Assembly: GCA_903821695.1 (NCBI GenBank)
Contig: CAIJLX010000103.1
Coordinates: 1 to 47,962, forward strand
Source of the DNA: an uncultured Alphaproteobacteria bacterium
GTDB taxonomy: Bacteria > Pseudomonadota > Alphaproteobacteria > Rickettsiales > CAIJLX01
Length of the DNA: 47,962 nt
Direction: 5' to 3'
In this document: in pieces, positions 1-47,962 of the stretch
Position numbering within the stretch: the first letter of the stretch is position 1
Layout: each line of letters opens with the position of its first letter
Made by a program: the position numbers and the translations under genes
The notes under the pieces: generated by a model
Seen by the model: the letters and a program-made list of their open reading frames with translations, nothing else
Databases searched by the model: none
What the model was told of the DNA's origin: nothing

Positions 1-127
1 AAGACGCATTGAAAATATGTTCCAGAAAATCAAGGAAAATAGACGGCTTGCACTGAGGGTCGACAAACTCGATTCCACTTTCATGGCATTCCTTGCCCTT
101 GCCTTTATCAAACTTGAGGTTTGTTAA
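1..127 (+). pseudogene. IS5-type transposase, C-terminal fragment (continues from window end)
   Basis: The frame starting at base 2 encodes the C-terminal end of a DDE transposase and stops with TAA at 125-127. The visible pattern RRIENMFQKIKENRRLALR, then a Y/V-DKL segment and FMAFLALAFIKL, is the usual IS5-family ending, where the E of RRIEN is the last catalytic acidic residue. There is no start codon here. The same frame is open at the end of the window, and 17 bases (AAGACGCATTGAAAATA) are shared by both ends, so this is probably the tail of the fused ORF starting at 47575. No clear inverted repeat is visible after the stop, and 128-296 holds no gene I can support. Only a remnant of the transposase is present, so it is presumably inactive. 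Confidence 0.75.
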
Positions 128-296
128 CAGTGCCTAGCTCCAGGAAATAAAAATCGCCCAAGCGCTACTGCTGCCTGATTAAACACCCGTAGCGAGAATT
201 TCAGCCAGGAAGATTCCTTTGGTGCCCCTATTGGTGCTTCTGATGGTAAAGTAGAGTTCATGCCCCAAATTTTACCTCAAAAGCCTTAATAAACCC

Positions 297-1070
297 TTAA
301 TCCCCGCGCTTTTTCAGCCATAATTCCCGGGCTTTGGCGAGCCGCAATGTGCGGGCGAAGGCGTAGGTGATGCTTTGGATAAAGCCTTCCACGCCATAGG
401 CGAAATAGCGGCGGAGGAAATAGGCTTTGAGGAAGGCGCCTAGTGGTTCAAGCAGGATGCGGGCGGCTGGGGGGCGTTTGCCGCGCGCCAGCATATCTTC
501 GGCTTGCATGGTTGAATAGCGGTTTATTTTGTCGATTTCGTGCTGCAACCCGCGGAAAGAGCGGTGATAGACCGGATGCTCCAACACCGGCACCTCAGAG
601 CCATTACGCACCACCACCGTGTCATGCACCGGGCTATCCTTAAACCCCGCCTGGCGCACATCATAAAGCCGCTTCACCCGGTTATTCGCCGCAAAACGTC
701 TCGGTTTGTCCTCATGCGGCAACACCATGCGGATATCAAGCGCATAGCAGCTTTGCTTGGGTTCGCCCTGTGCAAATAAATCACGAATTTCCTGCGCCAG
801 TTCGGGCGATAATTCCTCATCCGCATCCAGGTTCAATAACCAGGAATGTTTGCACATGGTTTCCGCATAACGCTTCTGCGGCCCATAGCCTTTCCACGCA
901 TTGCTAAACACCCGCGCACCCATTGTTTCCGCGACGTTGAGCGTATTATCCGTACTGCCGGAATCGACCACCACAATATCATCCGTCAACCCGCGCACGC
1001 TAGCAATGGTGCGGGGCAGGCGGTCTTCTTCATTTTTGGTGATAATAAAAACGGAAAGAGGCAGCGTCAT
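297..1070 (-). CDS. Family 2 glycosyltransferase, WaaE/KdtX-like (LPS core)
   Basis: A 257-residue GT-A fold glycosyltransferase. The N-terminus LSVFIITKNEEDRLPRTI is the nucleotide-sugar binding start of GT2 enzymes; DSGSTDNT follows at residues 36-43 and the metal-binding DADEE at 82-86. The spacing and the later GF(K)DSPVHD region match the WaaE/KdtX group, which adds a glucose or heptose to the inner core of lipopolysaccharide at the cytoplasmic face of the inner membrane. Length is normal for that group. The start ATG overlaps the stop of the upstream 116-residue gene (ATGA), so the two are translationally coupled. The product class is secure; the exact sugar and acceptor are not shown by sequence. 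Confidence 0.85.
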   Translation of the reverse strand: MTLPLSVFIITKNEEDRLPRTIASVRGLTDDIVVVDSGSTDNTLNVAETMGARVFSNAWKGYGPQKRYAETMCKHSWLLNLDADEELSPELAQEIRDLFAQGEPKQSCYALDIRMVLPHEDKPRRFAANNRVKRLYDVRQAGFKDSPVHDTVVVRNGSEVPVLEHPVYHRSFRGLQHEIDKINRYSTMQAEDMLARGKRPPAARILLEPLGAFLKAYFLRRYFAYGVEGFIQSITYAFARTLRLAKARELWLKKRGD

Positions 1071-1417
1071 TCGCCGCTCTTGCGTTTTTTCTTGGCATCC
1101 TCAATGAGGGCCAGTGCATCCAGCCCGTAAAGTTCCATAATTTTATCCCGTGCACCCTTATGCGGTGTGCGGCCATAACCGGAAGCAACAACCACGCCAT
1201 AATCCTGCAAATCCGCTTGGCCAGGGCGGCCAATAATAGCATTAAAAGCTTCTTCTTTTTCGGGGCTTAGTAACAGGAAATAAAACGCATCATAACCCGT
1301 TTCATCCTTAGTCTGCACATAGCATAAATAACCCGCTTCTTGCTTATCGAGGCGGGCAGCAAATCCTCGTCCACTGCGCGGCGCGTTTGTTGCAAATGAT
1401 TTCGGGGCATCGCTCAT
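1067..1417 (-). CDS. Conserved hypothetical protein, 116 aa
   Basis: A soluble 116-residue protein without signal peptide or membrane segment. I recognise no domain. It has a basic N-terminus with GRGFAARLDKQE, a central YDAFYFLLLSPEKEEAFNAI segment, a glycine-rich GVVVASGYGRTP and a lysine-rich tail. It is the first gene of a two-gene unit with the WaaE-like glycosyltransferase, overlapping its start by four bases, so a role linked to cell-envelope sugar work is possible but is inference from position only. Coding bias and the overlap argue that it is real. Confidence 0.65.
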   Translation of the reverse strand: MSDAPKSFATNAPRSGRGFAARLDKQEAGYLCYVQTKDETGYDAFYFLLLSPEKEEAFNAIIGRPGQADLQDYGVVVASGYGRTPHKGARDKIMELYGLDALALIEDAKKKRKSGE

Positions 1418-1457
1418 AATACCCTTCTATATCGGATTTCAAAAATTGTGCAAACGG

Positions 1458-1649
1458 TTAGGTGCGTGAATGTTGGGCAACAGCTTGCTGGGCGGCATCT
1501 CTGAGTGTCAGTGGAATCTCTGTCACTTTCCCCAGCATAACCAGGTTTCCACCTGTCTCAATAGCCGTTGATGGTGTCGTTTGGCCTAAATTATACTTTT
1601 TAATAGCAGCAGAGCTCACTTTGGTGCTTGGTAGTATTGTATCATCCAT
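1458..1649 (-). CDS. Small hypothetical protein, 63 aa
   Basis: I place the start at the ATG at 1649 because GGGAGAAGAATT lies directly upstream as a ribosome binding site. The longer open frame would run into the tRNA-Met gene and has no such signal. The 63-residue product starts MDDTILPSTKVSSAAIKKY, is rich in T, A and Q, and has no membrane segment or recognised motif. It lies just upstream of the glycosyltransferase pair on the same strand but is separated by 40 bases, so it may be its own unit. Function is unknown. Confidence 0.5.
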   Translation of the reverse strand: MDDTILPSTKVSSAAIKKYNLGQTTPSTAIETGGNLVMLGKVTEIPLTLRDAAQQAVAQHSRT

Positions 1650-1772
1650 AATTCTTCTCCCTATAGCCTGCTTATATCGTCTAATTATGACAATTCGATG
1701 ACAGTTTCTAACATTTTTCACCAGAATTGACAAATCGCCCAAATCTGTGGATATTGCCCCCTCTTTTAGCGC

Positions 1773-1847
1773 GGCTCGGTAGCTCAGTGGTAGAGCAGGG
1801 GAATCATAATCCTTTGGTCGGGTGTTCAAATCACCCCCGAGCCACCA
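1773..1847 (+). tRNA. tRNA-Met (anticodon CAT), CCA encoded
   Basis: A complete cloverleaf can be drawn: acceptor GGCTCGG (1773-1779) with CCGAGCC (1837-1843), D stem GCTC/GAGC, anticodon stem GGGGA/TCCTT with loop ATCATAA and anticodon CAT at 1805-1807, and T arm GGGTG-TTCAAAT-CACCC. The discriminator A and CCA are encoded at 1844-1847. The context AATCATAATCC fits elongator tRNA-Met rather than the initiator or the lysidine-modified tRNA-Ile. The gene stays intact although a large serine recombinase starts its cluster about 160 bases away, so it may mark the end of the mobile region. Confidence 0.95.
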
Positions 1848-1918
1848 CAGAGTCCTGCGTCATAGAGAACGTCGGTGATTCACCTCAGAATTGGCGCAGT
1901 TCTCCGCCTTTTTGCAAG

Positions 1919-2005
1919 CCGGTTTGACCGGAGATATCCATATACTTGATCTTTTTGAGAGAATTATCGAAGAGTTCTCTATTGGCTATTTTGCCGGTCA
2001 AACCG
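1919..2005. repeat. 12-bp inverted repeat between tRNA-Met and the serine recombinase
   Basis: CGGTTTGACCGG at about 1920-1931 is repeated in inverse orientation as CCGGTCAAACCG at 1994-2005, 62 bases apart. The pair sits between the intact tRNA and the 3' end of the large serine recombinase gene. It could be part of a recombinase attachment site or a long-stem terminator for the recombinase operon; no T run follows on the minus strand, which argues against a simple Rho-independent terminator. Confidence 0.4.
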
Positions 2006-2010
2006 CAGTT

Positions 2011-3663
2011 TCAGGCAAAACCTAAAACGTGCTTTTGCTCTTCCCAATCCAAGGGAAGATCTATCTGTTTTGTCAGCATTTCAATATTAACCTCGACAGG
2101 CTGATAGCCCGCCACAATGCTTTCTATAATTTCAGGAGCAAGAAATGCCAGATTCATATATCGGGTCACATAACTGTTATCGAGACCTTCTCGTACAGCA
2201 ATCTCGGTAGAAGTTTTTACTCTTCCGGATACTAATTCATGAAACCATTTGCGCCCCATAACAATAGTTTTAATCAATTTGTGATCTGGCTTTGCAGGTC
2301 CGCCGCCACCTAGCACTAGTTGCATCTCAACCCCACGACGCTTCATAGTCATAGGAACATCGCGACTGATTGTGGGAATGGATTCTAGCTCAGTAATTAC
2401 ATCTGGAATCAGAGTTACTAATGATAACTTAATATTGAAACCATCTTGCCGAAGTTCTATCCGCTCAACACATTTAAAAATGTCAATGCTATCTGGCTCT
2501 ATGTCACGGTTCTCGATAATTTTCTTGGCGGCATCAAGTACAACAGAAATATATCGCGCTGGAACTTCTGCATTGTGGAGTACACTGGTAATTGCCGATT
2601 GATCTTGAAGCATCTGCAAGACGACATGTGCAGCCGTTTTTTCTATCTCTCGTGCCGACAATCGCCAACTTTGGGCAGACTCTTCTTTTGGTCTTAATAT
2701 AAGGCTTTGTGAAATATAATAGCGATAGCGTCTTCCTCTCTTTTTTGCCTGAACAGTTACTAGTCGCTCGCCGGAGACATCAAAGATTTTTTGCTTCAAT
2801 GGGCTCGGACTAATAGGACCAGAATGAGTCTTGTTTCCTCTAGTATTATTGAACATACATTGCTGCACTTGATCCCACAATGCTTGATCTATGATTGCTT
2901 CGTGTAACCCTGGATAGCATAATTCTTTATGCCTAATTTGCCCTATATAGATTGGATTTGAGAGCATTTTATAAAGATTGCCGCGTGATAAAACCCGATT
3001 TCCTCCTCGTCCGTAATTTCGAGTCTTGGTATGAATTCCGCACTTCTTAAGATCTTTTTGCAGCAAAGTAACAGTGCCTAATTCCACATAGCGAGTAAAT
3101 ATCTCTCTGACGACTTCTGCCTCCTTATGATTTACTAGCAATTTTCTTTCCAATACATCGTAACCGAGGGGCAATTGTCCTCCCATCCACATGCCTTTTT
3201 TCTTAGAAGCTGCAAATTTGTCTCTAATACGTTCCCCAGTCACCTCACGCTCGAATTGTGCAAAGGATAGCAAAACATTCAAAGTAAGCCTACCCATAGA
3301 ACTAGTGGTATTGAACTGCTGGGTGACTGATACGAACGAAATATTATGGCTATCAAATAGCTCTACCATTTTAGCAAAATCCGCCAGCGAGCGCGTCAGA
3401 CGGTCTACTTTATAAACAACAACTACATTAATCTTATGTGCAGCAATATCTGCGAGTAATGCTTTGATTGCCGGGCGCTCCATATTTCCGCCTGAGAATC
3501 CACCATCATCATAATGGTTGGGATGCAATGTCCAACCTTCATGCTTCTGACTTTGAATAAAGGCTTCACAAGCTTCCCGTTGTGCATGGAGAGAATTGAA
3601 ATTCTGCTCAAGACCTTCTTCGGAAGATTTACGGGTGTAGATGGCACATTTGATATGTTTCAT
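2011..3663 (-). CDS. Large serine recombinase
   Basis: A 550-residue site-specific recombinase. The N-terminal resolvase domain starts IKCAIYTRKSSEEG with the nucleophilic serine at about residue 13, followed by the QREACEAFI and DGGFSGGNMERPAI blocks and the VYKVDRLTRSL motif. A recombinase domain (NPIYIGQIRHK) comes next, then a C-terminal third with a helical and HTH-like part (TSTEIAVREGLDNSYVTRYM). I chose the ATG at 3663 because it overlaps the stop of the DUF2924 gene (TAATG) and begins exactly at the conserved domain. It ends the operon DUF3489-DUF2924-recombinase, a trio seen repeatedly in alphaproteobacteria. It likely moves the island by integration near the adjacent tRNA-Met; the attachment sites are not proven. 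Confidence 0.9.
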   Translation of the reverse strand: MKHIKCAIYTRKSSEEGLEQNFNSLHAQREACEAFIQSQKHEGWTLHPNHYDDGGFSGGNMERPAIKALLADIAAHKINVVVVYKVDRLTRSLADFAKMVELFDSHNISFVSVTQQFNTTSSMGRLTLNVLLSFAQFEREVTGERIRDKFAASKKKGMWMGGQLPLGYDVLERKLLVNHKEAEVVREIFTRYVELGTVTLLQKDLKKCGIHTKTRNYGRGGNRVLSRGNLYKMLSNPIYIGQIRHKELCYPGLHEAIIDQALWDQVQQCMFNNTRGNKTHSGPISPSPLKQKIFDVSGERLVTVQAKKRGRRYRYYISQSLILRPKEESAQSWRLSAREIEKTAAHVVLQMLQDQSAITSVLHNAEVPARYISVVLDAAKKIIENRDIEPDSIDIFKCVERIELRQDGFNIKLSLVTLIPDVITELESIPTISRDVPMTMKRRGVEMQLVLGGGGPAKPDHKLIKTIVMGRKWFHELVSGRVKTSTEIAVREGLDNSYVTRYMNLAFLAPEIIESIVAGYQPVEVNIEMLTKQIDLPLDWEEQKHVLGFA

Positions 3664-4109
3664 TATGCCACCTTTTTCTTCAGGCCAAAGAATTTCGGCC
3701 CCGACCATTGGACACCGGTTATAATCTTCGCCACCTCAGTCAGCGATTTATGAGTCTTGTCGTTAAAAAACACTCCGTTTTCTAAAATAATCACTTCATA
3801 GGTATAGCCATGCCACTCGCGTATCAATCGAGTGCCTGGCTTAAGATTAGCCGGTCTGCTCGACATGTTTTTCTCCGCAGTATTACCTTCGGCATTCTTA
3901 AGAAAGCGTCGCATAGAAGGTCTCATACCACCTAAAGCGTTTTCTTGAAGGCGATAAGCAACCGCACGAACCATTAGAGACTTACTGATATTTCCAGCTG
4001 GCATTGAACCAAAAAGTTCATACCACTTTTCTGCCAGAACCAAGCGAGCAAGATCAGGGAGGCCAGCTAGTTCATCAGCCAGCCCTCCCCTATCAATTCG
4101 CCGTTTCAC
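3663..4109 (-). CDS. DUF2924 family protein
   Basis: A 148-residue protein carrying the DUF2924 hallmarks: KWYELFGSMPAGNISKSLM, then VRAVAYRLQENALGGM, then LKPGTRLIREWHGYTYEVIILENG, and the C-terminal ITGVQWSGPKFFGLK. The start is GTG at 4109, forming a GTGA overlap with the DUF3489 gene; no strong ribosome binding site is visible, so coupling is likely. The stop overlaps the recombinase start. DUF2924 proteins have no settled function; constant linkage to serine recombinases suggests a DNA-binding or directionality role, which is inference. Confidence 0.88.
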   Translation of the reverse strand: MKRRIDRGGLADELAGLPDLARLVLAEKWYELFGSMPAGNISKSLMVRAVAYRLQENALGGMRPSMRRFLKNAEGNTAEKNMSSRPANLKPGTRLIREWHGYTYEVIILENGVFFNDKTHKSLTEVAKIITGVQWSGPKFFGLKKKVA

Positions 4110-4420
4110 GAACGACTCACACTACCGATAATGCGATACACCCGCCCACGTTCCTCCGTGCCTGATGTAATCGATAAACCTAATCGCTTTTTCAGTACTC
4201 CTGAGATCATTCCCCGCACACTATGCTTCTGCCAGCCAGTAACTTTAGCTAGCTCTTCAATAGTAGATCCCTGAGGATGTTTAAGCAGAGCAATCATATG
4301 ATCCTGCTTTGAACTTTGCTGGACGATTACGCCCGGTTTTTTCCCTGATTTCACTATAACGGGCGCTTGATTTAAAGAATTGCCTGTCGATACGTCGATA
4401 TTCTTTCTACTTTTTGCCAT
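4106..4420 (-). CDS. DUF3489 family protein, HTH-like
   Basis: A 104-residue protein. The start ATG at 4420 has AAGGAGG five bases upstream; an in-frame TTG further up would overlap that signal and was not used. The C-terminal half has the DUF3489 pattern LLKHPQGSTIEELAKVTGW, then SVRGMISGVLKKRLG and a GRVYRI ending, predicted to form a winged helix. The N-terminus is basic and low complexity. It is the first gene of the recombinase operon and the natural candidate for its DNA-binding regulator; this is inference from position and fold. Two hairpins lie upstream in the leader. Confidence 0.85.
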   Translation of the reverse strand: MAKSRKNIDVSTGNSLNQAPVIVKSGKKPGVIVQQSSKQDHMIALLKHPQGSTIEELAKVTGWQKHSVRGMISGVLKKRLGLSITSGTEERGRVYRIIGSVSRS

Positions 4421-4473
4421 TTTGGCCTCCTTCAATACTGCACCAGAACCATTCCGGCGCTTGTACTGACTAA

Positions 4474-4529
4474 AGCTCGGAATTAAACCGAGCTACCCAA
4501 GGCCTTAAAGCAAGCAATGCTTGCTTTAA
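4474..4529. promoter_or_regulatory. Two consecutive hairpins upstream of the DUF3489 operon
   Basis: AGCTCGG (4474-4480) pairs with CCGAGCT (4488-4494). A second perfect inverted repeat with arms TTAAAGCAAGCA and TGCTTGCTTTAA spans 4505-4529 around one unpaired base. Both lie 54-109 bases upstream of the DUF3489 start codon. They could be operators, a leader structure, or the end of the restriction operon transcribed toward them. No clear T run follows on the minus strand. The rest of 4421-4762 holds only the tRNA-like fragment described below. Confidence 0.45.
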
Positions 4530-4590
4530 AAAGGAAGTCGAGCCAACTTTTGAAAGAATGAATAAAGGGCTATTTAGTTAAGCTCTGGGA

Positions 4591-4640
4591 GCAGGTGTTT
4601 CCTAAACCGGTTGTCGTGGGTTCAAATCCGCCGATCGGGA
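4591..4640 (+). pseudogene. Degraded tRNA 3' half (CCT-type anticodon loop), possible attachment scar
   Basis: The stretch contains TTTCCTAAACCGG, which reads as an anticodon loop TTCCTAA with its 3' stem, then a T arm GTGGG-TTCAAAT-CC(C)GC with one C lost, followed by GATCGGGATCGA without CCA. The 5' half of the tRNA is absent: the matching CCGGT strand of the anticodon stem has been replaced. I read it as the remains of a tRNA-Arg(CCT)-like gene left by integration at the anticodon arm. It lies just beyond the 3' end of the restriction operon, and a second fragment with the same TTCCTAAAC core lies just upstream of that operon. Confidence 0.45.
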
Positions 4641-4762
4641 TCGAATAAATCGCAATAAATGGCGGAAATTCTAGGTTTATTGTGTTCGATTTTTCGCAGT
4701 TACCCCCACTTGGTTTTGCGGCATCAGTCGGGCAGGCTCTACGCTGGCAGGTATGATGATGC

Positions 4763-6628
4763 TTACTTCTGATCTTCGGCATATTTCTTCATCCCGCTAC
4801 GCAGTATTTCAAGGAAGGTATGGTTCCTGCATTGTGCATCAGCTACAATCGCGTCAAAGGATATAACAAATGTAGGTGTGGGCACAATGCTTCCATCAGG
4901 ATGAGATGTATCGTATTCTTGGTAAAATACTTTTCCTTTTGAGAATAGAGGACTCCATTTCATTTGGCGCAACCTTGTGGCCAGATTGTCATTCACTTGC
5001 ATTACTGCATAGTACCAGACTCTTTGTATATTAGGGCAATGTTGCACCAGTTTTTCGGCGCGTTGAAGTAACTGGGTGATCGCATATAGATTTTCTTTTT
5101 CATCGTCGGTTTTCTTTTTGATTTCCACTATCACAACATCAACGGGCACGGAATCCTCAGGATCAGCTGAAAAAACCATCGCAATATCAGGCCTGCCATC
5201 ATCATCAAGCTTTTCCTCATCCAACCGGATGGCATTGATCACATTATCCATCCGCTTTTCGCTGAGGATAGTTCTGAATACCATGAACTTATCATCGAGC
5301 AGCCATGCATTGTTTTGGTAAATCTGCGATAGTGCTTCGTCCTGTGGAAACTCATGGCGTTGTGGAACTATAAGGTTATGTATATCAGCTTCTGAATTCT
5401 CCGAGGTCATTTCTCTCATGCGTCCAATGATTTTTTCACGGTATAAGATATATTCCGTCAGGGCGCGAGAGGATAACTCTAACGATTTTTCATAGATGTG
5501 CTCATTAAGTGTTTCACTTTGCAAGACTTCCTTTTGAGCCTTAAAAAACTTCTGCTGAGCATGTGACAATGCTTCATCCTTATCAATTATCCCGGCGGTC
5601 TCAGCCTCAAAGTACCCCAGTAAATGCGGGAAGTTTTTTTCAAACTGTTCCTTGGTGCTTTTATTTTTCTCTACAATAGCCGGGATTTTTTCAGACAGAA
5701 TCTTTCCTACTTCCCGTCTGAGTACGTGGTAGAGATAGGCTTCACGCAAACCTTCCGGGAGCACAATTTTCTGGCGGGAACTGTCTGCATTGGTATGGAA
5801 AATCTCGGACTCAAAAAGGAATACACATCTATAATCCAAAGGGAATGAGGCAGCAGGAATTAGGCTAACCGGGATGGTCCGGCCATCAATATCAAATGCA
5901 ATAAGATGGCTACCTTTACCGGACACCTGTTCAACGTGGTAATGTATAGTAACCGGAGAAAAGGCATCCAACTGATTATCCTGAATTACCACCTGCTCCA
6001 TCTGCGGTAGATCACCGGGTGCTATCATAACTTCATCCGGGAAAAACCCTTTTTCTGGGTTGGCTTCCGTAGTTTTCAGTACGATTTTTATTTCAAATGA
6101 CCCTCCTTCACGCTTCCGCGAAGAAAGTATCGGCAGAAAATGCTCTATAATTTGGGGCTTGAGTGCATCTGGTATTAGATGGTCATATGCCTTGACCCGA
6201 TCATTGGCGAATCTGCTAAAAGTGAGGATGGTTTTGTTGCCATCTTCGTCAGGTGCATCCTGTATGGGTACGTCAGTGTTGAAATCTTCTGTAAAGGTAA
6301 AATCCCTGCGCTTGCCATCCCAGATGCTAGAGACTTCTACCCTGTGGAAGTAATTCAGGAATACCAGCCTACCTATACCTTTGTGGTATTTATCTCGTGG
6401 CTTTAGCAGCTTCCTGAAGCGCGTAAAATTCTCATCGGTAAATCCATCGCCATCGTCAGTAATGGTAACTTTTAAGGTTTCAGGTTTATCAAAACTGTCT
6501 ATCTCAATATCAATGCTTATGGCTGTGGCGTTAGCATCCAGCGCATTGGCAAGTGCCTCAAAATACACCAGCATCAATGATGGATTTGGATAGAAGTGTT
6601 TTATAGCACCAGAGGCTTCAATATCCAT
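4763..6628 (-). CDS. GHKL ATPase fused to a PD-(D/E)xK nuclease domain
   Basis: A 621-residue protein. The N-terminus is a GHKL (Hsp90/MutL/histidine kinase) ATP-binding domain: N box EALANALDANA with E24 and N28, G1 box DDGDGF at 58-63, and G2 KGIGRL at 83-88. A long middle region follows, rich in charged helices at about 320-410. The C-terminus carries GRPDIAMVF and VVIVEIKKKT, giving D481 and E502-x-K504, a PD-(D/E)xK nuclease signature. The start lies two bases after the stop of the type ISP enzyme, so the two are one operon and probably one system. MutL-like ATPases with nuclease partners recur in phage defence, which supports but does not prove such a role. I do not recognise a named system. 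Confidence 0.85.
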   Translation of the reverse strand: MDIEASGAIKHFYPNPSLMLVYFEALANALDANATAISIDIEIDSFDKPETLKVTITDDGDGFTDENFTRFRKLLKPRDKYHKGIGRLVFLNYFHRVEVSSIWDGKRRDFTFTEDFNTDVPIQDAPDEDGNKTILTFSRFANDRVKAYDHLIPDALKPQIIEHFLPILSSRKREGGSFEIKIVLKTTEANPEKGFFPDEVMIAPGDLPQMEQVVIQDNQLDAFSPVTIHYHVEQVSGKGSHLIAFDIDGRTIPVSLIPAASFPLDYRCVFLFESEIFHTNADSSRQKIVLPEGLREAYLYHVLRREVGKILSEKIPAIVEKNKSTKEQFEKNFPHLLGYFEAETAGIIDKDEALSHAQQKFFKAQKEVLQSETLNEHIYEKSLELSSRALTEYILYREKIIGRMREMTSENSEADIHNLIVPQRHEFPQDEALSQIYQNNAWLLDDKFMVFRTILSEKRMDNVINAIRLDEEKLDDDGRPDIAMVFSADPEDSVPVDVVIVEIKKKTDDEKENLYAITQLLQRAEKLVQHCPNIQRVWYYAVMQVNDNLATRLRQMKWSPLFSKGKVFYQEYDTSHPDGSIVPTPTFVISFDAIVADAQCRNHTFLEILRSGMKKYAEDQK

Positions 6629-6630
6629 AA

Positions 6631-9600
6631 CTATCCCTCTATATCCAACTTCGGCAGGCTCTTTACGATCTTCATGGTTTCGAGGCTCACTGTGATAACG
6701 CGCTGGAATAGTTTGAGCGGATAGGCTGCATCGCCTACGGTTTCCGTGGCATAGAGGTTTGCATCATTCACGATGCCGCTGTCTTTATCGGTTTTCACGC
6801 ACTGGCGTTCCATGACCCATTCGAGCGCAGGTTTGCCGTTGACGACATAGTCATAGGCCGTAAGTGGTATCTCTGTGATCGTGATATAATCGTTATATTT
6901 AACGATGGATTTGTCATCTTTCTTGGCAAATTTCATTTTGATAACGCGATATTCCGCATCGGTCAGTTTCTTGATGCCCTTATCCAGCTTCACAGGATAT
7001 GGCTCTACGGCTTCATAATTGACATGCAACTCTGCCAGCGCACGTCCCGCTTTGGAAAATGCCCAGAAATCCTGCGCTTTCTTCACGCATGGAATACGTG
7101 GAAGTTGCTTGCTGAGGTTGTCCGCATATTTCGTGCGATACTCAGGCGAGTGCAGCAGACCATAGATGTAATAGAAAATATCTTCTTTGCTAATGGCCTC
7201 TTTCGGATAAGCGGCTTTGAAGTGCTGCAACCCCTCATCCGTGATACCATCTTTAACTTTATAGCCGCCCTCTACCTTCTGCCCAGCAAACAACCCTTCT
7301 TCTTTTGTCTCCTCCGCTTTATCATATAGCTTGAGCGGGAAGCACTGCGCTTTTGACACCATTTCCAGATCAGGTATCACATTCGTTATAAAGGCACAAA
7401 AATCCTTAGTTGAACCTAGGCCTGTTATACAGATAATTTTATTATCTTTCTCCGAATCTGGAAGAAATGCTGGCATTAAATGGCGAGTCCAATTCCATGT
7501 GGAATTATTATAAAACCATTCTTTTGAAAAAGGGCGATATAGTCCGACAGTAAAGTTATTATGCTGAACTGCCTGTTTTTTTCCTTTTGTGAGCGCAGTT
7601 ACCACATCGCTTGTCCACTTGATTTTTGTTTTATCGCGGTTGAGGTTTTGCTCAATATCCTCCGAGCTTAGTTCTTTCAATCTGCTTAATTCAGAATCAT
7701 AAAATGCAATCATATTTTCGACATTCTTTGTAAGCAATTGTCTGGAGCAATTGTACACCCATGAATCTCTATTAGATTTTATTCCCATTGAATATGTTGC
7801 AAAAAGTGCTGTTGCTCTTTTATCTTTTTTATCCCCCAGTGAGATAAACGCATCGAAGCTATCATCTCGCAGGTTCAACCAATCATTGTGTTTGTCCGGT
7901 GTGATAGTCCGCCAGCCCTTCGCTGCTGAAATACCATTGATGCTGCCAAATGCTGTAATGGTAGTGAGCTTTTCTTCTCGGCTCAGGTAATCTCCAATAT
8001 CATGGAAGTAGATATTGCCCTGCGCGACATTCGGGTTTTTAACAAGGATGCTGATGGCAATTGGAGCGCGGCTGCCAGAGCCAAAAATCTTGCCGCCCTC
8101 CTTACGGGATAAGTCTCCTGATGTGCGCTGGTTACCTCGCAGGTGGAATACATAGAGACTACTATATTCTTCCTGAAGGCATTTTCTCATGCCTGCAGTT
8201 GTACTTGCCTCAATCCATCCTGCATTCGTAACGTAGGCTACAACACCACTTTTACCAATCCGATCAGATCCCCAACGAATAGCGCGTATGTATGAATCGT
8301 AAATCTTACTTTTACCCATTTTCTGCTCAGCGGCAGCGACATAGGTGTCGGATATAGACTTATCTAAAAAAGGATATGATACATTTTTATTGTCGTTGTC
8401 ATCTTTGTCACCTGATGAATAAGGCGGGTTGCCCATGATGACCTTAATATCCAATTTTTTCTGGCGTACGCGGCGGGCGCTGTTATCTATCATCAGTGCG
8501 CTGATCATGTCGTCTTTTTCGTGTAGCTGGAAAGTATCGGTTAGGCAGATGCCTTCAAAAGGCTGGTATGCACCTCCGACAAGACTGTGATAGACGGCTT
8601 CAATGTTCACTGCGGCAATGTAATATGCCAGCAGGACTATCTCATTTGCATGTATCTCATTCTTATATTTATGCGGTAATTGCTGTTTGCTGATGAGACC
8701 GCTTTGCAGCATCCGCGTGATGAATGTTCCTGTGCCTGTGAAGGGGTCGAGAATATGCACGCCTTTGCTGCCCAGCGTCTGTCCAAATTCATTCTGCAGC
8801 ACGTCGTTCACGGAATGGATGATAAAATCTACCACTTCCACGGGTGTGTACACGATGCCCAGCCGTTCTGTCATTTTTGGGAAGGCATTGCGGAAGAATT
8901 TATCGTATAACTCCACCACAATCTTCTGCTTACCAGCGGCATTCTCAATTCCTTCCGCACGCATCTGCACACTGCGATAGAATTTTTCCAGCGTATCGGC
9001 TTCCTTATCCAGCCTGTGTTCCTGCAGCACATCCAGCACCTGCTGCATGACAAGCGATACGGGGTTATGGCTGGCAAAGCTATAATCCTTAAACAGCGCA
9101 TCAAATACCGGCTTGGTAATGAGGTGCTGCGCCAGCATTTCAATTACTTCCTCATTGGTGATGCTTTCATTCAAATCATCTCGCAATTCATTGGCGCACT
9201 GCGTGAAAGCCTTAACTTCCTTCTTGTTTGCAGGTTCATTCACAATCGCGGTAATGCGTGCGATGTGGGTTCTGGCAATTTTGGCAATATCCGTTGCCCA
9301 ATCTTCCCAGTGGCTACGATTACCGCATTTCTGCACTACCTTGGCATAAAGTGCGCGTTCTATCTCGCCGACCTCAAACCGCATTTCATGCTGCGTGGGT
9401 TTTTGCTGGCGTTGTTCCGGCGTGCCGATGGAAAATGAATCCTGTCCTGCCTGCTCTTTGGTAGTTTTCTGGTTCTTTTCTGCCTTCTTGCCAATCTTAT
9501 CCGTGATGGCAATTACTTCCATCTTGGCATTATCGTGGCCTATCAAATCCAGCTTGTTAATGAGAGCATCAAAACGATCATCATGCGAGCGCAAGGCCTG

Positions 9601-11571
9601 CAGCACTTCCCACACTACCTTGTAGGTTTTATTATCATTCAATGCTTCGCTTGGCTCCATCCCTGTAGGAATAACCACGGGCAGAATCACATAGCCGCGC
9701 TTTTTACCCGGCGCATTCCGCATGATGCGCCCTACGGATTGTACTACATCCACTTGTGAGTTGCGCGGGGTCATGAACAGCACTGCATCTAGCGCAGGCA
9801 CATCCACACCCTCTGACAGGCAGCGTACGTTGCTGAGAATGCGACAGGTGTTTTCCGGTATTCCCGCCTTTAACCATTCCAGCTTGGCCTCTTTTTCGCT
9901 GGCATTCATGCTGCCATCGATATGCTCCGCTTCGCAAAATAGCGTATCATGTGTTTCTTCCTGTTCCTGATACGCCTCCACTACCTTCTGGAACATGCCT
10001 GCAATGTTTTTAGAACTAACCTTATGGGTTTTCGCACCAAGGCTTGCCTCAATCACCTGACAGAAAGCCACTGCACGCTGCATTGGCACTGTATCATCAC
10101 TGAGGCTTTCTTCTTGTTCCTGCTTACTTAGTGCCTTCCAGCAGCCTATGATTTTTGCCGCATCATCCACTTTTAACTGGTTGTTACCATCCGCCAGCAG
10201 CCGCTGCAGGCGTGAGCTGATATGTGCTTCATCTACTGTTAGGACAATCACCTTATAATCTACCAGCAAACCGCGCTCTACCGCTTCCGAGAAAGTAATA
10301 ACAAATAGTTCTTCACCGTAATCCTTTACAGAATCCATAGAATAAATTGCGGTGTTGTCTTTCTCTGCAATGGCCTTAGCACTATCCGCATAAATGCGCG
10401 GGGTAGCCGTCATGTAGATGCGTTTGGCAGCATGGATGAAATTATTGTCATGCACCTTCACAAAGCTGCTTTCTTCATCCCCGGCAAAGGTTGTACCCGT
10501 GGTGCGATGTGCCTCATCACAAATAATCAGGTCAAAATCGCCAAGGCCATGTTTGTGCTGTGCTTCGCTGATGGTAGCAATAGAGTGATAGGTAGAAAAT
10601 ACCACGCTCATGTGCGTGTTATCATGGCGTTTTACCATTTCAGCCGCGAGGGATTTTGCATTGGTAGTAGCGGGATAGCGCAGCTCATGCACAAAAGTCT
10701 GCACCACATCATCATCTTTCTTGCGCTTCTTGCCTATATCGCTGTCGGAACAGACAGCAAAGCTGTGCAGCGGCGTGAGGCTTTCCTGTGTCCACTCCGT
10801 TAAGGTTTGGGAAAGTAATGATAGGCTAGGCACTAGAAACAGCACCCGCTTGCCTTTCCCCGCTATTTTTTCTGCAATTTTGAGGCTGGTAAATGTCTTG
10901 CCAGTACCACAGGCCATGATGAGCTTGCCGCGTTCGGCTGTTTTCAGCTTTGTTTCCACGGCCTGCAACGCATTCTGCTGGTGTGGGCGCAGCTTTTTCT
11001 TTTCCTTGAGGGCTGGCTCTTTATTCGGCTGGTATTCCGACCAGTCAATCTGGCTGTTTTCCAGATCATAAAGGTCAATCTTGGTTACAGGTGGCTGTTG
11101 ATTCTGCAGCGCATCTTCCGCATGTTCGCTCCAGTGGTTTGTGGTTGTCACAATAACCCGGTGCGTAAAGGGCTTCTTACCGGATGCAGTGAAGAAACTA
11201 TCTATGTCCTTTTTCTGAACCCGATAATCTTCACTATAAAATTTGCACTGGATGGCGTGGTATTCTTCTGTGCCGCTGGTCAATGCAACCAGATCAATGC
11301 CCGTATCCTTGCCATCTATCCCTTGTTCTTTTGCCCAGTCTGCATACGTCCAGACATTACTATAGAGGTCTTTGTAGGTGGCTTCATTGCGAAGGTAGGT
11401 AATGACCAGTTCCTCAAAATATGTCCCCTTCTCACGTTCTGTCTTGGAACTATTGCGATACTGCGTGAGAAGTTTGTTAAGTGCTGAGATCATATCCACC
11501 GCTTTTCTATCGCATTCCCCATCGTAATGCCAAACTAGACCATCTTTCTTGTTTGTTACAACGCTTATCAC
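6631..11571 (-). CDS. Type ISP restriction-modification enzyme (single chain)
   Basis: A 1646-residue polypeptide holding all activities of a type I single-protein system such as LlaGI/LlaBIII. In order: an Mrr-like nuclease domain (D93 in GIDLV, then Q108-C-K110), a superfamily 2 translocase with Walker A ACGTGKT at 220-226 and D352EAH, a helical coupler, an N6-adenine methyltransferase with DPFTGTGTF at 942-950 and NPPYS at 1048-1052, and a target recognition region to the end. Length fits the family (about 1570-1650). It would methylate one strand of an asymmetric site and translocate and cut unmodified DNA. The start is GTG at 11571; ribosome binding is weak and a 28-bp near-palindrome abuts the start codon. 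Specificity cannot be read from sequence. Confidence 0.9.
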   Translation of the reverse strand: MISVVTNKKDGLVWHYDGECDRKAVDMISALNKLLTQYRNSSKTEREKGTYFEELVITYLRNEATYKDLYSNVWTYADWAKEQGIDGKDTGIDLVALTSGTEEYHAIQCKFYSEDYRVQKKDIDSFFTASGKKPFTHRVIVTTTNHWSEHAEDALQNQQPPVTKIDLYDLENSQIDWSEYQPNKEPALKEKKKLRPHQQNALQAVETKLKTAERGKLIMACGTGKTFTSLKIAEKIAGKGKRVLFLVPSLSLLSQTLTEWTQESLTPLHSFAVCSDSDIGKKRKKDDDVVQTFVHELRYPATTNAKSLAAEMVKRHDNTHMSVVFSTYHSIATISEAQHKHGLGDFDLIICDEAHRTTGTTFAGDEESSFVKVHDNNFIHAAKRIYMTATPRIYADSAKAIAEKDNTAIYSMDSVKDYGEELFVITFSEAVERGLLVDYKVIVLTVDEAHISSRLQRLLADGNNQLKVDDAAKIIGCWKALSKQEQEESLSDDTVPMQRAVAFCQVIEASLGAKTHKVSSKNIAGMFQKVVEAYQEQEETHDTLFCEAEHIDGSMNASEKEAKLEWLKAGIPENTCRILSNVRCLSEGVDVPALDAVLFMTPRNSQVDVVQSVGRIMRNAPGKKRGYVILPVVIPTGMEPSEALNDNKTYKVVWEVLQALRSHDDRFDALINKLDLIGHDNAKMEVIAITDKIGKKAEKNQKTTKEQAGQDSFSIGTPEQRQQKPTQHEMRFEVGEIERALYAKVVQKCGNRSHWEDWATDIAKIARTHIARITAIVNEPANKKEVKAFTQCANELRDDLNESITNEEVIEMLAQHLITKPVFDALFKDYSFASHNPVSLVMQQVLDVLQEHRLDKEADTLEKFYRSVQMRAEGIENAAGKQKIVVELYDKFFRNAFPKMTERLGIVYTPVEVVDFIIHSVNDVLQNEFGQTLGSKGVHILDPFTGTGTFITRMLQSGLISKQQLPHKYKNEIHANEIVLLAYYIAAVNIEAVYHSLVGGAYQPFEGICLTDTFQLHEKDDMISALMIDNSARRVRQKKLDIKVIMGNPPYSSGDKDDNDNKNVSYPFLDKSISDTYVAAAEQKMGKSKIYDSYIRAIRWGSDRIGKSGVVAYVTNAGWIEASTTAGMRKCLQEEYSSLYVFHLRGNQRTSGDLSRKEGGKIFGSGSRAPIAISILVKNPNVAQGNIYFHDIGDYLSREEKLTTITAFGSINGISAAKGWRTITPDKHNDWLNLRDDSFDAFISLGDKKDKRATALFATYSMGIKSNRDSWVYNCSRQLLTKNVENMIAFYDSELSRLKELSSEDIEQNLNRDKTKIKWTSDVVTALTKGKKQAVQHNNFTVGLYRPFSKEWFYNNSTWNWTRHLMPAFLPDSEKDNKIICITGLGSTKDFCAFITNVIPDLEMVSKAQCFPLKLYDKAEETKEEGLFAGQKVEGGYKVKDGITDEGLQHFKAAYPKEAISKEDIFYYIYGLLHSPEYRTKYADNLSKQLPRIPCVKKAQDFWAFSKAGRALAELHVNYEAVEPYPVKLDKGIKKLTDAEYRVIKMKFAKKDDKSIVKYNDYITITEIPLTAYDYVVNGKPALEWVMERQCVKTDKDSGIVNDANLYATETVGDAAYPLKLFQRVITVSLETMKIVKSLPKLDIEG

Positions 11572-11598
11572 TATAATAGAAAGGCCTATCTGTTATAG
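11571..11598. promoter_or_regulatory. 28-bp imperfect palindrome at the start of the ISP gene
   Basis: CTATAATAGA at 11571-11580 and TCTGTTATAG at 11589-11598 are inverted copies with one mismatch around a centre AAGGCCTA. The element touches the GTG start codon, a position typical of an operator that blocks transcription or translation. It may limit expression of the restriction enzyme. The binding protein is unknown. Confidence 0.4.
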
Positions 11599-11644
11599 TT
11601 AACTCTTCTGATGTGCCCTTTAATTAGCATTTTATGTGCGGGCA

Positions 11645-11691
11645 CATTCCTAAACGCCAGATCGGATGTTCGAATCATCTCGGTCCCACCA
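11645..11691 (+). pseudogene. tRNA 3' half with intact T arm and CCA
   Basis: TTCCTAAAC at 11647-11655 is followed by a perfect T arm GGATG-TTCGAAT-CATCT (11664-11680), the acceptor strand CGGTCCC, discriminator A and an encoded CCA ending at 11691. No acceptor 5' strand (GGGACCG) or D arm precedes it. This is the 3' half of a tRNA, most likely Arg(CCT) from the TTCCTAA loop. Such fragments are left or carried by elements that integrate in tRNA genes. It is not a functional tRNA. Confidence 0.6.
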
Positions 11692-11695
11692 ACTT

Positions 11696-13120
11696 TTAAC
11701 GATGGCTTGCCGATTTTTTGTGCGTTCCATCTACGAGAGCTATCTCGGAAGCGACTCTTCCGGCCAATCTTTCTTCACGTTGCAATCTCTGTATAGTTTC
11801 CAACTTTTTTCCCATTTTTCCTACATCGATAACTAATAAAATTCCTGCATCTGTTCGCGAAGCGCTCTTGTATATCTCGAGCTGGGTTTTATAACCGTGC
11901 ACTACTTTCCCTGTCGATAGCTTTACTTCCACAATCAGCCTATTTTCGTAACCTGTAGAAAATTTAAAATCGACAGGTCCACCACCGGGATGCGTCTCGG
12001 GCGAAATATCGATGTTGTTGGCTTCGCAAAAGGCATCTGCAATTCCAAAAAATAATAACTGTGCCGTGCGTTCATGCCTTTGTTCATCATCATGCCAAAG
12101 TAATTCCCAAAGATTGTTCTCCTCTACTTTTATCCTAAAGTTCTCTATTATTTCATTCACGATACGTAGTAGCTCAGCTTTCGTCTTGGCGCTTTGCGGG
12201 GCTATTTTTCCTGCATATGCGGCTCTGTCAGATGCCAAAATTTCCCGCAGCATGTAGTGTCCATAGAAATCCTCCTCTGAATCGTAGGGAGCGCCACTAT
12301 TTAGAAGTGAGTTAAAGAGCTCTTTAAAATTATCGAGAGAACCCAGCATTGTCTTTCTAATGGCATGTTTCCACTGTGTAACAGTCGCCTTAGTAATGTT
12401 GCCAAAAAGCCCATTAACTGCCTCACGAATTTTTGCATTTTCTGCAATTACACGCGATACCTCACTCCTATCGTTAGCGATGGGAAGTACCCTTAATATA
12501 TCTTTGGGCACCAACAATACCGGAACCCCGGACCGAAATGGGTTTTCCGGTAGGGATCGGTTGTCGTATAAGAAAAATGGCTTAACCGTAACTTTATGTC
12601 TTTTGCAAAAGTCTTCCGTAATTTCGGCTAAGACCGACATAATTAAATTAGTTGTTAAATCACTTATTGTGTCTGCACCCACTCCTTCTTCTAAAAGCCC
12701 CATTAAAGATATAATTTGTGGATCATTCTCTCCTAATTCCACAATCTCTCGTGCCGTATGCAGCATGGTTCTTTTTAGCGAATCTGGCCTGGAGTTTCCA
12801 CTTGTGCTTGCACCTCCATAACCCAGACATGTTTCCGCTGTTTCCGAGAGATCCAATATCTTTGCGGCACTACGCCAAGCGACATCTCCTTCGGTTTTGG
12901 AGGCTTTAACCAAACTTATCACATTGCCGAAACGCTTTTTAAGAAGTTCGAAAGCATCCGTCTGGATTTTAGGGTGACTACTTTCTTCCAGCAAAAGCGG
13001 GTCAATAAATAGCTTTGTATCGGCATTAAGTATCGGGTCAATAAACCCTTCTGCTGCCAATGTCTTTGGAGCGATGCCAAACTTTTTCGAAAACAGAGTT
13101 GGTCTTATTAATTTAGCCAT
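11696..13120 (-). CDS. Uncharacterised protein with C-terminal PD-(D/E)xK nuclease-like domain
   Basis: A 474-residue protein beginning MAKLIRPTLFSKKFGIAPK. I use the ATG at 13120 because the longer frame begins with TTG and has no conserved look. The first 330 residues are mostly helical and unknown to me. The C-terminal part has GGGPVDFKFS (D384) and LIVEVKLSTG (E398-x-K400), the core of a PD-(D/E)xK nuclease, followed by a QLEIYKSA helix as in restriction-type enzymes. It stands alone between the tRNA fragment and the exonuclease I gene. A defence role fits the neighbours, but no partner gene is visible. Confidence 0.65.
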   Translation of the reverse strand: MAKLIRPTLFSKKFGIAPKTLAAEGFIDPILNADTKLFIDPLLLEESSHPKIQTDAFELLKKRFGNVISLVKASKTEGDVAWRSAAKILDLSETAETCLGYGGASTSGNSRPDSLKRTMLHTAREIVELGENDPQIISLMGLLEEGVGADTISDLTTNLIMSVLAEITEDFCKRHKVTVKPFFLYDNRSLPENPFRSGVPVLLVPKDILRVLPIANDRSEVSRVIAENAKIREAVNGLFGNITKATVTQWKHAIRKTMLGSLDNFKELFNSLLNSGAPYDSEEDFYGHYMLREILASDRAAYAGKIAPQSAKTKAELLRIVNEIIENFRIKVEENNLWELLWHDDEQRHERTAQLLFFGIADAFCEANNIDISPETHPGGGPVDFKFSTGYENRLIVEVKLSTGKVVHGYKTQLEIYKSASRTDAGILLVIDVGKMGKKLETIQRLQREERLAGRVASEIALVDGTHKKSASHR

Positions 13121-13132
13121 GCCTATGGTCCA

Positions 13133-13144
13133 ATACAATTGTAT
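13133..13144. promoter_or_regulatory. 12-bp perfect palindrome upstream of the 474-aa nuclease gene
   Basis: ATACAATTGTAT lies 12 bases upstream of the start codon at 13120. A palindrome here could be an operator or overlap the promoter. It is short and AT-rich, so chance is possible. Confidence 0.3.
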
Positions 13145-13265
13145 GCTTACGCGAAAATGAAAAATTAAGAAATGCTATAAATACTAAGATTGCCTGAATG
13201 GAAAAAGCCTATCTCACATAGTTGTGTAACTTAAGCGCTGTAACTTCTCGGAGTTATAGTCTACA

Positions 13266-14657
13266 TCATCGAAAACGTAACCGCATGCCTTCAATAAATG
13301 CTTCAATATCAGCCAAAAGATCGAGCTGTTCACCTTTTTCTCTGAGTTCCGCCACATCTTTTATAGCCTGAGATATCGTAAGCCAGGGTAGTTTCTCTTC
13401 TGTTGCTAGCAGGCGATCTCTAAAATGCTCTTCTATTTTAACTCGTTCACTCCGTTCCATCTGATCTGGACACTCGGCATACATTAATTTTGACGCCATT
13501 TCCCTATAGCGTGCATCGCTAAACCGATTACAAATGCTGACTCTCTCTTCCACATTTGCTGCATGGAATTTGACCATAAGAGCAATATCGCTTTGCGGTG
13601 CAAAGCCTTGATATATCATTTTTTCAGTATGATTATGCACTTCCTCATCCGGATATCGCATGGTCAGCGCTGTCGCCACTCGCTGCTTAAATTCGGTGGC
13701 GGCCTGGATTTGCTGTACATGTTTGGCTAAAAGCTCGGGGTCAATGCTCTTTTCTTCAAGAATGCAGTGACCTATGCTGGTATCAACCATGATGGGTTGT
13801 TTATTTGCTGCCACTATCCGTATGGCTCTTTCTTTCCCCTTCATAACGGCAAGTAGCTCCTCGACAGAACAATCTAGGTAATCACTTGGATTATAGCTAA
13901 GATCAAAAACAGCCATCTCAGAATCTTGCTTGGGATTGGGTGTTATGACGCTGACCACATAAGAGGCAGATTTTCCGAAGTTGAACTCTGCGAGACAAAA
14001 GGCAGGATTACTCCGCATAAATGCCAACGCTGGTTTCTTGGATGCGTTATGAAGCATCTGATCCCAGATTTCAGGGACGCGTCTCTTTAGAAGACGGGCA
14101 AGCTCCAAAGTGGCACGCACATCTGCCAGTGCGTCATGTGCATCTTCTTCCTTTAGGTCGATATCATTGGCGCGGGCAATATTTCCCAACTTAAAGCTAA
14201 GCTTACCTTTTTCAGACAGGGGGACATTAATGCTACCTGGGGCAAAAATAGCCGCAGCCTGAGCAATACGCATAGTATCGCCACGTATATTGCCATCAGT
14301 ATTCGTGAGATAAAGCGGGTGAAGGGTTTTATAAAAAGCATGTCGCAGAAAATCTTCATCAAATTTAATGCTATTGTGCCCGATAAATATGCAGGGACAT
14401 TTTTTCGCGACCCAATTGCGAATTTCATAAATCATCTGCAAGTGCGAGTAATTTGAAGATACGAGATCTTTGGGCGACATCTTTGTCACCAGTAGAGCCC
14501 CTGGAGAAGGGACAATATAAGGCAGAATCCGACAACGAATATTAATGCAATCTACTTCATTCAAATCTTCGTCCGCTTCCAAGGCTGCAAACTGCAGTAT
14601 CTGATTAAACGCAGGCTCAAGACCGGTCGTTTCCGTATCATAAAAAATATACTTCAT
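13266..14657 (-). CDS. sbcB: Exodeoxyribonuclease I (SbcB-like)
   Basis: A 463-residue DEDDh exonuclease, close to the 475 residues of E. coli ExoI. Visible catalytic motifs are D7-T-E9 in YDTETTGLEP, GHNSIKFDEDFLR at 93-105, and the ExoIII motif AHDALADV with H174 and D179. The C-terminal half corresponds to the SH3-like and helical domains that make the enzyme clamp single-stranded DNA and digest it 3' to 5', in mismatch repair and recombination. The start ATG begins directly at the conserved MKYIFYDTET. In this nuclease-rich stretch it may be accessory cargo rather than the housekeeping copy. Confidence 0.88.
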   Translation of the reverse strand: MKYIFYDTETTGLEPAFNQILQFAALEADEDLNEVDCINIRCRILPYIVPSPGALLVTKMSPKDLVSSNYSHLQMIYEIRNWVAKKCPCIFIGHNSIKFDEDFLRHAFYKTLHPLYLTNTDGNIRGDTMRIAQAAAIFAPGSINVPLSEKGKLSFKLGNIARANDIDLKEEDAHDALADVRATLELARLLKRRVPEIWDQMLHNASKKPALAFMRSNPAFCLAEFNFGKSASYVVSVITPNPKQDSEMAVFDLSYNPSDYLDCSVEELLAVMKGKERAIRIVAANKQPIMVDTSIGHCILEEKSIDPELLAKHVQQIQAATEFKQRVATALTMRYPDEEVHNHTEKMIYQGFAPQSDIALMVKFHAANVEERVSICNRFSDARYREMASKLMYAECPDQMERSERVKIEEHFRDRLLATEEKLPWLTISQAIKDVAELREKGEQLDLLADIEAFIEGMRLRFR

Positions 14658-14748
14658 TGCACACTCAACGTAATTGAAGGATTGCTTTCAATTTTTCCCA
14701 CTTCCGGTTTCACATTTTCTCATACAATATGCCACATGAGAGGATCGT

Positions 14749-14943
14749 ATGCCTGATAATATTGATATTTACCGTTCCGCGAAAGTTCTAATAGATAAAT
14801 ATGGCCCTGCTGCAGAATCTTACGCAGAAGAGCTGTTTGAGAAACATCACGCGAATGATGATGAAAAGGCAGCAGAAGTATGGCTAGCTATTATAAAGGC
14901 CATCGAAGTATTATTGGACTCAAAGGGACAAGTGCTACACTGA
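14749..14943 (+). CDS. Small conserved protein, 64 aa
   Basis: A 64-residue acidic helical protein (IDKYGPAAESYAEELFEKH) with GAGAGGATC before the ATG. Its stop overlaps the start of the PLD-type nuclease gene (TGATG), so the two are coupled. A clear relative forms the first ~75 residues of the ORF at the window end (LIKEHGDSAEWYAEEQFEKN), so this family occurs twice here. Function is unknown. Confidence 0.6.
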   Translation: MPDNIDIYRSAKVLIDKYGPAAESYAEELFEKHHANDDEKAAEVWLAIIKAIEVLLDSKGQVLH

Positions 14944-15461
14944 TGAAGAAACTACTGATCATTTGGATTTTTTTATTAATTCCAGCGCAATTATTCGCAG
15001 AAAACGGCGACTATGAGGTTGCATTTTCGCCGAGGGGTGGCGGCACTGAACTTATAGTAAAGGCTATTTCAGAGGCCAGACAGAGTATAAAGGTTGCCGC
15101 CTATTCTTTTACTTCAAAACCGATCGCCCAGGCCCTTGTAGATGCACATAAAAAAGGTATTGAAATAGAGGTCGTGCTCGATAAAAGCCAAAACAGCGAA
15201 CGATACACTTCTGCTACCTTCTTGGCCAACATGGGCGTTCCAGTAAGAATCGACAGCCATTATGCCATCATGCACAATAAGTTCATGGTTATTGACGAAA
15301 AAAGTGTGCAGTTAGGTAGCTTTAACTACACCAAGGCGGCAGAAGAGAAAAACGCAGAGAACGTATTGGTCATTAGAAATAATCCTCAGCTTGCTACAAT
15401 CTACAACAAAAATTGGAAAAAACTGTGGGATGAATCCGAGGAATATCAAAAAAGATATTAG
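14943..15461 (+). CDS. Secreted PLD-superfamily nuclease (Nuc-like)
   Basis: A 172-residue protein with a signal peptide (MKKLLIIWIFLLIPAQLFA, likely cleaved after A19) and one HKD motif, H111-N-K113-F-M-V-I-D118, followed by GSFNYT. A single HKD and this length match the Nuc/endonuclease branch of the phospholipase D superfamily, which acts as a dimer. It should be exported to the periplasm and cleave nucleic acid there. The start at 14943 overlaps the preceding stop; a longer in-frame start would lie inside the preceding gene and lacks the signal peptide. Confidence 0.82.
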   Translation: MKKLLIIWIFLLIPAQLFAENGDYEVAFSPRGGGTELIVKAISEARQSIKVAAYSFTSKPIAQALVDAHKKGIEIEVVLDKSQNSERYTSATFLANMGVPVRIDSHYAIMHNKFMVIDEKSVQLGSFNYTKAAEEKNAENVLVIRNNPQLATIYNKNWKKLWDESEEYQKRY

Positions 15462-15473
15462 AGGTTTTTTATC

Positions 15474-15605
15474 ATGTCGATTCGCTTGTTCGCACTTATT
15501 TTATTTGCCGTAATCAGCACCTGTATTTTTGTAATTTTTATTTCTCTATATCCACGGGATTGCGAGAAAACACTCCCCACTTCTTATTGCAGATTTCTGG
15601 ACTGA
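15474..15605 (+). CDS. Predicted single-pass membrane microprotein, 43 aa
   Basis: A 43-codon frame starts 12 bases after the PLD-type nuclease gene, with AGAGG upstream. The product begins MSIRLFALILFAVISTCIFV, one hydrophobic segment of about 22 residues, followed by a short tail with three cysteines overall. It could be co-transcribed with the nuclease. No family is known to me, and such frames can be chance. Confidence 0.35.
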   Translation: MSIRLFALILFAVISTCIFVIFISLYPRDCEKTLPTSYCRFLD

Positions 15606-15621
15606 AAATTCGGCTGCCATC

Positions 15622-16572
15622 TTACCCCACCTTCTGCATTAGCCAGTCCACCAACCCCGCACGTAAAACCATGGAGGACAGCTTCTCCGGCCCGATGAGT
15701 GTAACGCGTGCGTTTTCAACATCAAGGGAGAATGGCTCCGCCACGGTATGATAGACATAAAATAAACGCTCTATCTCCCATCGTCTAAATGCCGCGATAT
15801 ATTCATCTAGCTGAGCTTGGGTGGTCTGTGATTTAACCTGCACCATCGCGCGTTCACCGGTAATAGGTAGGACCAGTTCTATATCCGTCGTTTTTAAACC
15901 ATCGCCAACTACGCTAACGCGTTGCCAACCGCTATGGCTGAATATCAGTTCCACCAGTAGCTCAAAATCCTTCCAGTGCAGCATTGGAATCATAGAACGC
16001 ACTGCGTGCAGCAGATCAGCCATCGCTTCCTGTGCATCAACAAGTTCGGGTAACGCTTCGTCATTGATCTTACGAAGTAGGTAGGCAAGTAGATGTGGCT
16101 TCAGATCACAAATAGTACCCCTGTATGCCCCTGTCTTACTCAATTCGCCATTGAGATCGAGTATGCGTAACGGCTTGCCCTGGAGACTACGGTTGCTCCA
16201 ACCGTTGACTGTACGGCGCAGACGGCTGCCGTTAGGGTATATGGCGGGACTACTACCAAGGTATTCAACTTCAGGAGACGCCTGGCACCACCACAGATGT
16301 CCGTCCGCGAAGGTAAACCATAATACATCGGGCGAAGGATCATAAAATGCCAAAACCTGTCGCGCATAATCCGCAGCAGGGCCTTGTTTTGTAGTGGATG
16401 CGAAGGCTTGTTTGATTGCTTGTTTATCACCAGAGAGGCCTGCTTCATGAGAAACTTCATAAAAGCCCAACCGAAGGGTTCCTTCCGTCAGGCAGAGCAC
16501 CTCCCACACCCCGCCAGCACCAAATTTTATGTATCGCGCGGTCTTTGCGTTAATATGTGTCAGGGCGCCCAT
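15622..16572 (-). CDS. Mrr-like restriction endonuclease
   Basis: A 316-residue protein with an unknown N-terminal domain and a C-terminal Mrr-type PD-(D/E)xK domain. The latter shows FELLVELIFSHSGW (residues 203-216), TTDIELVLP with D230, and MVQVKSQT giving Q245-x-K247, the QxK variant usual in Mrr. Mrr-type enzymes cut foreign methylated DNA. Ribosome binding site GAGGATTATT precedes the ATG. It is divergent from an XRE regulator across a shared region with a double operator, so it is likely controlled by that protein. No methyltransferase is adjacent, consistent with a modification-dependent enzyme. Confidence 0.78.
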   Translation of the reverse strand: MGALTHINAKTARYIKFGAGGVWEVLCLTEGTLRLGFYEVSHEAGLSGDKQAIKQAFASTTKQGPAADYARQVLAFYDPSPDVLWFTFADGHLWWCQASPEVEYLGSSPAIYPNGSRLRRTVNGWSNRSLQGKPLRILDLNGELSKTGAYRGTICDLKPHLLAYLLRKINDEALPELVDAQEAMADLLHAVRSMIPMLHWKDFELLVELIFSHSGWQRVSVVGDGLKTTDIELVLPITGERAMVQVKSQTTQAQLDEYIAAFRRWEIERLFYVYHTVAEPFSLDVENARVTLIGPEKLSSMVLRAGLVDWLMQKVG

Positions 16573-16576
16573 AATA

Positions 16577-16607
16577 ATCCTCTTTTGGGATAATCCGGTT
16601 TAAGGAT
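16577..16607. promoter_or_regulatory. Double dyad operator between the mrr-like and XRE genes
   Basis: Two dyads ATCC-N7-GGAT stand in tandem, one base apart: ATCC 16577-16580 with GGAT 16588-16591, and ATCC 16593-16596 with GGAT 16604-16607. The second widens to TAATCC/GGATTA. The same architecture with the same spacings occurs at 20287-20317 beside a broken copy of the XRE gene. This is the expected layout for an autoregulating XRE protein acting on both divergent genes. Confidence 0.65.
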
Positions 16608-16649
16608 TAGCTCTAGTCGCACAACACATCAAATCCTTTGTGCGGCCGA

Positions 16650-16886
16650 GTGAACAAAACCATACATTCCGAGAAATCTGATAGACTTCGTACCCTTTTA
16701 CGGGAAGCACGGGAGAATAGCGGCTATACCCAACAGCAACTGGCGGATTTACTGAAGAGGCCACAGTCTTTTGTGGCCAAGTACGAACTCGGTGAGCGTC
16801 GGGTTGATGTTATTGAATTCCTGACTATTGCAAAACTCCTAAGGGCCGATGCAGCCAAAATTATCAAGGAATTGGGGTCGATTTAA
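16650..16886 (+). CDS. XRE-family transcriptional regulator, 78 aa
   Basis: A small HTH protein: LRTLLREARENSGYTQQQLADLLKRPQSFVAKYELGERRVDVIE is a classic Cro/C1-type helix-turn-helix, the size of restriction controller proteins. I take GTG at 16650 as start because the broken copy at 20242 also begins with GTG and aligns from that point (VNKTIHSEKS versus VKKSIYSDKS). It probably represses or activates itself and the divergent Mrr-like gene through the double operator. Its last codons (KELGSI) lie in a 20-bp sequence repeated at 20006-20025. Confidence 0.82.
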   Translation: MNKTIHSEKSDRLRTLLREARENSGYTQQQLADLLKRPQSFVAKYELGERRVDVIEFLTIAKLLRADAAKIIKELGSI

Positions 16887-16887
16887 T
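16868..16887 (+). repeat. Direct repeat, copy 1 (3' end of the XRE gene)
   Basis: GGAATTGGGGTCGATTTAAT, 20 bases including the XRE stop codon. It recurs with one mismatch (A for G at position 13) at 20006-20025 in the same orientation. The two copies frame the saccharopine dehydrogenase and amine oxidase genes and so may be the ends of an inserted cassette. Confidence 0.6.
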
Positions 16888-16906
16888 AGAATATTTAAAT
16901 TTATCT

Positions 16907-18493
16907 TCAACTTTTTCCATTTTCCACGCCTGCTTTGTGTTTAATGCTCGCCAGACCATTGATAATATCAGGGTCTTTTCGAGAGCTTTTGGGTAAGCAA
17001 TCAAGAAATTTTTGTTCTGCTGCAGTTACCTTATTTTTTAAATTCGGCATATCGATTGCGCGTGAGGCGGTGTCACAAAATTCGTAGAATCTTTTTTCTG
17101 ATTTATTGGATGCCAATGTTGTTCTAAATGTTTCATTTTTGAAATCATATACTGCTTGCAGTAATGCATGTTGGCGTTGCATTTCTGGGGTATTATATAA
17201 CGCGGCAATATCTAAGTCTTCTTCCAATGCCAAGACTTTACGTTTTGATTTGCCCGCATTTGTTAAACCTTTCAACAGATAGGTCTTAAAGTTTTCTTGC
17301 TCAACAGTAGTGAGTGGGTTTTTTTGGAGGAAACGAACAATTTCATCTTTTAGTACATTAACATCGCCCTTCCATTCTACGCGGGCCAATTCTTTTCCAA
17401 ACTCAAATGCCGCGGAAGGAATATCACTATGTGCAACAAATTTTACTAATGCACGATCCCACACACCAGTTGGGTCTTTCCCATTTAATAAATCTCTCAA
17501 GTGAGGGAAAAGCTGCTCAGAGAAATCGATGCTGCTTTGCATTGGTACATGCGCGGGTAGGATATCCACCTCAATTACATCAATCCCTCCAATTTTTATC
17601 GAAGGCTTTTCCATAGTGGTGGATTGTTCGATGCCAAATATAGGGTTCCCAGGACCAATATCGTTAGTCACGTCTGCGATCACCGAAAGGCGAATTGGGC
17701 CAACATGATTTGTGACTAATTCTTTTGTCAGGAATGGTTTTATTTCCCCGTTATTGAAGATACAATTGCACATGATATCGAACTTATCGAGTATGTCTGG
17801 AAAAGGTCCGCCGGCCTCTGTTTCCTTGCGCCCCCACTCCGTTACTTTTACCCCGCGATCGGTAAATGCTTTAAATAAATCTGCCGCACCTGAGCCCGAA
17901 CGTCCCTTTGCGCCAATCACCAACACCTCTGGCGCATGACCGACTTTATTGATTGCCTGATCTAGTAAATCCGAAAGTGTTTTGATCATGACCGCATCAT
18001 TTTTATAATAGAGCGGCATAGGTGGCACATCGTCCAGCTGCTTTTGACACCAGGTATATAGTGCCATGGCAGCACCACCTAATCCGGCAGATCTACCAAA
18101 GGCCGCGACTCTTTTACCGGCAGGGTCAGTGAGATATTCAAGATCACGCACGGTTCCCTTGCCCCTCTCATGCTGCATAAGCACGCCTGGTGCAGCTGCT
18201 TGGTCTTTATAAGAATGCGCAAAATATATGTGTTTATGGGTAAGTGGCTTATTCTTAGGCAGTGCTTTAATTCCAAGAATATAAGCATCTTCAGGGGCTT
18301 TAGGCCATGTGCCTTTTTCTACCATCTCAACGCCTTTTATAGCAGCATAATCACTATCCGGAAAAATGCGGTCATCCCATTTTTCAACCGTCACTTTATG
18401 TCCGGCTTTGATTAATTCATTCACATGTTCTGGCGTAAGCGGAGTTCTGCGCTCAAATTGCTTAGTTTCTGCTCTTAACCACAAATGCGCCAT
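16907..18493 (-). CDS. Saccharopine dehydrogenase (NAD+, L-lysine-forming) with C-terminal extension
   Basis: A 528-residue protein whose first ~370 residues match the LYS1 type: LWLRAETKQFERRTPLTPEHV, then IYFAHSYKDQ with the catalytic lysine and histidine pattern, GKRVAAFGRSAGLGGAA, the nucleotide-binding VLVIGAKGRSGSGA, and ETEAGGPF. This enzyme interconverts saccharopine with lysine and 2-oxoglutarate using NAD. The remaining ~150 residues are helical and charged; LYS1 of fungi ends near 370, so this is an added domain of unknown role. It is divergent from an FAD amine oxidase, with which it shares the 18494-18574 promoter region. LYS1-type genes are unusual in bacteria, so direction (synthesis or breakdown) is uncertain. 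Confidence 0.82.
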   Translation of the reverse strand: MAHLWLRAETKQFERRTPLTPEHVNELIKAGHKVTVEKWDDRIFPDSDYAAIKGVEMVEKGTWPKAPEDAYILGIKALPKNKPLTHKHIYFAHSYKDQAAAPGVLMQHERGKGTVRDLEYLTDPAGKRVAAFGRSAGLGGAAMALYTWCQKQLDDVPPMPLYYKNDAVMIKTLSDLLDQAINKVGHAPEVLVIGAKGRSGSGAADLFKAFTDRGVKVTEWGRKETEAGGPFPDILDKFDIMCNCIFNNGEIKPFLTKELVTNHVGPIRLSVIADVTNDIGPGNPIFGIEQSTTMEKPSIKIGGIDVIEVDILPAHVPMQSSIDFSEQLFPHLRDLLNGKDPTGVWDRALVKFVAHSDIPSAAFEFGKELARVEWKGDVNVLKDEIVRFLQKNPLTTVEQENFKTYLLKGLTNAGKSKRKVLALEEDLDIAALYNTPEMQRQHALLQAVYDFKNETFRTTLASNKSEKRFYEFCDTASRAIDMPNLKNKVTAAEQKFLDCLPKSSRKDPDIINGLASIKHKAGVENGKS

Positions 18494-18574
18494 AAAATAT
18501 CCTATTGAGGCAAAATCTATTTATCGCACAATATCGTTAATAATTTGTTAACAACCCTGTGGTATTGTGGGCAA

Positions 18575-19969
18575 ATGGCAGAAAAAGAGAAAATCGTCAT
18601 TATCGGCGGCGGGTTAGTTGGCTCAGCCACAGCTTATCAAGCTGCTCTCCTTGCCAAGGCGGAGGGCAGAAATGTTGATATTATATTATTAGAAGCCGGC
18701 AAAAAAGGTGAGCTCCGAGGTGGTAGCGATGGCGAAAGCCGCATTACGCGTGAGATTACATTCGAAAACCCCATCTATGCAGAATTGGCACGTGAATCAA
18801 ACCTGATCGCAGATAAACTGGGTATTGGTATAGTGCGGCCCGCTAATGTGCTTATTCTTGGCAATGACACAGACTATATTTTGAAAAAAGCATACGCCGC
18901 TGCAGAAAAATCAAATGCCAAATACGATGTGGTAAACGGGTCATTGCTCGAAGATCAATTTCCATACCTGAACCCCAAAGGCTTGCAAGGTGTAAACGAA
19001 CATGCATTTAATCCTAAAACAGGCAAGGGTGCAGGCGTATTGAACCCTGCTTTGTTGGTAACGCGCTTGCAAGAAGCAGCGGCAAAACTCGGAGTAACAA
19101 TTCAGCACGAAGCATCCGTAAAAAAAGTAACGGATGCAGCAGATGGCGGCGCAACCATAACCTTAAAATCAGGCGAGACAATAAATGTCGATAAAGCAGT
19201 CGTCTCGGTTGGGGCATGGGCGGAACATATATTAGATCATCCGGTTGCTCGTGCAGTCACCCCGAAAATGGGACCACTTTTTTATTATAAGGTACCAGAA
19301 GAGATGGAGGAGAAATTCAAAAATTTTCCTGCCCTTATTTATAAACTTTCTGGTGGTGCAGGGTTTGTTGCACAGCACCCAGATTTTGTTGCTAGAAATC
19401 CAGATTTCCCTCTGCACGATAAGAACCACAGCGAAGGCTTTTATATGATGATGGAGAGAGATCTCGATGGCACGATGTGGATCAAGGTTGGTCACTCTGA
19501 GCCTGCAATGCAAGTAAGGCATGATGTTGATGTTCTAAGCGCCAATCATAAAATCGCCAGTGCCCTGGGAAGATTTACCGCCGATTTCATGCGAGAGTTT
19601 TTGCCAGGCCTTGCTGAAGTTATTCCTTCCATCAAGACGGGCTGGGCAGAGAAAACAGGCAAAGGCCCAATGGCCTTCACCCCTGAAGATCGTCCAATTA
19701 TTGATACTATCGGTGACAATAAGGCAATCGTTGTTGCAGAATTTTGTAATGGCGGTGGTGCCAAAACGGCCTGTGCAGTGGGCGAGATGGTGGCGCATTA
19801 TGCACTAGGCACGCCCGAGCGGATTCCAGAAAATCGCCGCAAGGAATTTTCTCTCGAAGGCAGAAATCTTCCCGCTCTTCCTGATGGCCGTGAATTTAGT
19901 GATGTCATCACAGCACCAAACGGGCTTCGTGGTGTAAAATTAATACGAAAGAATATGAAATCTATTTAA
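18575..19969 (+). CDS. FAD-dependent amine/amino acid oxidase (DAO family)
   Basis: A 464-residue flavoprotein. The N-terminus KIVIIGGGLVGSATAYQAALL is the dinucleotide-binding fold, and the C-terminus has EKTGKGPMAFTPEDRPIIDT followed by a GGGAKTACAVGEMVAHYALG flavin site, as in sarcosine oxidase, N-methyl amino acid oxidase and fungal saccharopine oxidase relatives. I start at the ATG at 18575, where the conserved domain begins. It likely oxidises a secondary amine such as saccharopine, pipecolate or an N-alkyl amino acid. The divergent saccharopine dehydrogenase makes saccharopine the most attractive substrate, by inference. Both genes lie between 20-bp direct repeats. Confidence 0.78.
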   Translation: MAEKEKIVIIGGGLVGSATAYQAALLAKAEGRNVDIILLEAGKKGELRGGSDGESRITREITFENPIYAELARESNLIADKLGIGIVRPANVLILGNDTDYILKKAYAAAEKSNAKYDVVNGSLLEDQFPYLNPKGLQGVNEHAFNPKTGKGAGVLNPALLVTRLQEAAAKLGVTIQHEASVKKVTDAADGGATITLKSGETINVDKAVVSVGAWAEHILDHPVARAVTPKMGPLFYYKVPEEMEEKFKNFPALIYKLSGGAGFVAQHPDFVARNPDFPLHDKNHSEGFYMMMERDLDGTMWIKVGHSEPAMQVRHDVDVLSANHKIASALGRFTADFMREFLPGLAEVIPSIKTGWAEKTGKGPMAFTPEDRPIIDTIGDNKAIVVAEFCNGGGAKTACAVGEMVAHYALGTPERIPENRRKEFSLEGRNLPALPDGREFSDVITAPNGLRGVKLIRKNMKSI

Positions 19970-20005
19970 TAGTCAGGGAAAAATTGAGTTTCCCTATTTT
20001 TTGTA

Positions 20006-20025
20006 GGAATTGGGGTCAATTTAAT
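20006..20025 (+). repeat. Direct repeat, copy 2
   Basis: GGAATTGGGGTCAATTTAAT, 19 of 20 bases identical to the 3' end of the XRE gene at 16868-16887. It lies 36 bases after the oxidase stop. 19970-20339 otherwise holds the XRE remnant and operator described next and no intact gene. Confidence 0.6.
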
Positions 20026-20164
20026 ATTTCTGTTTACAGCATCAGGATTTGAGTACAAAAAAACCAACCAAATTGGGGCACCCCAAAGCAAAATGCGTAA
20101 CGTGGGTTTGAAAACTCCGGCACCTCCTGCTTTCGCATCCAAGACACCCAAACCATGAGCGATC

Positions 20165-20242
20165 TAGACCTGCATCAGTACGGGCTTTTACTAAAAGCTG
20201 CTGGAGCTTGGTAGATTTATCTGAGTAAATGCTCTTTTTCAC
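20165..20242 (-). pseudogene. Truncated XRE-family regulator gene
   Basis: From a GTG at 20242 the frame reads VKKSIYSDKSTKLQQLLVKA and RTDAGL, clearly related to the start of the XRE protein at 16650. After about residue 26 the similarity stops just where the helix-turn-helix should begin, and the frame continues with unrelated cysteine-rich sequence. The DNA-binding part is lost, so this is a broken copy. Its upstream double operator is intact. Confidence 0.65.
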
Positions 20243-20286
20243 AGGATGTGCGCTAATTGGGTTGATACCATGCGCACAAAGAGCTA

Positions 20287-20317
20287 ATCCTGTTTTAGGA
20301 TTATCCCAAAATGGGAT
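20287..20317. promoter_or_regulatory. Double dyad operator, second copy
   Basis: Two ATCC-N7-GGAT dyads (20287-20301 and 20303-20317) separated by one base, exactly as at 16577-16607. The site lies between the broken XRE copy and the start of the membrane protein gene at 20340. The intact XRE protein encoded at 16650 could bind here and control that gene. Confidence 0.6.
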
Positions 20318-20339
20318 TGTTTACGCATGGGAGAAATAG

Positions 20340-20969
20340 ATGAGTGCATTTTTCATATTCATATTTTCTGCTGGTCTTATAATAGGTATTATTGGCTGTT
20401 TTACAAAAATATCATCCTTAAAAATTACCGAAAGAAGTCGCGGCCTATGTCTTGCGATTTTATCCTATTTCATTTTATTATCTTTGGTATCTGACGATGC
20501 AAGAGAAGTTCTTATTACTCTCGCTATTATTCCAACAATAATTGCATTGCCTTTTTTATTGGGCTGGCTGGCATCGGCAATTCGGATTGAGATTCTTGCA
20601 GGCGATTTTAAAACGGGAATGAGTTCTATCTATAAGGTCCCTTTTATGGGAAAAAAATATATCACTTTAAAAAGTCTAAATGGCGGCAATAGAATATTAA
20701 AAAGATGGAAAACCGAAAAAATCTCTTTGTCGGAATTATCTATGGTAGATGAGGTTACAAAAAATAATGAGAAAAAGTTTGCTGGCTCATTAGGAGCTGG
20801 TTTGGTTGGTGGCGCTATTTTCGGCGGGGCAGGATTACTTGCAGGTGCATTATCTGGAGGAAGTAAGACGAAAGTAGCTTTTATAGCCACTTTCAAAGAT
20901 GGCCGTAAGTTTATGGGTACAGTGGATGGGAAAAACTACTTGTTGCTCAAGGCCGCTGCATTTAAGTGA
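20340..20969 (+). CDS. Predicted membrane protein with glycine-rich hairpin, 209 aa
   Basis: Three hydrophobic segments are visible in the first 85 residues (FFIFIFSAGLIIGIIGCF, LCLAILSYFILLSLV, LITLAIIPTIIALPFLLGWL). A soluble central part follows, then a glycine-zipper segment GSLGAGLVGGAIFGGAGLLA near 160 and a small C-terminal beta-type domain (KVAFIATFKDGRKFMG). I recognise no family. The double XRE operator upstream suggests regulated expression. A membrane-acting role is possible. Confidence 0.6.
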   Translation: MSAFFIFIFSAGLIIGIIGCFTKISSLKITERSRGLCLAILSYFILLSLVSDDAREVLITLAIIPTIIALPFLLGWLASAIRIEILAGDFKTGMSSIYKVPFMGKKYITLKSLNGGNRILKRWKTEKISLSELSMVDEVTKNNEKKFAGSLGAGLVGGAIFGGAGLLAGALSGGSKTKVAFIATFKDGRKFMGTVDGKNYLLLKAAAFK

Positions 20970-21013
20970 GTTGAAGAATCCTAAATAAATTTCATTGGTT
21001 ATCTCCGATATTT

Positions 21014-22447
21014 TTAAAAAAGCCCCACAACACGACCGCTCCCAATTACATATCCACGCCCAATTAAGGCCCAGTTTAGAAACTGACTGACACTATCGAC
21101 CTGATCATCGTGCTTTACGGCGGGGAACCCCAGCAGCTCGTGTTGCAAAACTTCTAACCAACGGCAGGCTTGCGGGAAGAAAACCCGGTGCTGTTCAAAT
21201 GCGACACTTGCCGAAGCCAGGCGTTCCAATTTCGATACTTCGGCTTTAATGGGAGTGCAGTGTATACCCTCGGTCCGCAGTTGCTGGATAAGCGATGTTC
21301 CGGAGCCCTTGTCCTCAATCAGAATATAGGCAGGGTTATAACGGTCCTTCAATTGGCCTACCATTTGCTTTATTTGCGGGAAAGCCATTTTGGCGCGCAC
21401 GAGGTCTACGAGAAAGTAATCGTTCGTATGCATGAGCCAGACTGTGCAGACCGTCCAATCATTCCCAGCACCATCCTTCATGGCCGTATCCAGACTCAGC
21501 ACGCAACGCATTTTCTCCCCCTGAGGCAGACTTGTAAAATAACGAAACCATTCCTTCCGGATGATGTTGCCTTCCACCGGTATGGGGTGTTGCTGGTATT
21601 GTGCGCTGAAATTTAGCGTCCCAAGATCGCGTTTCAAATCATCCAATACGGATTTAGGTTCATGCTGAGGATGAAGCACATCACCGGTAAGGCGCGTGTA
21701 GTAACGACCGTTACTCAGTTCCCAATACTCATCATCCATTGCGATGGCCTGGAAGCTGCGATGAAGCCACCCGCCTTTGCTTAGCAAATGCCCGGTTGCA
21801 TCTTCTTCGTGCAGCCGTTGCATGACAAGCAGCATGGAGCCACGCTGCTTATCATCAAGGCGTGACATGAGCGTATTGTCGATCCAGTCGTTGCTACTCT
21901 TGCGCAGCGCATCGGAGAACGCATCCTGCGGCTTGATAGGGTCATCAATGATGATAAGGTCAGCGCCGCGACCAGTGAGCATACCGCCACATGAAGTCGC
22001 CAGACGAAATCCTTCGCCCACGATCTCAAACTCAGCCTCACCAGCTTTGCGGGGATTAATCCGGGCATCCGGAAATACTTCCTGATACCACGCACTCTGC
22101 ATGAGTGCTCGCTGATCCCGTGAAAACTTATTAGCCAAGTCCTGTGAATAGCTGACACCAATAATCTTCATGCGCGGGTTCAAGCCCATCAGCCATGCCG
22201 GGAATGCCACGCTACAAATGAACGATTTAAGTGAGCGTGGTGGCACGTTGATAATAATCCGGCGTTGCTTGCCATGAAATTGGGCCATGAGATCATCGCA
22301 GATAACCTCATGGTGCCAGTTCCAGCGTAGCGGGGAGCCATGGGCCTCCAGAAACGCCTTACGCAGGAAAATCGTGAAGTCCTTGCGCAAGGCTATATTA
22401 AGGGCCTTGCGCTGGACGATTATGGGAAGATCATTTAACTGCATCAT
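21014..22447 (-). CDS. Phage terminase large subunit
   Basis: A 477-residue packaging ATPase/nuclease. The ATPase domain shows a Walker A-like NVPPRSLKS at 67-75, Walker B LIIIDDP at 164-170 and a coupling segment LVMQRLHEEDATGH. The C-terminal RNase H-like nuclease has LSLDTAMK, ILIEDKGSGTSL and HDDQVDSVSQFL. It should cut and drive phage DNA into proheads. GAGGTAGTC precedes the first ATG at 22447; the gene overlaps the DUF5681 gene by 17 bases. No capsid, portal or tail gene follows, so the packaging function is orphaned here. Confidence 0.9.
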   Translation of the reverse strand: MMQLNDLPIIVQRKALNIALRKDFTIFLRKAFLEAHGSPLRWNWHHEVICDDLMAQFHGKQRRIIINVPPRSLKSFICSVAFPAWLMGLNPRMKIIGVSYSQDLANKFSRDQRALMQSAWYQEVFPDARINPRKAGEAEFEIVGEGFRLATSCGGMLTGRGADLIIIDDPIKPQDAFSDALRKSSNDWIDNTLMSRLDDKQRGSMLLVMQRLHEEDATGHLLSKGGWLHRSFQAIAMDDEYWELSNGRYYTRLTGDVLHPQHEPKSVLDDLKRDLGTLNFSAQYQQHPIPVEGNIIRKEWFRYFTSLPQGEKMRCVLSLDTAMKDGAGNDWTVCTVWLMHTNDYFLVDLVRAKMAFPQIKQMVGQLKDRYNPAYILIEDKGSGTSLIQQLRTEGIHCTPIKAEVSKLERLASASVAFEQHRVFFPQACRWLEVLQHELLGFPAVKHDDQVDSVSQFLNWALIGRGYVIGSGRVVGLF

Positions 22448-22811
22448 GACTACCTCGCTCAATATCCACAAAGGCTGACAGCAATTTTAATTCTTCCGCC
22501 GACAGTTTATTATCAGCGGTGGCATCAGGATCGCTAAAGGCAAGGCTCAGCCTCATGACGGCATCCGCTGATTTGCTCTCACCGCTCATGGCACCGTTGA
22601 TCATACGCTTGATGATTGCCCGCTGCTTGGTGACTTGCTGTTTCTTGCCGCCTTCGGTGATCTCGATCTTAAGCTGCAACTCCTCCAGAAAATCGGTACG
22701 GAAGTTTTTGCTGCCCTTGGGTCGTCCGGCATAATTGCCGGACTGGCCAGGCTTAAAGCGGGTCTTTGTAGGTGGTTTCCCCTTTCCTACGGTGTAATCA
22801 TCCTTAGACAT
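22431..22811 (-). CDS. DUF5681 protein (possible small terminase-like partner)
   Basis: A 126-residue protein with the DUF5681 N-terminus: GKGKPPTKTRFKPGQSGN followed by GRPKGSKN, then a helical EELQLKIEITEGG and KQRAIIKRMINGA. The ATG at 22811 has AGGAGG six bases upstream and overlaps the methyltransferase stop by eight bases. DUF5681 genes commonly sit next to ParB-type methyltransferases and terminases in alphaproteobacteria; the basic N-terminus suggests DNA binding, perhaps as a small terminase subunit. That role is inference. Confidence 0.82.
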   Translation of the reverse strand: MSKDDYTVGKGKPPTKTRFKPGQSGNYAGRPKGSKNFRTDFLEELQLKIEITEGGKKQQVTKQRAIIKRMINGAMSGESKSADAVMRLSLAFSDPDATADNKLSAEELKLLSAFVDIERGSHDAVK

Positions 22812-24153
22812 GAGCCACCTCCTGCCCTGCAGCACCAAGGCGTTCTGAGGCAACCTGTTCGAAAGACTGCCCTGTGGAAGCAAGAGTCGCAGATAGGCCG
22901 GTTTTAAGCTGCCAGCGACGAATAGTGACATCGATGTAGCGAGGCTCAAGCTCGATCAGTCGTGCATAACGTTTGGTAATCTCGGCCGCAATGAGCGTAC
23001 TGCCGCTGCCTCCAAAAGGATCAAGCACCAAATCAAGTGGGTTAGAGCAATCGCGGATCGCATCAGCCACCATCGGCACAGGCTTGGGTGTAGGATGCTG
23101 ACTGAGCAGATCACTCTTACGCGATTTAAAGCTGTTCTGACCGGCATAGTCCCAGACATTCGTGCGATAGCGACCATGCCGCCCCAGTTCTACGTTGTTG
23201 ATGTGAGGTGCGGCACCATTCTTATAGACGAATACAAACTCATGTTTGGAGCGGTAAAGCGATCCCATCCCCCCATTGTCCTTGTTCCAGACGCAGATGT
23301 TTTTCAGTTCGGTGTATATTCCGTCCGCAGCAGCCACCATTTCACCGGTGTGGCGCCAATCCATACAGCAGAAGTGGATGCTGCCATCTCGCGTATGTTG
23401 GACCATACGTTTAAACACAGTTGCAAGAAACTGCGTAAACGCGTTCTGGTCCATTTCACCGGAGGCCATCGCAAATTCTTCGTGCTTATGCTTGCCAAGC
23501 CCGGAAACATGGCCCTGTACCCGTACGTTGTAGGGTGGATCGGTGAACACAAGGTCGGCAGTTTTGCCCTCTAACAATGCGGCATATGATTCTTCGGCAA
23601 GTGCGTCTCCGCAATAAATGCGGTGACCGCCCATGTACCACAGATCACCCAGTCGGCTGATAACAGGAATTTTGTTATTAATTTCAACCGGTGGCTCGTC
23701 TTCGTCGCTCTCTACCTGCTTTAGAAACAATAAGTCGATCTGCGGAGCATCAAATCCCGTAACCGTAACATCAAAATTATGGTCTATAGAAAGCAGGTTC
23801 TGAAACTCTATAGCCAGAATAGCGTTGTCCCATCCGGCAAGTTCGGCAAGCCGGTTATCCGCAATCATGTAAGCACGAAGTTCCGTTGGGCTTAGGTGCG
23901 CGATGCAGAGGGTCGGCACTTCGGTCATGCCCAGCAGCTTGGCCGCCTCCACACGCCCATGACCGGCGATGATGGTGTTATCTATGTCGATAAACACACA
24001 CCCCAGAAACCCAAATTTCTGAATGCTATTGCGGATCTTTTGGATCTGCAACTTACTGTGCGTACGCGCATTATGAGGATTAGGTTTTAATGAATTGATT
24101 GGAAGAAAAGCGAATTCAAGATTAGGTGTATTATTTTTTTTGATTAATTTCAT
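22804..24153 (-). CDS. ParB-domain DNA methyltransferase (beta-class N4/N6)
   Basis: A 449-residue protein. The N-terminal ~150 residues are a ParB/sulfiredoxin-like domain (INSLKPNPHNARTHS, AGHGRVEAAKLLG at 63-75, MIADNRLAE). The methyltransferase follows with DPPY at 205-208 before FGGSGST at 380-386, the beta-class order. It would methylate adenine N6 or cytosine N4 at a site not readable here. The start at 24153 is chosen because the conserved part begins soon after; no strong ribosome binding site is seen. It leads the operon methyltransferase-DUF5681-terminase, so it may protect phage-type DNA. Confidence 0.88.
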   Translation of the reverse strand: MKLIKKNNTPNLEFAFLPINSLKPNPHNARTHSKLQIQKIRNSIQKFGFLGCVFIDIDNTIIAGHGRVEAAKLLGMTEVPTLCIAHLSPTELRAYMIADNRLAELAGWDNAILAIEFQNLLSIDHNFDVTVTGFDAPQIDLLFLKQVESDEDEPPVEINNKIPVISRLGDLWYMGGHRIYCGDALAEESYAALLEGKTADLVFTDPPYNVRVQGHVSGLGKHKHEEFAMASGEMDQNAFTQFLATVFKRMVQHTRDGSIHFCCMDWRHTGEMVAAADGIYTELKNICVWNKDNGGMGSLYRSKHEFVFVYKNGAAPHINNVELGRHGRYRTNVWDYAGQNSFKSRKSDLLSQHPTPKPVPMVADAIRDCSNPLDLVLDPFGGSGSTLIAAEITKRYARLIELEPRYIDVTIRRWQLKTGLSATLASTGQSFEQVASERLGAAGQEVAHV

Positions 24154-24212
24154 ATTCGATACCGTTAAATAAGGTTTGGATAACCACGGAAACCGAACGA
24201 ACATGTGGACGC

Positions 24213-24275
24213 AGGGCTCCCGTGAATGAAAATCGAGCCAAAGCAAATGCTTTGACTGCGAATCATCCGAGCCCT
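24213..24275 (-). promoter_or_regulatory. Nested stem-loop in the leader of the methyltransferase gene
   Basis: AGGGCTC (24213-24219) pairs with GAGCCCT (24269-24275), enclosing an inner hairpin CAAAGCA/TGCTTTG (24239-24254). It lies 60-122 bases upstream of the methyltransferase start and would be in its transcript leader. It could be a small structured RNA or an attenuator. The rest of 24154-24755 has no gene I can support, but contains several copies of a CCATGTGC-like word. Confidence 0.4.
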
Positions 24276-24310
24276 ACCTTTTCAACATATATTGTCTGAG
24301 CTGGAAGCTA

Positions 24311-24463
24311 TACCATGTACAACAACCAACTAAACAGCTAGCTCACCCATGTGCGCCGCCAATATGCCCACGTAACGTGTGAGGCAGAGACTAAGTAGTG
24401 TTGCTCTTTCATTAGCTACGCCCATGTGCAACCAGATAATCGAACAGACCTACACCCATGTGC
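24311..24463 (+). repeat. Irregular repeats of CCCATGTGC in a gene-free stretch
   Basis: CCCATGTGC occurs at 24346, 24421 and 24455, with weaker relatives at 24312 (ACCATGTAC) and near 24366. Spacing is uneven. They could be protein binding sites between the divergent methyltransferase and helical-protein operons, or remnants of a repeated module. No periodic array is present. Confidence 0.35.
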
Positions 24464-24755
24464 AAGACCCATCTACTTCGTCAGATAGCGCTATAATAAC
24501 AGAGCCATTTCCTACCAAAAAGCAAAAAATGAAGCACAAATGCAGAAAATTAGGCGTTTTGCTAATTCCGGTTTAGGTCATGTACACGCGAACCCAGCTT
24601 TTGCTTAGATGCGGGGCTTACCCGTACAGGGTTGCCAGTGGCCCTTGCGAGGGGGGATGCTGAGGGCTGTTTAGGAGCATTATAAGCGGTAATACTTCAG
24701 CTTTATGTTTGGGATACTTAAGCATTTCTTTACTTCTTTCCCTTATACTGGCCGC

Positions 24756-25037
24756 ATGGATATGGCGTTGCCGGATCAATTATTGCTGCATGTGACGGAG
24801 CTGAAACTACAGCTGGATAAGCTTTTTGCGTTAGTGCCAGGCTTCAGGCGAAAAATGATCGACCAGGTGAATGTGCTGGATCGTTATAGCAAACCGGGAA
24901 GCAAGTCCCCTAATTGGCTGGGTGCGTGCCTCAACAACATTAGCCAATTGCTGAATGACCCCACGATTTCGGGGTTGAGATCATGTCAGCGATTGCAGGA
25001 AAGCTTGCAGAATATTCAAGGGCAGAGAAAACAATGA
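24756..25037 (+). CDS. Helical protein of unknown family, 93 aa (short member)
   Basis: A 93-residue helical protein starting MDMALPDQLLLHVTELKLQL. Its N-terminus resembles that of the next protein (LREQINALLEQVP versus LQLDKLFALVP), so it looks like a short member or a truncated copy of the same family. The stop overlaps the next start (ATGA). A start further upstream in frame would add 17 residues with no better signal. Function is unknown. Confidence 0.55.
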   Translation: MDMALPDQLLLHVTELKLQLDKLFALVPGFRRKMIDQVNVLDRYSKPGSKSPNWLGACLNNISQLLNDPTISGLRSCQRLQESLQNIQGQRKQ

Positions 25038-26623
25038 CGAACGAGATCACTTCTCACATCGAACAATTACGTGAGCAGATAAATGCATTGCTGGAGCAGG
25101 TTCCAGAGCGATTTGACACCATGAAGCGCTTAACGCTGCGCAGTTGCGCGATGGAAGCAAGAGACCAGAACAATGCCGGCAACCTCGAAGAAGCCATGAA
25201 AAGCCTGCGCCCGGCAGCGGAGTTGTTAAGCACGTACCGGAAACTTGAAAAGGACCCTAGCGAAGAGCTACGCCGCAATTACGAAGCCTGCGCGTTGTTG
25301 TTGCTGCAAATTGAGTTCGCTTCACAAAAATCACGCGGGAAGAATTTTCATGGCCTGGGCATTGGCCCGCACCCACAATATGTTTGCCCGTGGGTGGATG
25401 AAACACTGCACGCATACACCAACCTTTCAAAAGAATTTCATGCCCTGCCAGAAAAAACGCAAACGCATTTGCGCAGTTTTGATAGTGTGCTGACGGAAGT
25501 TTGCATGTCTCTGCTGGATCATTTGTTAGTAAGAAACCCAAACAAAGCCTTGATGCATAAAAACAACAAATTCAAGGAAGTTGCCAAGGCATTGGCCTAT
25601 GAACAAATGTTGCCGCCCAGTGTGGAAGAAAAACTGCAGGAAATGTATGCCGCGCTGGAAAAACATGCCGCGCCGGATGTGCTGCAAGCGGTGATAAGCG
25701 AAAACCGGACGGGCCAGCTAAAACGCGGCACTTATTTTTCCAACACTTTAGAAGCGAATATTTTGGCGCTAAAAATGTTCATTTTGCAGCTAGACATGCA
25801 GGATGAGACGATTGGCGAAAGCCTGCTGCTCCTTGAAGAATGGCGGCAAAACCGCGCCTGGAAAAATCCGAAACTACAGCAACATGCTGAAGCAATGAGC
25901 GGTGTGCTGAAAGAATTAAATACTATCATGGATGTGTTAAGCACTGACAGCTCGATCACCAAAAGCGGGCAGGCGGGAATTACGGAACTTTATGAATCCT
26001 GCTGGGGTGTGGTGATGATGATAACACAAGATGCCCAGGATCAATATTTCGGCAGAAACATAGGAACCTCCTGCGATTTTCCGGAACACCCGCTGGCAAA
26101 AGCGGTGCTGGAACTGGCCGATGAAATAGAAGCGCTCCCCCGTGAAATCAAAGATGTGATTTTTGATATGCAGGATAACCGGGATGTGGATAATGCGCTC
26201 AGAGTGAAAGATGAAACGGTGGATAAGCTCATCGCGTTGTTAAAGCCGGAAATGGAAGGCGCAGACGAATTAGCCCAGATTCTGTTCGATTTCGCCAATG
26301 AACAGCAAATTCCAGCCATTTCACGCCATATGAAACCACAGCTGCTGCCCGCCCGCTCGCTCATGGGCTTTGCCGCGCAATTGAGCGACGGCGCAGAAAG
26401 CCTAAGCGGCACAGACCGCATCGCCATGAATTTGGAAGCAAACGTACTCTGCCGCCTTGCGGCAAACCCAACGGTGGACAGCAAGGAATTGGCACAAAGC
26501 TTGAACAGCGTTGAAAGAATTCTGGCAAACTCTTCCATCGCCAACCTGGCAACCAGTCGCAATTTACAAGCCGGGATTGAAAACATGCGCCAGCAATTTC
26601 CAGACACGCAGAGGGCTAAATAA
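25034..26623 (+). CDS. Helical protein of unknown family, 529 aa (paralogue A)
   Basis: A 529-residue, almost entirely alpha-helical soluble protein with no signal peptide. It begins MTNEITSHIEQLREQINALL. I recognise no catalytic motif. It shares a clear middle segment with the following 554-residue protein (LPPSVEEKLQEMYAALEKHA versus LPPKVEKTLQEMWQTLETHS, then GQLKRGTYFSN versus GQIQRDAYFSS), so the two arose by tandem duplication. They form one operon with the 93-residue gene, closed by the terminator at 28291. A scaffold role is a guess from the helical content. Confidence 0.7.
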   Translation: MTNEITSHIEQLREQINALLEQVPERFDTMKRLTLRSCAMEARDQNNAGNLEEAMKSLRPAAELLSTYRKLEKDPSEELRRNYEACALLLLQIEFASQKSRGKNFHGLGIGPHPQYVCPWVDETLHAYTNLSKEFHALPEKTQTHLRSFDSVLTEVCMSLLDHLLVRNPNKALMHKNNKFKEVAKALAYEQMLPPSVEEKLQEMYAALEKHAAPDVLQAVISENRTGQLKRGTYFSNTLEANILALKMFILQLDMQDETIGESLLLLEEWRQNRAWKNPKLQQHAEAMSGVLKELNTIMDVLSTDSSITKSGQAGITELYESCWGVVMMITQDAQDQYFGRNIGTSCDFPEHPLAKAVLELADEIEALPREIKDVIFDMQDNRDVDNALRVKDETVDKLIALLKPEMEGADELAQILFDFANEQQIPAISRHMKPQLLPARSLMGFAAQLSDGAESLSGTDRIAMNLEANVLCRLAANPTVDSKELAQSLNSVERILANSSIANLATSRNLQAGIENMRQQFPDTQRAK

Positions 26624-28288
26624 ATGCCAGAGCGGGAACAGTTAGAACGATATGTGGGGCGTATTGACGTTGGCATTCGGCGGCTGCTTTCAACCGAGGC
26701 GGAAGAAGTTATTTCACTCCGCTTGCAAGAGGCGCTAAAAGAATGCACCACCAACGCCCGCGTTTATTTTAAAGACCCCGATTGCAGCGAACTGCCCGAT
26801 CTTAGCGTTGCGGTGCTGCATGCACTGCGCCCGGTGGCAGATTTATTGCAAGACCACGGTGTTGCACTTGAAACCCACAAAGATGGCCAAGCTCGCCAGG
26901 CCTATGAGGCGCTGGCCATGCTGCTAGTGCGCGTAGATTATAGCGCGCGGCATTTACCAGAACTCGCCCGCACCAGCTTTTATGCGCAAAACCTCAGCCA
27001 GTTGGAATATTCCGTAAACCCGTGGATAAACAAAATGCTCACTGCGGCCATGCAGCTTGTAAGGTGGGTGAACGAACATGAACCGTTGCAACCATTGGGG
27101 AAAAAACTTGCGGCGTGCATGAACAATATTCAACAGTTCATGCAGGATGAAAATGTGGAAACCGCCGCGGTCGAAAAAATCCGCCGCTTCCACCAGCTTT
27201 CGCAATGGCTGAGGTATGATAAACACCTGCCGCCCAAGGTGGAAAAAACACTGCAGGAAATGTGGCAAACCCTCGAAACCCATTCCCCGCCAGACATGTT
27301 GGTTGCGCTGCAGGCACAAAACCAGAATGGCCAAATTCAGCGCGATGCGTATTTTTCCTCGCGCCTGCCGGAAAAATTAAAAGAGTTTGAGCGGCTGTTG
27401 AAGCTGTGCAAACCCAAAGAAGGGGATTATTTTAAAATGGCATTTTCGCAGCTGCATACACTGCGCGATAGCCCGGAATTGCGGCATAAAAACAAACCCA
27501 TCGAAGAGGGCAAAACCACCCATGTGGAGTTGGTAAAAGAATTGATGGCGCTGCTTAACGAAATGATGAGCAAGCTAGATTTAAACCCTGAGATCGCCGA
27601 AAGCCGCGATGAAAAACGCCGCCGGAATTATGATGCATGTTGGTGCGTCGTGCAGCAGATAGGCGTGGATGCCATTGTGCAATATGCCATTGTGGATACG
27701 AAATTAGGCATGGATTTCCCCCAACACCCCTTCCGTTCGGAGATTGAAAAACAACTGGTGAGCATGACGGATGTGACAATATGCAATGCGATTTCAAAAT
27801 CGTTGGATGTGCTTTACCAGAACAACAACCCCGCCAAAGAATACGATACGAAAAAAGAGGCGATTAATCAGATCATGTTCATGATGGCGGCTTTGCGCGG
27901 GCCGGAGTTGGTGAGAGATTTCCCCTATGCCGCCGCGGAAGAGATGGACGCCCTCGCCGGGCTGTTATTCGCCCATGGCACGCCAGACCAGCAACAAGCC
28001 ATCACCAGTGCGCTGGATTATTCAATCGCTCTGCCGCGTAAAAAACAAACGCTGGGCGACCTTACGTTCACTCTCGCCGCGCAGCTGGATAAATTAGCGG
28101 AAACCCAGCAACCGGACCTGCAAAATATAATGAAGTTGCATGTTGAAATGCTAGAGCGCCTTGCCGAAAATCCGGAAAAAGACCCGCTGTTAGCCTGCCT
28201 CAATGCAATCACCGGCATTCCGGAAACGTTGGGTGATTTAAGGTTCTACAAAACCCTCACCGACCTGCGCACAAGCCTCACCAAATAA
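26624..28288 (+). CDS. Helical protein of unknown family, 554 aa (paralogue B)
   Basis: A 554-residue helical protein whose ATG directly follows the stop of paralogue A. It has the same architecture: N-terminal helices, VNPWINKMLTAAMQL where A has CPWVDETLHAYTNL, the shared LPPKVEKTLQEMW block, a YDACWCVVQQIGVDAIVQYA block matching YESCWGVVMMITQDAQDQYF in A, then DFPQHPF versus DFPEHPL. No known domain or membrane segment. Codon use looks more GC-rich than in the minus-strand operon that follows. Function is unknown. Confidence 0.7.
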   Translation: MPEREQLERYVGRIDVGIRRLLSTEAEEVISLRLQEALKECTTNARVYFKDPDCSELPDLSVAVLHALRPVADLLQDHGVALETHKDGQARQAYEALAMLLVRVDYSARHLPELARTSFYAQNLSQLEYSVNPWINKMLTAAMQLVRWVNEHEPLQPLGKKLAACMNNIQQFMQDENVETAAVEKIRRFHQLSQWLRYDKHLPPKVEKTLQEMWQTLETHSPPDMLVALQAQNQNGQIQRDAYFSSRLPEKLKEFERLLKLCKPKEGDYFKMAFSQLHTLRDSPELRHKNKPIEEGKTTHVELVKELMALLNEMMSKLDLNPEIAESRDEKRRRNYDACWCVVQQIGVDAIVQYAIVDTKLGMDFPQHPFRSEIEKQLVSMTDVTICNAISKSLDVLYQNNNPAKEYDTKKEAINQIMFMMAALRGPELVRDFPYAAAEEMDALAGLLFAHGTPDQQQAITSALDYSIALPRKKQTLGDLTFTLAAQLDKLAETQQPDLQNIMKLHVEMLERLAENPEKDPLLACLNAITGIPETLGDLRFYKTLTDLRTSLTK

Positions 28289-28290
28289 CA

Positions 28291-28328
28291 AAAAAAGAGC
28301 GCCACCAACTGGTGACGCCCTCTTTTTT
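28291..28328 (+). terminator. Rho-independent terminator (probably bidirectional)
   Basis: A run of A, a stem AGAGCG..CACCA pairing with TGGTG..CGCCCTCT, and a T run (CTCTTTTTT) follow the 554-residue gene by two bases. Because the stem is flanked by A and T runs it could stop transcription from both sides, including the minus-strand operon. Confidence 0.8.
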
Positions 28329-28366
28329 AAGATCGAAGGAATATTTCTGGACACTGGCAAACAAGG

Positions 28367-28510
28367 TCACCTGCATGATCCTAAATACGTGTTCGCTGTA
28401 ATATCAAGCTCACGCAATACCTCAACCATACTCTTACCAACACCAATCATCACCTCAGCCTGGCGAAAATAACCAATAATTTGCTCCGCTGTATAACGTT
28501 TCCTAGCCAT
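28367..28510 (-). pseudogene. IS3-type OrfA remnant, 47 aa
   Basis: The frame from the ATG at 28510 reads MARKRYTAEQIIGYFRQAEV, then GVGKSMVEVLRELDITANTY, the HTH start of IS3-family (IS407-like) OrfA proteins. It stops after 47 residues, while full OrfA has about 85-100, and no OrfB integrase core follows. It lies between two convergent operons, marking a past insertion. Presumably inactive. Confidence 0.7.
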
Positions 28511-28625
28511 AAAAAACCCTGCTATCATTGATCCAAAATCTTTCTAGACTGTAACTCTAAAAATTGACCTATTTATAGTGGGAGGGTCAAAAATTATTAA
28601 AGACCTTTAGTATAAATCTTGGCTG

Positions 28626-28916
28626 CTAGAGTTTAGTTTGGCTTGCCTCTATACTACCCATGTAGTCTGTAAAAAAACCAGATTTATTAACAATTAGCCT
28701 TGGCTTCTTAATTTTCTGTCCTGCTCTTGTCAGTGCCCCAATAGCCACGAGGCGGAACGGGAATACCGTTTCTTTCAAATAACTTGCTAAGCCACGATAG
28801 GATAAACCGTATTCCTTTGCAACATCAGTCATTGGCCTCTTCCATAGCAAAATTATATATATTTCTACCACGTATGGTTTATGTTTTGCTTCTTCCCGTT
28901 GCTGGACCTGGGTCAT
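28626..28916 (-). CDS. Small HTH protein, 96 aa (third gene of giant-protein operon)
   Basis: A 96-residue protein starting MTQVQQREEAKHKPYVVEIY. Its centre, MTDVAKEYGLSYRGLASYLKE, looks like a helix-turn-helix; the rest is basic. The start lies inside the last 38 bases of the helicase gene in another frame, so expression is tied to it. It could be the regulator or a DNA-binding subunit of the operon. A longer open frame of 170 residues overlaps the helicase much further and begins without a good signal, so I prefer the short form. Confidence 0.55.
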   Translation of the reverse strand: MTQVQQREEAKHKPYVVEIYIILLWKRPMTDVAKEYGLSYRGLASYLKETVFPFRLVAIGALTRAGQKIKKPRLIVNKSGFFTDYMGSIEASQTKL

Positions 28917-31704
28917 TTTGCTCGCCACGTATGCGTTCGAGGGCAGGAAGGCTGGACCAGTGGATGCAAAATTCAGATTCCTCACTATCCGCAGTACGAC
29001 GATTGGCACAGCGAAATTGCTCCGCCTGTGTTGTAGAAAATGTGATGGTTTTTTCTTGCCAGGGATCTCTCTTCTGTCCGGTTTGTGCTTTGAGGCGAAT
29101 CTGGTTCCATTGGTGATCAAGCTTGGCCATTTCTGCATTTGCCAGGGAAGTAATCCCTAAGGCATTCCGAGCATCTTGTATGTTCATCCATTCTTGTGTT
29201 TTCCAATGCGAAAAACGGTCTTTCCACCACATTGCCGCTTCTTGTTCAGTAGCTGCTTTATGGATTTCATATAGCGGCTTGAGAAGTTCTGGGGATACGG
29301 CAAAATCAACTCCGTCACCAGCTGGTTTATGGAAGAATCCCATATCAGAAACAGGGAGCGTATGTCCTTTGACTTCAATAGAAGTCGTACCAGGCGGGCG
29401 GTCAAGATAGGCATCGATAATATCGCCTATAAGCTGATCAAATTCAGGGTCTGCGCCGTTTCCTGCTACATATTTTCGTGCCAGAAATTCTGGCAAAAAT
29501 TCTGGTGGGCGTTGTTTCACTGCACCAAACAAGGCATTTTTACACAGACTAATGAGTCCTTTATCAATGCAAAAATACTCCTCTTCTCCAACTTTATAAT
29601 TACCTATTCGCCAAACAGGAAAAGGCTGCTGGCGAACAGAGATGTCCTCTATACTGACCATTTTATCTCTTGCCTCGCGGATTTGATACGCGGCTGCCAA
29701 GGGTTCATATAAACGACGCTGCAGGCGCTCCTTTTCTCGTTCAAAGCGCTCTGGCTTTATGTCTGGATTAATCTCACGGACCATTTCCTCGCAGGTGAGC
29801 ATCTCTTTAGTCTTTATTGGCGGGTTTCTGCCCATTTTTTGGCGGAAAATTTGGTATTCTTTTTCGTTCGTAATAATGGTTGGAACTTCGTCTACGCTGA
29901 CCCACGTGCGAGGGTCGCGGCTTTTGTTTTTATGACCTTCAGTTGGGCCAAATTCAAAATCTTTTGGAATGATGACGATGCCACCTGCTAACTCTCCAAA
30001 TATATATTGTTCGAGGCCGGCGATCAGGAAGGTAATGATGTTGGCAATTTTTGTCGGTTGCTCGAGATTTAAACGCATCACTCGCCCACCCTGTTGCAGA
30101 ATGCGGCTGGGGGAGCGCGAGGGGCAGAGTTGGAAACATAACTCTGCTTCACGGTCATCGAACCCTCGGACCATGAGTAAATTATTCGTCAGTGCCATGG
30201 TATCTTTATTACGGAAGCGCGTAATAACGGCGTTAATTTCCTCATCATCCATGCGGCCACTCACCGCTTCTGCATAACGTATCCGTTTTACACCATCTTC
30301 CTCTATGAAAAAATCTTCCCAGTCTTTCTTTTCTTCGGGATGGCTTTTCAAATAGGCTTCAATGCCAAGGTTAATTTTATCCGCCACCGTATTCGCATGG
30401 CCCACATTAGCACAATACCATACGGATTTCATGTCGATATAGGGTTTGCCAGTACCCGGATCGCAGCCATTTAAGAGCACTTTAACCGCGATATCATCGA
30501 TACCGGACAGTTGCGCCATTCTTTCAAGCTCGCGATCAGTATAATCCAGATCGCTATCGCTAATTTCCGGATTGAGTTTTTTTGTGCGTTCTTTGGCCGC
30601 GTTTATAATTGCAGCCACACCAGAGCGGTTTTTTTCTGGAACATCTACCTCCATGGCAATATTGCGCATGGGGCTAATCTCCTTGAAATTTACTGCTTCC
30701 TGGAACGGAGTTTCAAAGGCAGGTTTTAATCCGCCAAAAACATAATCTCCTGTTGTTTTGCCATTACGATACAGGTGCGTCGCGGTTAATCCCAATGTCA
30801 GGCACTCGGGTAAAATAAATTCGTGGATATAACGACTGGTTGCATCTCCGCGCGGACGGTCGTCGACTTCATCCAACAAAACAATGGTCGTCGCTTTGGG
30901 GTTTGCTTTCTTCTCATTGTTAAGGGCTTCAAGAAAATGTTGCTGCAGCTGAAAACGTTTTTCTTCATTTAGAAAATCGGTCGCCAATAAATCGGACAAT
31001 GTATCTATCGCAACATTCGGTAATTTCGCATCATGAATCATATCGAATAAACGATAGAGATTTTCTTGTTCTACAATGTCCTGCGATAATATGTTTTCTA
31101 TTTCGTTGCGAGCCCTCTGAGGCACTTTATTGTCCTCAAGTAAATCCAACACATTACGTCTTGTTATTGCACTACAACCAATGGTCGGTGGTTGATGATT
31201 GGCCAATATCCGCCCTGAATCATACGTGATGAGCACAATCGGTTTTTGCAAAGCAGCTTCTTTTTCTTCAAACTTTTGCGATGCACGGTATACACCGACA
31301 TATTCTGGTTTGATGGAAGGGAAATTGCCGCGCCGTCTGCCACCTTTTCCATCCGGAAGACCCAATAATTCTTCTTCCCATCGATCCAGCAATAAATTGG
31401 TGGGAACATGGATAATAGATCTGCGCCCTTGTGTTGGGTGACCAAGCACAAAAGTCTCACTCTCGGGAAGCGTATTCATTCCGATAATCATCACAACACC
31501 GCTCGTGGTCTTGCCAGTACCCGTAGGGCTTACTCCATAACCATAATTCACCCGCGTGCCCAGTATTGGATTGATTTCCCTAAAATACTTGCAGGTTTCA
31601 AGGCCCCTTTGTTTTTGTGGTGGCCGCGAAATATTTTCGTCACGCATCAGATGTGCGTAGTAACGACGTATTAAAGTGTTAATTTCTGTAATATCGCAGG
31701 ACAT
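28879..31704 (-). CDS. Superfamily 2 helicase/translocase, 941 aa
   Basis: A 941-residue protein with SF2 motifs: Walker A SPTGTGKTT at 59-67, motif Ia region SIIHVPTNLLLDRWEEEL, Walker B D278EVD (a valine variant of DEAD/DEAH), motif III GLTAT, and motif VI Q537QGGRVMR. About 400 residues beyond the helicase core have no domain I recognise. The ATG at 31704 overlaps the giant gene stop (TAATG) and has GGAG six bases upstream. It is the middle gene of giant protein-helicase-HTH, so it presumably acts with the giant protein on DNA or RNA. The family resembles DEAD-type helicases of large defence systems, but I cannot place it in a named one. Confidence 0.8.
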   Translation of the reverse strand: MSCDITEINTLIRRYYAHLMRDENISRPPQKQRGLETCKYFREINPILGTRVNYGYGVSPTGTGKTTSGVVMIIGMNTLPESETFVLGHPTQGRRSIIHVPTNLLLDRWEEELLGLPDGKGGRRRGNFPSIKPEYVGVYRASQKFEEKEAALQKPIVLITYDSGRILANHQPPTIGCSAITRRNVLDLLEDNKVPQRARNEIENILSQDIVEQENLYRLFDMIHDAKLPNVAIDTLSDLLATDFLNEEKRFQLQQHFLEALNNEKKANPKATTIVLLDEVDDRPRGDATSRYIHEFILPECLTLGLTATHLYRNGKTTGDYVFGGLKPAFETPFQEAVNFKEISPMRNIAMEVDVPEKNRSGVAAIINAAKERTKKLNPEISDSDLDYTDRELERMAQLSGIDDIAVKVLLNGCDPGTGKPYIDMKSVWYCANVGHANTVADKINLGIEAYLKSHPEEKKDWEDFFIEEDGVKRIRYAEAVSGRMDDEEINAVITRFRNKDTMALTNNLLMVRGFDDREAELCFQLCPSRSPSRILQQGGRVMRLNLEQPTKIANIITFLIAGLEQYIFGELAGGIVIIPKDFEFGPTEGHKNKSRDPRTWVSVDEVPTIITNEKEYQIFRQKMGRNPPIKTKEMLTCEEMVREINPDIKPERFEREKERLQRRLYEPLAAAYQIREARDKMVSIEDISVRQQPFPVWRIGNYKVGEEEYFCIDKGLISLCKNALFGAVKQRPPEFLPEFLARKYVAGNGADPEFDQLIGDIIDAYLDRPPGTTSIEVKGHTLPVSDMGFFHKPAGDGVDFAVSPELLKPLYEIHKAATEQEAAMWWKDRFSHWKTQEWMNIQDARNALGITSLANAEMAKLDHQWNQIRLKAQTGQKRDPWQEKTITFSTTQAEQFRCANRRTADSEESEFCIHWSSLPALERIRGEQNDPGPATGRSKT

Positions 31705-34700
31705 TACATTCTCCACCCTGGATCACCAGGATTACTTCGCATTCTATCAATAACTTCTCTCGATACCCTTTGCAGCTCTCTTAGATCTTTGAGATTAGAG
31801 TTGCCATTCGATGCGGAACCTTTTTTAACAGGGTCAGGAATGCCATGGTCGCTGCCAAAAATAACTTCAAGATTGCTTTTTGTTGCATGCGCCAACCAGT
31901 CTTTCGGTTTGTCAGCATTAAATGGTGGGTGTCTCTGATCTATAAAAAACTGAGGGCCCAACTCTTTTGCAGCGAGCACTTCCTGTCTTAGTTCTACATA
32001 GGGGGACGAACTAGTGAATGGAGTACTCGGCATAAGAGGAGAATAATGCAATCCGGCGAGCAAGCTTAAATGCTCTGCAACTGTCTCCTCGAATGAATGA
32101 ATCATATCACTATACTTTTGTGGTATGAGGCGCGTTTCGGTTACAGGCGCACCTGTAGTGTCAAGGTGCGGCTCCAGTTTCCCATCGCGTCTACCGCGCA
32201 TGACAGAAAATGTAACGGGAATAGGTCCATCTTTATCTTGTGGGTTTACTCTATCCATTCTGACACTCAAATCATGTTCAAAACGAGGTATCAAATCCCA
32301 GACAAATCGATCTAATCGCACATAATCCATGTCACCACGCACATAAGATTCCACTAAATCTGCCTTTTTTTCTGGAACGGCGAAGAATAATTCTAAATTC
32401 TCACCTTTGGTATTTTTCACGATGACAAACAGATCATCTGATTGCTTCTGCTGAATTTGTACTCGTATGGTAACGAGCCCATATTCTGGTTCTTCGCGCA
32501 CAATATTGAGACGATACGACATATTATCGGCCGGCAATTCATTTTTTATCATCTGACGATAAAGATGAATCTGCTCCTTGCTTAAAACCTCACTCACTTC
32601 TTTTTGCACGTTTCCAGCCAATTCCTTGGTCGATTCGCCACCCTCTCCCTTCTTCTCTACCAGCAGCCATCGCGCCTGTGGACGTTGCTCAAAATAATCC
32701 TGCAGCATGTAAACAAGACCCATCGCTTTATCGCTGCCGAAAATAACTTCTTGCACTCGCGAACGTGCCATTTCTGGATCTTCAATGCCAAGGTTCATGC
32801 CCCGGGTGCGAATAAGATATCCGGCAGAGGTATTATTCACCGGATCGTCATTAACATGCAAAGTGAACTTCAAATGATAGGTTTGGTTACTTCCCCCTTT
32901 GCTCATCGCCATAGCTCCAAGCATCATATTCTGAGGCTTGTTTTGAATCTCATCAAGGCTAGGAATTGGAACAGGCGTATGACGATATTGTCCGTAACCA
33001 ATTTCAGTTAGCGCCCATTTCCAATTCACCCAATCGTCTTCTTTGTCGACAACGACTACTCTTGGAAGCGCATCTTCTGCTGCTTTTAATGCCTTGTCCC
33101 TATCATCGCTTTTTGGAAGCTCTAAGAGAAGTTGATAGGCAGGATCAGTGGCCCCCAAATATGCCTTTTTGAGCCCATCGGTTATTAGCAACTCAATATG
33201 TTCCGGAGTTGCCCAATACCCATTGGGATTTTGAGGATCAACCACACGAATTTCCGCCACTATATTTTCCAGATGGCCTTGAATTTCCCGCTTAATAGGT
33301 ATTTTACGACGCTTCGCATTCGGTGGGTTATAATCATCGATAAATTTCTCTATGATCCCCATTCTTTCCTTAGCAATAAGTTCCGCCGCCGCAGCTTCTG
33401 CTTCAGTCCCATTGCCATTGATTTTCTTCACACCGAGCGGAAAAACAATCGTTACCTTGTCTCCATTTTTCGTATATTGCGCAGTCAGTTCTAGTTGATA
33501 TATTCCAGCATTGCTAACTTTAAGCGCAGTTTCGCGGTCGTCTTTATTGATAGCTCGGTTGGGAATAAAATCATCTTTGGTAATGCGCGGTTTGCCACTC
33601 GTTGTTTTTCCAAAAATAGGCAAAAAATCACCATTGGCTGCGATTTCACCATTAACAATAATCTGTAAATTTAATGCATCCAGCGATGTAGGAGTAACTC
33701 CCAGGCGCGCATAACCTTCAAGATATTGCATGCTATTCAGATCGAATATTTTTGAATAAGGCAATTTCCCCGCCTCATCGCTTTTAAAAAACAGGCGAAC
33801 ACGTGCATGGGTTTTATCAACCAGCAAATCACAGCGATATTGATTATATCCATTGTCTTTTGCTGTCATCGCCACATAAAGTGCGTCAACCGAAAGCTGC
33901 TCTGACATTGCTTCATAAGCCCGGGCACGGCGCGAATTCAGCTCTTCCGGCGATAATGCCGGGTCATTCTGTAAACGTGATTCGAAAATTCGTTTGGAAC
34001 CTTCTAATGCCTCTTCTGAATTCTCAGCGGGCGGCAATGCTTTCTTCTGCGGGGCTTTATTTGTCACCCCTTTGTTTCCATCAGCTTCTTCACCGGGAAG
34101 CTTTTCAGTAGATGTTGGAGTTGTAAGGGCAGTTTTTTGATCTTTTGCCTCAACTGCACCCTCATCTTCTTCTAATTTTTGATCCCTTTCCTCAGGTATA
34201 TTCTCATTTTTCTTTGGTTCTGGAGAAGAAGACTCAGAGTCCGCCTTCCCATTCTTTTCCAATGCCTTGCTAGTTTGCGCTTCTTCAGCGAGCAATAATT
34301 GTTCTGCAACGAAAGCACGTCTTGCTGCGATATCGGTCAGACCCAGCGCTTCTAAAATACGTTCTTTATCTCCGTATACACATGCAACTATGATTGGGCT
34401 TTCTGAAAGAACTTTCTTAAGCGGATGATCACTTGCTAGGATATTAGAAAGTTGAGTTTTCGCTGTTTTGCGCGCCTCATTAATGCCTTTATTTTTATTG
34501 CTCTCATCCCTTAGAGCAGCACTAATATTACCCGAAATTCCGGTTGAGGATGCTACAATTAATTTGCTCACCGGACCTTTAAACAGGGCGCCGCCCAACT
34601 GTTTATCTACCTCAATGTATGTATTCATATTTTGGCAAAGATTTTGCACTTCTGCTAGCAAAGCACGGTTGGCCTTTGGTGGAAATTCCAGGGTGTGCGT

Positions 34701-37700
34701 ATAAGGCGCCGGCTTGAGCGCTTCTTGAATGTTACGTTTAATGTCCCCATTGAGGGCAGCATATATTGTAGGGCAATCCCTATCTAAGGAATCAAGCAAA
34801 TCTCTGTGATTATCACGGAGTTTATTTTGTTTTAGTGGATCCGTATCCCTAATATTACCAATTTTTAGATTACTTGCCTCTTTCCATGCCCTTTGAGCGA
34901 ATTTTAGAGCTTCTAATGTAACGTTTTCTTTTAATACGTCACTCAGTGTCAATATTCTTTCTTGCTTTTTATCTGCAGCGACACCTTGGTAATCATGATA
35001 CATTATAGCCAATTTGACGACTGGATCTGCCAGTGCTGCCGTTCCCAGAGCTTGATGTAATGGAAGACCACAATCCAATTTACTACACAACCGATCAATT
35101 TCCTTGCGAAGTGCGGAATCAGCTTGCGCCGCAAGTTTTTGTTCTAATGAGAGGACATATGGTATCGGCAGATTAGGAATAGATGGTTGTGTGTGTTGAG
35201 AATCTTTTCCTGAACTTCCGTTGATAGGTATGGCAAGACTTGCATTTGCAATATGCTGCTCTGCAGCATATTGGTAAATATTCAGTATTTTTCTACATGC
35301 TGAATTATCGGCTTTTACTGTATCAATTTGATCGTATGCATGTGCAAGAACTGTTGCTTGGCAATGTTCTATTCCATGTTTCCACATTGCTCTTTCTATT
35401 TGTTGCGAAGAAAGGTGTGAGGGCAAGATGGCAAGAAATTCATTGAGTGCGGTTTCAAATAGCTTATTTTCAATATGAGGTTGAAGGGTTGCTACAAGAC
35501 CACTCGCAAATATGTGGCTTTTAAAGGCAGGATTATTGACGATAGTAACCGGAAGGGTAACATTTTTATTGCTTACATTTATCTCTACAAAGGGATGGCT
35601 GCCTGTAGTAAAACTCACCTCTTCATGAATAATGATGCGCTTTGCATAGTCAGGTACCTTTTCAAAAGCCTCCGCAAATCTTTGCTGCTGTTCTTCAGTT
35701 GCATTCTTTAATTCTGGCGATGGTTGTTTTTCTAACTCAGGCTGTTTGTCCGGTGTTTCTGCCTCACTCGCCGGATAAGGGGTCGGCGAGGTTGCGTCTT
35801 GTACATTTGCGCTAAGGCGCTCTTTTGCCGTTTCTTTGGATAACCGATCTGCTTCTACCTTTAAGGCTTCCATAAATTGATCGTAAAGCTGCAACCCATA
35901 AGGGTATATTTTTTCCGCGTTCTCTCTTCCGTTGGAAGAGATCTCTTCATGAATCCTCAAAAAATTATTAATATTTGTCAGCCGTGAGTTGCCAACGCCA
36001 ACCGCACGTATTACTTCTTTTTTTACTAGCTCCCATTTTAAATCTGGGGGCATTTTATTATGCATGGCGCAAAAGAGTGCATAAAACTTTGCCGGCACCT
36101 GGTCACGAGCACGATACTCTTCTCGATTACTATACCAAGTATCAATCTTCACTACTTTAGTCTCAGGATCATATGGAGATGTAGACTTATCTCGATTGTG
36201 CATCATTACGAAAGTAATGCCGCATGCTTGTATAAACTCTTTAACCCAAGGCTCCCATTTTTCGTATCCTGCCAGGAAAGTATCAATATCTTTCTGAGTT
36301 ACTTTTTTTGCGTATTTAGGATCTATGGTAATGTCAGGTGGCAATAGATTGGTATTAGGCGTTTCTGCCTCTACTTTATTTACATTCTGACTTCCCAACT
36401 GCTGCTTTTCTGCAAACTCTTTCGCCTTAAGCATGAATTCTTCATATAATGCCAAGGCTATAGGAGTAAGTCTTCTTGAAGTATTCAGATTGCCTGGTTT
36501 TTTCAAAGTATCATGAACATTTGCTAATATCTGTGATGGAGAAAGCTGCCGGGGATTGTTTTTTTGAAAGCCAGTAATTTTTTTGATTTCTAATACTGTC
36601 CCCCGCCATTTAGGGTTTTTTGTTACATCCTCCTCCATTACACAGAACATTGCATCAAACATCGCATTTGTTGGAGGGATATTATCCAGGCTTGATTGGA
36701 TATGAGTAGCAGAAATATGTACTTGTTTTAGAGCAATATCGTGTGATGTAAGTGGTTTGCCAGCTTGGTCATTTCTGATAACAAAGGTAACGTCAGCTAC
36801 CATTTTCTTAATCCAATCTTCCCAATTCTGGCAGCCCTGTACAAAAGAATGTATGTGCTCTGGTGTAACTTTTTCTCCATATTGCGGGTGGGGAATAACT
36901 TTAGGAATGAAAATAGATAGGGGGGCAGGTTTCTGTGCTTCTTCCCGCGTTGCAATAGGCGAGTCTGTCATTACTCCTTGCTGCGCTGCCCTATATGCAG
37001 CTTCTAAATAGATATTATAGACATCGGTACGCACGTCTAAAAGATCCGAAAATCTTGACTGATCGGCTGCATGCAAATCAATATAGGTGCCTGCTAAAAT
37101 TTCCGCGATCTTTCTTCCGCCTTTAAAATTTAACCTAACGACTTCCGGCTTTGCTAGGACCTCAAGCAGAGGTTTTTGGGCAGCAACTGGCTCTGTGTTT
37201 AGAATTGTTCTCTGTAAATGTTGGACCATTGCCTTATTTACTAATTCATCTTCAATGGCTGGTTTTAACGCGATCGCCAATCCATAACCAAAAATATATC
37301 CTGGCAATACGATTTCTGGCTGCTCTGTAAAGGCACTCGCTCTTATGGCAACAACATTATTTTGGGTGATGATCGTATTACCTTCGTCCAAATTCGGGTT
37401 CACCCTGAACTGAACGTTGCCTTTTTCGATCACTCTTTTAACTTCTGCAGTCAGTGTGCCCACCGCTGCATTAAATTGTTGCTTCTGCTCCGCTGTCGCG
37501 TTTGCTATTTTTATTGTTTCTGGCGCTATTATCCTTGGGATTGCAGCAATAGGAGTTTCTGGCAATTTAGAAGAGGCTTCGCGTGAAACCTCTGTTGGGA
37601 AAATAGGCGGCAAAGCATGATAATGTTCGTCTTTTTTGATTTGTTGCCTGAGATACTCCATACCAGCCTCATAAAGATCAGAGAGGCTTTCGGTTCGAGG

Positions 37701-40043
37701 CGGTATTGATAAAACAGGTGGATAGTGTGCGTCTATTTGTTGCTGAATATAAGCCATCCCAGCTTCATAAAAAGCAATGGCATTCTTAAAGTCATTTTTA
37801 ATAAATCGTTGCTGTTCCGGGTTTGTATAATTGTTCAGCGCAAAATGAATGTTTGCCAATGCTGTTATTGCCTCAAAGCGCGATAATTCTACTTGAGCAA
37901 TATGGGATGAGGCATTACCGAATATTAATTTATCCGTATGCGCCTGATTATAGTTTGTCACTTCCTTGTTTTTTTTCTTAAGAGCATATTCTGCTTTAGA
38001 ATATCCTGGCCCCAAATTTTTTAAAATTGGATCATCTATATTTAAATCACGCAATCTCTGCATAAGCATTAACGTTCTCGTCATCACCGTAGATATCAGA
38101 GTATCATCAATATCCTTGCCTAATAACAGTACAGGAACAAACATCAGAGTTTCATTGGCAGCAAATTCATAACTTGATAATACAATGGGCGCTCTTTCCC
38201 GTTGCATGACTCGGTCAATGCTTTCCGGCAATAAAGATGGGTGATCTCTAAAGTATGCCACTAATTTAGTGATTTCTTCTTCGCCGGGCTGTGGCCCATA
38301 TTTTTCATAAACTGGCGCAATGCTTTCTTTACACAGCCTTATTAACTCTTCGAGCGATGCATCGTCTTTTTTACAGTCTTTTAAACTCGCGATGGTTTGT
38401 AATTTAACTCGCTCGTTAGGGGTGAGTGGTGTGCCTTCCCTCTGCTCAGGCGGACCATCATTAACATAATACACTCTAGCAAACACATAGTCATACCCCC
38501 CCGCGTCTATGAGATGCAGAGTCCTATCAATTTTTGCACGGACCTTTTCTTTATCTTCAAGTTCGGAAGGCAGCAGAGAAAATAAACTGCTATTATATTG
38601 TACCCCCTCATTTTGTAATGCTTGCGCGACCGAGGAGACACCCATATCAAGATACACCACCGCGCAATAAGGCGTTACTATGTCACAGAGAGGAACTCTA
38701 AGCTGAGCAAATGAAGTGCTCTTAGTTCCCAGCATCACCCCAGATTGCGCAAGATCTACACTGGCATCAGCAACGGAGGGCTTTGTATTCTCCTTCGGTT
38801 GCCTATGCATTTCAGCAACTTGTTGGCTTACAAATTCCTGATACTGATTATAGGCATCAATGAGGTTTTCAATGGAAGGCTGTTGTAGCTTAAGTCTTTC
38901 TAAATCCGGGCTTGCAAGTATCGCTACGACCTGATCCATCAGTAGGGCACAATTATTTTCCATGCCGGGAAGGTTATCGAGGTGCATTTGGAAGCGCTCT
39001 AAAGAGCCACCCTTCGCATGGTATTCTATAGCCGCATCTTTAGCGCTTTTCCAATCGATGGAAGGCCCGGTTCCCAGAGCCGTAAGATAGGCAAAGAATT
39101 TAATGAACTGATGCCTATAAAGCAAAAATTCGGGCTCCTTTACCTCATTGATACGCTGACCAATGATCAGCTGGTTTCCTTTTGACGAAACTACGTCAGA
39201 AGAAGTGCTATCAAATACAATGCTCAAATTTTTCGATCCCAGTAGCTGCCTTTCTTTTTTGTCCCATTTTTTGATAACGTCATTGCAAAAGGTAACTACG
39301 GTTTCCGGCGGTATTGGCCCCACGATTTGAAAGCGAATCCCATTCATTCCCTCTTTCAATATGCGGTTTTTTTCTGCTTCGAGGGCATTCTTTGTCCTTG
39401 TTTGCACTTTCTTCATTAGCGCCATTTCTTCTTCCACAAAACGTGTGTACGTTTGGTAGAGTTTGACATTGTACGGAAGTGTAGTGGATTGTATTGAACC
39501 TTCTGCTGTCATCCGATGCAAAACTTCCTCAGCAGCTGTCAAAACAACCGCCTTTGATAGAGCGTTGGGTAATATCGATAATCCGGAATTACTAATAGGG
39601 ATTTGAATGGCCACACCATCCACGTTTACGGTGACGGACATTGGCTGACTTTTGGCAATATTCCAGCTCTCTTCCGACACAGGGCCATTCCCAAACACGG
39701 TAATTAAAACTGTAAACTTCAAACGAGATAAGGAATCGCTTTCATTTTCATAAGTTTTTATGGCGCTTTCTGCGATAAACAATAACTTCCTTCCTTGCAA
39801 CGCTTCTGGTGCTGGCGGCGTTTCTGTTGATCCATCTGGGACAATAATAATAGCGAGTCCATGATACGCAACCAATCGCCTTTCTTCTTCCTTCATTGCC
39901 TTGTTTAAAAGGCTAACAAAACGTGGCCCGCAATCGTTCGCTACACCAGGCGCCACTGCAAATAGTATCTGATCCCTATCAACCTGCTGGTTTGTTGCCT
40001 CAGGATTTCCTCCGTTGGCTTTCTGTTTTCTGGATCTGGACAT
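31704..40043 (-). CDS. Giant multidomain protein, 2779 aa, with repeated degenerate zincin-like modules
   Basis: A soluble 2779-residue protein. Repeats recur near residues 85-125, 290-330, 620-645, 897-930, 1105-1140, 1297-1330 and 1485-1525. Each has a beta strand (GRKLLFIAES, NNVVAIRAS, TKVVKIDTW), then a loop and a hydrophobic helix (FFAYLTALG, YIFGYGLAIAL, FYALFCAM). The pattern resembles anthrax lethal factor-like zincins, whose second part is HExxH; that motif is missing in every copy, so proteolysis is unlikely. A helical duplication (about 1645-1690 and 1796-1845) and an acidic, low-complexity linker (about 1920-2015) precede a ~760-residue alpha/beta C-terminus I do not recognise. 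I use the ATG at 40043 (AGGGAAATTAGAG upstream); an ATG at 40076 is possible. It leads the operon with the helicase. Confidence 0.75.
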   Translation of the reverse strand: MSRSRKQKANGGNPEATNQQVDRDQILFAVAPGVANDCGPRFVSLLNKAMKEEERRLVAYHGLAIIIVPDGSTETPPAPEALQGRKLLFIAESAIKTYENESDSLSRLKFTVLITVFGNGPVSEESWNIAKSQPMSVTVNVDGVAIQIPISNSGLSILPNALSKAVVLTAAEEVLHRMTAEGSIQSTTLPYNVKLYQTYTRFVEEEMALMKKVQTRTKNALEAEKNRILKEGMNGIRFQIVGPIPPETVVTFCNDVIKKWDKKERQLLGSKNLSIVFDSTSSDVVSSKGNQLIIGQRINEVKEPEFLLYRHQFIKFFAYLTALGTGPSIDWKSAKDAAIEYHAKGGSLERFQMHLDNLPGMENNCALLMDQVVAILASPDLERLKLQQPSIENLIDAYNQYQEFVSQQVAEMHRQPKENTKPSVADASVDLAQSGVMLGTKSTSFAQLRVPLCDIVTPYCAVVYLDMGVSSVAQALQNEGVQYNSSLFSLLPSELEDKEKVRAKIDRTLHLIDAGGYDYVFARVYYVNDGPPEQREGTPLTPNERVKLQTIASLKDCKKDDASLEELIRLCKESIAPVYEKYGPQPGEEEITKLVAYFRDHPSLLPESIDRVMQRERAPIVLSSYEFAANETLMFVPVLLLGKDIDDTLISTVMTRTLMLMQRLRDLNIDDPILKNLGPGYSKAEYALKKKNKEVTNYNQAHTDKLIFGNASSHIAQVELSRFEAITALANIHFALNNYTNPEQQRFIKNDFKNAIAFYEAGMAYIQQQIDAHYPPVLSIPPRTESLSDLYEAGMEYLRQQIKKDEHYHALPPIFPTEVSREASSKLPETPIAAIPRIIAPETIKIANATAEQKQQFNAAVGTLTAEVKRVIEKGNVQFRVNPNLDEGNTIITQNNVVAIRASAFTEQPEIVLPGYIFGYGLAIALKPAIEDELVNKAMVQHLQRTILNTEPVAAQKPLLEVLAKPEVVRLNFKGGRKIAEILAGTYIDLHAADQSRFSDLLDVRTDVYNIYLEAAYRAAQQGVMTDSPIATREEAQKPAPLSIFIPKVIPHPQYGEKVTPEHIHSFVQGCQNWEDWIKKMVADVTFVIRNDQAGKPLTSHDIALKQVHISATHIQSSLDNIPPTNAMFDAMFCVMEEDVTKNPKWRGTVLEIKKITGFQKNNPRQLSPSQILANVHDTLKKPGNLNTSRRLTPIALALYEEFMLKAKEFAEKQQLGSQNVNKVEAETPNTNLLPPDITIDPKYAKKVTQKDIDTFLAGYEKWEPWVKEFIQACGITFVMMHNRDKSTSPYDPETKVVKIDTWYSNREEYRARDQVPAKFYALFCAMHNKMPPDLKWELVKKEVIRAVGVGNSRLTNINNFLRIHEEISSNGRENAEKIYPYGLQLYDQFMEALKVEADRLSKETAKERLSANVQDATSPTPYPASEAETPDKQPELEKQPSPELKNATEEQQQRFAEAFEKVPDYAKRIIIHEEVSFTTGSHPFVEINVSNKNVTLPVTIVNNPAFKSHIFASGLVATLQPHIENKLFETALNEFLAILPSHLSSQQIERAMWKHGIEHCQATVLAHAYDQIDTVKADNSACRKILNIYQYAAEQHIANASLAIPINGSSGKDSQHTQPSIPNLPIPYVLSLEQKLAAQADSALRKEIDRLCSKLDCGLPLHQALGTAALADPVVKLAIMYHDYQGVAADKKQERILTLSDVLKENVTLEALKFAQRAWKEASNLKIGNIRDTDPLKQNKLRDNHRDLLDSLDRDCPTIYAALNGDIKRNIQEALKPAPYTHTLEFPPKANRALLAEVQNLCQNMNTYIEVDKQLGGALFKGPVSKLIVASSTGISGNISAALRDESNKNKGINEARKTAKTQLSNILASDHPLKKVLSESPIIVACVYGDKERILEALGLTDIAARRAFVAEQLLLAEEAQTSKALEKNGKADSESSSPEPKKNENIPEERDQKLEEDEGAVEAKDQKTALTTPTSTEKLPGEEADGNKGVTNKAPQKKALPPAENSEEALEGSKRIFESRLQNDPALSPEELNSRRARAYEAMSEQLSVDALYVAMTAKDNGYNQYRCDLLVDKTHARVRLFFKSDEAGKLPYSKIFDLNSMQYLEGYARLGVTPTSLDALNLQIIVNGEIAANGDFLPIFGKTTSGKPRITKDDFIPNRAINKDDRETALKVSNAGIYQLELTAQYTKNGDKVTIVFPLGVKKINGNGTEAEAAAAELIAKERMGIIEKFIDDYNPPNAKRRKIPIKREIQGHLENIVAEIRVVDPQNPNGYWATPEHIELLITDGLKKAYLGATDPAYQLLLELPKSDDRDKALKAAEDALPRVVVVDKEDDWVNWKWALTEIGYGQYRHTPVPIPSLDEIQNKPQNMMLGAMAMSKGGSNQTYHLKFTLHVNDDPVNNTSAGYLIRTRGMNLGIEDPEMARSRVQEVIFGSDKAMGLVYMLQDYFEQRPQARWLLVEKKGEGGESTKELAGNVQKEVSEVLSKEQIHLYRQMIKNELPADNMSYRLNIVREEPEYGLVTIRVQIQQKQSDDLFVIVKNTKGENLELFFAVPEKKADLVESYVRGDMDYVRLDRFVWDLIPRFEHDLSVRMDRVNPQDKDGPIPVTFSVMRGRRDGKLEPHLDTTGAPVTETRLIPQKYSDMIHSFEETVAEHLSLLAGLHYSPLMPSTPFTSSSPYVELRQEVLAAKELGPQFFIDQRHPPFNADKPKDWLAHATKSNLEVIFGSDHGIPDPVKKGSASNGNSNLKDLRELQRVSREVIDRMRSNPGDPGWRM

Positions 40044-40161
40044 CTCTAATTTCCCTATTGTTGGGGATCTTAGCATCGCAAGGTTAACAAAACGTTAAAT
40101 AGGCCCTCTCGAATGCAAAAAAATAGAAATATCAGTAACTTATTCATGAAAGGTAAAAATA

Positions 40162-40188
40162 AATTCCCTGTTATCTTTTTAGGGAATT
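40162..40188. repeat. Inverted repeat AATTCCCT-N11-AGGGAATT
   Basis: AATTCCCT at 40162-40169 and AGGGAATT at 40181-40188 are perfect inverted arms. The left arm belongs to TTCCCTGTTA, a word repeated on both sides of the recombinase module. A weaker copy, TTCCTGTTA, lies near 40200 and TTCCCTATTG at 40051, just before the giant gene start. They may bind the ParB-like, HTH or recombinase proteins. Confidence 0.5.
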
Positions 40189-40260
40189 CTTCTGCATTGT
40201 TCCTGTTATCCGCCATATTTTTTGTACATTTTAATAAAAAAACATCAAAAATGATAAAAT

Positions 40261-40299
40261 TTCCTCAATAATTCCCTATAATAGGGAATTATTGAGGAA
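40261..40299. repeat. Perfect 39-bp palindrome
   Basis: The arm TTCCTCAATAATTCCCTAT (40261-40279) is followed by one A and its exact inverse complement (40281-40299). No mismatch occurs in 19 paired bases. It carries TTCCCTAT, related to the nearby repeats. It lies upstream of the giant-protein operon, 218 bases before its start. It could be an operator, a recombination site or a replication hairpin. Confidence 0.85.
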
Positions 40300-40311
40300 G
40301 AGAGGTTAAAC

Positions 40312-40470
40312 ACTGGTCGCCACTGGTATATTCAATGACGACCAGTTGGCTGGCGATATGACTGCCAGCCTAGTGGGCTCCGAACGGGTTCACCGCCATC
40401 CCCACCACCGCGCTTGATCCGCATCTCGTGCGGCTTCTCCTGCGGTCCCGGCGTTTATGGGTCCCGGTCC
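40312..40470 (-). ncRNA. Candidate structured RNA or multi-hairpin site
   Basis: Three hairpins follow each other: ACTGGTCG (40312-40319) with CGACCAGT (40339-40346), GGCTGGC (40348-40354) with GCCAGCC (40364-40370), and CCGCA (40419-40423) with TGCGG (40429-40433). The stretch is much richer in GC than the DNA around it and lies between the RepB-like gene and the giant operon. It may be a small RNA, a terminator region or part of an attachment site. Strand is uncertain; minus is chosen to match the neighbours. Apart from this, 40077-40494 holds only the repeats already listed. Confidence 0.35.
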
Positions 40471-40494
40471 CCAGCTTAAAACCTTACATCCCCC

Positions 40495-41418
40495 TCATAA
40501 AGCTTTGTCGCGGCCACCTAGTGAAGTCATCTCCGTTATTTTCTGAAATTCTGTTAGATATTCAGGATGATGTTGCGCGATATATTTGACAATACGAGCA
40601 TTGTTGAGCAGCGTAGAAATGTATGTTCTGGCGACTGTAAGCGTTAATACATTCGGCCCAAAACTATCTTCGATCAGCTGATATTGTCCCTGTAGGCTTC
40701 CCATTTCCGCTTCCATCCGGGACATCTGTTCCGTGTTGAGGCCTCTTACCTTCTTTGGTTTTAATGGATCAACCAATTGAGCATGAGGTGTAGCAGCCAA
40801 AAGCGCCTGCATGAAATTCAGGGAATAAATATTGGCATCTCGCATCAAAGTGGCAGCTTCAATTTGCCTTAGAGGCTTCATGCGTCTCATAATTTTAAAC
40901 ACATGGGTTGCAACCATTTTATTTTTCAGCAAGTCGGCGGCTTCGGAACATATTCCGTTTAATAAATCTCGTTTAAATATAATATTTTTTACGTTCAGAT
41001 TGAGTGCGCGCGCCAGCTTCTCTTCTGACACGCCTCGCTTTACTGCCTGCACAACCATACGGTGTTCCTGAATCGGCGAAAGGCGGCTGATATGCTTATT
41101 ATAGGTAAAGGATTCATCATCAGTAGAGACAAGGCAAATGATTTCTTGTTCTCCAATTTCTCTCAAAGCCTCAAGACGCAGATGCCCATCCAGGAGCATA
41201 TATTGGGTCTGTCCTCGACTGGGCGATGCTACGATCGGTGGTTCAATGATTCCAATTTCACGAATGGAAGCAACAATCTGGTGGAACTTTTCACTTTCAC
41301 GAATAGCCGGTGTGACTATTTTTAGTGGGAAAATATCTTTCAGTTGCAGCGTAACAGTGTCTGATGCAAAGCCGATTTTGATATTACTCACTAGTTTTGC
41401 CTGTTGTGCCCGGAGCAT
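40495..41418 (-). CDS. RepB-type plasmid partition protein homologue
   Basis: A 307-residue ParB-superfamily protein. The ParB/Srx N-terminal domain includes ESEKFHQIVASIREIGIIEPPIV and YMLLDGHLRLEALREIG, then an HTH part (LARALNLNVKNIIFKRDLL). The C-terminus (MSRMEAEMGSLQGQYQLI, then FGPNVLTLTVARTYISTLL) is of the RepB type found in alphaproteobacterial recombinase modules. The start is three bases after the ParB stop with AAGGAG upstream. No ParA ATPase or replication initiator is nearby, so it likely serves the recombinase module rather than classic partition. Confidence 0.82.
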   Translation of the reverse strand: MLRAQQAKLVSNIKIGFASDTVTLQLKDIFPLKIVTPAIRESEKFHQIVASIREIGIIEPPIVASPSRGQTQYMLLDGHLRLEALREIGEQEIICLVSTDDESFTYNKHISRLSPIQEHRMVVQAVKRGVSEEKLARALNLNVKNIIFKRDLLNGICSEAADLLKNKMVATHVFKIMRRMKPLRQIEAATLMRDANIYSLNFMQALLAATPHAQLVDPLKPKKVRGLNTEQMSRMEAEMGSLQGQYQLIEDSFGPNVLTLTVARTYISTLLNNARIVKYIAQHHPEYLTEFQKITEMTSLGGRDKAL

Positions 41419-41421
41419 GGA

Positions 41422-42315
41422 TCAAAACTCCTTAGCTGATATCAAAGCTGCCAACTGTTTTGGCATACTATCCAAACTCTCTGCGCGAAGCAGAGTGGTA
41501 AAGTGTTCCTCCTGCAACAGACATCGCATGGCCTCCTTCAGAAACACTAGACGGTTGTTTACAACGTCAGCTTTTCGTTCCAACAATTGTTTCCGGCTTA
41601 CTTCTCGCCTATATGTTTTGATAATATCTTGACCGTAATCGCCGATAGTGTGGGAGCGGCTTTTCTTTTTGGAGCTCCGCAATGTTTTTCCCCAATTTGT
41701 ACGATTCTCTAACAGCTGCTTGGCAGCCATGAATTTATTGCCACTGAGTTGCCCTGTTTCATAGGCGCCTTGTAATGCTACTTGCTCATTTTTGGGTGAT
41801 TGCACGATATTGATTGCAAGCGTAATAGGAATACTACCGGACTCGACCGCTGTTACTAGCCGCTCTTCACCCTGTTCGAGTAGTAGAATCAGATTATTGA
41901 TATACTCCGTTGAATAACCAATTTTAGCAGCGATGGTTTTGGCATCATATCCCTGCTTGCGCAGTATCTCCACACCTTGCAGTAAATCGATAGGTCTGTG
42001 TCTACGGCGAGCAATGTTTTCAACCAAGCCCATAATCAGCGCTTGTTCTTCACTGGCATCAATTACCATCGCTGGAATCATTGTCTGGCCCCAAGCCATA
42101 AATGCTTCGAGCCGACCCTGTCCACATACCAGATCGTAGTCTTTACCGTCCGTTTTGGAATGAGAGGGCATGACCGTAATTGGACGCTTAAGACCAACTT
42201 TTGCAATATTCTGCACTACAGCATCAAATAATTTGGGATTACGTGTGCGAGGATTAAGTACATTGATTCGGTCTACAGGAATCACCTGGATAGACATATG
42301 CCTCTGCCTACTCAT
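41422..42315 (-). CDS. ParB-like nuclease/partition domain protein
   Basis: A 297-residue protein with the ParB N-terminal domain (VIPVDRINVLNPRTRNPKLF, LVCGQGRLEAFMAWG, GLVENIARRRHRPIDLL) and the central HTH (KTIAAKIGYSTEYINNLILLLEQG). The C-terminal dimer part is helical. Start overlaps the recombinase stop (ATGA) with GAGG upstream, so translation is coupled. Together with the RepB-like gene it follows the serine recombinase in one operon, an arrangement seen repeatedly in alphaproteobacteria. The pair probably binds specific repeats near the recombination site; TTCCCTGTTA is a candidate. Confidence 0.85.
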   Translation of the reverse strand: MSRQRHMSIQVIPVDRINVLNPRTRNPKLFDAVVQNIAKVGLKRPITVMPSHSKTDGKDYDLVCGQGRLEAFMAWGQTMIPAMVIDASEEQALIMGLVENIARRRHRPIDLLQGVEILRKQGYDAKTIAAKIGYSTEYINNLILLLEQGEERLVTAVESGSIPITLAINIVQSPKNEQVALQGAYETGQLSGNKFMAAKQLLENRTNWGKTLRSSKKKSRSHTIGDYGQDIIKTYRREVSRKQLLERKADVVNNRLVFLKEAMRCLLQEEHFTTLLRAESLDSMPKQLAALISAKEF

Positions 42316-43880
42316 GAGACGTCCTCTATGCGCACTCGCTCCGTCAGGAGAAAAAATACCTCCAGATCATCAAAACGATACGCATCCAATGCGAGGCCAT
42401 TATTCTCAGCCAGACGCATCTTGGGGTTTTCAATATCAAGCGCTGGTAGCAGATAATAGTCGAATGCCTTCTCATTTGCCGCATCCATACGGATAACAAT
42501 CGTAATATCCGGAAGTAATCCGCTATCGAGATGTATTTTCCAGCGATAATCGCCGCCTTTGGTATGGTGGCAGCGACAGATTACTATCGAAGCTCGTAGC
42601 TCCTCATTAATAATGATCAATTCAGAAGTTTTCTCCTGGCGTACATATCCTCCCAGATCTTGAATCTTACGGATAGTGTCATCGATGACGCTGCCGTGCA
42701 ATTTACGCAAGCGGCGATTGATTTCTATAAAACTATAGTCATGATCCGGCGTGAAACCAATCAGCTCATAGGCCCGGATTAAGCTGCCAAACCGATGCTG
42801 ATAGGCGCTGCTAGAGGGCATATTCTCAGACTCATTAATAACAACTCCGGACAACCAACCATGTTGTTCATGTAGTTTGCGTAGTTTTTCTAGCATTTCC
42901 TCATCGCTAAATTTTCGACCGCGTTCGCGGATGATTCCTTGTGCCGTGAAAAAATAACGAGGCTCAACAATGGCCTCAAACACCCCATCTTTGCGCACCC
43001 ACATATCCGGTACGTTAACCACACGCCGTTTTTTGAGCTTAAAAGACGTTCGATTGAATATATTATTGCCAATATACTTCTCGTTGGTCAGTACTTCATG
43101 CACAGTACTACGAGTCCAGGGGCGATCGAGATCTGTTAATACGCCCCGCTGATTGAGAATAGCTGCGATCTGGCTTTCCTGCATTCCTTCTTCGGTGAAT
43201 GCACGGTACATCCATTGTACGTTTTCGACTTCATCAGGTGGTCCCGGCACCAGAATAACCCGATCCGTCTGCAAACTCTTGTGCTCTCCGCGTTTCAGTG
43301 CTGCCTTCTGTTGCCCGTGTTCATCAATAAGCACGCGTCGCAATCCATAACCTGCTGGTCCACCCTGACGATAGCCAAGTTCAATCAAGCGACATTGCCC
43401 GGCAAATACTTTTGTGGAGAGTTCCCGGCTGTATTCACCCGCCATCGCACGCTTGACGCCCTTAACGATGGTAGATACGGGACTACCATCATTCTCAAAT
43501 TGCTCAGCAACATATTGGACATCAATACCCGCCCGGCGGCAGATATATTCATAATAAGCACTCTCGTCTGCATCTTGAAAGCGGCCCCAGCGCGTGACAT
43601 CCAGCACCAGAATCATCGTAAAAGCAGCAACACCCGACTGTACATCATCAATCAGCTTCTTAAGCGCGTCCCGACCATCCATGCTAAGGCCGCTTTTTCC
43701 GGAATCAGTATAGGTCTCTATGATTTCAATATGGTGCCGGTCCGCATACTCACGAATGGCATCGCCCTGATTCTCCGTAGAGTACTTTTGATGGTCCGTA
43801 GACATGCGCACATACATGGCAGCCCGTCGGATAGGGGAAGGAACATCGCGTGTATTGTTACTATTTTTGTCCACAGTCAT
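42312..43880 (-). CDS. Serine recombinase of the recombinase-ParB-RepB module
   Basis: A 522-residue recombinase. The resolvase domain has RRAAMYVRMSTDHQ with the catalytic serine at about 27, followed by YTDSGKSGL, LVLDVTRWGR and EYSRELSTKVF. The recombinase domain follows (EKYIGNNIFNRTSFKLKKR). The C-terminal ~150 residues are specific to this module. It differs clearly from the other serine recombinase at 2011-3663. It heads the operon with the two ParB-type genes and is divergent from an HTH gene. Only a weak ribosome binding signal precedes the ATG at 43880. Confidence 0.88.
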   Translation of the reverse strand: MTVDKNSNNTRDVPSPIRRAAMYVRMSTDHQKYSTENQGDAIREYADRHHIEIIETYTDSGKSGLSMDGRDALKKLIDDVQSGVAAFTMILVLDVTRWGRFQDADESAYYEYICRRAGIDVQYVAEQFENDGSPVSTIVKGVKRAMAGEYSRELSTKVFAGQCRLIELGYRQGGPAGYGLRRVLIDEHGQQKAALKRGEHKSLQTDRVILVPGPPDEVENVQWMYRAFTEEGMQESQIAAILNQRGVLTDLDRPWTRSTVHEVLTNEKYIGNNIFNRTSFKLKKRRVVNVPDMWVRKDGVFEAIVEPRYFFTAQGIIRERGRKFSDEEMLEKLRKLHEQHGWLSGVVINESENMPSSSAYQHRFGSLIRAYELIGFTPDHDYSFIEINRRLRKLHGSVIDDTIRKIQDLGGYVRQEKTSELIIINEELRASIVICRCHHTKGGDYRWKIHLDSGLLPDITIVIRMDAANEKAFDYYLLPALDIENPKMRLAENNGLALDAYRFDDLEVFFLLTERVRIEDVS

Positions 43881-43954
43881 AGTCCGCCATAAGAATGTCG
43901 CTGAATCACAGCAGCTTGGTTGATCTCCATAAATTATATTATTGGAGAAACCTC

Positions 43955-44545
43955 ATGTCCCTTGCTAAAAATGACCAAATTTTAACATCCGCGATTACGG
44001 ATAAAAAACTCGCCTTCTTGATTCAGAAAATACTACGGCAAGAATATAAAAATCAGAGTTCAGCCGTAAAACGAATAGGCAAAAAAACGGGTATTGAATT
44101 ACGGGCTATACGCGATTGGTATGAAGGTCGAAAGCCGCCAAAATCAACGCATCTCTTGATACTTGCCTGCCACTATCCACAGCTATTACCTGAAATTATG
44201 AAATCGATTGGTCAGGTTGATTTATGGGCAATGCCTGAGCAAGGTTTTGGTGCTCACAACACCTACCCACGCCAGTTAGAAAATGTGCCTCATGACAAAA
44301 TTTATAGTGCAAGATCTTGCACTATAAATGTAACCTTCGATATCGAGAAGGGTGGAAAATTAAACCAGAGGCAATTATGGTTTCTGGGATTACTACAGCA
44401 GGGGTATAAAGTAAGGAGCGTCGATATCATGGCTGTTTGGAAAGCATCTGCTAGGGCAGCTAAATATGATATTGAGGGACTGGTAGGTCTAGAACTAATT
44501 CGTTTCATCGGTTCCCGCAAAACCGGGTACTATGAAGCCACATGA
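43955..44545 (+). CDS. HTH regulator divergent from the recombinase, 196 aa
   Basis: I start at the ATG at 43955, preceded by GGAGAAACCTC. The 196-residue product has an N-terminal HTH-like region (SAVKRIGKKTGIELRAIRDWYEGRKPPK) and a C-terminal part with RQLWFLGLLQQGYKVRSVDI resembling a second DNA-binding domain. It is placed to regulate the divergent recombinase operon. The coding sequence contains a perfect 30-bp palindrome (44300-44329), encoding KIYSARSCTIN, between the two domains. No named family is certain. Confidence 0.7.
   Translation: MSLAKNDQILTSAITDKKLAFLIQKILRQEYKNQSSAVKRIGKKTGIELRAIRDWYEGRKPPKSTHLLILACHYPQLLPEIMKSIGQVDLWAMPEQGFGAHNTYPRQLENVPHDKIYSARSCTINVTFDIEKGGKLNQRQLWFLGLLQQGYKVRSVDIMAVWKASARAAKYDIEGLVGLELIRFIGSRKTGYYEAT
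44300..44329. repeat. Perfect 30-bp palindrome inside the HTH gene
   Basis: The arm ATTTATAGTGCAAGA (44300-44314) is followed without spacer by its exact inverse complement (44315-44329). It lies within the coding sequence, between the N-terminal HTH and the C-terminal domain. It may be an autoregulatory or recombination site; coding for a flexible linker would allow it. Confidence 0.85.
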
Positions 44546-44546
44546 G

Positions 44547-44674
44547 TTCCCTGTTAATTCCCTGTTATCATTTTAATGAAATCAAGTAAAAGCCAGTATT
44601 TCCCTACGTTTTAGAGATTCCTTCTACAAAACTTTCCTGTTATTTTCAGAAATTCCCTGTATTTTTCCCTGTAA
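44547..44674 (+). repeat. Cluster of TTCCCTGTTA direct repeats
   Basis: Exact copies lie at 44547-44556 and 44558-44567, 11 bases apart (one helical turn). Variants lie at 44633-44642 (TTTCCTGTTA), 44653-44661 (TTCCCTGTA) and 44665-44674 (TTCCCTGTAA), plus TTCCCTACG near 44600. All have the same orientation. They begin directly after the HTH gene. Copies also lie at 40164 and 40200 on the far side of the recombinase module. They behave like iterons or module-end binding sites. Confidence 0.7.
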
Positions 44675-44772
44675 CGGACCTAAGACAGGTTCGGCGCAGA
44701 CTACTTACACCACCAACAAAATCAAGGGTTTGCGAAGAATCCCCCAACAGAAAGACACCCCTTGCGGGACAC

Positions 44773-44908
44773 TTCGGGGACACAAACTGACAAAACATAG
44801 CAACCAGCAGTCACAAGAAGCTGCTGTAAGCATTTCTATAGAACCATCCATTATTCCTCACTTTGGCGATGTAAATCTTTCACTGGATGTCCCCATAGTG
44901 TCCCCGAA
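44773..44908. repeat. 11-bp inverted repeat upstream of the tyrosine integrase
   Basis: TTCGGGGACAC at 44773-44783 and GTGTCCCCGAA at 44898-44908 are perfect inverse copies, 114 bases apart and 124 bases before the integrase start. Such pairs can be integrase arm-binding sites. 44675-45032 shows no other feature; a 66-residue open frame here looks accidental. Confidence 0.45.
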
Positions 44909-45032
44909 ATGGGTGTGCCACAACAAATAGCAAGTAAAACACTCATATATTCTAGCGCGACAAGGGGATTATGTAACCTATTGTCAATTGTTGTCTTTTA
45001 TTGTAGCTTGCGTTCAACAGTGAGGAGCGCAC

Positions 45033-46088
45033 ATGGCAAGCATAGAAAAAAGAATACACGGTGAGAGTATTACCTACAGGGTAAAAGTGCGTTTGAAGGG
45101 ACACCCATTGCAGACAGCAACCTTTGAACGGATCACAGATGCAAAGAACTGGGCGAAGATAACCGAAGGCGCGATTAAGGATGGGCGACACTTCCGTAAC
45201 ACGGAAGCAAAGAAGCGCACGCTGGGCGAACTGATTGACCGCTATGTGAAAGATATTCTGCCAACAAAGCCGAAGAGCGAAAAGAAGCTGCGCTTGCAAC
45301 TGGGATGGTGGAAGCAGGAATTGGGGAGTTATTTTCTTGTTGATATTACCCCCGCGCTGATAGGCGAAAAGCGTGACCAGTTATTAGGCGAAACCACGCG
45401 CTTTAAAAAGAAGCGCAGCAATGCAACGGTGGTGCGTTATCTCGCCGCGTTATCTCATGTGCTGAGTGTTGCTGTGAAAGAATTGGGCTGGTTAGACGAT
45501 ACGCCTATGCGGAAGGTGCGGAAGCCGAAAGAATCACGGGGGCGTGTGCGCTTCCTTTCCGAAATAGAGCGCAAAGCGTTATTAGAAGCGTGCAAGCAAT
45601 CCGAAAACGCGCACCTATACACCATTGTGGTGCTGGCACTTAGTACAGGTATGCGGAAGGGCGAGATAATGAATCTGCGCTGGGATGATGTGAACCTGAA
45701 AGAGGGCTATATCATCCTGCATGAAACAAAGAATGGTGAACGCCGCCGTGTGCCACTGGCAAGCCACGCGTTAGAGTGCATCAAGGCAATGGATAAGGTG
45801 CGGCGCATTGATACGCCCCTGCTATTCCCAAGCGAAAGAAAGAGCGTGCAAAGCTATTTTTGGAAGCGTTGGTTGAAGGCGATAAAAGAAGCAGGGATTG
45901 AGGATTTCCGCTTCCATGATTTACGCCACACCACCGCAAGCTACCTTGCCATGAACGGTGCAAGCATTGCCGAAATTGCAGAAGTACTAGGGCATAAAAC
46001 CCTGCAAATGGTAAAACGCTACAGCCACCTTTCTGAAGGACATACCAGCAAAGTGGTGGAGAGCATGAATCGGAGGATATTTGGATGA
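45033..46088 (+). CDS. Tyrosine site-specific integrase
   Basis: A 351-residue phage-type integrase. An N-terminal arm-binding domain (about 1-65) is followed by a SAM-like core-binding domain and the catalytic domain with R208 (STGMRKGEI), K233, H295-D-L-R298 (FHDLRHT), H321 (GHKTL) and nucleophile Y330 (RYSHLSE). GAGGAGCGCAC precedes the ATG at 45033. The stop overlaps the next gene (ATGA). It would move the element by strand exchange at a short core, typically a tRNA end; I see no intact att core next to it. Confidence 0.92.
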   Translation: MASIEKRIHGESITYRVKVRLKGHPLQTATFERITDAKNWAKITEGAIKDGRHFRNTEAKKRTLGELIDRYVKDILPTKPKSEKKLRLQLGWWKQELGSYFLVDITPALIGEKRDQLLGETTRFKKKRSNATVVRYLAALSHVLSVAVKELGWLDDTPMRKVRKPKESRGRVRFLSEIERKALLEACKQSENAHLYTIVVLALSTGMRKGEIMNLRWDDVNLKEGYIILHETKNGERRRVPLASHALECIKAMDKVRRIDTPLLFPSERKSVQSYFWKRWLKAIKEAGIEDFRFHDLRHTTASYLAMNGASIAEIAEVLGHKTLQMVKRYSHLSEGHTSKVVESMNRRIFG

Positions 46089-47134
46089 GGGGCTTTCACA
46101 CATTAAAGCCTGACTATGATAAGTGGGCAAGCACTCCCACTTGGACAGTAGAGGAGACTTGTCTGTTGATTAGAGGCATAGAGCCTTCATTATTGGACAT
46201 AAAGTTGCTTTCTTCAGTGCTTTGCAAGGGCAATGACTTTGAAGAAGACCTTGAAATAAATGAGAAATTGATAAGTCATTTAGCAAGGCAGGACAAAAAA
46301 ATTGAATGCGGTCTTATGGATCATGTGGATAGGTGGGGTCTATTACTAAACCTGAGAAACATTTATTATTACTTTGCAGCAAATCTTGGCGCGGGGGAAT
46401 ACAATCATGATGAGCGTACAGAAAATGGTCATCTTCCGCCAGATATTGTCTATCAAGCTGCTTTTGATGAAAGCGGCATTTTCAAGCATGACTTTTTTAA
46501 GGATCACCTCAAACAGATAGGCTTTAAATTTCGGTACTCTGAGCGAAGTAACATGTTTTGTTTTTTTAAGCTTTTTTCCAAGCGTGAGGTTTGGAGCCAA
46601 GAGCAAGCTATTAGGCTAATAATGTGTAAGAATCCAGTGGCGGTAGACAGATATGATTTTGATGAAGTGGACTATACAGTTTTGGATGAGGCAATTAATA
46701 CCGCAATAGCTGTAAAAAAACTAATTCCTATTAACCCCAATTTAGAAGACATTTATCGTATAGAGGAAGAAAAAGTTTTAGAGTACTTTTTTGATCCCAA
46801 AGTTATAATCAACTGGGCATTAGAAAAGGACTTCAAGCCCCATGATCAGTTACTAGAAATGATGGGAATTAAAGAGACTCCTAAATCAGAAAAGACTAAG
46901 TGTCATGCCAATACAAAAACAGCCAATAATGAGACTCTTTGTACAAGATGGCTATCTGAAGAGGTAGAAAAATATGATTTTCCACCAAAACCAAAAAAAA
47001 GCATTTATGATAATGATTATTATACCGAAGCAAAAACTCGATTTCCAGGGTTAGGAAAAAATCAATTCATACGCGCTTGGTCAAATGCCACCAAAGGTAA
47101 GCCTAACTGGCGTAAAGCAGGTCAAAAATATTAA
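46085..47134 (+). CDS. Hypothetical protein coupled to the integrase, 349 aa
   Basis: A 349-residue acidic protein starting MRGFHTLKPDYDKWASTPTW. It has no membrane segment and no recognised domain. The C-terminal RFPGLGKNQFIRAWSNATKG and following NWRKAGQKY look like the basic ending often seen in short hypothetical proteins beside alphaproteobacterial integrases, perhaps a DNA-binding tail. It overlaps the integrase stop by four bases, so it is co-translated. Codon use is more AT-rich than the integrase, suggesting a different origin. Confidence 0.65.
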   Translation: MRGFHTLKPDYDKWASTPTWTVEETCLLIRGIEPSLLDIKLLSSVLCKGNDFEEDLEINEKLISHLARQDKKIECGLMDHVDRWGLLLNLRNIYYYFAANLGAGEYNHDERTENGHLPPDIVYQAAFDESGIFKHDFFKDHLKQIGFKFRYSERSNMFCFFKLFSKREVWSQEQAIRLIMCKNPVAVDRYDFDEVDYTVLDEAINTAIAVKKLIPINPNLEDIYRIEEEKVLEYFFDPKVIINWALEKDFKPHDQLLEMMGIKETPKSEKTKCHANTKTANNETLCTRWLSEEVEKYDFPPKPKKSIYDNDYYTEAKTRFPGLGKNQFIRAWSNATKGKPNWRKAGQKY

Positions 47135-47224
47135 TTCCCAAATTAATCGACTCGGTGAATCAATTCGGATGAATTGAACTGGTGCCATTACTTGTCTGGC
47201 GTTTTATCTCAAAATCTTGTTGTT

Positions 47225-47251
47225 AAAAAAGCGGCAGAACATTGCCGTTTT
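47225..47251 (+). terminator. Probable Rho-independent terminator
   Basis: An A run, the stem CGGCA (47232-47236) / TGCCG (47243-47247) with a six-base loop and TTTT follow the 349-residue gene by about 90 bases. The stem is short, so strength is uncertain. A second small hairpin, TCAATTC/GAATTGA, lies at 47160-47177. Confidence 0.45.
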
Positions 47252-47273
47252 CAACAATAACGAGGAGAAGCCA

Positions 47274-47492
47274 ATGAACAAGTTAGACTCAAAACAATAC
47301 CTCACAGTAAAACAACTATCCGAAAAGTATCCAGCATTCCCTGCATCAGGTATTAGGCATTTAATTTTCCATGCCAAAGCTAAGAACTTTGAAAACTGTT
47401 TAATAAGGGTGGGTAAGAAAGTGCTCGTGGATTCGGAAAAGTTTTCTGCATGGATTGAAAGCCACCGCAACGCCACCCAACAAGGTGCGTAG
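47274..47492 (+). CDS. Excisionase/AlpA-like DNA-binding protein, 72 aa
   Basis: GAGGAGAAGCCA precedes the ATG at 47274. The 72-residue product reads YLTVKQLSEKYPAFPASGIR, then RVGKKVLVDSEKFSAWIESH, the winged-helix pattern of AlpA/excisionase-like proteins that bend DNA at att sites. A frame starting 57 bases earlier lacks a signal. It follows the integrase cluster on the same strand and is the likely directionality factor. Confidence 0.75.
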   Translation: MNKLDSKQYLTVKQLSEKYPAFPASGIRHLIFHAKAKNFENCLIRVGKKVLVDSEKFSAWIESHRNATQQGA

Positions 47493-47574
47493 CAATTCAA
47501 CGCTTGCGGCTGGGCAGCCTTGTAACTTCCAACCGCAAGCACTCCCCACATTACAAATGAAAGGAAGCATTATC

Positions 47575-47962
47575 ATGCTAACCAATAACCTTGCCCTTCA
47601 ACGGGAGGTGATGAGTATGCTTTATAAAACAAACTTTAATCGTGCGGCTCTGAATTTAATCAAGGAGCATGGGGATAGTGCAGAATGGTACGCCGAAGAA
47701 CAATTCGAGAAAAACTGTGAGGCTGGCGAGTTGAAAGAGGCTGGGTGGTGGATGCACATGATGCAGTCACTGGAAGAAATACTCGATGCACAAGCAAGCA
47801 CGAAAAAGGTTGTGGCAATGCCTAAGGGCTATGATGATGACGATCTTATTGCATGGCTTAAAGCGCACCATATTCATGCGGAGATTCCGCCACGAGACAA
47901 TCGCAAAAATAAGCGATATTATGACAAAACAGTGTATGCCTGGCGAAGACGCATTGAAAATA
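47575..47962 (+). pseudogene. Small conserved protein fused in frame to IS5-type transposase tail (runs off window)
   Basis: From the ATG at 47575 (AAAGGAAG upstream) the first ~75 residues resemble the small protein at 14749 (LIKEHGDSAEWYAEEQFEKN). From about residue 77 the frame becomes an IS5-type transposase: MPKGYDDDDLIAWL, then AEIPPRDNRKNKRYYDK and RRRIEN at the window edge. The frame stays open, and the 17 last bases equal the first 17 of the window, where the transposase continues to its stop at 127. The total would be about 170 residues. An IS remnant has replaced the end of the small gene without a frameshift. An ATG at 47617 is an alternative start. Confidence 0.7.

Follow-up and report, generated by a model that had tools for sequence, protein, structure and literature searches.

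The window, the whole 47,962-nucleotide stretch analysed here, carries two overlapping genes for a giant protein and an SF2 helicase, a pair that recurs in other genomes of the same order of Alphaproteobacteria. We tentatively favour a reading in which both proteins would form a lineage-restricted, two-component DNA-surveillance machine, probably directed against mobile elements. Among the titles and abstracts listed in literature searches, none describes the pair, the giant or its array of modules, and none of the libraries searched contains the gene set, in agreement with the original prediction that it matches no described system.

ORF calling recovers all three overlapping minus-strand genes that had been predicted at this locus. 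The giant protein gene (31704..40076, minus strand), assigned to its family by a match to profile A4, encodes 2790 residues from an in-frame ATG at 40076 and the predicted 2779 residues from the ATG at 40043. As predicted, the window sequence contains a TAATG junction in which the stop codon of the giant overlaps the start of the helicase gene, thereby placing the start of the 941-residue helicase (28879..31704, minus strand) at position 31704. The third member of the predicted set, a 96-residue ORF (28626..28916, minus strand), fares differently. Its description as a helix-turn-helix protein finds no support. It yields no match at E ≤ 1 in Pfam or PADLOC; its best hit in PHROGs reaches only E 0.32, and its best hit among 11,068 stop-to-stop frames of family loci outside the window E 0.65. 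Moreover, no same-strand ORF of at least 80 residues directly follows the helicase in the two other genomes with an adjacent pair, G057 and G006. With no relatives found in libraries or at other loci, the three-gene system was dropped; the small ORF probably lies outside the system, which would then consist of two genes.

The giant and the helicase are associated across genomes. In a survey of 343 genomes of the same order, window genome included, eight gave a convincing match to the C-terminal region of the giant (profile A4) and six carry the helicase together with its C-terminal extension; five genomes have both. The corresponding P is 9e-9 over the 343 genomes, 3e-7 without the window genome and 1e-3 when counted by family, with phylogeny entering only through this family-level count. 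Among the genomes at least 90% complete (n = 225), the four with the giant are exactly the four with the helicase (three and three without the window genome). The two genes adjoin each other in the window, G057 and G006, which belong to three families of the order. They lie on different contigs in G015 and G052, and the giants of G036, G341 and G067 (66–89% complete) occur without such a helicase. Absence of co-occurrence had been named as evidence against the original prediction; the association found here shows no such absence. Homologues standing alone or in housekeeping settings had been named likewise, and this is partly what was found: of nine accepted giant places in the eight genomes, three adjoin the helicase and six do not, several of the latter lying among housekeeping-like genes.

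G340 (E 0.0036) was left out of the giant count, and the locus G036:C38 (E 0.085) stands outside the nine places, being linked to the family at E 2.5e-4 and 4e-5. For the helicase, 28 genomes were matched, 20 of them within the SF2 core only; the six counted omit G331, whose gene runs off its contig, and G017 (matched at E 4e-66 over model positions 18–448 of 775). Overall, giant and helicase show a patchy presence and low identity among relatives.

The helicase contains PTGTGKT (residue 60), DEVD (278), TAT (307) and QQGGRVMR (537), in line with the predicted SF2 motifs and DEVD Walker B; we take these stretches to be Walker A, Walker B, motif III and motif VI, and SF2 membership is indicated by Pfam, PHROGs and the motif scan together. 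Helicase_C is matched in Pfam (E 3e-5) and phrog_16 in PHROGs (E 3e-20), NCBIfam gives a weak RadD likeness, and the core resembles RAD25/XPB (E 4e-7), the type I R subunit (3e-6) and RadD (3e-5) among PDB sequences. Full-length relatives by profile are those of G057 and G006. A class-wide profile (A1) matched 26 of 385 genomes at E ≤ 0.001, the window alone over its full length, and against genome contigs it identified one locus, on a contig of G006. The window helicase matches no phage record, viral contigs scanned with profile A1 and the G052 helicase yielded no relatives, and the G057 helicase finds only weak core matches, on six plasmids. Neither the helicase nor the giant shows a recognisable nuclease, toxin or other effector domain in Pfam, PADLOC or NCBIfam.

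Searches of Pfam, PADLOC and NCBIfam with the window giant return nothing at E ≤ 0.01, bearing out the claim that it belongs to no recognised family. Up to E 1, its sole Pfam match is a sub-threshold Fervidolysin_SD2 (0.067), and in PHROGs only 31 residues match, at E 0.012, a family without assigned function. Pfam likewise places eight further giants or giant halves in no family, so annotation would class such genes as hypothetical. The layout of the giant comprises pseudo-zincin modules, a middle that appears helical by eye and a conserved C-terminal region.

Four modules, all on the minus strand, are supported by sequence and were recovered when left out of the seven-module profile, at values from 1e-10 to 0.015. 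Module A1 (residues 853–1039; 36960..37520) is a repeat of module A2 (E 6e-5; leave-one-out 0.015 in a search space of one sequence), and module B1 (1061–1231; 36384..36896) a repeat of module B2 (E 5e-13; leave-one-out 1.2e-10). Module B2 (1250–1419; 35820..36329), the one that was modelled, and module A2 (1453–1621; 35214..35720) have leave-one-out values of 0.012 and 4e-4. Three further possible modules at residues 28–225, 235–426 and 577–785 (37722..39995, minus strand) were aligned by eye from their pattern alone, and the leave-one-out search does not support them. The HExxH motif is absent from all 15 proteins scanned: 12 giants or halves of giants, two of which are truncated at contig ends, and three others, G340, G036_776 and G036_1292. 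The giant modules are thus probably catalytically dead zincins, or pseudo-peptidases. Both partners show tandem duplication: the giant G036c has three N-terminal repeats (34–36% identical) and the G052 helicase tail four (49–71%).

An AlphaFold2 model of module B2 (pLDDT 84.8, pTM 0.80) predicts a zincin fold of the lethal-factor/Pro-Pro-endopeptidase group over the whole module. The top 38 VIA rows, which represent many PDB entries of few proteins, are all PPEP, lethal/edema factor or Certhrax (Z 6.0–8.7; identity 7–14%). They are followed by a zincin at 5.8, and unrelated rows begin at 5.7. The match to 2n6j (Z 8.7) covers 144 of 170 residues and that to 4pkq 157 residues; lethal and edema factor are also matched in their N-terminal domains, at Z 7.9 (1j7n, 45–268) and Z 7.2 (1xfu, 68–290). 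Foldseek assigned a probability of 0.97 but an E of just 0.23, with none of 180 PDB matches at E ≤ 0.001, and listed ArdC third by E-value (probability 0.20). At the sequence level, a 12-module profile found no zincins among PDB sequences (best E 0.8, unrelated), and the profile of the seven window modules matched held-out giants weakly (G015, E 0.13; G057, E 0.14). The ATLF and PPEP zincins resemble module B2 in predicted fold, whereas the window modules lack HExxH and stand in tandem within a giant that has a helicase partner. Tandem arrays of dead zincins coupled to a helicase would put the fold to a new use and amount to a new kind of DNA-handling partnership.

The family-defining C-terminal region (residues 2030–2790; 31707..33989, minus strand) aligns across ten family proteins, and no other relative was found. 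By pattern it looks like four or five strand-strand-strand-helix units, whose homology to one another HMM-HMM comparison does not support, and structure prediction gave no reliable model (pLDDT 33). A lead from this pattern towards AP2/integrase-arm-like DNA-binding repeats was not supported: HMM-HMM probabilities were at most 8%, one of 12 column-shuffled controls reaching 4.3%, and 1–2% in a second comparison. Against PDB sequences, C-terminal profiles A12 and A3 found nothing and A13 chance-level ribosomal matches. A GyrB match of profile A4 (E 0.007) was judged to be chance, because it spans one unit and one protein family.

The genomic setting varies. In the window, only 0.4 kb separates the pair from a module of two RepB/ParB-like genes and a serine recombinase (40495..43880, minus strand; Pfam RepB, ParB_N, Resolvase, Recombinase), and a type ISP restriction gene is found at a distance of 17 kb. 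In G052, where the helicase is unlinked, Pfam shows a tyrosine integrase 1.4 kb from it. The RepB-recombinase module was not seen beside the pair elsewhere. The window pair and the G052 helicase thus have a mobile context, while most copies seen are in no evident mobile element. The genes do not always form a mobile-island operon, given the giants without helicase and the pairs on different contigs. Neighbours of non-adjacent giants include, by eye, mur/fts and flagellar genes, rnd and a dihydroorotase-like gene, and also an isocitrate-dehydrogenase-like gene followed at some distance by glnA (Pfam-checked). When four window mobility genes were compared by phmmer with 218 neighbour ORFs of other loci, none matched; the test also missed the Pfam-visible G052 integrase and is too insensitive for a claim of absence. 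An antiporter beside the giants of G057 and G036 was rejected as synteny, because the two share only 29% identity and another copy (31%) is present elsewhere in G057.

In the surveillance reading, the helicase would be an ATP-driven motor whose RecA core and C-terminal extension bind or scan DNA, and the giant a non-enzymatic scaffold whose zincin modules, lacking HExxH, would serve as protein-binding surfaces. The C-terminal region may dock the giant to DNA or to the helicase. If the variable, duplicating modules recognise partners linked to invaders or to damage, the likeliest role would be to defend the cell against phages or mobile elements; complex formation, DNA targeting, module function and defence are all what we infer. 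Points against this reading are that no effector domain was recognised, that some giants have no helicase and that most do not adjoin one. We consider it rather unlikely that the pair typifies a new immune-like class of machines, in which dead-zincin arrays gained and duplicated under conflict would provide swappable recognition units on a scaffold that a dedicated SF2 helicase drives, as a pseudoprotease sensor of invading DNA.

DISARM, Druantia and BREX are large helicase-containing loci, and in this they and the helicase systems of PADLOC resemble the pair. However, their models match no window protein at E ≤ 1, the sole PADLOC match being PbeA, over 55 residues of the helicase (E 0.007). 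Hachiman (PMC12278908) is similar in having two genes, one for an SF2 helicase and one for a partner formerly of unknown function. There, HamA is a nuclease (DUF1837) and HamB a Ski2-like helicase, whereas the giant has no recognised nuclease and the window helicase core resembles RAD25/XPB, type I R and RadD. No HamA-like DUF1837 was detected in the giant (Pfam up to E 1, PADLOC), a search that a strongly diverged nuclease could escape.

Lineage-specific genome maintenance, in which the pair would repair or organise host DNA with no invader involved, is an unlikely alternative. It agrees with the likeness of the helicase core to RAD25/XPB, the type I R subunit and RadD, and with the chromosomal, housekeeping-like neighbours in G052, G015 and G341 (mostly by eye). 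Core DNA repair, however, is not usually so patchy across genomes, and here a giant in eight and a helicase in six of 343 genomes evolve fast and duplicate their modules.

Lower still we place a kinship in spirit with polyvalent proteins, by which a mobile-element product combining zincin-like and SF2 parts would be delivered with incoming DNA and protect it from the host. Polyvalent proteins (PMC5512222) are very large and modular and mix zincin-like with SF2 parts; their zincin is described there as a (self-)protease. The proximity of the window pair to the RepB-recombinase module and of the G052 helicase to an integrase, together with ArdC in the fold list, would fit. The giants scanned differ in lacking HExxH, in having the helicase as a separate gene and in being mostly outside evident mobile elements; the window and G052 giants match no plasmid record, and viral contigs, scanned once by pattern with the G052 giant, yielded no relatives.

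A secreted or host-directed role for this large protein, with the helicase as a bystander, is very improbable. Dead lethal-factor-type zincins are known mainly as toxin binding domains, and in lethal and edema factor the N-terminal domains, which the B2 model matches, bind a receptor or transporter, as the dead zincins of the giant would here; but the giant overlaps the helicase gene and co-occurs with it even when unlinked. We give equally little credence to two unrelated genes that both happen to sit in larger genomes of the order, their association being one of ascertainment: numbers are small, the related G015 and G052 (family f16) were counted separately and five of the six helicase genomes are profile seeds, but the pair is adjacent in three different families, the G052 giant was recovered by a profile that did not include it, and both profiles picked up G015 although it had seeded neither.

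A stand-alone 437-residue protein of G331 matches the seven-module profile (E 1.1e-4, over 40 positions only) and the 12-module profile (E 0.0046). It has no Pfam family, appears zincin-like by eye and contains one HExxH string; the giants may therefore have an active relative elsewhere.

The window spans contig C103 entirely, in a source genome of 2.1 Mb and 111 contigs. On its minus strand lie the giant gene (31704-40076), the helicase gene (28879-31704), which starts at a TAATG, and a 96-aa ORF (28626-28916). The original prediction of an SF2 helicase is borne out by the SF2 motifs found in the sequence, and its view that the giant belongs to no recognised family holds as well: Pfam, PADLOC, PHROGs and NCBIfam each returned no family for it at a cut-off of E ≤ 0.01. 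The giant and the helicase are a genuine, odd gene pair, with no earlier description in the libraries and literature searched. A putative joint role in DNA surveillance is the best supported reading of the pair.

Used as a single query, the window helicase matched in 6 of 88 same-order genomes, its own counted, whereas the window giant matched only itself. In G057 and G006 the helicase match extends over most of its length. Large proteins without a Pfam family directly precede the helicase gene in both genomes: a single one of 2049 aa in G057, and one of 850 aa followed by one of 533 aa in G006 (contig RGZB01000014.1, 'Proteobacteria bacterium isolate WBA_2_307'). Similarity between giants is faint (E 2e-5 for G006 versus G057, 1e-3 for G057 versus the window), whereas the helicases align at E 1e-41 or better; thus, the giants evolve far faster than the helicases.

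Iterated profiles of the giant C-terminal region extended the family. A3, built from three giants, matched 5 of the 343 same-order genomes at E ≤ 0.01, newly adding G036 and G052. A4, built from five giants, matched nine of these 343 at E ≤ 0.1, and a giant was accepted in eight (G000, the window genome; G006, G057, G036, G052, G015, G341 and G067). Five of the nine accepted A4 places are seeds of the profile itself; the held-out matches are G036:C10 (3e-93), G015 (4e-39), G341 (1.5e-35) and G067 (8e-16). The giant adjoins the helicase at three of the nine places (3/10 with G036:C38) and lies apart from it at the others, with contig ends truncating G341, G036:C38 and some neighbours.

The helicase profile A10, built from five sequences, matched 28/343 genomes at E ≤ 1e-10, reaching well into the C-terminal extension in only six (the seeds G000, G006, G057, G052 and G063, and the held-out G015). 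Five of these six also carry the giant, the exception being G063, which is 53% complete. Co-occurrence gives a hypergeometric P of 9e-9, or 3e-7 without the window genome; at family level P is 1e-3. Among genomes at least 90% complete, the window genome left aside, giant and helicase coincide in 3/3. None of these figures takes within-family phylogeny into account.

Self-comparison of the window giant revealed internal repeats (1039-1195 versus 1229-1383, E 5e-13; 847-954 versus 1446-1548, E 6e-5). The pattern was read as a putative zincin fold without a zinc site and then tested by modelling of module B2 (residues 1250-1419; 35820-36329, minus strand). The input alignment comprised one module from locus L046 and seven from the window; three of the latter lack leave-one-out support, a weak point of the model. 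The model reached pLDDT 84.8 and pTM 0.80, with similar confidence in four of five models and 54.5 in the fifth. Foldseek against the PDB placed the Pro-Pro endopeptidase PPEP-3 first (probability 0.97, TM 0.55, but E 0.23), and none of 180 matches reached E ≤ 0.001. In VIA-align the best Z was 8.7; since best values of 7-8 may be background, the weight of the assignment lies in the uniform list and its coverage. Rows 1-38 hold numerous entries for a small set of proteins, all of them PPEP, lethal factor, edema factor or Certhrax, and unrelated rows start at Z 5.7. In a viral structure library, a phage entry with the name 'Lethal factor' ranks first (probability 0.99, TM 0.42, E 0.02). None of 12 giants or giant halves contains HExxH, the zinc-site motif of active zincins. 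A 437-aa stand-alone protein in G331 (L144 6240-7553, plus strand), matched by the window-module profile at E 1.1e-4, carries one HExxH string, looks zincin-like by eye and has no Pfam family. It is possibly a single-module relative that may still be active.

Duplication is seen in both partners. The giant G036c has three N-terminal repeats, 34-36% identical, and the G052 helicase (L014 7445-9886, minus strand) ends in four 86-aa repeats, 49-71% identical. Such expansion would fit a recognition role under conflict. The giant C-terminal region is common to ten family proteins, and its structure prediction gave no usable model; the idea that it holds DNA-binding strand-strand-strand-helix repeats found no support in the comparisons run.

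In the window, a RepB-RepB-recombinase module lies 0.4 kb from the pair. At a distance of 17 kb, a type ISP restriction-modification protein of 1646 aa adjoins a GHKL-type ATPase protein (4763-11571, minus strand); the two probably form a restriction locus in which the ATPase is accessory. At the other loci mobile genes were judged by eye and by one insensitive test. In G052 the helicase, though not the giant, has a tyrosine integrase 1.4 kb away; given its tail repeats as well, this helicase may be a modular binding array in mobile surroundings. The antiporter that flanks the pair in G057 has its closest relative in G068 (67%), where other genes adjoin it, consistent with the pair being accessory at the G057 locus.

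By eye, terminase-like, DUF-like and ParB-methyltransferase-like genes adjoin at 21014-24246 (minus strand) of the window, likely a prophage remnant. Next to one another on the plus strand (24705-28288) lie three ORFs that look helical by eye, one short (110 aa) and two long (546 and 554 aa). The long ones are paralogues (E 3e-31), and the 110-aa ORF resembles their ends; a profile of the long two matched none of eight other giant- or helicase-bearing genomes. In G036 (L071 144-8458), an SF2-like helicase of 1461 aa has as its neighbour a protein of 1292 aa encoded on the other strand, possibly a different large-partner arrangement.

Follow-up and report, generated by a model that had tools for sequence, protein, structure and literature searches.

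A TTCCCTG element beside a serine recombinase/ParB/RepB module in Alphaproteobacteria: a candidate attachment-type DNA site, with a structured RNA at the RepB end

The locus and its module

The window analysed in this study is the whole stretch of 47,962 nucleotides of contig CAIJLX010000103.1 from an uncultured Alphaproteobacteria bacterium (Rickettsiales; assembly GCA_903821695.1). Its features of interest are as follows.

40157–40306, plus strand (same direction as the right copy): degenerate second copy of the TTCCCTG element; profile E 3.6e-5
40261–40475, minus strand: structured RNA 3' of RepB, conserved part 40371–40475; covariation, model E 5.9e-20, fold z −7.4
40495–41418, minus strand: RepB-like protein (weak ParB_N; RepB, PF07506)
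41422–42315, minus strand: ParB/RepB-like protein
42312–43880, minus strand: large serine recombinase (Resolvase plus Recombinase), the only copy in this genome
43895–44545, plus strand: small HTH-like protein, divergent, a conserved module member; HTH assigned by inspection and synteny
44547–44715, plus strand: complete TTCCCTG element (arm words, spacer, inner words, core and CACCACCA box); leave-window-out profile E 1e-20, with C39, C59 and relatives alike
44547–44567, plus strand: two outer arm words TTCCCTGTTA, 11 bp apart, starting 1 bp past the HTH stop codon
44633–44674, plus strand: inner arm words TTTCCTGTTA, TTCCCTGTAT and TTCCCTGTAA
44682–44702, plus strand: core AAGACAGG-TTCGGCG-CAGACT, imperfect inverted halves around 7 bp
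44708–44715, plus strand: CACCACCA box
44766–44911, no strand assigned: GGGACA-type inverted repeats between the core and the integrase
45033–46088, plus strand: tyrosine integrase beyond the core of the element

The module of HTH, serine recombinase, ParB and RepB genes is conserved across Proteobacteria. Very close relatives of the window module (60–80% identity) were found across the phylum and on plasmids; unlike the window, most of them lack the TTCCCTG element. The small HTH-like protein had no Pfam match, and literature searches gave no description of such a module. A defence-system reading of the module proteins was rejected, with one weak match to a methyltransferase model and nothing else. 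The HTH reading frame contains a perfect 30-bp palindrome, ATTTATAGTGCAAGA/TCTTGCACTATAAAT, at 44300–44329. On the far side of the module, positions 31704–40076 (minus strand) hold an open reading frame of 2790 aa; searched as two pieces, it matched nothing in Pfam or NCBIfam.

The structured RNA 3' of RepB

The RNA profile detected 53 loci. In all 52 with RepB mapped, the RNA lies on the same strand, 6–74 nt past the RepB stop codon. RNAalifold on 44 RNA sequences gave 25 pairs, 14 of which carry compensatory double changes, and the fold z of −7.4 was obtained for the window RNA including its palindrome. The last hairpin of the RNA is this 39-bp palindrome (40261–40299), which is followed by a T-rich stretch. 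The preliminary description had listed the palindrome among places with words related to the repeats. It is present, and it can be read either as the inner words of the degenerate element or as the terminal hairpin of the RNA; the latter, at the 3' end, explains it better.

Of the 289 genomes in the class sample, 13 had the RNA, mostly together with RepB or a RepB remnant; at G180:C40 and G291:C129, RepB was not detected beside it. A search for a divergent RNA in other modules, among them betaproteobacterial ones, gave no match up to E 1. Rfam 15 gave no RNA match in the window at gathering thresholds apart from a distant tRNA, and only a chance-level snoRNA match over 40050–44800 up to E 5. 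Lying at the end of the ParB/RepB operon, the RNA is thus a well-supported structured family absent from Rfam 15. At L317 (5930–6056) and L319 (4325–4448), the modules are identical up to one hairpin loop of the RNA and different beyond it; this switch within the loop is a possible exchange point. With a serine recombinase and two ParB-like proteins next to it, the RNA raises the question of its role.

The TTCCCTG element and its distribution

In the window, exact TTCCCTGTTA occurs at 40164, 44547 and 44558, one-mismatch copies occur at 44633 (TTTCCTGTTA) and 44665 (TTCCCTGTAA), and a TTCCCTG word lies at 44653. At 40200 the word, TTCCTGTTA, lacks one base. The word at 40051, TTCCCTATTG, was set aside as a repeat because it falls within the first codons of the adjacent open reading frame (start 40076, minus strand). 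One-mismatch matches in the window numbered 9, against 3.0 ± 1.9 expected, and 1 of 100 shuffles reached 9. Single words are only modestly above chance; their arrangement is not chance. In the whole genome, seven exact copies of TTCCCTGTTA were counted, against one for the reversed control, and five of the seven lie within three composite elements (C39, C59 and C103) or the left copy. The same array with the same kind of core recurs at two further places in the genome, C39 (~5.1–5.3 kb) and C59 (~26.6–26.8 kb). Among the literature matches listed for the motif word, all were unrelated.

A profile was built from 54 elements with the window left out. It matched 44531–44718 (E 1e-20) and 40157–40306 (E 3.6e-5), both on the plus strand. 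Because the words cluster and this profile matches both flanks, the repeats of the preliminary description are real and not chance, with 40200 and 40051 corrected as above; the 11-bp spacing of the words at 44547 and 44558 was also correct. The match on the left flank, together with that on the right, therefore places the module between two copies, and the repeats frame the recombinase module as had been proposed, the left copy being degenerate. Its best-kept part is 40162–40188 (AATTCCCTGTTATCTTTTTAGGGAATT), and its word distance is 94 bp, near the 93-bp class described below.

The architecture is common to more than 90 distinct elements, each about 200 bp long. The consensus order is outer TTCCCTG(T/A)TA words, often with an inverted AGGGAA partner, then a spacer, inner TTCCCTGTATTTTCCCTGATAAACAGGGAA words, the core GAGACTGG-TTCGCNN-CAGACT, and CACCRCCA. 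By inspection, five of the six positions are complementary between the core halves. From core start to CACCACCA box start, the distance is 26 bp in nearly all elements in which both were found, and from the inner words to the core it is mostly 34–38 bp. Of 33 filtered elements, 32 have their outer and inner words 82–85 bp apart and one has them 93 bp apart, and the spacer is poorly conserved in sequence despite this near-fixed length. A looser scan (n = 31) also gave 93 bp (six elements), 71 bp and 62–64 bp; a step of "one helical turn" for these exceptional spacings rests on few elements. The circular spacing test was equally strong for all periods from 9.5 to 11.5, and it shows fixed spacing only, not a helical period. 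RNAalifold on 20 elements gave six pairs and no compensatory change. An RNA fold of the element was rejected for want of covariation, and the element is therefore regarded as a DNA site.

The distribution was searched with a sequence-only model of the right half of the element. Within the same order, 19 of 88 genomes gave a match, and so did 49 of 289 sampled alphaproteobacterial genomes (17%), mostly without the module. In the phylum sample, 28 of 398 genomes matched, 26 of them in Alphaproteobacteria and two, weakly, in another class. The element is commoner than expected among genomes that carry the RNA (6 of 13 versus 49 of 289 overall; p ~0.012). In about 15 pairs of copies no more than 40 kb apart on one contig, all pairs had the same direction by our own count.

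The main rival reading takes the element for a passive repeat, similar to a MITE or REP, that is dispersed between genes and happens to mark insertion-prone neutral gaps. Genomes with the element have one to six copies at dispersed places, many of them flanked by ordinary genes and some at contig ends, as such a repeat would predict. Near-fixed word spacing across a poorly conserved spacer would be unexpected for it, as would a class-wide arm-plus-core layout and the one-sided module and recombinase neighbours described below. By eye, terminal inverted repeats and target duplications were not seen. We consider a passive repeat unlikely.

Neighbours of the element and the attachment-site reading

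In Alphaproteobacteria, about ten module loci or module remnants carry the element beside their HTH end, with the arm side inward and the core always outward. The loci are as follows.

Window: element 1 bp from HTH
L035: 16 bp
L238 (remnant): 17 bp
L038 (truncated): HTH stop codon within the first arm word
L315: element 25 bp from the HTH end
L056: arms next to the HTH end, core pointing away
L317 and L319 (one and the same module, 99.8% identical): ~200 bp from the HTH end
L041 (= L316): ~640 bp from the HTH end
L374: element beside the module; HTH not found
L117 and L077 (besides the loci above): element farther from the module

No other inspected module has a copy of the element on the RepB side. 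The comparison of flanks in other genomes thus has two sides: the element stands beside HTH in these loci and is absent from most module flanks, and the motif was rejected as a general feature of the module. The earlier proposal that the repeats are module ends holds in part. In its favour, the element abuts the HTH end with its core outward and is built like a recombination site; against it, the left copy is degenerate, other RepB-side copies were not seen and most modules have no element. G729 and G731 are 98% alike across the element and its right flank, and their homology ends ~100 bp to the left of the arms. The element thus behaves as chromosomal DNA there, a pattern that fits a chromosomal site with variable arm-side content, not a simple element end. 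In same-genus genomes, the flanks were too rearranged for the junction to be read, or the genus consisted of one genome.

The preliminary description had also offered the words as binding sites of the module's own proteins; such sites would be operators of the HTH protein or parS-like sites of the ParB/RepB proteins. ParB proteins bind inverted repeats, and the words adjoin the HTH gene in the module loci listed above. The distribution speaks against this proposal: the module's RNA marker is missing from 43 of the 49 element-bearing genomes of the class, and the element is missing from most modules whose ParB/RepB proteins are very similar, although a parS site is expected wherever the module is. 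The proposal also gives no role to the core and the box. We regard it as quite improbable.

On the core side, a tyrosine integrase is present in the window, L239 and L035 (truncated), and another recombinase in L317, L237 and L370; most elements have no integrase nearby. The recombinase of the latter three loci is a recurrent second serine-recombinase type (L317, 2–1432; L237, right of the element; L370, 7406–8920). Three differing core-side integrase types argue against TTCCCTG being simply the arm site of one integrase. The GGGACA-type repeats at 44766–44911 are candidate arm sites of the integrase at 45033. Duplicated or solo cores were rejected as marks of element ends, being rare and inconsistent; other core repeats are whole elements or a few isolated cores. 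A family of ~400 aa (RELYxLVW...PRGYWARK) recurs near elements, at L077 (5810–7015), L279 (10929–12128) and L290 (518–1726), and its L279 member has no Pfam match.

In other lineages, module-bearing elements have an end at, or lie close to, the 3' end of a tmRNA or tRNA-Met gene. Those at L183–L198 (near 6255–12100) have common sharp ends and extend ~5.8 kb from a tmRNA 3' end, and in a Rhodobacterales group the start lies at the 3' end of a tRNA-Met gene. Within 8 kb of modules, 19 of 22 tRNAs point toward the module. Because modules of other lineages begin at tmRNA or tRNA-Met 3' ends and tRNAs face the module, the element occupies the place taken elsewhere by tRNA-type targets. It might accordingly be asked whether the element belongs to a small RNA gene, as its 5' region or its body, with integrases targeting the 3' end of that gene as they do in tRNA genes. 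Besides this shared place, the core looks in outline like a T-arm followed by a CCA end (GGTTC...CACCACCA). Neither covariation nor an Rfam match was found for the element, and inspection showed no convincing T-stem pairing in the core. A small RNA gene is very improbable.

On balance, we consider it somewhat probable that this real and dispersed element serves as an attachment-type DNA site and an integration hot spot. Sequence comparison shows the architecture, the spacing rule, the dispersal, the same direction of close copies and the recurrent module and recombinase neighbours, each on its own side; this attachment-site reading would account for them. The TTCCCTG half-sites, direct and inverted and at near-fixed distance, would load a protein and bend the DNA. 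Bending would make the neighbouring core, with its imperfect inverted halves around 7 bp followed by CACCRCCA, a target for recombination, with crossover presumably in the core. Integrative elements would then join and accumulate, the HTH/serine-recombinase/ParB/RepB/RNA module on the arm side and elements with an integrase or the second recombinase on the core side.

The cores of lambda-type att sites have an overlap of 7 bp between imperfect inverted halves. The element resembles lambda-type attP, attL and attR in that short arm words keep set distances to a core made of imperfect inverted halves. It differs in that the arms are found on one side only, that solo copies occur without an integrase and several integrase types stand beside it, and that no second core repeat was found in the window genome (core unique at up to three mismatches) or on the contig of the L239 integrase element. 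The arm-type plus core-type layout of lambda att sites spans 240 bp (PMC4880445). Like the hot spots at tRNA and tmRNA 3' ends, the element is a conserved target at which different integrative elements would dock; unlike them, it is not a tRNA, is conserved as DNA without RNA pairing and has a conserved arm array.

The module may be a self-contained mobile unit whose serine recombinase, two ParB-like proteins and RNA work jointly, docking through the TTCCCTG element at one end and carrying the RNA at the other; we consider this improbable. If the attachment-site reading is true, mobile DNA in Alphaproteobacteria would have a recognisable docking site other than tRNA genes, which one profile suffices to find, and the contents of such docking sites could be listed genome by genome.
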